A stretch of 36,688 nt of DNA from Bacillota bacterium (GCA_015059485.1 SVAH01000012.1:1-36688), one strand, 5' to 3'; counted from the stretch's first letter, positions 1 through 36,688 are shown. Program-made: numbers and translations. The notes: generated from the sequence alone by a model not told the origin.

Positions 1-107
1 ATGTTTAGAGAGAAAATATATCGGTTAATCATTTTACTTATACGAACCTTTTCAAGAAATTGACGTTCTCTCGAGGGTAAGTGAAATGTAGAAAGGAGAT
101 TACTTAG

Positions 108-539
108 TTGAACTGTATTAATATTGAAGGTTTTCTTAATAATAACCGTTATAAGAAAATCCTAATATGGAGAAAACAAGATTTAGGTAAAAGAACTAAT
201 ATTGTTTTTTCAGGTCAGGTTCTTGATAACTTTTCTATAAAAAAGGCTCGAAAGAGATCAACTAAAGCTGAAGATTTAGCAACTAATAAAGAAGTTTATT
301 GCTGTGACAGTATTTATTTAGAATTTAATAAATCTGATAAAGAGCTTGTCGAGCTATTAAATAAACCTGACTTTAGTATCTTTGAGATAGGCTTTATGTG
401 TAATAAAGGAAAAATTAGAAAATATCATATTTCGTTTAGGACTATGAATTCGCATTGGAAAGAATGCACGAGAATTCATAATTTTGATGATAAGACTCTA
501 GTTGAATTAAATGATATAAAGTCAAAGAATGAAATATAG
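108..539 (+). CDS. Unknown protein of the integrated element (143 aa)
   Basis: I do not recognise this protein. It would start at a TTG codon with a good AAAGGAG ribosome binding site about ten bases upstream; no better start is visible. The sequence is basic and polar, with no membrane segment or signal peptide, and alternates short beta-like and charged stretches. It contains two adjacent cysteines in the middle (YCC) and a C-terminal half rich in aromatic and charged residues. It ends eleven bases after an in-frame ATG of the next gene, but a better start for that gene lies further down, so the pair is probably co-transcribed. Its place in the element suggests cargo or an accessory role; function is unknown. 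Confidence 0.55.
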   Translation: MNCINIEGFLNNNRYKKILIWRKQDLGKRTNIVFSGQVLDNFSIKKARKRSTKAEDLATNKEVYCCDSIYLEFNKSDKELVELLNKPDFSIFEIGFMCNKGKIRKYHISFRTMNSHWKECTRIHNFDDKTLVELNDIKSKNEI

Positions 540-582
540 GGTTGATGTGATATTAAATAAAGAAAGTTATAAGGAGATTGAA

Positions 583-921
583 ATGACACAAAATAAAGAA
601 TTAATTAAAGAAATGATAGAACTATTGAATAAGCACCAAGACAATGCAGATGATTACGAACCATCGAGTAATGTTGCGTGTAACATAAGAGATATTTTTT
701 CGATGCCTATTGGGAGATTAAAACCAATGGATGTCTATTATTTATCGGATACATTAATAGAGATATTGATAAAATATAATCTTATTTCTGAGGATTTCAG
801 AGCTGTTGATGAGGGATTCATAGATATTAGTGAATGTAGTCAAGCTGAAATCAAATATATACTAGAGCATATTATCATGGAAGTAAATGGTATTCTAGAT
901 GAATATGGTCTACTAGATTAG
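583..921 (+). CDS. Unknown acidic protein of the integrated element (112 aa)
   Basis: No family recognised. An ATG at 529 would give 130 aa, but the ATG at 583 sits six bases after an AAGGAG ribosome binding site (571-576) and is the more likely start. The protein is acidic and predicted mostly helical, with no membrane segment. A central part contains NVACNIRDIF and the C-terminal third is rich in Glu and Ile. It follows the 143-aa gene closely and both precede the recombinases, so it is likely element cargo. A perfect 11-bp inverted repeat lies about 20 bases downstream. Confidence 0.55.
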   Translation: MTQNKELIKEMIELLNKHQDNADDYEPSSNVACNIRDIFSMPIGRLKPMDVYYLSDTLIEILIKYNLISEDFRAVDEGFIDISECSQAEIKYILEHIIMEVNGILDEYGLLD

Positions 922-939
922 TCTTTAATAAAGTATACA

Positions 940-981
940 ATTACACCCACTACTAAATCATATGTTTTTGGTGGGTGTAAT
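940..981. repeat. Perfect 11-bp inverted repeat between element genes
   Basis: ATTACACCCAC (940-950) pairs perfectly with GTGGGTGTAAT (971-981) around a 20-nt loop. This is GC-rich for the region. There is no T tract after it, so it is not a typical intrinsic terminator. It lies between the 112-aa gene and the resolvase and could be a protein-binding site or a weak terminator. Confidence 0.5.
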
Positions 982-1070
982 ATATCCATATTTAATTTTC
1001 AAAGGTTTGTAAATTGTCGTTGTCTTTTTCATACGTTTATTAGATAGTCTTCTATAGGAGGAGATTATTT

Positions 1071-1667
1071 ATGAATAATAGAGTTTATGGTCTAGCGAGA
1101 GTATCTTCAAAAGACCAAAATCTTGAAAGACAAATAAAATCACTTATCGAGAATGGCTGTGATGAAAGATTTATATTTGTAGAAAAACAAAGTGGAAAAG
1201 ATTTTAACAGAGACCAATATTTAATATTAAAGAACGCTCTTAGAGAAAATGATTTATTAGTAATTAAGAGTATTGATAGACTTGGTCGTAACTATAATAT
1301 GATTATTAATGAGTGGCGTGATATAACTCTAAACATTAAAGCTGATATTAAGGTTATTGATATGCCTTTACTTGATACTACACAACATAAGGATTTATTA
1401 GGAAACTTTATTAGTGATTTAATACTTCAAGTTTTATCATATGTAGCGGAACAAGAAAGAACTTTTATTAAACAAAGACAACGTGAAGGTATAGATATTG
1501 CTAAAACTAAAGGAGTTAAATTCGGTAGAAAAAGAATAGAACGTCCTACTGGTTGGATTGATGTTATTAAAAGATGGAAAAACAATGAAATAACGGCAAG
1601 AGAAGCAATGAAATTATTAGATTTAAAACAAAGTACGTTTTATAAATTAGTAAGTGAAGATAAATAA
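1071..1667 (+). CDS. Small serine recombinase (resolvase/invertase family)
   Basis: This is a Pin/Tn3-type serine recombinase of 198 aa, the usual length. The N-terminal catalytic domain carries the nucleophile motif RVSS (Ser12 is the likely nucleophile) and the DRLGR motif at residues 69-73. A long arm helix (about 110-140) leads to a C-terminal Hin-like helix-turn-helix (about 155-195, with GRKR at the linker and the EAMKLLDLKQSTFYKL helix pair). The start follows a strong AGGAGG site. Such enzymes resolve cointegrates or invert DNA through a synaptic tetramer. No clear res or inversion site is seen next to it, so the reaction it performs here is not known. It lies upstream of a second, much larger serine recombinase. 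Confidence 0.9.
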   Translation: MNNRVYGLARVSSKDQNLERQIKSLIENGCDERFIFVEKQSGKDFNRDQYLILKNALRENDLLVIKSIDRLGRNYNMIINEWRDITLNIKADIKVIDMPLLDTTQHKDLLGNFISDLILQVLSYVAEQERTFIKQRQREGIDIAKTKGVKFGRKRIERPTGWIDVIKRWKNNEITAREAMKLLDLKQSTFYKLVSEDK

Positions 1668-1726
1668 ATAATAATTTTTTGAAATGAAACCCCACTATTT
1701 TCGTATTATTTACTGAGGTGAAAAAT

Positions 1727-1822
1727 ATGAAGATAGTTAATGTATTTAATGAAGATGGTAAAACACTACAGGAAATTATAGAGTTTTATTTAATAAAATA
1801 TTGTTTAGAGAATAAAGATTAG
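1727..1822 (+). CDS. 31-codon ORF upstream of large serine recombinase
   Basis: A small ORF beginning MKIVNVFNEDGKTLQE and ending in KD, preceded by a GAGGTG ribosome binding site at 1715-1720. It ends 37 bases before the large recombinase start. Short ORFs with this type of start (MKI-x-x-V, then an acidic-Gly-Lys turn, then an amphipathic helix) are often found just before or after large serine recombinase genes in Bacillota elements. Their function is not settled; an excision or directionality role is only a guess. It is too short for ordinary gene calling, but the ribosome binding site, reading frame and position all support it. Confidence 0.6.
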   Translation: MKIVNVFNEDGKTLQEIIEFYLIKYCLENKD

Positions 1823-1859
1823 TAAGTAAATAAAAACTAATGAAAGGAGTTAATATGTT

Positions 1860-3428
1860 GTGAAGAAGTTATATAATGCTGTAATGTATCCAAGATTATC
1901 ACGTGAAGATGGCGACAATGTAGAGAGTGAAAGTATTATTAATCAAAAAGATTTTATAAGAAACTTTGCTGCTAGATGTGATGATATAAATCTTATAGAT
2001 GATGAAGAACACGATTATAGTGATGATGGTTTCTCTGGTGGTAATTTTGATAGACCTGGTTGGGAAAGACTTATGAAAGACATTGAAAAAGGAAATATTG
2101 ATACTATAATTACTAAGGATTTATCACGTATGGGTAGAGATTATATCATGATGGGTAGATATATTGAAACAATTTTTCCGGAAAAAGGTATAAGATATAT
2201 CGCAATAAACGATGATATAGATACTTTATATGAAACTCCTGGGTTAGAGTATTTACAATTTAAACTAATGTTTAATGATTTCTTTTTAAAAGATACTTCT
2301 AAAAAAATAAGAAAAATTATGAAGTCTAAAAAAGAACAGGGTCAATATACTGGTTGGAAAGGTATATATGGTTATAAAAGGGATCCTTTAGATAAACATA
2401 AGTTAATGGTTGATGAAGAAGTTAGAGGTATTGTAGTAAGAATGTTTGACCTAGCCAAGCAAGGTTATGGTACTAGAGGTATAGCAGATATTTTTACTCA
2501 AGAGGGTATTCCTAATCCGAGTACACATGCTAACCTTGTACGTGGTACTAAAACAAAAACTTCTAAATTTTGGTGTCCTAGAACTATTGATGAATTATTA
2601 CAAAATCCAACTTATATAGGACACCTTGCTCAAGGAAGAAGAAAGAAAGTTAGTTATAAATCTAAAAAAGAAATAAGAGTACCTAAGGATGAATGGATTA
2701 TAACTAAAAATACTCATGAACCTATTATTGATGAGGAAACATTTAATACAGTTCAAGAGTTGTTGATGAGAAATAAGAATGATACTCATAATAAGAATAA
2801 TCATTTATTAAAGGGTTTTCTTTATTGTAAGGAATGTGGTCATCGTATAGGAATTAATACAAGTCTTGATAAAAAAAGGAAATACTGTGTTTGTAATTAC
2901 TATTCTTCACATAGTAAATTTGGATTATGTACTCCACATTCAATGAATTATGATAAGTTAGAAACGGCTGTGTTAGATGAACTTAGGAGTATATGTAAAA
3001 AGTATATAGATGATACTGAGTTTGAAAATAAAATAAGTGAAGCAAGAAGAAAGAATAATCAACAGGATAAAATTAAAAAAGAATTAAACAAGATACAATT
3101 AAAGATTAATCAGTCTAATAACTATATTGACCAGTCATATCGTGATAAAGTTGATGGTTTAATAACATCAGAACAGTATCAACGAATAACAGTGAAATCA
3201 AAAGAAGATATAGTAGATTTATTATCTAAAAAAGAAAAACTTGAAAAAGAACTTGGTAGTATTGATGATATAGATACTAAAAAAGAAAAAGAAATAACTA
3301 TTAAACAGATGAAAGAGTTTCTTTCGTTAAAGAATCCATCTAGAGAACTACTAGTTAATTTGATAGATAAAATAATTATTAGTGAAGATAAAACAGTAGA
3401 AATAAAATACAAGTTTAGATTAACATAA
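1860..3428 (+). CDS. Large serine recombinase (TndX/TnpX-like site-specific integrase)
   Basis: Protein of 522 aa, typical for this class. The N-terminal resolvase domain has the nucleophile motif RLSRED (Ser14), a DGFSGG motif (residues 56-61) and DLSRMGR (87-93). This is followed by the 'recombinase' domain (about 160-300, including GIYGYKRDP and the region ending PTYIGHLAQGR), a zinc ribbon starting CKECG (Cys323, Cys326, with partner cysteines about 22-36 residues later) and a coiled-coil segment (about 385-480). The start is GTG at 1860, eleven bases after an AAGGAG site; an in-frame TAA at 1851 excludes an upstream start. These enzymes integrate and excise elements, usually at short targets with a GA-type core. 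It is the last gene of the element, and the disrupted gene lies immediately beyond. Confidence 0.93.
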   Translation: MKKLYNAVMYPRLSREDGDNVESESIINQKDFIRNFAARCDDINLIDDEEHDYSDDGFSGGNFDRPGWERLMKDIEKGNIDTIITKDLSRMGRDYIMMGRYIETIFPEKGIRYIAINDDIDTLYETPGLEYLQFKLMFNDFFLKDTSKKIRKIMKSKKEQGQYTGWKGIYGYKRDPLDKHKLMVDEEVRGIVVRMFDLAKQGYGTRGIADIFTQEGIPNPSTHANLVRGTKTKTSKFWCPRTIDELLQNPTYIGHLAQGRRKKVSYKSKKEIRVPKDEWIITKNTHEPIIDEETFNTVQELLMRNKNDTHNKNNHLLKGFLYCKECGHRIGINTSLDKKRKYCVCNYYSSHSKFGLCTPHSMNYDKLETAVLDELRSICKKYIDDTEFENKISEARRKNNQQDKIKKELNKIQLKINQSNNYIDQSYRDKVDGLITSEQYQRITVKSKEDIVDLLSKKEKLEKELGSIDDIDTKKEKEITIKQMKEFLSLKNPSRELLVNLIDKIIISEDKTVEIKYKFRLT

Positions 3429-3485
3429 AAAATTATAAGTTTAGGAACAGGTCAAATGGTCTATCTCAAAACTTATAATTTTTTT
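3428..3485 (+). terminator. Rho-independent terminator after the large recombinase
   Basis: AAAAATTATAAGTTT (from 3428) pairs with AAACTTATAATTTTT (3469-3483) and runs into T residues. Being A-rich on the left arm, it could also stop the converging minus-strand transcript. Confidence 0.75.
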
Positions 3486-3499
3486 ATTAATTAAATTTA

Positions 3500-3532
3500 T
3501 TATCGGTTTTGTAACAGAAAGGCATATCTTCC
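3500..3532. other. Probable right attachment junction of the element
   Basis: Transporter homology on the minus strand ends at the codon for Arg (AGA, 3527-3529), and element-like sequence begins at 3526. A GA dinucleotide lies at the junction, which agrees with the crossover core used by many TndX/TnpX-type enzymes. The partner site is outside the window, so the exact core is inferred. Confidence 0.45.
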
Positions 3533-3961
3533 AACAAGTATTTCCTTTCCATATAAATTTTCTAATTTAAAATCTTTATTTCGCGATAAAATAAATTGCC
3601 CATCTCTTTTTGTTAATCCAGCAAATGTTTTTAAATAATCTTTTTCTCCACCAGTATAAACATAAATTGCAGACTCTGGTCCAGCAAAACCGATATTAAC
3701 ATCATTAGATAATACACTTGAAGCTACTTTATCAGCACCAGGTGTTAAAATAACTTCTAAATCAATTCCTTCATCTTCAAAATAACCATTTTCAATTGCA
3801 ACATAAAGTGGGGCATAAAAAGCACTATGAGTTACTTCCGCAAGTTTAACTTTTTCTAATTTTTTGCCTTTGTTATTGTCATTATTAAATTTGAAAATTG
3901 TAATTAATGCTATAAATGCAATTAGTAATAATATACCAGCAGTTATAAATCTTTTTTTCAA
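3500..3961 (-). pseudogene. ABC transporter substrate-binding protein (NMT1/SsuA-like), 3' end lost by element insertion
   Basis: Only the first half of a periplasmic-type binding protein remains (153 aa against about 320-340 for the family). A signal anchor occupies residues 5-22 and lacks a lipobox cysteine. The classical NMT1/THI5-like start of the mature protein follows: a short KLAEVTHSAFYAPLYVA strand-helix, then the GYFEDEGIDLEV motif, then the ALASG-like region SVLSNDVNIGFAGPES. These proteins bind small ligands such as sulfonates, taurine or thiamine precursors; the ligand cannot be told. The start is TTG with a GGAGG site. Homology ends at GKEILVGR, after which eight unrelated residues run to a stop. 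Related proteins continue with a glycine-rich stretch after this arginine, so the break fits insertion of the element at 3526/3527. No permease or ATPase gene of the system is in the window. Confidence 0.8.
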
Positions 3962-3986
3962 AATAATTCCTCCTTCTATACACTTT

Positions 3987-4016
3987 ATTATATGAAGTAT
4001 GAAAAATAATGTTAAA
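3987..4016 (-). promoter_or_regulatory. Promoter of the disrupted transporter gene
   Basis: On the minus strand, TATAAT lies at 3987-3992 and a weak TTTAAC -35 box at 4011-4016, with 18 bases between. It lies just before the GGAGG site and TTG start, and is divergent from the 4057-4085 promoter. Confidence 0.4.
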
Positions 4017-4056
4017 AAATGTAACTATAAGGTAAATTCTTCTGCAAAATAACTTC

Positions 4057-4085
4057 TTTACATTTTAAAAGTAATTTGCTATAAT
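4057..4085 (+). promoter_or_regulatory. Strong SigA-type promoter of the coiled-coil operon
   Basis: TTTACA at 4057-4062, a 17-base spacer, and TATAAT at 4080-4085 preceded by TGC (extended -10). Confidence 0.75.
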
Positions 4086-4113
4086 TTTTCTAGAATAGCA
4101 AGGAGTGATTAGG

Positions 4114-5475
4114 ATGAAGGCATTGTCATTGGAAACAACAAAGTTACTTGATAAATTGTACAATCTTAGAGGAAAAGATAGTGTAGTTCTAGTAGAAATG
4201 GATAAACAAAAAGAAAAGAGTGAAAAAACTTTAGAAAGAACAACTAAAGAGAAAAGTGATTTACAAGATAAAATTACTAATCTTGAGACTCAACATGATG
4301 AATTAGAAACTCAAGGAGATAAACTTTTAAATGCTTTAAGCGGAATTGATAGAGATGAGTTTTCTACAGTACTTGAATGTTTAAATCTTGATTTTGATCC
4401 ACAAGTATTAATGGAAAGAGTAAATTCAAATTTGCCTAAAACAATTGAAAAAGTATCTGAAGAACAAAAGAAGGCTGAAGAAGAATTAGTAGCGGTTGAA
4501 GAAGAGATGAATAATGCTATGACAACTATTGAAGAATTGGGACTTAGAAGGGATACAGCGTTGTCTAATCAAGATAAGCTAAATGAATACTTTGACATGG
4601 CTTTAAATGGAAAAATTAATATTACAAGAGATTCAATAACTAATTTGTTAGAACAGTTTGACTTTTCTGAAGAAGAACAAAGAGAAGCTGCTAAAATATT
4701 AATGTTCCCTGAAGATGCTTTGTATGCTTACGAAGAGAAAATTAATGGTAGAGATATTGCTGGAAAATCAATTTCAGATGTAATGAGTGAAGCAAAAGAC
4801 GCTATCGATGATACTCCTGAAGAAATAAAAGAATCTAATGATACAGTAGATCTACATGAGAATGATATTAATGTAGACTCAGTTATAGATAACAAAAGTC
4901 TTTTCGATTTAAATGAAACGTTCAATATTGAAACTAATGTAGAAAATGAACCTCAAGAAATAAAAGAAGAAAAAATATTAGTAAGTGAAGAAGAACCGTT
5001 TAAACAAGAAGAAGTATTTAATCCATTTTTAATAGAAGAAACTAACAATAATGAAAGTGATAGTAGCGAATTAAATATTGATGATTTCGTATTAAATAGT
5101 AATTCTGAAAATGAGTCTGATGTTAAGTTAGAAGAATATCTAAATGAACTAGGATTTAATTATTTAGATTTTAGAAGTGAAGATTTGGATGATTTAAATA
5201 ATAATTTTGATAAAAGTTTATTTAAAGAAAATGTTGATACAATGAAACAAAATAATATCGATTTAGATATATTCACAGAACATTCATCACTTCTATATGA
5301 CAAAGAATTAAAGGAAAAAGTTGAATTATTATTAGGAATAGGAAAAGAACCAATTGATATTTATCTAAATCCAAGTATATTAATTAAATATACAACTGAA
5401 AAATTAAATAATGCTATTGAACTTTTAAGAAGTAATGGAATGGATCCAAGAAATGTTCCATTAATGGCATATTAA
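4114..5475 (+). CDS. Coiled-coil protein with C-terminal mTERF-like helical repeats (453 aa)
   Basis: No named family recognised. A GTG at 4105 could add three residues, but it overlaps the AAGGAG site at 4100-4105, so ATG 4114 is chosen. Residues about 15-65 and 115-160 are strongly predicted coiled coil (heptads rich in Glu, Lys and Leu). The middle (about 225-330) is very acidic and low in complexity. The last ~100 residues are three helical units of about 30-35 residues, each of the form L-x-x-x-V/A-x-x-L/M, a short Gly/Asn turn, then a helix ending in a hydrophobic P-x-x-L/I stretch (for example NPSILIKY). This spacing resembles mTERF repeats. It has no signal peptide or membrane segment, so it is probably cytoplasmic. 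It is first in a three-gene operon; function unknown. Confidence 0.7.
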   Translation: MKALSLETTKLLDKLYNLRGKDSVVLVEMDKQKEKSEKTLERTTKEKSDLQDKITNLETQHDELETQGDKLLNALSGIDRDEFSTVLECLNLDFDPQVLMERVNSNLPKTIEKVSEEQKKAEEELVAVEEEMNNAMTTIEELGLRRDTALSNQDKLNEYFDMALNGKINITRDSITNLLEQFDFSEEEQREAAKILMFPEDALYAYEEKINGRDIAGKSISDVMSEAKDAIDDTPEEIKESNDTVDLHENDINVDSVIDNKSLFDLNETFNIETNVENEPQEIKEEKILVSEEEPFKQEEVFNPFLIEETNNNESDSSELNIDDFVLNSNSENESDVKLEEYLNELGFNYLDFRSEDLDDLNNNFDKSLFKENVDTMKQNNIDLDIFTEHSSLLYDKELKEKVELLLGIGKEPIDIYLNPSILIKYTTEKLNNAIELLRSNGMDPRNVPLMAY

Positions 5476-5488
5476 AAGGAGGATTAAA

Positions 5489-5776
5489 GTGGAGTTTCAA
5501 CAAATAAAAGAGTATTTAAAAACGATTTCTGGTTTTAATCCAGAAATATTTGACACAATTTGGGAAAAACATGCACATGATTTTAGTATTCCAGGTGTTA
5601 CACTAGCTTCAGTTATGAGAGTTATAGATATATTTAATACAAATGGAATTAATTATATTAATGGAAATAGTATTAATTTTAAACTTTTAGCCTTTTATCC
5701 AAAGGAATTAACTGAAAGTAAAATTGCAAGTTTACAAGCAATGACTAATAGAGCAAATACTCAAATGATAAGATAA
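5489..5776 (+). CDS. Unknown small helical protein (95 aa), second gene of the operon
   Basis: Starts at GTG 5489, six bases after a strong AAAGGAGG site, 13 bases after the preceding stop. The protein is soluble and predicted mostly helical, with a central FNTNGINYINGNSI loop and a C-terminal helix with several Met, Gln and Asn residues. No family recognised. Tight spacing with its neighbours indicates co-transcription and perhaps a joint complex. Its hydrophobic pattern (helix, Asn-Gly turn, helix) is loosely like the repeats in the neighbouring proteins, but I cannot claim homology. Confidence 0.65.
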   Translation: MEFQQIKEYLKTISGFNPEIFDTIWEKHAHDFSIPGVTLASVMRVIDIFNTNGINYINGNSINFKLLAFYPKELTESKIASLQAMTNRANTQMIR

Positions 5777-5798
5777 AAATAATAAAGAGGGCGTTAAT

Positions 5799-6173
5799 AT
5801 GAATTTTGATGAGTTTGATTTTACAGGAATCGATATAAATAATATTCTTGATGATAGTGCAAAACCAAGTACTAAAATAGAAGATTTTAAATTTTTAGAA
5901 AAATTTGGATATACTAGCCAAGAAATATCTGATTTACTTGAAACTGCTCCGACAATATTAAAAGAAAAAATGCTAGAAAATAGTAAATTAGTATGTCAAA
6001 ATCTTAAATATTTACAAGAACTAGGTGTTACAAATTTAAAAGATATATTTAATAACTATTATGATATGTTTTTAATGGACTACTCTAATTTTACTGGAAT
6101 ATTCCAAAAATACGATCCACAAGATTTAGTAGAAAAATTAGAAAAGAATATTGAAATAATTGATTTTTTATAA
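5799..6173 (+). CDS. Small mTERF-like helical-repeat protein (124 aa)
   Basis: After an acidic N-terminus (residues 1-25) the protein is built of about three helical units of 30-37 residues. In the first, FLEKFGYTSQEISDLLETAP is followed by a Leu-ended helix, and the second runs YLQELGVTNLKDIFNNY. The pattern 'L-x-x-x-G-x-(S/T)-x-x-(E/D)-I-x-x-(L/I)-(L/I)-x-x-x-P' is the signature arrangement of mTERF repeats, which in eukaryotic organelles form a nucleic-acid-binding solenoid. This resemblance is by eye only. Last gene of the operon, followed by a terminator. A role in binding nucleic acid or in protein-protein contacts is possible; nothing in the sequence decides this. Confidence 0.65.
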   Translation: MNFDEFDFTGIDINNILDDSAKPSTKIEDFKFLEKFGYTSQEISDLLETAPTILKEKMLENSKLVCQNLKYLQELGVTNLKDIFNNYYDMFLMDYSNFTGIFQKYDPQDLVEKLEKNIEIIDFL

Positions 6174-6198
6174 AAATAGATTTAATCTATTTTTTTTG
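6173..6198 (+). terminator. Intrinsic terminator of the three-gene operon
   Basis: AAAATAGATT (from 6173) pairs with AATCTATTTT (6184-6193), followed by eight T residues in all. It begins at the stop codon. Confidence 0.7.
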
Positions 6199-6249
6199 TC
6201 TAATAATATGTAAAGTTATTGAAATTTGAAGATTAAGAATAAATTAGAG

Positions 6250-6258
6250 TGGTATAAT
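6250..6258 (+). promoter_or_regulatory. Extended -10 promoter of the LCP gene
   Basis: TGG-TATAAT at 6250-6258 is a good extended -10 box; only poor -35 matches (TTGAAG, 21 bases upstream) are present. Transcription would start near 6264, which excludes the upstream ATG at 6263 and supports ATG 6287 as the start of the gene. Confidence 0.6.
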
Positions 6259-6286
6259 AAAAATGAATTCAAAAAAGAGGTGCAAG

Positions 6287-7750
6287 ATGAAAAAAAATAA
6301 TAAAACAAAGAAAAAGAATAAGAAACTGTTTTTTAAATTTTTAACATTAATATTGGTTTTACTTAGTATATTGACTATAGGATTAGTATATTATTTAAAT
6401 ATATTACCATTTAAGTATTTTGCTATATTTACTGTAGGATTTGTATTTATAGATATCTTAATGTCTATTCTATTACTTGGTAAAGGATGGAAAAAAAGAA
6501 TGATTGGTACTTTTCTAACCTTTTTAATAATAATTGGATTAATTATTGCAATAGCATATGAACTTAAAACAATTGGATTTTTAAAAAATTTAAAATCCAA
6601 AAATGTAAAAACTCAAAATTACAGTGTAGTAGTATTAAATTCTAGTAAATATAATAATATCAAAGATATAAAAGATGAAGATATAGGAGTATTAAAAGTT
6701 AGTGATACTGAAGGAATGTCTGATGCTGTTGCTTATCTTAATAAAAAAGTAAAAGTAACTTATAAAGAAAGAGAAGATCTTGGAGCACTTGAAGAAGATT
6801 TATTAAATGGTAATTTAAGTGTAATTATGGTTGAAAATGCATATTATGATATAGCTAAAGAAGAAAATGAAAAATTTATGAATGATACTAAAGTTATCTA
6901 TAAATTTTCAATAGATATAAAAACAAACGATGATTTGGCTAAAGAAGTAGACATTACTAAGAAACCGTTTAATATATTTGTCGCTGGAATAGATACCTAT
7001 GGAAAAATAAGTAGTGTATCAAGAAGTGATGTTAATATGGTTGTTACTGTCAATCCAAAAACACATAAAATATTATTAACATCAATACCTAGAGATTATT
7101 ATGTATATTTACATGGAATAACATCTTATAAAGATAAATTAACTCATGCAGGAATACATGGAATAGATATGTCTGTTAAAACTGTCGAAGATTTACTTGA
7201 TTGTGATATAAACTATTACTTTAAAGTTAATTTTTCATCATTAATTAAAATAGTTGATGCAATAGGTGGTATAGAAGTAGATAGTCCATATACATTTAGT
7301 ACATATGATTATAAATATAGATTCAATAAAGGATACAATAAATTAAATGGAGAAAAGGCTTTATACTTTGTACGTGAGAGAAAAGCATTTACAGGTGGGG
7401 ATAGAACAAGAAATCAAAATCAACAATTAGTATTAACCTCAATTATAAACAAAGTTATATCACCATCATTGATAACAAATTATAGTTCTATATTAAAATC
7501 AATAGATGGAAGTTTTGTTACTAATTTAGATGATGATAGTATCACATCATTTATAAAAAAACAAATTAAAACAAATGATAAATGGACTATAGAAACAAGT
7601 AATTTAGAAGGAGAAGATTCATTTAATTATACTTATTCTTACAAAAGTGCTAAGTCATATGTAATGGAGCCTAAAGAAGAAAGTGTAAAAGAAGCTATTA
7701 AGAAAATAGATGAAGTGATGAATGAAGGAAATAAAAAAAATAAGAAATAA
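6287..7750 (+). CDS. LytR-CpsA-Psr (LCP) family wall-polymer ligase
   Basis: Member of the LCP phosphotransferases, which move undecaprenyl-linked teichoic acid or capsule chains onto peptidoglycan outside the cell. With ATG 6287 (AGAGGTG site) it has 487 aa. The N-terminus has three hydrophobic segments (about 14-35, 42-62, 70-92), then a ~110-residue extracytoplasmic accessory region that looks like half of a type 2 solute-binding fold. The LCP core begins near residue 225 (KPFNIFVAGIDTYG) with the conserved SRSDVNMVVTVNP, SIPRDYYV and RTRNQNQQ motifs; their Arg and Asp residues bind the pyrophosphate. It lies just upstream of the polysaccharide locus but has its own promoter and terminator. 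It is a likely ligase for that polymer, by inference. Confidence 0.92.
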   Translation: MKKNNKTKKKNKKLFFKFLTLILVLLSILTIGLVYYLNILPFKYFAIFTVGFVFIDILMSILLLGKGWKKRMIGTFLTFLIIIGLIIAIAYELKTIGFLKNLKSKNVKTQNYSVVVLNSSKYNNIKDIKDEDIGVLKVSDTEGMSDAVAYLNKKVKVTYKEREDLGALEEDLLNGNLSVIMVENAYYDIAKEENEKFMNDTKVIYKFSIDIKTNDDLAKEVDITKKPFNIFVAGIDTYGKISSVSRSDVNMVVTVNPKTHKILLTSIPRDYYVYLHGITSYKDKLTHAGIHGIDMSVKTVEDLLDCDINYYFKVNFSSLIKIVDAIGGIEVDSPYTFSTYDYKYRFNKGYNKLNGEKALYFVRERKAFTGGDRTRNQNQQLVLTSIINKVISPSLITNYSSILKSIDGSFVTNLDDDSITSFIKKQIKTNDKWTIETSNLEGEDSFNYTYSYKSAKSYVMEPKEESVKEAIKKIDEVMNEGNKKNKK

Positions 7751-7790
7751 AATATTTGTCAGATAATTCGACAAATATTTTTTCTTTTTA
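7749..7790 (+). terminator. Intrinsic terminator after the LCP gene
   Basis: AAAATATTTGTC (7749-7760) pairs with GACAAATATTTT (7770-7781), followed by a T-rich run. Confidence 0.8.
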
Positions 7791-7826
7791 TGTTATTGTA
7801 ACTCACTAAGAAAGACATGTGAGAAA

Positions 7827-8280
7827 ATGAATGAATTAAAAAAAATACTGAAAAAGTTTTTGGAGATATTAAACATATGGATGAAAATGAGGATGAATAT
7901 TGGTTAGCACGTGAATTAATGCCAATTTTGCAATATAATCTGTGGCAAAACTTTCATGGAATAATTAAATAAGCTATGGATATTTGTAATGAAAGTAATT
8001 ATGGCATTTCAGACCATTTTATTGGTGTCAATAAAATGGTTAGTATTGGCTCAAATTCGAAAAGAAAAATAGAAGATTACAAATTATCAAGATATGCTTG
8101 TTATCTAATAGTGCTTAACTGTGATCCCAGAAAAAAAGTAATAGTCCTAGCTAGAACATATTTTGCAATTCAAACAGAATAAAAATTAAAGAATTAGGTG
8201 GAACTATGCCGGAAAATTTGCCAACTCCGAATAAAAGTTTAAAAGAATTAGAAAAAGAGAAGAAAAAACTAGGAAACTAG
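7827..8280 (+). pseudogene. dinD: Decayed dinD-like gene (DNA-damage-inducible protein D)
   Basis: This otherwise empty stretch translates, across frames, as pieces of DinD. The order is an N-terminal ELKK then a frame change in an A8 run (7838-7845); EYWLARELMPILQY; an in-frame TAA at about 7972; then ISDHFIGVNKMVSIGS, SRYACYLIVLNCDPRK and ARTYFAIQT; then a stop. The C-terminal ELGGTMPENLPTP and a Lys/Glu-rich tail follow in another frame. About 100 residues between the last two blocks are missing, so the gene has a frameshift, a nonsense codon and an internal deletion. DinD-family proteins have a BRO-like N-terminal domain. The only intact ORF (7976-8182, 68 codons) is a fragment and is not expected to work. 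Confidence 0.85.
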
Positions 8281-8284
8281 TTAA

Positions 8285-8299
8285 TTTTTTTGTTATAAT
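8285..8299 (+). promoter_or_regulatory. Extended -10 promoter at the head of the polysaccharide locus
   Basis: A run of seven T residues leads directly into TGT-TATAAT (TATAAT at 8294-8299), an extended -10 box. AAAGGAG follows at 8308-8314, ten bases before the ManC start. There is no convincing -35 box. Confidence 0.6.
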
Positions 8300-8323
8300 G
8301 AATTTATAAAGGAGAATTGAAAG

Positions 8324-9643
8324 ATGAATATAATACTACTATCAGGTGGTTCAGGAAAAAGATTATGGCCACTATCAAATGATATAAGATCTAAACAATT
8401 TATAAAAGTATTTAAAAAGGAAGATGGCGAGTATGAATCCATGCTTCAAAGAATGTATAAAGGAATAAAAGAAGTTAATAAAGATTCAAATGTAACAATT
8501 GCAACATCAAGTACTCAAACATCAATTATAAAAAATCAATTAGGCGAAAATATTGATATATCAATTGAACCTTGTAGAAGAGATACATTTCCTGCAATAG
8601 CACTAGCAACTGCTTATCTTCATGATGTAAAAAAAATTAGTACAGATGAATCAGTAGTAGTTTGCCCGGTAGACCCATATGTTGAAAGTGACTATTTTAA
8701 AACACTAGAAAAATTATATGAAGTATCTAATAAAGGAAATTTTAACTTATCGTTAATTGGAATTAAACCAACTTATCCAAGCGAAAAGTATGGTTATATA
8801 ATTCCAGAAGAAAAAGATAAATTAAGCAAAGTAAAAACGTTTAAAGAAAAACCTAATGTAGAAACGGCGAAAGAATATATAAAAGAAGGAGCTTTGTGGA
8901 ATGCAGGTGTTTTTGCATACAAAATAGGGTATGTATTAGATATAGCTCACAAACTTATTGACTTTGAAGATTATTATGATTTATATGATAAGTATGAAAC
9001 ATTAAATAAAATAAGTTTTGATTATGCTGTTGTAGAAAAAGAAGATCAAATTCAAGTACTTCCATTTGATGGATTATGGAAAGATTTAGGAACTTGGAAC
9101 ACACTTACTGAAAGTATGAATGAAAGAATTATGGGCAAAGGTGTATTTGATGAAAAATCTAAAAATTCATATATAATAAATGAACTTAATGTACCTGTTC
9201 TTGGAATGGGACTTGAAGATATAATTGTTGCCGCTTCTCCAGATGGAATATTAGTTTCTAAAAAAGATGAAAGTAGTTATATCAAACCATATGTTGAAAA
9301 TTTTAAAGAACAAGTAAGATACGCTGAAAAATCTTGGGGTACTTATAAAGTAATTAATATAGAAGATGAAAGTCAAACAGTACTTGTTACATTAAATCCT
9401 GGACATTCTATGAAATATCATAGTCATGATAATAGAGATGAAGTATGGACAGTTGTATCAGGTGAGGGAGTATCTATTATAGATGATATGGAACAAATAA
9501 TTAGGCCGGGTGATGTTATAACTATTGATGCAGGTTGCAAGCATACAGTACTTGCTACAACACAATTAAAATTGGTTGAAGTACAAATAGGAAAAGAAAT
9601 AACAGTTGAGGATAAGAATGTCTACAAGCTTACAAGAAAATAG
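8324..9643 (+). CDS. manC: Mannose-1-phosphate guanylyltransferase with C-terminal cupin (ManC/type II)
   Basis: Makes GDP-mannose from mannose 1-phosphate and GTP. The 439-aa protein begins IILLSGGSGKRLWPLS, the nucleotide-binding signature of the family, followed by the NTP-transferase fold (to about residue 265) with CPVDPYV, FKEKP and WNAGVF motifs. The C-terminal ~115 residues form a cupin like that of type II phosphomannose isomerases (SWGTYKVI, then HSHDNRDEVWTVVSG and the GDV/H pair), so it may also isomerise mannose 6-phosphate. It is the first gene of the locus, with a good ribosome binding site, and overlaps the manA reading frame by 26 bases. A phosphomannomutase, needed between the two enzymes, is not in the window. 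Heptose guanylyltransferases share this fold but lack this cupin arrangement. Confidence 0.92.
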   Translation: MNIILLSGGSGKRLWPLSNDIRSKQFIKVFKKEDGEYESMLQRMYKGIKEVNKDSNVTIATSSTQTSIIKNQLGENIDISIEPCRRDTFPAIALATAYLHDVKKISTDESVVVCPVDPYVESDYFKTLEKLYEVSNKGNFNLSLIGIKPTYPSEKYGYIIPEEKDKLSKVKTFKEKPNVETAKEYIKEGALWNAGVFAYKIGYVLDIAHKLIDFEDYYDLYDKYETLNKISFDYAVVEKEDQIQVLPFDGLWKDLGTWNTLTESMNERIMGKGVFDEKSKNSYIINELNVPVLGMGLEDIIVAASPDGILVSKKDESSYIKPYVENFKEQVRYAEKSWGTYKVINIEDESQTVLVTLNPGHSMKYHSHDNRDEVWTVVSGEGVSIIDDMEQIIRPGDVITIDAGCKHTVLATTQLKLVEVQIGKEITVEDKNVYKLTRK

Positions 9644-10616
9644 TCCATTTCTATTAAAACCTACAGGCAAAGATTATTTATGGGGTGGTAATAGATTAAA
9701 TGAAGATTATAACAAAAAAATAGACTTATCACCACTTGCTGAAACTTGGGAATGTTCTACACATAATGATGGTCCAAGTTATGTAGTATCTGGAAAGTAT
9801 AAAGGCAAGACATTAAAAGAAGTTTTAAAAGAAAATAAGGAATACCTAGGAACACATCCATATAATGATTGTGGAGAAATTCCAATACTTATTAAATTTA
9901 TAGACGCAAAAAAAGATTTATCTGTTCAAGTGCATCCTGATGATGAATATGCAAAAGTTTATGAAAATGGAGAACTTGGAAAAACAGAGATGTGGTATGT
10001 TTTAGATGCTAAAACTGATTCAAAATTAGTTTGTGGTTTTAATTGTAATGTTGATAAAGATATAATAAAAAAAGCAGTAGATGATGGAAAATTAGAAAAA
10101 TATTTACATAAAGTTAAAGTAAAAAAAGATGATGTATTCTATATTGAAGCTGGCACAGTTCATGCAATTGGAGAGGGAGCTTTAATTGCAGAAATACAAG
10201 AAAATTCTAATTTAACATATAGACTTTATGATTATAATCGTAAAGATAAAAATGGTAATTTAAGACAGTTACATGTTGATAAAGCACTTAATGTTTTAAA
10301 TTTTAATAGACAGGATACCATAAAACAAAAGATGAGACTTCATAAATATAAAAAGGGTTATTCATCAGAACTATTATATAGATGTAAATATTTTGAAGTA
10401 CATAAGGAAAAAATAAATACTTATGATGATATTAAATATTATTTTAAGACAGATATTAATTCGTTTCATGTCCTACTATGTCTAGAAGGTAATGGAAAAA
10501 TAGAATACGATAAAGAATTATTAAATATATCTAAAGGAGATTGTGTATTTGTGCCAGCTAATTCTAAAAAGCTAGAAATAACAGGTAAAATAGATTTGTT
10601 GAATGTTAATTGTTAA
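9618..10616 (+). CDS. manA: Mannose-6-phosphate isomerase, class I (ManA)
   Basis: Zinc enzyme of the cupin superfamily interconverting fructose 6-phosphate and mannose 6-phosphate, feeding GDP-mannose synthesis. The start is ATG 9618, inside the end of manC, with GAGG upstream; a TTG at 9606 is possible but poorer. With 332 aa it matches the Bacillus ManA/Pmi length. It shows the family start KPTGKDYLWGG, the metal-binding VQVHPDDEYA motif (His and following Asp), the Glu in LGKTEMWYV, and the second metal His in IEAGTVHAIGEGALIAEIQ followed by the catalytic YDYNR. A small C-terminal cupin ends the protein. It is translationally coupled to manC and followed by a strong terminator. Confidence 0.93.
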   Translation: MSTSLQENSPFLLKPTGKDYLWGGNRLNEDYNKKIDLSPLAETWECSTHNDGPSYVVSGKYKGKTLKEVLKENKEYLGTHPYNDCGEIPILIKFIDAKKDLSVQVHPDDEYAKVYENGELGKTEMWYVLDAKTDSKLVCGFNCNVDKDIIKKAVDDGKLEKYLHKVKVKKDDVFYIEAGTVHAIGEGALIAEIQENSNLTYRLYDYNRKDKNGNLRQLHVDKALNVLNFNRQDTIKQKMRLHKYKKGYSSELLYRCKYFEVHKEKINTYDDIKYYFKTDINSFHVLLCLEGNGKIEYDKELLNISKGDCVFVPANSKKLEITGKIDLLNVNC

Positions 10617-10643
10617 AAATCCTCGTAATTTGACGAGGATTTT
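10616..10643 (+). terminator. Intrinsic terminator after manA
   Basis: AAAATCCTCGT (10616-10626) pairs with ACGAGGATTTT (10633-10643), loop AATTTG. It separates the GDP-mannose genes from the glycosyltransferase genes. No strong promoter is obvious after it (TATACT at 10677 with a weak -35). Confidence 0.85.
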
Positions 10644-10699
10644 ACTATTTGAGATGACTTTTTTTGAATATTAGTGTATACTGTTTATAGGTGATAATC

Positions 10700-11758
10700 A
10701 TGGATAAGATATCAGTAATAATTCCAACATATAATAGAGCTCATTTGATTTTGAAATCAATTAATAGTGTATTAAATCAGACATATAAAAATTTAGAAGT
10801 AATAGTCGTTGATGATGGTTCAACTGATAATACAGAAGAAGTTGTAAAATCATTAAACGATGAAAGAGTTAAATATATAAAGTATAAGAAAAATCAAGGG
10901 GCTTGTCATGCACGAAATGTTGGAATAAATGCAGCAACTGGTAAATATATTGCTTTTCAAGATTCAGATGATGTATTCCATGAAGATAAATTGAAAAAAC
11001 AGTTAGAAAACTTGAAAAATAATAAATCAGATTTAGATTTTTGCAAGATAAAAATTATCGTTAAAGATGGCGAAACAATTCTTCCGACAGTGGAAAGAGA
11101 GAAAAATATTGAAAATGGAAAGATAATTGACGAACTTTGTAATGGAAATTTTATAAGTACTCAGGCGATTTTAGCTAAAAAAAACATATTTATTGATATT
11201 AAATTTGATGAATCATTGCCTAGATTTCAAGATTATGATTTAGTACTAAGGATAGCTAAAAAATATAAAATTTCATATACAAAAAAGGAATTGGTAGATT
11301 TATATAGGCAGGATGATAGTATCAGTAATTCTAATGATAAATTAAAAAAAACATGTGTGCTGATGATAAAAAAAGAATATGATTTATCAGCTGATAATCA
11401 GAATAGGTTATATAGTACTCTATTATATTTTGGAGCGAGTGATGAAATAGAAAAAATGAAAAAACAATATGTTGATTGTGAGTTAACTATTAATAAATAT
11501 TCAATTTTACTTAAAGATTATGATGTTCTAGAAAAAGCTCACAAAAAATTAATTTCTGATCATAATGATACCTTAAAAGTATTTGATGATTTAAAAATGA
11601 ATTATGATGCACTAGCAGAAAAATATAATAATATTTTAGAAAGAAATCAAGAAATTCAAAGTGAATTAGAAAAAGTTTACATGGAATATCAATTAATAGT
11701 TAATAGTAAAAGATGGAAATTTATTAATAAATTTTCAAATATAATGAGAAAAAGATAA
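10700..11758 (+). CDS. GT2-family glycosyltransferase with C-terminal coiled coil
   Basis: Inverting GT-A glycosyltransferase. The start ATG 10700 follows AGGTGA; the in-frame GTG at 10691 overlaps that site and is less likely (352 aa with ATG). The N-terminal domain has ISVIIPTYNRA, the VVDDGSTDNTE nucleotide-binding motif, RNVGINAATGKYIAFQDSDD (the DXD-type metal site) and FQDYDLVLRIA, where the acidic residues would act as catalytic base. Residues about 255-330 form a coiled coil. The last residues, NSKRWKFINK plus a basic tail, resemble the end of the 729-aa protein of this locus and may attach the enzyme to the membrane or a partner. Sugar donor and acceptor unknown. Confidence 0.88.
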   Translation: MDKISVIIPTYNRAHLILKSINSVLNQTYKNLEVIVVDDGSTDNTEEVVKSLNDERVKYIKYKKNQGACHARNVGINAATGKYIAFQDSDDVFHEDKLKKQLENLKNNKSDLDFCKIKIIVKDGETILPTVEREKNIENGKIIDELCNGNFISTQAILAKKNIFIDIKFDESLPRFQDYDLVLRIAKKYKISYTKKELVDLYRQDDSISNSNDKLKKTCVLMIKKEYDLSADNQNRLYSTLLYFGASDEIEKMKKQYVDCELTINKYSILLKDYDVLEKAHKKLISDHNDTLKVFDDLKMNYDALAEKYNNILERNQEIQSELEKVYMEYQLIVNSKRWKFINKFSNIMRKR

Positions 11759-11771
11759 TGGAGATGAAAAA

Positions 11772-12509
11772 ATGGCACAAAGTAGTTTAGCTATAAAAGT
11801 TGAAAATGTTACGAAAAAATTTAAATTATTTTATGATAAACCAAGTACTTTAAAGGAAAGATTAGTCTTTTGGAATAAAAAAAAGGCTGATGAACATGTT
11901 GTACTTGACGATATATCAATGGAGATACAAAAAGGAGAGACAGTTGCATTAATAGGAGTGAATGGTAGTGGTAAATCTACGCTATTAAAAATGATGACAA
12001 AAATAATTTATCCTAATAAAGGGAAGATAACTACTTATGGTAAGCTGACATCATTGCTTGAATTAGGGGCTGGATTTCATCCTGACTTTACTGGAAGAGA
12101 AAATATATATTTTAATGCGTCAATTTTTGGCTTAACTAAAAGTGAGATAGATGCAAGACTTAATAGAATAATAGAATTTTCTGAATTAGGTGAATTTATA
12201 GATAGTCCTGTTCGTACATATTCTTCTGGTATGTATATGAGACTTGCTTTTTCAGTAGCTATAAATGTTGATGCTGATATATTACTTATAGATGAAATAC
12301 TTGCAGTAGGAGATCAACATTTCCAAGAAAAGTGTTATGCAAAACTACAAGAGTTAAAGAAATCTGGAAAAACAATAGTTATTGTTTCACATAGTTTAAA
12401 TTCTGTTAAAAAGTTGTGCGATAGAGCTGTTTGGATTCATGAAGGACGAGTAAGAAGAGATGGAAATTCAACAGATGTAATTGAAGAATACATGAAGGTG
12501 TGTGGATAA
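11772..12509 (+). CDS. Polysaccharide ABC exporter, ATP-binding subunit (Wzt/TagH/KpsT type)
   Basis: ATPase of a polymer exporter (245 aa). The Walker A motif GVNGSGKST spans residues 62-70, the signature is YSSGMYMRLAF, the Walker B ILLIDEILAVGD and the switch His is in IVSHS. The N-terminal extension KKFKLFYDKPSTLKER and the segment LLELGAGFHPDFTGREN are diagnostic of the O-antigen, teichoic acid and capsule subfamily. It lacks the C-terminal carbohydrate-binding domain seen in some Wzt proteins, so a chain-end signal is not expected to be read by it. The permease gene follows with its start overlapping this stop, so the two subunits are translated together. It should move a lipid-linked glycan across the membrane. 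Confidence 0.93.
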   Translation: MAQSSLAIKVENVTKKFKLFYDKPSTLKERLVFWNKKKADEHVVLDDISMEIQKGETVALIGVNGSGKSTLLKMMTKIIYPNKGKITTYGKLTSLLELGAGFHPDFTGRENIYFNASIFGLTKSEIDARLNRIIEFSELGEFIDSPVRTYSSGMYMRLAFSVAINVDADILLIDEILAVGDQHFQEKCYAKLQELKKSGKTIVIVSHSLNSVKKLCDRAVWIHEGRVRRDGNSTDVIEEYMKVCG

Positions 12510-12510
12510 A

Positions 12511-13278
12511 ATGTTTAAAGAATTGTACCAATATAGAGAATTGTTAAAAACAAATGTTAAAAAAGAAATAAGAGGAAAATATAAAGGATCTTTTTTAGGC
12601 GTATTATGGTCATTTATAAATCCTTTATTAATGACTTTAATATATGCAATAGTATTTCCATTTGTTTTAAAGAATACTCAAGAACATTATGTAACATTTC
12701 TAATTATAGGAATTTTACCTTGGAACTGGTTCACACTTAATATTATACAAGGAACAACTACTTTTTTAAGCAATGCAGGGATTATTAAAAAAGTTTATTT
12801 TCCTCGAGAAATATTGCCAATATCTGTTGTAACCAGTGGGTTAATAAACTTTTTGATTTCATGCATAATAATTGCTTTATTCTTAATATTTAGTGGAATA
12901 GGTTTTAGTGGATATATTGTATATTTACCATTAATAATATTAGCTCAATATATACTAATGCTTGCAATAATTTTTCTTACAAGCTCAATTAATGTTTACA
13001 TAAGAGATGCGGAATATATTATAAATTTTATAATTCAAATGTTATTCTATGCTACTCCAATATTGTATTCAACTGATTTATTTCCTGAAAAAATTGCTGG
13101 CTTATTAAAAATTAATCCAATGGTAACAATAATTGAATGTTATAGAGACGTTTTATTTTACCATAATCAGCCTCATCTAAAATCATTATTAATTGTTATA
13201 TTAACATCATTAATTCTGTTGCTTATAAACTATAGAATATTTAGAAGATTAGAAAAGGGATTTGCAGAAGAAGTATAG
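12511..13278 (+). CDS. Polysaccharide ABC exporter, permease subunit (Wzm/TagG type)
   Basis: ABC-2 type permease of 255 aa with about six membrane segments. It begins with a cytoplasmic amphipathic segment (MFKELYQYRELLKTNVKKEIRGKYKGS), then LGVLWSFINPLL, the family signature. Other typical motifs are ILPWNWF and a central VYFPREILPIS loop that contacts the ATPase. A GTG at 12502 is possible, but ATG 12511 has better spacing to AAGGTG (12495-12500). It works with the preceding ATP-binding subunit. The last bases overlap the reading frame of the following glycosyltransferase, whose AGGAGG site straddles this stop. Confidence 0.92.
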   Translation: MFKELYQYRELLKTNVKKEIRGKYKGSFLGVLWSFINPLLMTLIYAIVFPFVLKNTQEHYVTFLIIGILPWNWFTLNIIQGTTTFLSNAGIIKKVYFPREILPISVVTSGLINFLISCIIIALFLIFSGIGFSGYIVYLPLIILAQYILMLAIIFLTSSINVYIRDAEYIINFIIQMLFYATPILYSTDLFPEKIAGLLKINPMVTIIECYRDVLFYHNQPHLKSLLIVILTSLILLLINYRIFRRLEKGFAEEV

Positions 13279-13288
13279 GAGGTTTTTT

Positions 13289-15478
13289 ATGAATAAATGT
13301 GATATTATAATACCTATTTATAATGCATTTGATTGTTTAGAAAAGTGTCTTGATTCAATAATTGAGAATACTAATTTAGAAGAAAATAGTATTATTTGTA
13401 TTAACGACAAAAGTACAGATGATAGGGTATTGCCTTTATTAAAAAAATATGAAAAGAAGTATAAGTTTATAAAACTTTTGGAAAATGAAGAAAATAAAGG
13501 GTTTGTGGGTACTGTAAATAGAGGAATGCAATATTCAAAAAATGATGTATTATTATTAAATTCAGATACCGAAGTAGAGGCTGGTTGGTTAGATAATATA
13601 AAAAAATATGCATATAGTCAGCCTAAAATTGCATCTGTTACTCCATTATCTAATAATGCAACGCTAGTTTCTGTTCCAGTTGGTTTACAACGTAATGAAT
13701 TACCAAAAAACATGAGTTTTAAAGAATATGCAAAAATAGTGAATGAGACAGCATATGATGAAACATTTGAATTACCAACAGCTCATGGTTTTTGTATGTA
13801 TATTAGAAGAGAAGCTTTGGATATAGTTGGATATTTTGACGAAAAAACATTTGGAAAAGGTTATGGAGAAGAAAATGATTTTTCGTTTAGAGCATTGGAT
13901 TATGGATTTAAAAATATTTTATGTCCTAATACAATTGTTTATCATAAGGAGTCTCAATCATTTTCAGAAAAAAGGGCTAAATTAGTTGAAGAACATGGTA
14001 AAATATTACAAGAAAGATATCCCGTTTATAACACGCGAGTTGGATTATGGTGTCAAAATTTTCCAATTAAAAAAATATGTGAAAATATAGATTATCAAAT
14101 AAAACTTCATAATAAGAAGAATGTTTTAATGTTAATACATGATTGGGATATTAATCATCTTGGTGGAACTACAATGCATGTTTACGACATTGTAAAAGCA
14201 AATAGAAAAAAAATGAATATTCATATCTTAGCTCCTAGTAATGGAATTTATAAATTGTATTCTTATTTTGAAGATAGTGAAAAAGTTATTAATCTTAAGG
14301 CAATAGATAATTCTGGAATATTATCGTATTATAATAATTCCTATAAAAAAATGTTAGAAGATGTTATTGAGGGATTTAGAATTAATACAATTCATATCCA
14401 TCATATGATTAGTCATTATTTTGATATAATTGATGTTGCAAAAATGCACAATATTAAATCTATAATAACATTGCATGATTTATATGCATTATGTCCGACA
14501 ATAAATATGTTATATAAAATGGAAGAATACTGTATACCACTAAAAGATAAAAAATGCGATGAATGCATACATATGAAAACTTCATTAAGAAATAACATAG
14601 TTCCTTCTTGGCAAGAAGAATGGAATAAATTTTTACAAAAATTTGATAGAGTAATAGTTCCGTCTGAAAATACGAAGAAGATCATCAATGGTTATTATAA
14701 AAATGTAGACATTGAAGTAATTGAACATGGAATTGAATATGAAGAAAACAATTATAATAATTCAATTGAAGAAAAAGATGCAATTGATGTAGCAATTGTT
14801 GGAGTTGTTTCAATACATAAAGGTGGAAATATCTTAAAAGAATTAGTTAAAGTTAATAATGATAAAATTAGAATTCATCTTTTTGGAGCGACTGAGATAA
14901 AAGAACTAGAGAAAAGTAGAAATAATTATATTTATCATGGAAGATATGAACGTAAAAATCTACCTAAATTATTAAAAGAAAACAACATTAACTTAATATG
15001 CTTATTATCAATTTGGCCTGAAACATATTCATATACTTTAACTGAAAGTATCGCTTCGAATATTCCTGTTTTATCATTTAATATAGGTGCAATTGCGGAT
15101 AGAATTAGTAAAAATGATTTAGGTTGGACTATTCCAATTACGAAAAATGTAAAAGAATTAGAAAAAAAGATAGAAGATATTTTTGATAATAAAGATGATT
15201 TTAAAAAAGTTTTAAAGAATATTAATGATTATCATGTTAAAACGATTGAAGAGATGGGTAAAGACTATTATGAAATTTACAATAAAGATGAATTAATCGA
15301 ACTTAATGGTACAAACTCTGAAGCTATGAAAAGGATAATAGAAAAATCTTGTTATACAACTGAAACCGTTAGTAGTAGTGAAGCTGCGTGGATAATGAAC
15401 TCATTAAGATGGAAGATTGTATCAAAAATAAAAGTTCCAGAATTTATGAAAAAGATTATTAGAAAGGTAGTAAGATGA
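13289..15478 (+). CDS. Two-domain glycosyltransferase (GT2-GT4 fusion)
   Basis: A 729-aa protein with two catalytic modules. Residues about 1-270 form a GT2 domain (CDIIIPIYNAF, NDKSTDD, LLLNSDTEVEAGW with the DXD site, GYGEENDFSFRA with the catalytic acid). Residues about 285-650 form a GT4, GT-B domain starting VLMLIHDW with GGTTMHV. It has a cysteine-containing region (CxPLKDKKCDECIHMK), the IHLFGA strand and the donor-binding PETYSYTLTESIASNIPVLSFNIGA motif. The C-terminus ends NSLRWKIVSK plus a basic tail, as in the 352-aa glycosyltransferase. ATG 13289 with a perfect AGGAGG (13277-13282) is the start. It probably adds two different sugars in sequence to one chain; the specificities are unknown. 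Confidence 0.88.
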   Translation: MNKCDIIIPIYNAFDCLEKCLDSIIENTNLEENSIICINDKSTDDRVLPLLKKYEKKYKFIKLLENEENKGFVGTVNRGMQYSKNDVLLLNSDTEVEAGWLDNIKKYAYSQPKIASVTPLSNNATLVSVPVGLQRNELPKNMSFKEYAKIVNETAYDETFELPTAHGFCMYIRREALDIVGYFDEKTFGKGYGEENDFSFRALDYGFKNILCPNTIVYHKESQSFSEKRAKLVEEHGKILQERYPVYNTRVGLWCQNFPIKKICENIDYQIKLHNKKNVLMLIHDWDINHLGGTTMHVYDIVKANRKKMNIHILAPSNGIYKLYSYFEDSEKVINLKAIDNSGILSYYNNSYKKMLEDVIEGFRINTIHIHHMISHYFDIIDVAKMHNIKSIITLHDLYALCPTINMLYKMEEYCIPLKDKKCDECIHMKTSLRNNIVPSWQEEWNKFLQKFDRVIVPSENTKKIINGYYKNVDIEVIEHGIEYEENNYNNSIEEKDAIDVAIVGVVSIHKGGNILKELVKVNNDKIRIHLFGATEIKELEKSRNNYIYHGRYERKNLPKLLKENNINLICLLSIWPETYSYTLTESIASNIPVLSFNIGAIADRISKNDLGWTIPITKNVKELEKKIEDIFDNKDDFKKVLKNINDYHVKTIEEMGKDYYEIYNKDELIELNGTNSEAMKRIIEKSCYTTETVSSSEAAWIMNSLRWKIVSKIKVPEFMKKIIRKVVR

Positions 15479-16344
15479 AAAATAAAATATGTGGGGTAGT
15501 GGTTTTTTATAATCCAGCTACTGAAGCACTAAATAATATAAATTCTTATCTAAAAAATATTGATAAATTATATATTGTTGATAATACACCAGATAAAAAA
15601 TTAGAAATTGATAATAAAAAAATTGAATATATCCCTTTAATGGATAATAAGGGAATAGCATATGCTTTAAATGTTGGTGCAAAAAGAGCTTTAGATGAAG
15701 GTTATGAATGGATTTTAACTATGGATCAAGATAGCACTTTTAAAGATAATGCTTTACTAAAAATGATTAAATTTTTAGTAAAGCTAAAAAATGATAAATC
15801 TTTTTCAAAACAACAAGATTTATCTTATTCTAAAATCGGCGTACTAAGTCCACTACATTTGATTCCACAAATAGAAGGTCAAAAATATGAAGATGTAACT
15901 AAACCTTTATTAGTTATGACATCTGGAAATCTAGTGAATTTAAAAGCATATAAAAAAATAGGTGGATTTAAAGATTGGTTTTTTATAGATTGTGTTGATT
16001 TCGATTTTTGCTTAAATATGAGAAACCATGGATATGAGGTGGTACAATTAAATACTGCAAAACTAAATCATTCTTTAGGTGAGACTCAAAAGAAAAAAAT
16101 ATTCAATAAGACATGTTTTGTTGGGAATCATAGTGCTACTAGAATGTATTATATGGCTAGAAATAGACTATATTTATATGATTTATATCATGATACATTT
16201 CCAGAATATTGTGAACTAGAAGTTAGTAGAACTAAAAAGGAACTGTACAAAATATGGTTGTTTGAAAAAAATAAAATAACAAAAACATTTGCAATAATTA
16301 AAGGTATTAAAGATTATAAGAAAGGGATAAAAGGAAAAAAATGA
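15475..16344 (+). CDS. GT2-family glycosyltransferase, rhamnosyltransferase-like
   Basis: A 289-aa GT-A enzyme of the kind annotated as RfbF/RgpF-like rhamnosyltransferase. It has CGVVVFYNP at the start, YIVDNTPD, the LMDNKGIAYALNVGAKRA motif, and WILTMDQDST, where DQD is the metal site. FKDWFFIDCVDFDFCLNMRNHGYE includes the catalytic acidic residues. No membrane segments. Its ATG overlaps the previous stop (ATGA), which means coupled translation. The DQDST type points to deoxyhexose transfer in many relatives, but no dTDP-rhamnose genes are present here, so the donor is not settled. Confidence 0.87.
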   Translation: MKNKICGVVVFYNPATEALNNINSYLKNIDKLYIVDNTPDKKLEIDNKKIEYIPLMDNKGIAYALNVGAKRALDEGYEWILTMDQDSTFKDNALLKMIKFLVKLKNDKSFSKQQDLSYSKIGVLSPLHLIPQIEGQKYEDVTKPLLVMTSGNLVNLKAYKKIGGFKDWFFIDCVDFDFCLNMRNHGYEVVQLNTAKLNHSLGETQKKKIFNKTCFVGNHSATRMYYMARNRLYLYDLYHDTFPEYCELEVSRTKKELYKIWLFEKNKITKTFAIIKGIKDYKKGIKGKK

Positions 16345-17855
16345 GAAGGATAATAAAATCACTAACAAATAATAAAAAATTAATCATTGTAGGGATAATA
16401 ATGTTTTTTATTAATTATTTCTTATTATTGAAGCAAAATAATATTTATGTTACACGTGGTAATAATAGCATTTTTAAATACATAATCACATTATTAATTA
16501 TTATGCATTTTATTGTATTTATAGTATTGAAAAAAATGATAAGTAAAAAAATGCCACCTGAAAAAGTCTTTTTAGTTTTTGGAATTATGTTTGGTACGTT
16601 ATTCATGTTTTTTATTCCGTTTGGATATACCCCAGATGAAGCAAATCATTTTTTAAGATCATATGAAATTAGTACAGGAAATTTAATAAGTATAAAAAAA
16701 GAAAATGAAGTTGGAAATTATTTACCAACAAATATTGAAAAAGTAATATCACATTATGAATTGCAAGATGCTTATAAAAATGAAAAAGAAAATCTTTCAA
16801 TAAAGTTTAACAATGAAAAAAAGTTTTATAACTTTGCAAATACTTCGTTATATTCTTTTATATGTTATTTGCCACAAAGTATTGGAATTATGATTGGAAG
16901 ATTATTAAAATTTCCTATATTAATTACTGCCTATTTAGGAAGAATATTAAATTTTAGTTTATGGATAGCATTAATATATTTGGCTATAAAGAAAATTCCT
17001 ATTGGTAAAAATTTAATATTATTTATATCTATGTTGCCAATGTCACTTCAAGAAGCTGTCTCACTTGCACCAGATGCAATGACCAATTGTGTTTCAATAT
17101 CATTAGTTTCATTTGTATTATATCATCTGTATAATAAAAATGAATTCGATAAAAAAAATATGATTATTGCCTCAATACTATGTATTGCAATTTCAATGTT
17201 GAAAATAGTTTATTTACCACTATGTTTGCTATTGATTTTAATACCAGATTCTAAATTTAAATCTAAAAAAAATAAATATTTTAAGATATGTTCTTTAGCA
17301 ATGCTTGTTATTCTATTGAATCTTATATGGTTGAAAATTTCTTCAAATTTTTTAATAGAATTTATGCCTGGTGTTGATTCTGGAAAGCAAGTAATGTATA
17401 TATTGAATCATCCTTATTCATATTTTTCAATTTTATTTAATACTTATGAATATTATTCAATTACTTATATGTTTACAATGTTGGGGTCAAATATGGAATA
17501 TTTGAATGTTTATGTATCTCAACCATGTTTATTAATATATTTTTTATTTATAATATATGCTGCAATGTTTGACACAAATATTGTATTGGAAAAGAAAGTT
17601 AAGTATTTATTTTCTTTTGTTTCAGTATGTATAATATTGTTGATATCAACTAGTTTGTATGTCCAATGGACTTCATATATGAATCCAGAAATTTTAGGAA
17701 TACAAGGTCGTTATTTTTTACCAATATTGTTACCTTTAATGTTGTTATTTAGTAGAAAGTTCAAAAAAAATGCCACTGATTTTTCTAAAATATATTATTA
17801 TATTTTTGCAACAAATTGTTATGTTGTATTGTTACTTTTATATACTCATATTTAG
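16341..17855 (+). CDS. Polytopic membrane protein, DUF2142-like
   Basis: A 504-aa protein with about ten to twelve hydrophobic segments across its full length. After the third segment comes FIPFGYTPDEANHFLRSYEISTG, and near the C-terminus GIQGRYFLPILLPL; both are typical of DUF2142 proteins, which sit in polysaccharide loci. These have the general layout of GT-C enzymes (a large extracytoplasmic loop with acidic residues after the first helix). A role as a lipid-carrier-dependent glycosyltransferase or polymerase outside the membrane is plausible but not shown. It overlaps the preceding gene by four bases. The family name is assigned from motif memory. Confidence 0.75.
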   Translation: MRRIIKSLTNNKKLIIVGIIMFFINYFLLLKQNNIYVTRGNNSIFKYIITLLIIMHFIVFIVLKKMISKKMPPEKVFLVFGIMFGTLFMFFIPFGYTPDEANHFLRSYEISTGNLISIKKENEVGNYLPTNIEKVISHYELQDAYKNEKENLSIKFNNEKKFYNFANTSLYSFICYLPQSIGIMIGRLLKFPILITAYLGRILNFSLWIALIYLAIKKIPIGKNLILFISMLPMSLQEAVSLAPDAMTNCVSISLVSFVLYHLYNKNEFDKKNMIIASILCIAISMLKIVYLPLCLLLILIPDSKFKSKKNKYFKICSLAMLVILLNLIWLKISSNFLIEFMPGVDSGKQVMYILNHPYSYFSILFNTYEYYSITYMFTMLGSNMEYLNVYVSQPCLLIYFLFIIYAAMFDTNIVLEKKVKYLFSFVSVCIILLISTSLYVQWTSYMNPEILGIQGRYFLPILLPLMLLFSRKFKKNATDFSKIYYYIFATNCYVVLLLLYTHI

Positions 17856-17867
17856 GAGGATGCAGTT

Positions 17868-18989
17868 ATGAAAAAAAGAAGTATTATTATAGATTTAATA
17901 AGAATTTTAGCGTCGTTTATGGTTATTATGTGTCATGTAAAACTTCCACCAATTCGAATTGATGGAACGATTGATATAGGAAAAATGGTAATAGCTTGTA
18001 TAGTAGGTGATGGAGTTGCATTTTTTTGGATTATGTCAGGCTTTTTCGCATTTAGAAATGAAGATTATTCTAAAAAAATAAAAAATGTTTTTAAAACAAT
18101 AGTGTTACCAACAATAATGCTTATATTTTTTTCAATATTATTCTTCGATTTCATAATAAATGAACACTCCTTTAAATATTGTCTTTTCAATTTAGGGAGT
18201 TGCCATTCAAAAGAAAATATAGATAGTTTGTTATCAGGCGTTATAACTTTTAATGCTTCATTAATTCCTGAGGCACCTCATTTATGGTATGTATTTACAT
18301 ACATTGGAAATTACTTTTGGGTTCCTATATTATCATTATTATTTATAAAAGATGGTAACGAAACTAGAATTGCAAAGCGAATTATATTTATTCTTAGTAT
18401 TTTAGCATTGATTTTTGAAAGTATTGAGCAGTTCTATTTATTAAAGTATGGACATATTATTAAGATTACAATAGTTAGTCACTCTTTATTTTTAATATTA
18501 ATAGGAAAAACAATATATGATAATATAGATAAAATTAGAAATAATAAAAAGATAAGATACATTGGTATTGGAATGTATTTGATATTTAGCGGTTTAAAAA
18601 TATGGCTGCAATATTTGTTATATTCAAAAAATGTTGCAAATACTTTTTTCTTACAATGGTCATCGATGCCAGCAATTTTGGATACAATCGGCTTGATTAT
18701 ATTTTTGTTAACATTTGATATTAAATCAAATAAGGTAATAAGTTATATTGGAAAAGCAACTTTTGGGATTTACTTAATACATTGGGCAGTAAAAGAAAAA
18801 ATTGCATATATTGGATTTAACGAAAAGCTTTTTAGTTTTTTTAATGTTGATTCATCAAGTTTTTTATCAGAATTATTATATACGATTGTCTTATCATTTA
18901 TTGTATTTATTATAAGTTTATTAATAGTACTACTATTGAAGTTATTAAAGGAGAGTGTGAAATGTTTAAAAAAATTAAAAAGTTATTAA
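17868..18989 (+). CDS. Membrane acyltransferase (acyltransferase 3 / OafA-like)
   Basis: A 373-aa protein with about ten membrane segments. The start RSIIIDLIRILASFMVIMCHV is the family signature: an Arg, then a catalytic His in the first helix. The WIMSGFFAFRNEDY and HLWYVFTYIGNYFWVPIL segments and the late IGKATFGIYLIHW motif also fit. Enzymes of this family acetylate or otherwise acylate sugars of surface polymers. The start has a strong AGGAGG site. The 3' end overlaps the next gene by 28 bases, so they are coupled. Whether the substrate is an oligosaccharide repeat unit or a wall polymer cannot be told. Confidence 0.85.
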   Translation: MKKRSIIIDLIRILASFMVIMCHVKLPPIRIDGTIDIGKMVIACIVGDGVAFFWIMSGFFAFRNEDYSKKIKNVFKTIVLPTIMLIFFSILFFDFIINEHSFKYCLFNLGSCHSKENIDSLLSGVITFNASLIPEAPHLWYVFTYIGNYFWVPILSLLFIKDGNETRIAKRIIFILSILALIFESIEQFYLLKYGHIIKITIVSHSLFLILIGKTIYDNIDKIRNNKKIRYIGIGMYLIFSGLKIWLQYLLYSKNVANTFFLQWSSMPAILDTIGLIIFLLTFDIKSNKVISYIGKATFGIYLIHWAVKEKIAYIGFNEKLFSFFNVDSSSFLSELLYTIVLSFIVFIISLLIVLLLKLLKESVKCLKKLKSY

Positions 18990-20359
18990 GTAATATATCA
19001 ATCGAAGATGTTGTAATTTTTGTAATTCCATTTCTAGTTTGTACATTAATGCTATATGTATATTATCCTGGTATATATAATTATGATGTTTTTAATCAAT
19101 TATCTCAAATAGAAACTGGGAAATATACAACAGGACATCCTTTCATTTCAACATTTTATTTGATGATTTTTCATAAATACATTGGAATTAAATCATCATT
19201 ACCAATGTTTCAAATAATATGGTTTTCATTATTATGTACTGCAATATCTAAATATACTAGAAAAAGTAAATTTCATTTTGTATTACAAATAATTGTTGTA
19301 TTGTTCTTTTCAATTAATCCATTAATATCAACTTCAATTATTTCAAATAACAAAGATTCATTATTTCTTTTAATTTTTATGACTATTTGCTATTTTTTGT
19401 GGGTTGTAATTGATAATAATTTTATATGTAGTAAAAGAATATATATTTTTCTAGCATTTTTTATGATTTTTTTTGGTAAAGTTCGTCATAACGGTTTTTA
19501 TGTTAATTGTGTGTTTATTACAATATTTATGAGCATTGTTTTAATTAAAACATTAAAAAAAGATAAGAAAATTATACTTTCATTCGCTTGTTCATTAGTA
19601 TTTAGTTTTATATTATTTTTAATACCATCAAAGTTTTATGATGTTGAAAGTGTAGCTATGGATGCTCAAAGTGTTGGGTCGTTAAAAGCATTACAGTTTG
19701 AGGGTTACTTATACAATAGGAAAAAATTATCAAAGGATGAAATAAATGAATTAGATAAATTTATAAACCTAGAGTCTTTATCTATTAATAGTTTTAATAC
19801 TTCATATATGGATCCTATGATTATTGTTGAAAAAAAGGATAATTATTATGATACACAAAAATTTTTAAAAGTGAGTTTAAAAATTTTATTGAATCATAAA
19901 ACAGAAGGATTTGAATTTTTCTTGAAAAGTACTCCAATTATATGGAGAATATATTTACCAGAAAAAATAATGCATTCATATGTTTGGATAGATATAGGTG
20001 TTCCAAATAGAATTGAAAGTATAGACTATGTTAATAAAAATAGTAAATTGTTTAGCGTTGTAGATTCCACGTTAAGAAAATTTCAAGAGGGAAAAGGAAA
20101 CAAGTTAATAATTTCGATTTTCTATAGCCCAGCTTTTTATATGTATTTATCAATTTTATTAACAATAATTCTTATTATAAAAAACAATAAATATACGTGG
20201 TTAATAACTTTTTATAATTTAATTAATGTTGGAATAATTTCATTGTCCATACCAGTGCAAGATTCACGATATTTATTAAACGGACACGGTCTTCTTATAA
20301 TATTAACAATAATTTTAATTGGTACATTTGTCAAAAATAATAAAAGTAAAAAAATATAA
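18962..20359 (+). CDS. Polytopic membrane protein, DUF6020-like
   Basis: A 465-aa protein with about ten membrane segments. After the first helix come YYPGIYNYDVFNQL and GHPFISTFYLMIFH, a Tyr-Asp and His-Pro pair typical of the DUF6020 group in Bacillota surface loci. ISNNKDSLFLLIF follows the fourth helix. Residues about 220-340 form an extracytoplasmic loop region, after which three more helices close the protein. The layout resembles GT-C glycosyltransferases. The start overlaps the acyltransferase gene. Function unproven: a polymerase or lipid-carrier-dependent glycosyltransferase is possible. The family assignment is from memory of motifs. Confidence 0.7.
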   Translation: MFKKIKKLLSNISIEDVVIFVIPFLVCTLMLYVYYPGIYNYDVFNQLSQIETGKYTTGHPFISTFYLMIFHKYIGIKSSLPMFQIIWFSLLCTAISKYTRKSKFHFVLQIIVVLFFSINPLISTSIISNNKDSLFLLIFMTICYFLWVVIDNNFICSKRIYIFLAFFMIFFGKVRHNGFYVNCVFITIFMSIVLIKTLKKDKKIILSFACSLVFSFILFLIPSKFYDVESVAMDAQSVGSLKALQFEGYLYNRKKLSKDEINELDKFINLESLSINSFNTSYMDPMIIVEKKDNYYDTQKFLKVSLKILLNHKTEGFEFFLKSTPIIWRIYLPEKIMHSYVWIDIGVPNRIESIDYVNKNSKLFSVVDSTLRKFQEGKGNKLIISIFYSPAFYMYLSILLTIILIIKNNKYTWLITFYNLINVGIISLSIPVQDSRYLLNGHGLLIILTIILIGTFVKNNKSKKI

Positions 20360-20392
20360 TTATTTGGTAAAAATAGATTGGAAGTGTTAGTT

Positions 20393-21109
20393 ATGAAAAA
20401 TAGAATACTATTAATAATTCCAGCCTATAATGAAGAGGCTAATATAAAAAAAACAATTGATAAAATAGTTGATTATAATAAAAAATCACAAAACCAAGTT
20501 GATTTTATTGTAATAAATGACGGTTCAAAGGATAGTACAGAAGAAATATTACAAAAAAATAGTATTAATCATATTAGATTAATACATAACCTTGGAATAG
20601 GTGGAGCTGTACAAACTGGATATAAATATGCTTATGAAAATAATTATGACATAGCAATTCAGTATGATGGTGATGGTCAACATGATGTTAATTATGTTGA
20701 TAGATTAATTGATCCAATCATTAATGATAATATTAATATGGTTATAGGTTCAAGATTCATTGAAAAAAGCAGTAGCGATTTTCAATCATCATTTATGAGA
20801 AGGGTAGGAATTAATGTAATCTCTTTCGTAATAAAAATAAAAACTAAGAAAAAAATATATGATACAACAAGTGGATTTAGAGCTGTGGATAATAATATAA
20901 TAAAATTATTTGCAGATTATTATCCAACAGAATATCCAGAACCTATATCAACTGTTAATGTCATAAATAGAAAATTTAAAGTTGCTGAAGTACCCGTTGC
21001 AATGAATGAAAGAGAAGGGGGAAAGTCTTCAATTAATTCATGGAAAACAATTTATTACATGATAAATGTAATTCTTACTATACTTTTATCAAAAAGGGGG
21101 AATAAATAA
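20393..21109 (+). CDS. GT2 glycosyltransferase, polyprenyl-phosphate sugar synthase-like (DPM1 type)
   Basis: 238-aa soluble GT-A enzyme: RILLIIPAYNEEANI, FIVINDGSKDST, HNLGIGGAVQTGY, and AIQYDGDGQHD with the DXD metal site. DTTSGFRAVD is the motif of dolichyl/undecaprenyl-phosphate mannosyl- and glucosyltransferases. The start ATG 20393 follows GGAAGTG; the upstream TTG (20378) is unlikely. The next gene codes a small membrane protein of the DUF2304 type, a usual partner that probably anchors or positions this enzyme. It likely loads a sugar onto undecaprenyl phosphate for use outside the membrane, perhaps by the polytopic proteins upstream. Confidence 0.87.
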   Translation: MKNRILLIIPAYNEEANIKKTIDKIVDYNKKSQNQVDFIVINDGSKDSTEEILQKNSINHIRLIHNLGIGGAVQTGYKYAYENNYDIAIQYDGDGQHDVNYVDRLIDPIINDNINMVIGSRFIEKSSSDFQSSFMRRVGINVISFVIKIKTKKKIYDTTSGFRAVDNNIIKLFADYYPTEYPEPISTVNVINRKFKVAEVPVAMNEREGGKSSINSWKTIYYMINVILTILLSKRGNK

Positions 21110-21471
21110 TGATAACAAGTAATTTGCGAATATTATTAATAATTTTTTCACTAATTTTATTTTTAATGGTGCTTAGATTAATAGCAAATAAAAAAATTCC
21201 AATAAAATATTCTTTAATTTGGCTTTTAGTATCAGTTCTCATATTTGTAGTAGGAGCTTTTCCAAAATTTGTTAGCTTTTTTACCACAAAAATTGGATTT
21301 GAAACAACTTCAAATTTAGTTATTGGAATTATATTAACTCTGTTATTATTTATTACTTTAATACTTACAGTTATTGTAGCAGATCAAAAGAAAAAAATTA
21401 AATTATTAATTCAGGAAACATCAATAATAAAAAGTAGAATAGAAGAGGAAAAAAATGAAAAAAGTAGATAA
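21109..21471 (+). CDS. Small membrane protein, DUF2304 type
   Basis: 120 aa with three membrane segments (about 6-24, 34-52, 68-92) and a charged C-terminal helix (about 95-120). The layout and the conserved IKYSLIWLLVSV segment match DUF2304 proteins, which usually follow a DPM1-like GT2 gene as here. The start codon shares one base with the preceding stop (TAATG), so translation is coupled. It is thought to hold the glycosyltransferase at the membrane or help present the lipid carrier; this is inferred from gene pairing. Confidence 0.82.
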   Translation: MITSNLRILLIIFSLILFLMVLRLIANKKIPIKYSLIWLLVSVLIFVVGAFPKFVSFFTTKIGFETTSNLVIGIILTLLLFITLILTVIVADQKKKIKLLIQETSIIKSRIEEEKNEKSR

Positions 21472-22693
21472 TGAAAAGAAAAATTTTTTATGGAATGCTG
21501 TTGGTCTTTCCATGAATACTTTCAATTCACTTTTTTTTATGATAATCATAAATAGAATAAATAGTGGAAGAGAAGCTGGTATTTTCACATTTGCTTTTTC
21601 TCTAGTTGGTATGCTATATTTTATTGCAATTTTTTACAGTAGAGCTTTCCAAGTTTCTAATAAAAAATTTAGTAATAAAGAGTACATAATTCATAGAATT
21701 ATTAATTGTATTTTAACATTAATAATTTCTACACTATTTGTTGTAATTTGCAAATACTCATTTTATAAAAGCATAATTATATTATTGATAACTTTATTTA
21801 GAGTGTTAGAGGCTTTAGCAGATGTCTTTTATGGGATAGAGCAAGTAAATGGTTATTTGTATAAAGCTGGAAAATCGATGTTTTTTAAAGGACTAATATC
21901 GATTATAGTATTTTTAATTATTGATATAATTACTAAAGATGTAAGATTAAGTTGTTTTGGAATTATTATAATTAACTTATTTGGAATACTTTTTTATGAC
22001 ATAAAAAATAGTAAAGATTATATTGAAAATGATATCAAAATGTCTAATTTAATAAGTTTATATAAAAAGACATTACCAATCTTTATATTTTCGTTTTTAA
22101 GTATTTATTTAGTAAATTCTACTAAATATACATTAGATTTTTATGATTCAGCAGAAATCCAAAATATTTTTGGAATAATTCTAATGCCGGGAACAATGCT
22201 AAGTTTATGTTGTCAATATATTTTAAATCCATATCTAAATAAAATGAGTGATTTAAAAAAAAACAACAATTTCTTAGATTTTAATAAATTAATTGCTAAA
22301 ATAAGTAGTTATGTAATTTTATTAGGAATATTGGGAGAAATTGTATGTTATTTAATTGGAATCCCATTATTAAATTTTGTATACAATATAGATTTAAAAC
22401 AATATAAATATTTATTATTAATAATTATTATTGGTGCAATTTGCTATGCACTTGTTAATATATTTAGTTCTGCTTTAACTATATTAGAACGAAATTTTAT
22501 TCAAATGATAATATACATAATTAATTCGATATTTGCTTTTATAATATCAATAATACTAATTAGTAATTATAAGATTAAAGGGGCTGCTATAGGTTATTCT
22601 ATAATAATGTTATTAATTTTAATTACATATATATTATGTTATAATAAAACTATGAAAGATTTGAGGTATGAAAATGAAACAACGAATAAATGA
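21455..22693 (+). CDS. Oligosaccharide flippase, Wzx/PST-type
   Basis: A 412-aa protein with twelve or so hydrophobic segments, of the MOP superfamily. It begins [29 protein letters not shown], the usual start of polysaccharide flippases (charged N-terminus followed by GL or G-x-x-x-N and a NR). The central loop contains [15 protein letters not shown]. It would flip lipid-linked repeat units to the outer face. The gene starts inside the DUF2304 gene and runs into gmhA with a 20-base overlap. The locus thus holds both a flippase and an ABC exporter, which normally belong to different assembly routes. Confidence 0.87.
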
Positions 22694-23252
22694 AGTTATT
22701 GAAGAGCAAATTCAAAATTTGAAAAATCTTGAGTTAACGAATTATACTACTGAAGTAATTAGCGTTGGAAATATGATTGTTGAATCAATAAAAAATGGTG
22801 GAAAAGTTTTAATAGCTGGAAATGGTGGATCAGCAGCTGATGCACAACACTTTGCAGCTGAATTAGTTGGAAGGTTTGTTATGGAAAGAAAAGGATATCC
22901 AGCTATAGCCTTGACAACTGATTCATCAATAATTACATCAATTGGTAATGATTATAATTTTGATGTTATTTTTAAAAGACAGATTGAGGCTTTAGGAAAT
23001 GAAAATGATGTATTTGTTGGAATAACAACAAGTGGGAATTCAAAAAATGTAGTTGAAGCTGCAATTGAAGCAAAAGAAAAAAATATGAAAGTAATTGGAT
23101 TAACTGGACATGACGGTGGAAAATTAAAAGAATTAAGTGATATATGTATCAATTTTCCTTATGCTGAAACTGCAAGAATACAAGAACATCATTTAATGAC
23201 ATATCATTTGATATGTGAATATGTAGAAAAAGAGTTATCAAAAGAAGAGTAG
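22674..23252 (+). CDS. gmhA: Sedoheptulose-7-phosphate isomerase (GmhA)
   Basis: Converts sedoheptulose 7-phosphate to D-glycero-D-manno-heptose 7-phosphate, the first step of nucleotide-heptose synthesis. The SIS-domain protein of 192 aa has the family motifs [19 protein letters not shown] (phosphate-binding Ser), [38 protein letters not shown] and a C-terminal [17 protein letters not shown] with the metal and catalytic His and Glu. ATG 22674 is preferred because GAGG at 22663-22666 is too close to ATG 22668. The region overlaps the flippase end. Together with hldE, gmhB and the GT9 gene it makes a complete heptose module. Confidence 0.95.
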
Positions 23253-23262
23253 TGATTAAATT

Positions 23263-24471
23263 ATGAATAATAGTTATATGAATAAAAAATTTGTTAATTT
23301 TTCAGGCGTATTTCAAAAGAATATGTTATTACGAAATATTAAAGGGATAATGTATTTTGTTGATGGATTAATGAGTTTATTTATAAAAAAAGCTAAATAT
23401 AAGAAAGATAATAAAAAGAAAGTACTAATTGTTTATAATATAGCATTAGGCGATGGAGTAATATTTAGATGTACTGCTCTCCATTTAAGAGAATTGTATC
23501 CAAAAGATAAATATGAATTAACTTTAATTTGTCAAAAAGGTTTAAATAAAATTTATGAAAATGATAATGTTTTTGATGATATAATAACAATAGACTACAA
23601 CAAATCTGTTGTTAATTTAAAGGAAAGATTTAAAAATTTTAAAGTACTAAGAAATAAATATTATGATATTGTAATTGATCCAGTTGGAATATCTGAATGG
23701 ACTACTAATATATTTTATACAAGAATGGCACTTGGAAAAGAAAAAATAGGATTGATGGATACAAATTTAGAAATTCATTGTAGTAAAAGAAAAATAAATA
23801 AAATATATACTAAAATAGTTGAATTAAAAGAAAAAAACTTATCTTTAATTGAATATTATGCTAAATTTTTTAGTAAATTAGAAAATAAAAAAATTGATGT
23901 TGGATTAGAAAAATTAAACATAGTTCCAAATAAGTTAGACCTACCAAAAAAATATTATATAATTTTTCCTGCTGCAAGTATGAAATTGAAAAGATGGAAT
24001 ATTGATAAATATGTAGAGCTATCAAAAAAAATATATCAAAAAACAAAAATGAAAATGGTACTTCTTGGAACAAATTCAGACAAAGAAACAATGGATATTT
24101 TTAAACAAAAATTAGATGTTCCATATATTGATTTATTTAATAAAACTAGTTTAAATGATTATTTTGATGTAATAGCTAATGCATCATTAGTTGTAACAAA
24201 TGATACAAGTGCCTATCATATTGCTGTGGTATCAGAGGCTCCAGTTGCTCTAATAAGTGGAGTCTATACTTATCACAGATACATGTTATATAATTTTAAA
24301 AGAATGAATGAATTTAGAAAGCCTTTATTAATAGCTGATAAAAGAAAATGTATGGATTGTTATAATAGATGTCCATATTTAAAAAAAGATAATGAAAATT
24401 GGCCTTGCTTAGAATCTATAACTGTAGATTATGCTTGGAAAGAAATTGAAAAACTTATAAATAAAAAATAA
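23263..24471 (+). CDS. GT9-family (heptosyltransferase-like) glycosyltransferase
   Basis: 402-aa GT-B enzyme related to the ADP-heptose:LPS heptosyltransferases. The N-terminal domain has VLIVYNIALGDGVIFRCTALHLREL, the conserved G-D of the acceptor site, and YDIVIDPVG. The C-terminal donor domain has FPAASMKLKRWN, MVLLGTNSDKE and VVTNDTSAYHIA, the GT9 'TND-x-(G/S)-x-x-H-x-A' motif. A cysteine cluster (CMDCYNRCPY and a later Cys) lies near the end. It sits between gmhA and hldE, so the donor is very likely the nucleotide heptose they make. In Gram-negatives the acceptor is lipid A-Kdo; here, with no LPS genes seen, it must be a surface glycan. Confidence 0.85.
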   Translation: MNNSYMNKKFVNFSGVFQKNMLLRNIKGIMYFVDGLMSLFIKKAKYKKDNKKKVLIVYNIALGDGVIFRCTALHLRELYPKDKYELTLICQKGLNKIYENDNVFDDIITIDYNKSVVNLKERFKNFKVLRNKYYDIVIDPVGISEWTTNIFYTRMALGKEKIGLMDTNLEIHCSKRKINKIYTKIVELKEKNLSLIEYYAKFFSKLENKKIDVGLEKLNIVPNKLDLPKKYYIIFPAASMKLKRWNIDKYVELSKKIYQKTKMKMVLLGTNSDKETMDIFKQKLDVPYIDLFNKTSLNDYFDVIANASLVVTNDTSAYHIAVVSEAPVALISGVYTYHRYMLYNFKRMNEFRKPLLIADKRKCMDCYNRCPYLKKDNENWPCLESITVDYAWKEIEKLINKK

Positions 24472-24485
24472 AGGAGAAAAATATT

Positions 24486-25937
24486 ATGAATATAGAATTA
24501 CTTGAAGAATTAAAAAATAAAACAGTATTAGTGTTTGGAGATTATATGGTTGATAAATATATCAATGGTGATGTAAAAAGAATATCTCCAGAGGCACCGG
24601 TTCCTGTAATTGAAGTAAAAAATGAAACACAAAAATTAGGTGGAGCAGGTAATGTTATTAACAATATTGTTTCTCTTGGTGGAAAAGTTAAAGTATTAGC
24701 GTGTATAGGAAATGATGTTAATGGAAAGTTTATAATAGATTCATTTAATAATAATAATATTGATAAAAAATATTTAAAAAAATATGATGAAATTGATACT
24801 ATTGTAAAAACAAGAGTTGTTTCTAAAAATCAACAGTTTTTAAGAATAGATAAAGAAAAAAAAGAGCCAATATTAGAATGTTATATTAGGTATATTAAAG
24901 AAAATATTGAAGACGTATTTAATGGAGTAGATGTTTTAATTATTTCAGATTATTGTAAAGGGGCAGTTTCTAAAGAAATATCACAATTACTAATAAAAAA
25001 TGCTAGAAAAAGAAATATTTCTATTATAATAGATCCTAAAGGAACAGATTATTCTAAATATAAAGGCGCAACAATGATAACTCCAAATTTAAAAGAGTTG
25101 TCAGCAGTTGTAAATAAAGAAGTTGAAACAGAAGATGATATAAAAAAATACGGAAAAAAATTAGTAAATGATTTAGATTTAAAGTATTTAGTATTAACTA
25201 GATCAGAAAAAGGAATTACAACAGTTGATAGTAGTGGCAAAAAGCAAGATTTTCCAGCAATTGCTAAAGAAGTTATTGATGTTTCTGGAGCAGGAGATAC
25301 TGTTGTTGCAACAACTGCATTATTAGAAGCTTTAGAATATCCAATTGAAAATATATGTAAAATAGCCAATATGGCTGCTTCAGTAGTTGTTTCAAAATTT
25401 GGAACATCAACAGTAAGTTTAAATGAATTAATGAAAAGTATATATTCATTTGGAGATTTTAAATATCAAACAGTAGAATCATTAAAATATATAATTCAAG
25501 ATTTAAAAGATAAAGGTAAAAAAGTAGTATTTACAAATGGTTGTTTTGATATGTTACATGTCGGTCATCTATCTTCATTTAAACAAGCTAGAGAGTTTGG
25601 AGATATTTTAATAGTGGCAGTTAATTCTGATGCTTCAGTAAAACAAAATAAAGGTGATTTAAGACCAATTATAAATGAAAATGATAGAATTAAAATGATA
25701 ACAGAATTAGAGTGTGTTGATTATGTTCTATTAATGAATGATAAAACTCCAGAAAAAATAATTGAAGAACTTAAACCTGACATTTCTGTTAAGGGAGAAG
25801 ATTGGAAAGATAAAGAAGTTCCTGAAGAAAAAATATTAAAGAGTTATGGTGGTAAATTGGAATATATAAAATTAAGCCCTGGTAATTCAACTACTAAAAT
25901 AATTGAGAGAGTAATTAAAGCATATGGAAAGGAATAA
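24486..25937 (+). CDS. hldE: Bifunctional heptose 7-phosphate kinase / heptose 1-phosphate adenylyltransferase (HldE)
   Basis: A 483-aa two-domain enzyme, the full length of E. coli HldE. Residues 1-~315 are a ribokinase-type kinase: GDYMVDKYINGDVKRISPEAPVPV, KLGGAGNV, and the GAGDT motif with catalytic Asp271. It phosphorylates heptose 7-phosphate at C1. Residues ~345-480 are a nucleotidyltransferase: TNGCFDMLHVGH with HVGH at 358-361, VNSDASVKQNKG and VKGEDW, which forms ADP-heptose from heptose 1,7-bisphosphate after GmhB action. By family the nucleotide is ADP; sequence alone cannot exclude another. An AAAGGAG site precedes the start. The gene overlaps gmhB. Confidence 0.94.
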   Translation: MNIELLEELKNKTVLVFGDYMVDKYINGDVKRISPEAPVPVIEVKNETQKLGGAGNVINNIVSLGGKVKVLACIGNDVNGKFIIDSFNNNNIDKKYLKKYDEIDTIVKTRVVSKNQQFLRIDKEKKEPILECYIRYIKENIEDVFNGVDVLIISDYCKGAVSKEISQLLIKNARKRNISIIIDPKGTDYSKYKGATMITPNLKELSAVVNKEVETEDDIKKYGKKLVNDLDLKYLVLTRSEKGITTVDSSGKKQDFPAIAKEVIDVSGAGDTVVATTALLEALEYPIENICKIANMAASVVVSKFGTSTVSLNELMKSIYSFGDFKYQTVESLKYIIQDLKDKGKKVVFTNGCFDMLHVGHLSSFKQAREFGDILIVAVNSDASVKQNKGDLRPIINENDRIKMITELECVDYVLLMNDKTPEKIIEELKPDISVKGEDWKDKEVPEEKILKSYGGKLEYIKLSPGNSTTKIIERVIKAYGKE

Positions 25938-26439
25938 AGTGATTTTTTTAGATAGGGATGGAACCATTAATATTGATTATGGCTATGTTTATCAAAAGGA
26001 AAAATTAGAATTTATTGATGGTGCGATTGAAGGATTAAAAAATCTTTCAACAGCAGGATACAAACTAATTATAATAACTAACCAATCGGGTATTGGTAGA
26101 TGTTTTTTTACTGAAGAAGATTATGTTGAATTCAATAATTATTTTTTAGGGCAATTAAAATTATTTGGAATAGAAATAGAAAAAGTATATTATTGTCCAC
26201 ATACTGATAGTGATAATTGCGAATGTAGAAAACCAAAGTTAAAACTATTTTATGATGCAATAGAAGAGTTTAATGTAGATTTGTCTAATTCTTATGCAAT
26301 AGGTGATAAAGAAAGAGATTTAGCAATATGTAGTGAAACATCGATTAAAGGAATATTAATTGGAAATAAGAGTGATAAATATTTAAATTTTTCAAATTTG
26401 TTAGATGCTGCAAATTATATAACGAAAGAAAGTGATTAG
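25924..26439 (+). CDS. gmhB: D-glycero-beta-D-manno-heptose-1,7-bisphosphate 7-phosphatase (GmhB)
   Basis: HAD-family phosphatase removing the 7-phosphate between the two HldE steps. The DRDGT motif gives nucleophile Asp10 and Asp12 (ATG 25924 numbering), the phosphate-binding Thr/Asn lie in IITNQSGIGRC, and the zinc site is Cys91, His93, Cys99 and Cys101 in CPHTDSDNCECRKP, characteristic of GmhB/HisB-N types. GDKERDL supplies the late acidic residues. 171 aa is normal. An alternative start is GTG 25939, with AAAGGAA just upstream and just past the hldE stop; the first five residues are not conserved in the family, so either is possible. Confidence 0.93.
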   Translation: MERNKVIFLDRDGTINIDYGYVYQKEKLEFIDGAIEGLKNLSTAGYKLIIITNQSGIGRCFFTEEDYVEFNNYFLGQLKLFGIEIEKVYYCPHTDSDNCECRKPKLKLFYDAIEEFNVDLSNSYAIGDKERDLAICSETSIKGILIGNKSDKYLNFSNLLDAANYITKESD

Positions 26440-26440
26440 A

Positions 26441-27235
26441 ATGAAAATATCAATAATAACAGTTTGCTATAATTCAGAAAAAACAATTGAAGAAACTATT
26501 AAATCAGTATTATCGCAAACTTATGAAAATTATGAATACCTAATAATTGATGGTAAGAGTACAGATAATACTTTAGAAATAGTTAAAAAATATGAAAAAA
26601 AATTCAAAGGAAAATTAAAATATATATCAGAAAAAGATAAAGGTCTTTATGATGCAATGAATAAAGGAATAAAGATGGCAACAGGAGATATCATTGGTAT
26701 AATAAATTCTGATGATATCTTAGCAAACGAAAAAGTATTTGAAAAAATAAATGATGCTTTTATAAATAATGAATGTGATGCAGTTTATTCAGATTTAGTA
26801 TTTTTAGATGAAGAAACAATGTCAATTCCAACAAGAAATTTTATAGCACATAAATATTCAAAGAGAATGGGATGGCATCCACCACATCCAACACTTTATT
26901 TAAAAAAAGAAGTATATGAAGAAGTTGGATATTTCAATACTGATTATAAAATTGCTGCAGACTTGGATATAATGTTGAGAATAATACATAATAATTATAA
27001 GTTTTACTATATAAAAGAATATCTAGTTAAAATGAGATCTGGTGGAGTAAGTACTAATGGATTAAAAGGATATTTAAAAAATTTAAAAGAGGCAAATGTA
27101 GTCTTAAAGAAAAATAATATTAAATTTGCTTATATAATTAATATTTTTAGAATATTTAAAACGTTTAAGCAAAGTTTAAGTGCAAAATTGTTTAAAAATA
27201 AAATAATAGGTAAAATAGGTTTTTTTGATAAGTAA
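26441..27235 (+). CDS. GT2-family glycosyltransferase (WcaA/WcaE-like)
   Basis: 264-aa GT-A enzyme: ISIITVCYNSEKTIEETI, LIIDGKSTDNT, ISEKDKGLYDAMNKGIKMATGDIIGIINSDD (with the metal-binding SDD), HPPHPTLYLKKEVYEEVGYF, and DLDIMLRI with the acidic catalytic pair. This type with 'SEKDKGLYDAMNKG' is common in colanic acid and capsule loci. The start is ATG 26441, just after the gmhB stop; GTG 26432 would overlap. It is the last gene of this transcript, closing with a terminator whose left arm covers its stop codon. The donor may be heptose or mannose by proximity, which is only a guess. Confidence 0.86.
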   Translation: MKISIITVCYNSEKTIEETIKSVLSQTYENYEYLIIDGKSTDNTLEIVKKYEKKFKGKLKYISEKDKGLYDAMNKGIKMATGDIIGIINSDDILANEKVFEKINDAFINNECDAVYSDLVFLDEETMSIPTRNFIAHKYSKRMGWHPPHPTLYLKKEVYEEVGYFNTDYKIAADLDIMLRIIHNNYKFYYIKEYLVKMRSGGVSTNGLKGYLKNLKEANVVLKKNNIKFAYIINIFRIFKTFKQSLSAKLFKNKIIGKIGFFDK

Positions 27236-27256
27236 TAAAATACTTATCATTTTTAA
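27226..27256 (+). terminator. Intrinsic terminator closing the heptose gene block
   Basis: TGATAAGTA (27226-27234) pairs with TACTTATCA (27241-27249), loop ATAAAA, followed by TTTTTAATT. The left arm includes the last codons of the preceding gene. Confidence 0.75.
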
Positions 27257-27286
27257 TTGACTAAAAAATATATATTATTATATAAT
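27257..27286 (+). promoter_or_regulatory. Promoter of the GT4 gene
   Basis: TTGACT (27257-27262), an 18-base spacer and TATAAT (27281-27286). AAGGGGG precedes the start at 27310. Confidence 0.7.
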
Positions 27287-27309
27287 ATATTTCAATTTAA
27301 GGGGGATAT

Positions 27310-28410
27310 ATGAAAAAAATAATTCAAATAAACACAGTATGTTATGGTTCAACAGGTAAAGTAATGAAAAACATTCAAAAAAATGCTGAAGAGAAAGGAT
27401 TTAAAACATTATCAATATATGGTAGAGGAAAAGGTTATAATGATTTAAACTGTATTAAAATAGGTGGTTTTTTTTCATTTTGGTTACATGTAATATTATC
27501 AACAGTTTTTGATTCTCAAGGTTACCATGGATCATACTTTAAAACTAAAAAAATAGTTAAAATATTAAAAAAAGAAAATCCAGATGTCATATATCTTCAT
27601 AACATACATGGTTATTATTTAAATTATCCAGTCCTATTTAATTTTTTAAAAAATGATTATAATGGAAAAATATATTGGGTATTTCATGACTGTTGGCCAT
27701 TTACAGGTCATTGTGCATATTTTACATTGAAAAAATGTAAAAGATGGAAAAAAGAATGTCATAATTGTCCTAATAAAAAAGTTTATCCAATTAGTTTAAT
27801 TTTTGATAATTCTAAAAAAAATTATTTGAGAAAAAAAGAAATATTTAATTCATTGACAAATGTTACAATAATTACACCTTCTGATTGGTTAAATCATTTA
27901 GTAAAAAAATCTTTTTTAAAAAAATATGATGTTAAAACAATTAATAATACAATAGACGAAAGCATATTTCAAAGTAAAAAAAATGATGAAATTTTACAAA
28001 AATATAATATTGATAAAAGTAAAAAAATAGTATTAGGGGTAGCAAATATCTGGGAAGAAAGAAAAGGATTAAATGATTTTATAAAAATTGCTACTAAACT
28101 TCCAAATGATTATCAAGTTGTATTAGTTGGAATAAGCAAAAGGCAAAAAAAGAAAGTACCTAATAATATTATTTGTATTAGTAGAACTGAAAATCAAAAT
28201 GATTTAGCTGTTTTATATTCTAGTGCATATGTATTTGTTAATCCAACTTATGAAGATAATTATCCAACTGTTAATTTAGAAGCAATTGCATGTAAAACAA
28301 AAGTAATTTGTTATGATACCGGAGGTTGTAAAGAACAAATAATAAATGGAAAGGGATTTATAGTTCCAGTTGGAAATATAAATAAACTAATTAAAGGTAT
28401 TATAGAATAA
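27310..28410 (+). CDS. GT4-family glycosyltransferase (WcaC-like)
   Basis: 366-aa GT-B enzyme. The N-terminus KKIIQINTVCYGSTGKVMKNI has the GSTG acceptor loop. The middle has VIYLHNIHGYY and WVFHDCWPFTGHCAYF, followed by Cys-rich CKRWKKECHNCPNK, a signature of the WcaC group from colanic acid loci. The C-terminal domain gives VLGVANIWEERKGLNDF and FVNPTYEDNYPTVNLEAIACKTKVICYDTGG, the nucleotide-sugar-binding E-x7-E region. It has its own promoter and ends 67 bases before the next gene, which also has its own promoter. Donor and acceptor unknown. Confidence 0.87.
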   Translation: MKKIIQINTVCYGSTGKVMKNIQKNAEEKGFKTLSIYGRGKGYNDLNCIKIGGFFSFWLHVILSTVFDSQGYHGSYFKTKKIVKILKKENPDVIYLHNIHGYYLNYPVLFNFLKNDYNGKIYWVFHDCWPFTGHCAYFTLKKCKRWKKECHNCPNKKVYPISLIFDNSKKNYLRKKEIFNSLTNVTIITPSDWLNHLVKKSFLKKYDVKTINNTIDESIFQSKKNDEILQKYNIDKSKKIVLGVANIWEERKGLNDFIKIATKLPNDYQVVLVGISKRQKKKVPNNIICISRTENQNDLAVLYSSAYVFVNPTYEDNYPTVNLEAIACKTKVICYDTGGCKEQIINGKGFIVPVGNINKLIKGIIE

Positions 28411-28427
28411 TTTAATTGTTTAAAGTA

Positions 28428-28457
28428 TTTACTTGTAAAGAAAAGTAATGATATAAT
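28428..28457 (+). promoter_or_regulatory. Promoter of the membrane GT2 gene at 28478
   Basis: TTTACT (28428-28433), an 18-base spacer, and TGA-TATAAT (TATAAT at 28452-28457, extended -10). Confidence 0.6.
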
Positions 28458-28477
28458 ATATTTATAAGGAGTAAGTT

Positions 28478-29419
28478 ATGAAAAAAGAAGAAAAGAAAAT
28501 AGCAGTTTTAATACCATGCTATAATGAATCAAAAACAATAGAAAAAGTAGTAAAAGATTATAAGAAAGCATTACCTGATGCTGATATTTATGTGTATGAT
28601 AATAATTCTAAAGATCATACAGATGAAATAGCAAAAGAAGCTGGAGCTATAGTTCGTTATGAATATCGTCAAGGAAAAGGAAATGTTATTAGAACAATGT
28701 TTAGAGATATTGAGGCTGACTGTTATTTAATGATAGATGGAGATGATACATATCCAGCTGAAAATGCAAAAGAAATGTGTGATTTAGTTCTTTCTGGTAG
28801 AGCGGATATGGTTATTGGTGATAGATTATCATCTACATATTTTACTGAAAATAAAAGACCTTTCCATAATTTTGGAAATAGAATAGTAAGACTTTTAATT
28901 AATACATTATTTAACAACCATGTTAAAGATATAATGACAGGTTATAGAGCATTTTCATATGATTTTGTTAAAGGTTTTCCAGTTTTATCAAAAGGATTTG
29001 AAATAGAAACAGAAATGACTATCCACGCTGTTGATAAAAATTATAAGCTTGTTGAAATACCTGTTACTTATCGTGATAGACCAGAAGGATCTGTTTCTAA
29101 ATTAAATACATATAGTGATGGAATGAAAGTTTTAAAAACAATAGCAGTATTATTTAAAGAATATAAACCAATGGGATTTTTTGGAATAATATCATTACTT
29201 TTAGCATTAATATCATTAATATTTTTAATCCCACCATTTGCAGGATATTTTGCAACAGGAGAAGTTGCTAAATTTCCATCTCTTATTGTTGGATGTTTTA
29301 TATTACTTACATCAGTATTATCACTTATGTGTGGAATAATATTACAAGTAATAGTAAAAAAAGATAGACAACAATATGAACTTATAATGAATGAATTAAA
29401 AAATACACGAAAAGACTAG
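28478..29419 (+). CDS. Membrane-anchored GT2 glycosyltransferase (polyprenyl-phosphate sugar type)
   Basis: 313 aa. The GT-A domain has KIAVLIPCYNESKTI, VYDNNSKDHTDE, YRQGKGNVIRTMF and LMIDGDDTYPAE with the DXD site. DIMTGYRAFSYDFVKGFP and ETEMTIHAVDKNYKLVEIPVTYRDRPEGSVSKL, the DPM1-like end of the catalytic domain, follow. Two membrane segments (about 232-252 and 263-287) and a charged C-terminus complete it. It probably transfers a hexose to undecaprenyl phosphate, giving a donor for extracytoplasmic glycosylation. It has its own promoter and RBS (AAGGAG) and is followed by a weak terminator. Confidence 0.86.
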   Translation: MKKEEKKIAVLIPCYNESKTIEKVVKDYKKALPDADIYVYDNNSKDHTDEIAKEAGAIVRYEYRQGKGNVIRTMFRDIEADCYLMIDGDDTYPAENAKEMCDLVLSGRADMVIGDRLSSTYFTENKRPFHNFGNRIVRLLINTLFNNHVKDIMTGYRAFSYDFVKGFPVLSKGFEIETEMTIHAVDKNYKLVEIPVTYRDRPEGSVSKLNTYSDGMKVLKTIAVLFKEYKPMGFFGIISLLLALISLIFLIPPFAGYFATGEVAKFPSLIVGCFILLTSVLSLMCGIILQVIVKKDRQQYELIMNELKNTRKD

Positions 29420-29440
29420 TTTAATGCTAGTTTTTATTTT
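29411..29440 (+). terminator. Weak terminator-like hairpin between GT2 genes
   Basis: ACTAG (from 29415) pairs with CTAGT (29427-29431), followed by TTTTATTTT. The stem is short, so read-through into the next gene is likely. Confidence 0.45.
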
Positions 29441-29471
29441 ATAATTATATTAGAAATTATGGAGTAAAAAA

Positions 29472-30449
29472 ATGAAAAAAAATAATATATTATATATCAT
29501 TATTCCGTGTTTTAATGAAGAAAAAGTATTAAAAAATACTACTAAAAGATTAGTAAAAAAATTAAATGAATTTATAAAAAATAATAAAATTAGTAAAAAT
29601 AGTAAAATAATGTATGTGAATGATGGATCAAGAGATGAAACATGGAATATTATAAAAGAACTGAATAATAAAGAAAAAATGGTAACAGGAATATCTTTAT
29701 CAAGAAATAAAGGGCATCAAAATGCTTTGCTTGCTGGGCTTATGACTGCTAAGGAATATGCAGATGTAGTAATAAGTATGGATGCAGATTTACAAGATGA
29801 TATAGATGCAATTGATGAAATGTTAGATAAATATTATGATGGATGCCAAATAGTATATGGAGTAAGAAAAGCAAGAAAAAAAGATTCTTTCTTTAAAAGA
29901 GTAACTGCTCAAGGATTTTATAAATTTATGAAATTAATGGGCGTAGATATTATTTATAATCATGCAGACTATAGATTAACATCAAAAATAGTATTAGATG
30001 AATTAGAAAATTATAAAGAAGTAAATTTATTTTTAAGAGGTATATTTCCATTAATTGGCTTTAAAACTGATATTGTTTATTATGATAGAGCAGAAAGATT
30101 TGCTGGAAAATCAAAATATCCACTTAAGAAAATGTTAAACTTTGCATGGGATGGGATAACATCTTTTAGTGTAAAACCAATAAGATTTATATTAACATTT
30201 GGAATTCTTATACTTATATTGAGTTTTATTCTAATATGTTATTCAATAGTTATGAAGATAACTAATCATACAGTACCAGGATGGACATTTATAATCTGTT
30301 CAATATGGTTTATTGCAGGAGTACAAATGTTATCTTTAGGAATAATTGGAGAATACATTGGAAAAATATATAATGAAACAAAAGGAAGGCCAAGATTTAT
30401 TATTAGTGAAAACTTATTAGAAACTAAAGAGACAAGATACAAAGATTAG
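29472..30449 (+). CDS. GtrB-like membrane glycosyltransferase (polyprenyl-phosphate sugar synthase)
   Basis: 325 aa, GT2. YIIIPCFNEEKVL, MYVNDGSRDETW, ISLSRNKGHQNALLAGLMTA and VISMDADLQDD (DXD) are the classic motifs of the GtrB/Bactoprenol glucosyl transferase family. YYDRAERFAGKSKYPLKKML is the amphipathic juxtamembrane helix, followed by two membrane segments (about 233-256 and 270-294). The GtrB enzyme makes undecaprenyl-phosphate glucose on the inner face. This is the third DPM1/GtrB-like enzyme in the locus. Last gene of the polysaccharide region, followed by a clear terminator. Confidence 0.89.
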   Translation: MKKNNILYIIIPCFNEEKVLKNTTKRLVKKLNEFIKNNKISKNSKIMYVNDGSRDETWNIIKELNNKEKMVTGISLSRNKGHQNALLAGLMTAKEYADVVISMDADLQDDIDAIDEMLDKYYDGCQIVYGVRKARKKDSFFKRVTAQGFYKFMKLMGVDIIYNHADYRLTSKIVLDELENYKEVNLFLRGIFPLIGFKTDIVYYDRAERFAGKSKYPLKKMLNFAWDGITSFSVKPIRFILTFGILILILSFILICYSIVMKITNHTVPGWTFIICSIWFIAGVQMLSLGIIGEYIGKIYNETKGRPRFIISENLLETKETRYKD

Positions 30450-30472
30450 TTCTTTGTATTTTTAATTTTTGT
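30437..30472 (+). terminator. Intrinsic terminator ending the polysaccharide locus
   Basis: ATACAAAGA (30437-30445) pairs with TCTTTGTAT (30451-30459), followed by a T-rich run. The left arm lies within the last codons of the gtrB-like gene. Confidence 0.75.
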
Positions 30473-30556
30473 AAAAATAAAAATGTTAAGATATAGTAAA
30501 AAAATGTAAAAACAGTTATTTTTCTTAGGAAAAAGGCCTAAATATAAAAAAATTTC

Positions 30557-30585
30557 TTGCCATTAAAAATATCTAGTGTTATAAT
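30557..30585 (+). promoter_or_regulatory. rpsU promoter
   Basis: TTGCCA (30557-30562), a 17-base spacer, and TGT-TATAAT (TATAAT at 30580-30585, extended -10). This is among the best promoters in the window. Confidence 0.75.
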
Positions 30586-30614
30586 CAATTGTAGAAATGA
30601 AGGGAGGGAAAGAA

Positions 30615-30797
30615 ATGACTAAAGTTGTAGTAAGCAATGGAAACATTGATGTAGCTCTAAGAAAATTTAAAGCTAAAGTTGCAAAAAGTGGAGTCCCTTC
30701 AGAACTTAAGAAGAGAAAATTCTATAAAAAGCCAGGCGTAGTTAAAAGAGAACAAATTGAAGAAGCTCGTAAAAACGCTCATAAAAAACATAGATAG
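30615..30797 (+). CDS. rpsU: Ribosomal protein bS21
   Basis: A 60-aa basic protein of the small ribosomal subunit, involved in translation initiation. It begins TKVVVSNGNIDVALRKFKAKVAKSG and ends in a Lys/Arg/His-rich tail, as bS21 does. ATG 30615 is chosen over 30597 because the GGGAGG site (about 30602-30607) lies between the two. It is followed after 14 bases by a YqeY-family gene, the usual Bacillota neighbour. Its own strong promoter is just upstream. Confidence 0.95.
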   Translation: MTKVVVSNGNIDVALRKFKAKVAKSGVPSELKKRKFYKKPGVVKREQIEEARKNAHKKHR

Positions 30798-30811
30798 GAA
30801 GACTAATTATT

Positions 30812-31258
30812 ATGAATATAGATACTATTAATAATGATTTAAAAGAAGCTATGAAAAGCGGCAATAAATTTGATCTTAATGTTCTAAGAATGTTAAAGAG
30901 TGCTTTACAAAATGAAAGTATTTCTAAAAAACATGAATTAGATGAAAGTGAAGTTATTGCGGTTATAAAAAAACAAGTTAAAGTAAGAAAAGATTCTATA
31001 GAAGAATATGAAAAATATGGAAGAACTGATTTAGTAGAAAATCTACAAAAAGAAGTTACAGTTTTATCAAAATATTTACCTGAGGAATTATCTGAAAGTG
31101 AAATTGATAAGAAAATTGATGAAGTATTTGCAAAATTAAATCCAACTAGTATGAAAGATATGGGTGGAATAATGAAAGAATTACAATGCATTGCAAGTGT
31201 TGCAGATATGAGTGTTGTAAGTTCTAAAGTAAAAGATAAAATAAATGGTTTAAATTAA
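30812..31258 (+). CDS. yqeY: GatB/YqeY domain protein
   Basis: A 148-aa protein matching the free-standing YqeY family, related to the tail domain of GatB of the tRNA-dependent amidotransferase. It begins INNDLKEAMKSGNKFDLNVLRMLKSALQN, continues KKQVKVRKDSIEEYEKYGR and ends with the small C-terminal domain MKDMGGIMKELQCI...ADMSVVSSKVKDK. The N-terminal helical part and the C-terminal three-helix domain are both complete. It is co-transcribed with rpsU, and its function is not well defined. The terminator overlaps its stop codon. Confidence 0.92.
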   Translation: MNIDTINNDLKEAMKSGNKFDLNVLRMLKSALQNESISKKHELDESEVIAVIKKQVKVRKDSIEEYEKYGRTDLVENLQKEVTVLSKYLPEELSESEIDKKIDEVFAKLNPTSMKDMGGIMKELQCIASVADMSVVSSKVKDKINGLN

Positions 31259-31269
31259 CCATTTTTTTT
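31243..31269 (+). terminator. Terminator of rpsU-yqeY, fused to the next promoter
   Basis: AAATGGTT (31243-31250) pairs with AACCATTT (31257-31264), loop TAAATT, followed by T residues to 31269. The T tract runs straight into the extended -10 box of the next gene. Confidence 0.8.
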
Positions 31270-31277
31270 GTTATAAT
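31262..31277 (+). promoter_or_regulatory. Extended -10 promoter of the 674-aa gene
   Basis: TGT-TATAAT (TATAAT at 31272-31277) immediately after the T tract; a weak TTTAAA 17 bases upstream is a possible -35. The ATG within the -10 box (31276) cannot be the start of the gene. Confidence 0.6.
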
Positions 31278-31317
31278 GTCTTTAGATACAATATTTTACA
31301 GGTTGGGGGACATTATT

Positions 31318-33342
31318 ATGGAAACAAAAGAAGAAATTATTACAAGACTAAGCAAGTTAAAGTTTGAAGAATTTGATAAAGAATTAGAAAAATCTTTATT
31401 AAATAAATCAACTGAAGAAAAACTTGCTTTTTTACATATGTTGAAAATGCAAATAAAAGAAGTTAAAAGTGATTTAGTAGTATTAAAAAGAATTACTGAA
31501 GATATATCAGAAAAAATCTATTTAAAAGCCAAAATAAAAAAATTAAAGCAAAAAATAACTATAATTAATTATAAATTTAGTTTGATAAATAGTGAAAAAG
31601 AACAGATAGTAAAAAAAGATATATTGAATAATACTCAAAAAAGAATAAAAGAAGATATTTTAAATGAAGAAGATGTGTCTTCATATGATATAAAAGATCA
31701 AGTTATAGTACTAGACCATTTAATATTTGAAGATTTTGATGAAGAAACATATGATATAATTCAAAAATATGCACATGAAATAAGTATAAATTTAGCAAAT
31801 TATTTATCAAAAGAAGAAGGATTTAAAGAATTCTATACTTTACTTAATGATTTAAAAAATAGAGTAACTCGTAGTATAAAAGATTCTAAGGAAAGAAATG
31901 TATTAAAATCAATGTTTAACGATTTCAAGGATGCATATAAAGTATATAAAAACAAATTAGAAGAAGAAAATAAAAAAGGAATTGAAGTTACATCATATTT
32001 TGAAATTATTAATTATTTTTTAACTTCAGAAGATAATTATAATTATATAAAAAAAATAGTAGAAAAAGATGAACAAGCAGTTAATACAAGATATAATAAT
32101 AAACATATTGTCTTTTATATATTAGAATGTTATATAGAAAATTTTAAAAGAATGGTAACCGATAAAAATAGTGATTATTTAAATTTAGATTATATTGAAC
32201 AGGTTTATTATTTATTTACAAAAAATCATCTTCTTAAACTTAGTAGAGAAGAAAGAGAACTTATAGATTTAAAAATAAAAGAATTTGAAGAATATATTGA
32301 CAAAACTTTGATTAAACAAAAAAGAAAAAATTATGCTAAATCAATATGCAAAAAAATGAAAAGTAGTAAGTTTTATAAGGAAACTCCATATTATAATTTT
32401 CCAGAATATAATGATGATTATTTAAACTATCTGCAACTAATGACTACAAAAAATATGGAAGTATTTATAAAAAATGAAAATAATGTAAAAGATGCATATT
32501 TATATGATGGAAATGCATATAATATTGAGACGTTAGAAGATGGAAGAATTAAATTAAATATGTATGCTATTTCTTATTATCATTTTATAACAAAAGACTC
32601 TGATATTGATGCATATTTATTAAAATGTGAAATGTCAAATGAAAAAGTAGATGAATTCTTTAAAAAAGGATTAGTATTTAAAAATAATGAAAAGTATCCA
32701 GTTATAAATTATGAATTAGAATTTTATCCAAGTGGTAAGTTATGTGGATTAAAAGCATATGAAGATGTTGTTTCTTTAAAATTAATAAATAATGAAAAAT
32801 ATGATCAATTGGATGAACTTTATAAAAAGTCTAAAACTAAGAATAATGATCAAAATAGTGGATTAAATACTCATTTTGAAAATATGTTAGAAAGAGCATA
32901 TTTGAAATTTTTGAAAGATAATGGTTTTCCATTTATATATTATGGAAAAACAATGCCAAATCAAAAAGAAATAGATAGAGTTATTAATGATTTATCTGGA
33001 GACTTATATACAATGGATAAGCATTCTTATGAGAATATGATGAACATAATATCTAATGAATCAGATAAATATCATTATTCCATTGCTCCTATAAAAAATG
33101 CAGTATATGAATTAAATTTATTAGATCCATTTAGTTATCTTGGAATTGAAAATCAAAGAATGCTTGCAGACCTACATTTTAATAATAGAAAGTATTCTTC
33201 TAAAGATAGACTTAATAAATTAAAAATATTGTATAAATATAAATATTATAGACAAGTTTTAGAACTTAATGCTAATATTGATTATGTTGATACAAATTCA
33301 ATTAAGCAAAAAAAAGGAAGAATTAAAGTTAGATATTATTAA
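31318..33342 (+). CDS. Large helical protein with a degenerate RNase II/R (RNB)-like C-terminal region (674 aa)
   Basis: No family recognised with certainty. ATG 31318, seven bases after GGGGGA, is the start (the upstream in-frame ATG 31276 is inside the promoter). Residues 1-~380 are helical and highly charged, with coiled-coil stretches and no membrane segment. Residues ~385-640 follow the layout of an RNB catalytic domain. There is a segment equivalent to the DFDDA loop (DGNAYNIETLEDGRIKL, residues ~399-415), then YAISYYHF like 'HIADVSHYV', and YELEFYPSGKLCGLKAY like the middle strand. FIYYGKTMP and a YHYSIAPIKNAVYEL stretch like 'YTHFTSPIRRYPDL' come later. The aspartates that bind magnesium in RNase II/R appear to be lost, so it may bind RNA without cutting it. 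Single-gene transcript, next to the T-box operon. Confidence 0.55.
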   Translation: METKEEIITRLSKLKFEEFDKELEKSLLNKSTEEKLAFLHMLKMQIKEVKSDLVVLKRITEDISEKIYLKAKIKKLKQKITIINYKFSLINSEKEQIVKKDILNNTQKRIKEDILNEEDVSSYDIKDQVIVLDHLIFEDFDEETYDIIQKYAHEISINLANYLSKEEGFKEFYTLLNDLKNRVTRSIKDSKERNVLKSMFNDFKDAYKVYKNKLEEENKKGIEVTSYFEIINYFLTSEDNYNYIKKIVEKDEQAVNTRYNNKHIVFYILECYIENFKRMVTDKNSDYLNLDYIEQVYYLFTKNHLLKLSREERELIDLKIKEFEEYIDKTLIKQKRKNYAKSICKKMKSSKFYKETPYYNFPEYNDDYLNYLQLMTTKNMEVFIKNENNVKDAYLYDGNAYNIETLEDGRIKLNMYAISYYHFITKDSDIDAYLLKCEMSNEKVDEFFKKGLVFKNNEKYPVINYELEFYPSGKLCGLKAYEDVVSLKLINNEKYDQLDELYKKSKTKNNDQNSGLNTHFENMLERAYLKFLKDNGFPFIYYGKTMPNQKEIDRVINDLSGDLYTMDKHSYENMMNIISNESDKYHYSIAPIKNAVYELNLLDPFSYLGIENQRMLADLHFNNRKYSSKDRLNKLKILYKYKYYRQVLELNANIDYVDTNSIKQKKGRIKVRYY

Positions 33343-33345
33343 TAG

Positions 33346-33373
33346 TTGACTTATACAAATAAAATGATAAAAT
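33346..33373 (+). promoter_or_regulatory. Promoter of the T-box leader
   Basis: TTGACT (33346-33351), a 16-base spacer, and TGA-TAAAAT (TAAAAT at 33368-33373, extended -10). It starts just after the stop codon of the preceding gene. Confidence 0.65.
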
Positions 33374-33379
33374 AATGTT

Positions 33380-33577
33380 ATAAAAAATGTTGATTAGGAC
33401 AAGACTGTTGATAATTATTTTGTAGAGAACTTATGGTTGGTGAAAATAAGTAAATGATTCAATTAGTTACTACCTATGAATTGAAACTCGAAAGAGATTT
33501 CCGGTTATAACCGTTATATTAATTAAGTTAAATAAGGGATGGTACCGTCTTTTAGACTCCTTTTACCATTCCTTTTT
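33380..33577 (+). ncRNA. T-box leader (tRNA-sensing riboswitch), predicted threonine
   Basis: About 200 bases of leader before the unknown gene and thrS. The T-box core AGGGATGGTACCGTC (33535-33549) matches the consensus AGGGTGGTACCGCG except for one extra base and the last positions. The UGGU part can pair with the NCCA end of an uncharged tRNA. The intrinsic terminator follows: AGGGATGGTA pairs with TACCATTCCT (33563-33572), then a T run. Stem I would contain TTACTACCTATG (33467-33478), where ACT or ACC are threonine codons. The specifier is not fixed by sequence alone, but the downstream thrS supports threonine. Uncharged tRNA would stabilise the antiterminator and allow expression. Confidence 0.85.
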
Positions 33578-33596
33578 TATGTTTTTGGAGGGTGTT

Positions 33597-34154
33597 ATGG
33601 AAGATTTTGAAAAATTGTTAGAGGATTATTTAGACTTTGAAGAATATGGTGAAAAAGATAAAGATTTAGACATTTATGAATGTAAGAGTTCTTCGACGGA
33701 GTCACCATTTACACAAGAAGATTCTATAAGTATTAGTAAATTTGTTAATCATTATTTAGAGTTTGATTGTGATGCAAAGAATTTATATCATTCTGGACTT
33801 AGAGAATTACAATTGGATTATGTAATTGGAATAGATAATAATTTTGCAAATAAAAACTCTGAGTATGTTAAAAGAGGATTTTTACTTATTGTTATTGATG
33901 CAAAAGGTAAACGTGGGACTTATTTAAATCCTGTTTATATAAAAAAATATTTAGAAAGAGCTGACATAGCAAAAGTTTTAAGTACTTTTCAAAAAATTCA
34001 ACAAATAGAGTTTCCTAAATTAGATGAATATTTTAATAGATATTTAGAAGCATTAATGCAATTTGAAGAAAGAGAAAAATTTAAAACACTATTATTAGAA
34101 ACACATAAAATGAATAAAATAAGAAAGTTAGAAAGAAGGATGAAAAATGATTAA
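33597..34154 (+). CDS. Unknown protein between T-box and thrS (185 aa)
   Basis: I do not recognise this protein. The start is ATG 33597, seven bases after GGAGG; the in-frame ATG at 33579 lies at the end of the T-box terminator T tract. The protein is acidic at its N-terminus (EDFEKLLEDYLDFEEYGEKDKDLD). In the middle it has a strand-rich part (LQLDYVIGIDNNFANKNSEYVKRGFLLIVIDAKGKRGTYLNPVYIKKYL) and it ends in a basic coiled-coil helix (about 145-185). No signal peptide or membrane segment. Because it lies between the T-box and thrS, with an eight-base overlap with thrS, it is induced when threonyl-tRNA is uncharged. It could be connected to tRNA, translation or threonine supply; nothing in its sequence decides. 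Confidence 0.65.
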   Translation: MEDFEKLLEDYLDFEEYGEKDKDLDIYECKSSSTESPFTQEDSISISKFVNHYLEFDCDAKNLYHSGLRELQLDYVIGIDNNFANKNSEYVKRGFLLIVIDAKGKRGTYLNPVYIKKYLERADIAKVLSTFQKIQQIEFPKLDEYFNRYLEALMQFEEREKFKTLLLETHKMNKIRKLERRMKND

Positions 34155-35907
34155 TATAAAAGAAGATGAAAGATTAAATAAATTAAATCATAGTTGTGCA
34201 CACTTAATGGCACAAGCTGTAAAACACTTATATCCAGAAGCAAAGTTTTGGGTTGGCCCAGTAGTGGAAGAAGGCTTTTATTATGACATAGATCTTGGAG
34301 ATAAAGTTATTACTGATGAAGATTTAGAGAGTATTTCAAAAGAAATGAAAAAACTTGCAAAAGATGGTAAAAGAATAGTTAGACAAGAAATTTCTAAAAG
34401 TGAAGCATTAGAAAAGTTTAAAGATGATCCATATAAAGTAGATTTAATTGAAAGAATGGATGAAGATAATACGGTTATATCTTGCTATACTCAAGGAGAT
34501 TTTACTGACCTTTGTCGTGGGCCACATGTTGATACAGTAAAAGAATGTAAAAATTTTAAATTACTTAAATTTAGTGGTGCATATTGGAAAGGTGATAAAA
34601 ATAATAAAATGCTTCAAAGAATCTATGGAGTATGCTTTGATACACCTGAAGAACTAGAGGCACACTTGCAAGAACTAGAAGAAGCAAAACAAAGAGATCA
34701 TAGAAAAATTGGTAAGGATTTAGGAATATATATGATGTCTGATTTAGTTGGAAGAGGACTTCCAATGTATTTACCAAATGGATTTACTTTATGGAATGAA
34801 CTTGAAAATTATATTAGAAATAAAGAAATTAAACGTGGATATAAGCATGTACAAACTCCACCTTTAGGTAATGTTAATTTATATAAAACATCTGGGCATT
34901 TAGAACATTATAAAGATGCAATGTTTCCAATAATGCAAGTTGAAGATGAAGAATATGTACTTCGTCCAATGAATTGTCCACATCACATGGTAATTTATGG
35001 TAACGATATTCATTCATATAGAGATCTTCCACTTCGTATTGCAGAAATAGCAAGAGATTGTAGGTATGAAGCATCAGGTGCTTTAAAAGGCATTGAAAGA
35101 GTTAGAACGTTTTGTCAAAATGATTCACATATATTCTGTACACCAGAGCAAATTGAAGCTGAATTTAAAGGTGTAGTTGATTTAATACTTGAATGTTATA
35201 AAGAATTAGATATCAAGAATTTTAGATTTGAATTATCACTTAGAGATCCTGAAGATAAAGTTAAATATCATCAAGATGATGAAATGTGGAATAAAGCTGA
35301 AGATATGTTAAGACAAGTATTAAATGATTTAAAAATTGATTATGTAGAAAAAATTGGAGAAGCAGCTTTTTATGGACCTAAGTTAGATGTTCAAGTTAAA
35401 CCAGCTGTTGGAAATGAAATAACACTTTCAACATGTCAATTGGATTTCTGTTTGCCAGCAAAATTTGAACTTTCATATGTTGATAAAGATGGTGAAAAGA
35501 AAACACCAGTGGTTCTTCATAGAGCAGTATTTGGATCAATTGATAGATTTATTGCATATTATTTAGAAGAAACAAAAGGAGCACTTCCAATATTCTTAGC
35601 TCCAGTACAACTTAATATTTTACCTGTAAATAACGAATATCATTTAGATTATTCTCGTGAAGTATATCAAAAACTACTTGATGAAAACTTCAGAGTAGAA
35701 CTTGACTCTCGTGAAGAAAAAGTAGGATATCGTATGAGAGAATCAGTTATTAAGAAGATTCCATATACTATAATACTTGGACAAAAAGAAGTAGATGATA
35801 AAACTATTTCATATAGATGTTATGGAAGTGAAGAAACTACTACTGTTACGCAAGAAGAATTTATTAAATTAATACATAGTGAAATTGATAACAAAGTTAG
35901 AAAATAA
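34147..35907 (+). CDS. thrS: Threonyl-tRNA synthetase, lacking the N-terminal TGS domain
   Basis: 586 aa, against about 640 for E. coli. The protein starts at the editing (N2) domain: NHSCAHLMAQA contains the His15 and His19 pair, and the CRGPHV motif gives the other metal-type residues. The catalytic domain shows the zinc ligands Cys277 (NCPHH), His328 (SHIFC) and His458 (VLHRAVFGS), spaced as in E. coli ThrRS. Motif 2 includes FRYEASG-like CRYEASGALKG. The anticodon-binding domain occupies the last ~110 residues (APVQLNILPVNNEY, ending in VRK). The TGS (N1) domain is missing, as in some other low-GC bacteria. It overlaps the upstream unknown gene, under T-box control. Confidence 0.96.
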   Translation: MINIKEDERLNKLNHSCAHLMAQAVKHLYPEAKFWVGPVVEEGFYYDIDLGDKVITDEDLESISKEMKKLAKDGKRIVRQEISKSEALEKFKDDPYKVDLIERMDEDNTVISCYTQGDFTDLCRGPHVDTVKECKNFKLLKFSGAYWKGDKNNKMLQRIYGVCFDTPEELEAHLQELEEAKQRDHRKIGKDLGIYMMSDLVGRGLPMYLPNGFTLWNELENYIRNKEIKRGYKHVQTPPLGNVNLYKTSGHLEHYKDAMFPIMQVEDEEYVLRPMNCPHHMVIYGNDIHSYRDLPLRIAEIARDCRYEASGALKGIERVRTFCQNDSHIFCTPEQIEAEFKGVVDLILECYKELDIKNFRFELSLRDPEDKVKYHQDDEMWNKAEDMLRQVLNDLKIDYVEKIGEAAFYGPKLDVQVKPAVGNEITLSTCQLDFCLPAKFELSYVDKDGEKKTPVVLHRAVFGSIDRFIAYYLEETKGALPIFLAPVQLNILPVNNEYHLDYSREVYQKLLDENFRVELDSREEKVGYRMRESVIKKIPYTIILGQKEVDDKTISYRCYGSEETTTVTQEEFIKLIHSEIDNKVRK

Positions 35908-36002
35908 TAAAAAATCAACATCAAAATTTTGTGTTGATTTTTTTATTAATTATATAATTAAATATGCAAAAAATTACTTGACAAGTACACCTGGGGGGGG
36001 GG
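35884..36002 (+). repeat. Direct repeat, copy 1 (thrS 3' end, terminator, promoter, G tract)
   Basis: This 119-base stretch reappears from 36574 on with only a few differences: one substitution in the thrS end, a changed hairpin loop and one extra T in the T tract. The last ~65 bases before the G tract, including the -35 box, are otherwise identical. The offset between copies is 690-691 bases. The copied stretch starts inside the last seven codons of thrS. Confidence 0.9.
35909..35945 (+). terminator. Intrinsic terminator after thrS
   Basis: AAAAATCAACA (35910-35920) pairs with TGTTGATTTTT (35932-35942), followed by more T residues. A diverged copy of this hairpin lies at 36600-36637. Confidence 0.85.
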
Positions 36003-36008
36003 TAAAAT
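35978..36008 (+). promoter_or_regulatory. Promoter with a ten-G tract between -35 and -10 (likely phase-variable)
   Basis: Perfect TTGACA at 35978-35983 and TAAAAT at 36003-36008, separated by 19 bases that end in ten consecutive G residues (35993-36002). Spacers of 16-18 are best for this kind of promoter, so with 10 G the spacing is two bases too long, and 8 G would give 17. A G10 run in ~28% GC DNA is not expected by chance. Slippage of such a tract would change expression in a known way (compare porA and opc in Neisseria and vlp in Mycoplasma hyorhinis). Confidence 0.75.
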
Positions 36009-36032
36009 AGACATAAGAATAGAGGAATGTAT

Positions 36033-36551
36033 ATGAAAAAAGTATTTAAAAATCCAGTTGTTACATTTATACTAGGAGCCCTAATATTTTCAAGTATAAG
36101 TGTATACGCAGCTCATAAATATGCTGCAAGTAATATAACGTATAAAGATACAACGCTAGATCAAGCATTAAATACATTATATACAACTCAAAATACAACA
36201 GTAAGTAGCCAAACTACTCAAATAAACAGCTTACAACAACAAGTAACAGAATTAACAGCAGCTGCTGCAGAGAAAGATTATGTTACTGGTAGTTTTAAGA
36301 TAAACGCAGGTACAACTAATAGTCCAGATTTAGGCTTTTATCCAAGTAAAGTAATTCTTTATGCTACTGATACTAACGTAAGAAACTTTATTATAATATC
36401 TAGAAATGGTAGTAACGGTTTTGATACAGCTGGAGGTATAGGAAATACTAGTGAATGGTATGTTATGACTAGTAATGGATTTAAAACTCAAGGTTTTTCA
36501 TCAAATGATCATGAATTGAAAATTAGTTATACTTATTATGCATTTAGATAA
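36033..36551 (+). CDS. Secreted surface protein, first gene of a tandem array
   Basis: 172-aa exported protein starting at ATG 36033, seven bases after GAGG (36022-36025). A signal peptide spans residues 1-26 (KNPVVTFILGALIFSSISVYA). Then comes an ITYKDTTLDQALNTLY segment typical of surface proteins of gut Bacillota, a Gln/Thr-rich coiled-coil linker (about 50-80), and a ~90-residue beta-rich C-terminal domain (TGSFKINAG..., GFYPSKVILYATDT, ISYTYYAF at the end) resembling small carbohydrate or phage-tail type beta domains. No LPXTG motif or lipobox, so it is probably secreted or non-covalently held. Its promoter contains the G tract, and a second unit of the same kind begins after it. Function unknown: adhesin-like or immune-evasive protein is an inference. 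Confidence 0.75.
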   Translation: MKKVFKNPVVTFILGALIFSSISVYAAHKYAASNITYKDTTLDQALNTLYTTQNTTVSSQTTQINSLQQQVTELTAAAAEKDYVTGSFKINAGTTNSPDLGFYPSKVILYATDTNVRNFIIISRNGSNGFDTAGGIGNTSEWYVMTSNGFKTQGFSSNDHELKISYTYYAFR

Positions 36552-36573
36552 ATGAATATTATAATATTATTTG

Positions 36574-36688
36574 ATTGATAATAAAGTTAGAAAATAATAA
36601 AAAATCAGCACAATGTCTTTGTGTTGATTTTTTTTATTAATTATATAATTAAATATGCAAAAAATTACTTGACAAGTACACCTGGGGG
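36574..36688 (+). repeat. Direct repeat, copy 2, cut by the window end
   Basis: Second copy of 35884-36002. It contains a remnant of the thrS 3' end (36574-36597; translated in thrS frame the same last codons, IDNKVRK then stop), the terminator hairpin (36600-36637, one GU/compensated change and a different loop) and the identical -35 region with TTGACA at 36669-36674. The first five G of a G tract occupy 36684-36688, where the window ends. A second gene of the array is expected immediately downstream. Confidence 0.9.
36600..36637 (+). terminator. Intrinsic terminator after the surface protein gene
   Basis: AAAATCAGCACAA pairs with TTGTGTTGATTTT (one G-U pair), loop TGTCT, followed by T residues. 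It is a diverged copy of the thrS terminator. Confidence 0.8.

Follow-up and report, generated by a model that had tools for sequence, protein, structure and literature searches.

A predicted ADP-heptose cassette within a glycan locus of apparently monoderm gut Bacilli

What might a walled member of the Bacillota do with a complete set of enzymes for making nucleotide-activated heptose? The question is raised by a stretch of 36,688 nucleotides from a Bacillota bacterium (hereafter the window, meaning the whole stretch of DNA that was analysed), in which a sequence-only reading had placed GmhA, HldE, and GmhB together with a GT9 glycosyltransferase at 22674-26439. All four genes lie there and all pass their family cut-offs. 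Considering gene identity, active-site conservation, conserved gene order, co-occurrence, and the absence of LPS and HldD genes, we regard a working heptose cassette serving a monoderm surface glycan as the best explanation of the whole, and hold it with good though not full confidence.

Predicted enzymes of the cassette

Gene identity was judged against the curated score cut-offs of NCBIfam, given here in bits. The first gene, gmhA (22674-23252), encodes a predicted sedoheptulose-7-phosphate isomerase that scores 224.2 against TIGR00441, above the cut-off of 209.45. Its residues H61, E65, Q172, and H180 are invariant in all 12 aligned proteins and correspond to the zinc ligands of gonococcal GmhA, H61/E65/H183/Q175 (PMC5387315). 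The open reading frame offers starts at 22668 and 22674, of which the second is probably used: it is where aligned relatives begin, and a GAGG motif precedes it by about 8 nt. Further along, hldE (24486-25937) encodes a predicted bifunctional D,D-heptose-7-phosphate kinase and heptose-1-phosphate adenylyltransferase, with the kinase domain (TIGR02198, 363.1 against 345) and the nucleotidyltransferase domain (TIGR02199, 182.6 against 181.5) both above cut-off on one chain. This protein carries the motifs GAGDT and NGCFDxLHxGH and matches a solved heptose kinase (4e84) and nucleotidyltransferase (5x9q). Against the full-length E. coli-type equivalog NF008454 it scores 484.3, which is 37 bits short of the cut-off of 521; the HldE of another Bacillota locus, L015, reaches 520.2. 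The last gene, gmhB (25924-26439), encodes a predicted heptose-1,7-bisphosphate 7-phosphatase (TIGR00213, 153.5 against 149.6), in which the HAD nucleophile and acid, D10 and D12, and a Cys/His loop (C91/H93/C99/C101) are invariant in the alignment. While the margins are small for GmhB and the HldE domains, these scores support a complete predicted route from sedoheptulose 7-phosphate to ADP-heptose, as the earlier reading had proposed. The four genes share the plus strand, and neighbours either overlap briefly or stand no more than 14 bases apart; gmhA overlaps the preceding gene and gmhB the following one, an arrangement that makes the block look like part of one operon.

Between gmhA and hldE lies the GT9 gene (23263-24471), whose product scores 77.7 bits against PF01075, where the cut-off is 22. 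It falls below the equivalog cut-offs of both WaaF (TIGR02195, 70.2 against 134.6) and WaaC (TIGR02193, 64.5 against 185.3), so the acceptor is not readable from homology; misses this wide fit an acceptor other than known LPS core. A predicted structural model (pLDDT 84) was compared with solved folds, and the best matches were 3tov (a GT9 of Veillonella parvula), 1psw (E. coli WaaF), and 2h1h (WaaC with ADP-2F-heptose). Residues D64, K243, D314, and H319 are invariant and align with D13, K192, D261, and H266 of WaaC, which we take to be the catalytic residues. The protein is thus predicted to be a heptosyltransferase-type enzyme with the GT-B fold of WaaC and WaaF, using ADP-heptose, much as the sequence-only reading had described it.

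The fold of the GT9 model also matches TibC, a user of ADP-D,D-heptose (PMC4358343), and the four cysteines near its C-terminus, spaced CX2CX3CX11C, recall those of the TibC iron finger (Cys 339, 342, 358, 370). Both features would suit a use of the heptose on proteins, by O-heptosylation of the TibC/AAH kind, rather than in a polysaccharide; a secreted small molecule is a further outlet, as ADP-heptose serves Gram-positive bacteria in making septacidin and hygromycin B (PMC9704527). However, the Campylobacterota GT9 proteins in our set also have a C-terminal quartet (CX2CX4CX6C), so the quartet is no pointer to TibC, and TibC-type glycosylation as deduced from it was dropped on finding that WaaF-like GT9 proteins carry it too. 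Moreover, the window shows no recognisable autotransporter or antibiotic genes, and the neighbours of the cassette encode glycosyltransferases and an exporter. We therefore consider an outlet in proteins or small molecules unlikely, and incorporation into a surface glycan the better reading.

The form of the heptose was approached through HldD. In all five HldE-positive genomes, three of them more than 90% complete, the HldD model stayed below its cut-off of 274.6 bits, with a best score of 37.8 in the genome of the window. On a gene adjoining hldE in L015 that model reaches 404 bits, so the search is able to detect HldD. Its absence makes the D,D form the predicted product, and ADP-D,D-heptose should be made with no epimerization. 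The L015 locus itself (L015:7272-16452, in a Bacillota MAG labelled Paenibacillaceae) contains gmhA-hldE-hldD, an exporter, and GT9 genes (two clear and one marginal); by its gene content, it is a predicted L,D-heptose version of the same locus type.

As to the nucleotide, a commentary on Tang et al. 2024 describes a rule, STTR5, by which an arginine in the motif (F/L)XXGXSTT is tied to the use of CDP or UDP (PMC11461863). The rule is not absolute, a Salmonella HldE being promiscuous in the absence of the arginine. The window HldE reads LSPGNSTT and has no such arginine, so that ADP would be expected rather than CDP or UDP. The choice between ADP and GDP, which the earlier reading had left to be checked, is answered only at the level of family: HldE belongs to the beta/ADP route and not to that of HddA and HddC, neither of which turned up among the window genes that were searched against families. 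HldE might also have drifted to another beta-sugar phosphate, such as beta-mannose 1-phosphate, and yield a different ADP-sugar, given that E. coli and Vibrio HldE form ADP-beta-mannose in vitro (PMC10948575) and that mannose genes lie nearby. Against such a drift, every cassette of the group keeps GmhA and GmhB along with HldE, and in clusters of this kind the known role of these two enzymes is in heptose synthesis; we judge the drift very improbable beside the heptose assignment.

Host envelope and the surrounding glycan locus

All genomes of the group are metagenome-assembled (MAGs), and that of the window is 74% complete with an estimated contamination of 2.6%; gene absences in it are therefore weak alone and lean on its relatives. 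No LpxC was found in this genome or in 193 genomes of the family (of which 140 are 90% complete or more), and neither KdtA/WaaA nor Omp85 was found in any of the five HldE-positive genomes, while control genomes gave matches to both. Penicillin-binding transpeptidases (PBPs) are encoded in all five, as is transketolase, for substrate supply. Taken together, the missing LpxC, KdtA, and Omp85 and the presence of PBPs make the host look like a monoderm, walled member of the Bacilli. The lack of lipid A and Kdo genes noted for the window thus extends to the available genome and family, and the walled host that had been suggested is borne out. A diderm, Negativicutes-like member of the Bacillota using the cassette for LPS core could be imagined from the best structural match of the GT9, which comes from the diderm Veillonella parvula, but these same absences, with positive controls for KdtA and Omp85, leave that reading with hardly any probability.

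The cassette of this apparently monoderm host lies within a glycan locus of about 20 genes, spanning roughly 6.2-30.4 kb of the window, whose further members are likewise on the plus strand. At its left end is a LytR-CpsA-Psr (LCP) glycopolymer transferase, a candidate for attachment to peptidoglycan (6263-7750; PF03816, 146.2 bits; NF051849 Cps2A, 336.6 with a cut-off of 650). A ManC-like mannose-1-phosphate guanylyltransferase and a type I phosphomannose isomerase (8324-10616; PF00483, PF20511; TIGR01479, 215 bits, below the cut-off of 373) would supply GDP-mannose, and are followed by a GT2 glycosyltransferase (10691-11758; PF00535, 139.3 bits). Next is a predicted polysaccharide ABC exporter of the TagGH/Wzm-Wzt type (11772-13278; PF01061), with its ATPase at 11772-12509 and its permease at 12502-13278, for which NF010065 is the best match at 245.6 bits, below the cut-off of 538. 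A GT2-GT4 fusion and another GT2 glycosyltransferase (13262-16344; Pfam) precede a DUF2142 polytopic protein, an acyltransferase-3, and a 9-TM protein (16341-20359; Pfam and hydropathy). The last of these (18962-20359; 465 aa, about nine TM segments) has no Pfam or NCBIfam match and is possibly a GT-C glycosyltransferase or a polymerase. Just upstream of gmhA are a DPM1-like GT2, a DUF2304 protein, and a predicted polytopic flippase-like protein of about 10 TM segments (20378-22693; PF00535, PF10066), an order that is kept with gmhA in L005 and L011-L014. Four glycosyltransferases (GT2, GT4, GT2, and a PgfS-like GT2; 26432-30449; Pfam/NCBIfam) lie downstream of gmhB.

Homologues of the exporter occur near the cassette in L005, L007, L013, L014, and L015, and from the locus as a whole we conclude that D,D-heptose is probably incorporated into an exported glycan. 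We propose that, without HldD, the D,D form of the heptose would be used directly, that the GT9 would move it onto a lipid-linked glycan, probably also containing mannose, and that the Wzm/Wzt-type ABC transporter (or the flippase) would carry this out of the cell, after which the LCP enzyme would probably attach it to peptidoglycan. Enzyme activities, acceptor, export, and anchoring are in each case predicted from the genes. The LCP ligase, the ABC exporter, and peptidoglycan enzymes (PBPs) are all encoded, and LCP-mediated attachment is plausible; the LCP gene, which lies 15 kb upstream of the cassette, is the one gene that points to anchoring, and no LCP homologue was seen beside the cassette in the flanks of the relatives.

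The left end of the window (1071-3428) encodes a pair of serine recombinases, one a resolvase and the other a large enzyme with a zinc ribbon; the glycan locus starts about 3 kb further on. Phase variation by these enzymes was considered, and no convincing inverted repeats were found.

Distribution and ancestry of the cassette

A scan of genomes found 80 loci. The order gmhA-GT9-hldE-gmhB is kept in eight other Bacilli MAGs (L004/L010, L005/L009, L007, L008, and L011-L014, where L009 is the contig of L005), and in all Bacilli loci found the GT9 gene sits between gmhA and hldE. Rabbit MAGs account for L007, L008, and L010, and chicken Candidatus Onthousia for L012 and L014, while the isolate label of L011, BRZ_EQ, suggests a horse. 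It is from these gut sources, rabbit, chicken, and probably horse, that the label "commensal-type" derives. HldE is present in 3 of the 193 family genomes and the GT9 in exactly those three (Fisher p ~8e-7 over the 193 genomes, with relatedness ignored). The four-gene cassette is a real unit and not a product of chance. An order-level sample gave five of 385 genomes passing the HldE cut-off, and none of about 391 other Bacillota genomes sampled had an HldE match at E<=1e-60, which makes the trait a rare one at this sensitivity. In one of the five HldE-positive genomes (G372), HldE is identical to its counterpart in Candidatus Onthousia faecipullorum, which places the window in the same family as Candidatus Onthousia; the order of the host is probably RF39. 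Most RF39 species are predicted to keep a peptidoglycan wall and to be missing standard teichoic acid synthesis (PMC10868615).

The estimated contamination of the bin might suggest that the contig is a Gram-negative contaminant. This reading is strongly disfavoured, and we give it next to no weight: the GC and GC3 of the cassette agree with those of the flanking genes, thrS included; independent Bacilli MAGs carry the cassette too, with flanking glycan genes that are 40-79% identical; and in the HldE tree the Bacillota proteins from the genome_contigs set group in a single clade with 100/100 support. That clade has a long stem, and a recent transfer from Gram-negatives, which we had also considered, was set aside on the same tree.

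Several variants were met during the survey. The HldE of L091 (G279, of the same family) is more divergent and falls outside the Bacillota clade on a very long branch, its placement being unsure; GT9 genes flank its hldE-gmhB pair on both sides, and its heptose genes are possibly an independent acquisition. In Clostridia MAGs, one of them named Borkfalkia, a GT2-GT9 fusion of 964-974 aa (L016:5114-8008 and L017:5072-7996) occupies the place of the GT9 between gmhA and hldE. About ten family genomes have frames of 480-500 aa scoring 100-109 bits against TIGR02199, and the idea of a second HldE class was abandoned when several of them were read and proved to be an unrelated protein. That protein (L096, L098, L099, L109) is a fusion of a nucleotidyltransferase (GSWDxFHxGHL), a cytidine/dCMP-deaminase-like region, and a HIT-like C-terminus; its gene adjoins a thymidylate-synthase-like gene, and it is possibly a nucleotide or DNA modification module.

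Relation to known heptose systems

The heptose route is present in some Gram-positive bacteria (PMC10269868; PMC9704527), and neither ADP-heptose in such bacteria nor heptose as part of a Gram-positive surface glycan is without precedent. The apparent novelty is that monoderm gut Bacilli have the beta/ADP route, without HldD but with a dedicated GT9, in a glycan locus linked to an exporter; no papers on heptose in this lineage were found in the open-licence literature. ADP-D,D-heptose is an agonist of ALPK1 (PMC9704527), which makes a link to this receptor reasonable, and host sensing of these bacteria by ALPK1 may be supposed. We offer as a tentative proposal, somewhat less likely than not, that a sparse set of LPS-less gut Bacilli build a peptidoglycan-anchored D,D-heptose glycan via ADP-heptose and a dedicated GT9, a first such use of the Gram-negative beta-ADP route in a monoderm wall and a source of ALPK1 agonist without LPS. 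A 2025 study in Nature linked circulating ADP-heptose to Gram-negative gut bacteria (PMC12137129). ADP-heptose is usually seen as a Gram-negative signal, and a source in monoderm Bacilli would escape reasoning based on LPS or Gram type. The locus also offers a candidate wall glycopolymer for a group, probably Bacilli of the RF39 type, in which standard teichoic acid pathways are predicted to be missing (PMC10868615), and a predicted natural system restricted to ADP-D,D-heptose with its own GT9.

Compared with the GmhA-HldE-GmhB-HldD pathway and WaaC/WaaF of E. coli, the window shares the first four catalytic steps, a bifunctional HldE, and a GT9 whose catalytic residues match, but has no HldD and no lipid A or Kdo acceptor, and the genes are clustered with an exporter and LCP in a predicted monoderm. 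A comparable use of the sugar is found in Aneurinibacillus thermoaerophilus, which carries D,D-heptose in an S-layer glycan (PMC5387315); the likeness lies in D,D-heptose for the surface glycan of a Gram-positive member of the Bacillota, predicted in our case, whereas here the enzymes are the beta/ADP enzyme HldE and a GT9, and not HddA and HddC. With the autotransporter heptosyltransferases TibC and AAH, the GT9 shares a GT-B fold, a predicted ADP-D,D-heptose donor, and a C-terminal cysteine quartet (PMC4358343), yet it has a different cysteine spacing, no autotransporter substrate, and no TibC sequence match in a PDB search. Finally, among the NDP-heptose enzymes that Tang et al. 2024 described across kingdoms, as outlined in the same commentary (PMC11461863), the window HldE falls in the subgroup that combines kinase and nucleotidyltransferase, lacking the STTR5 arginine that its relative in L007 carries.
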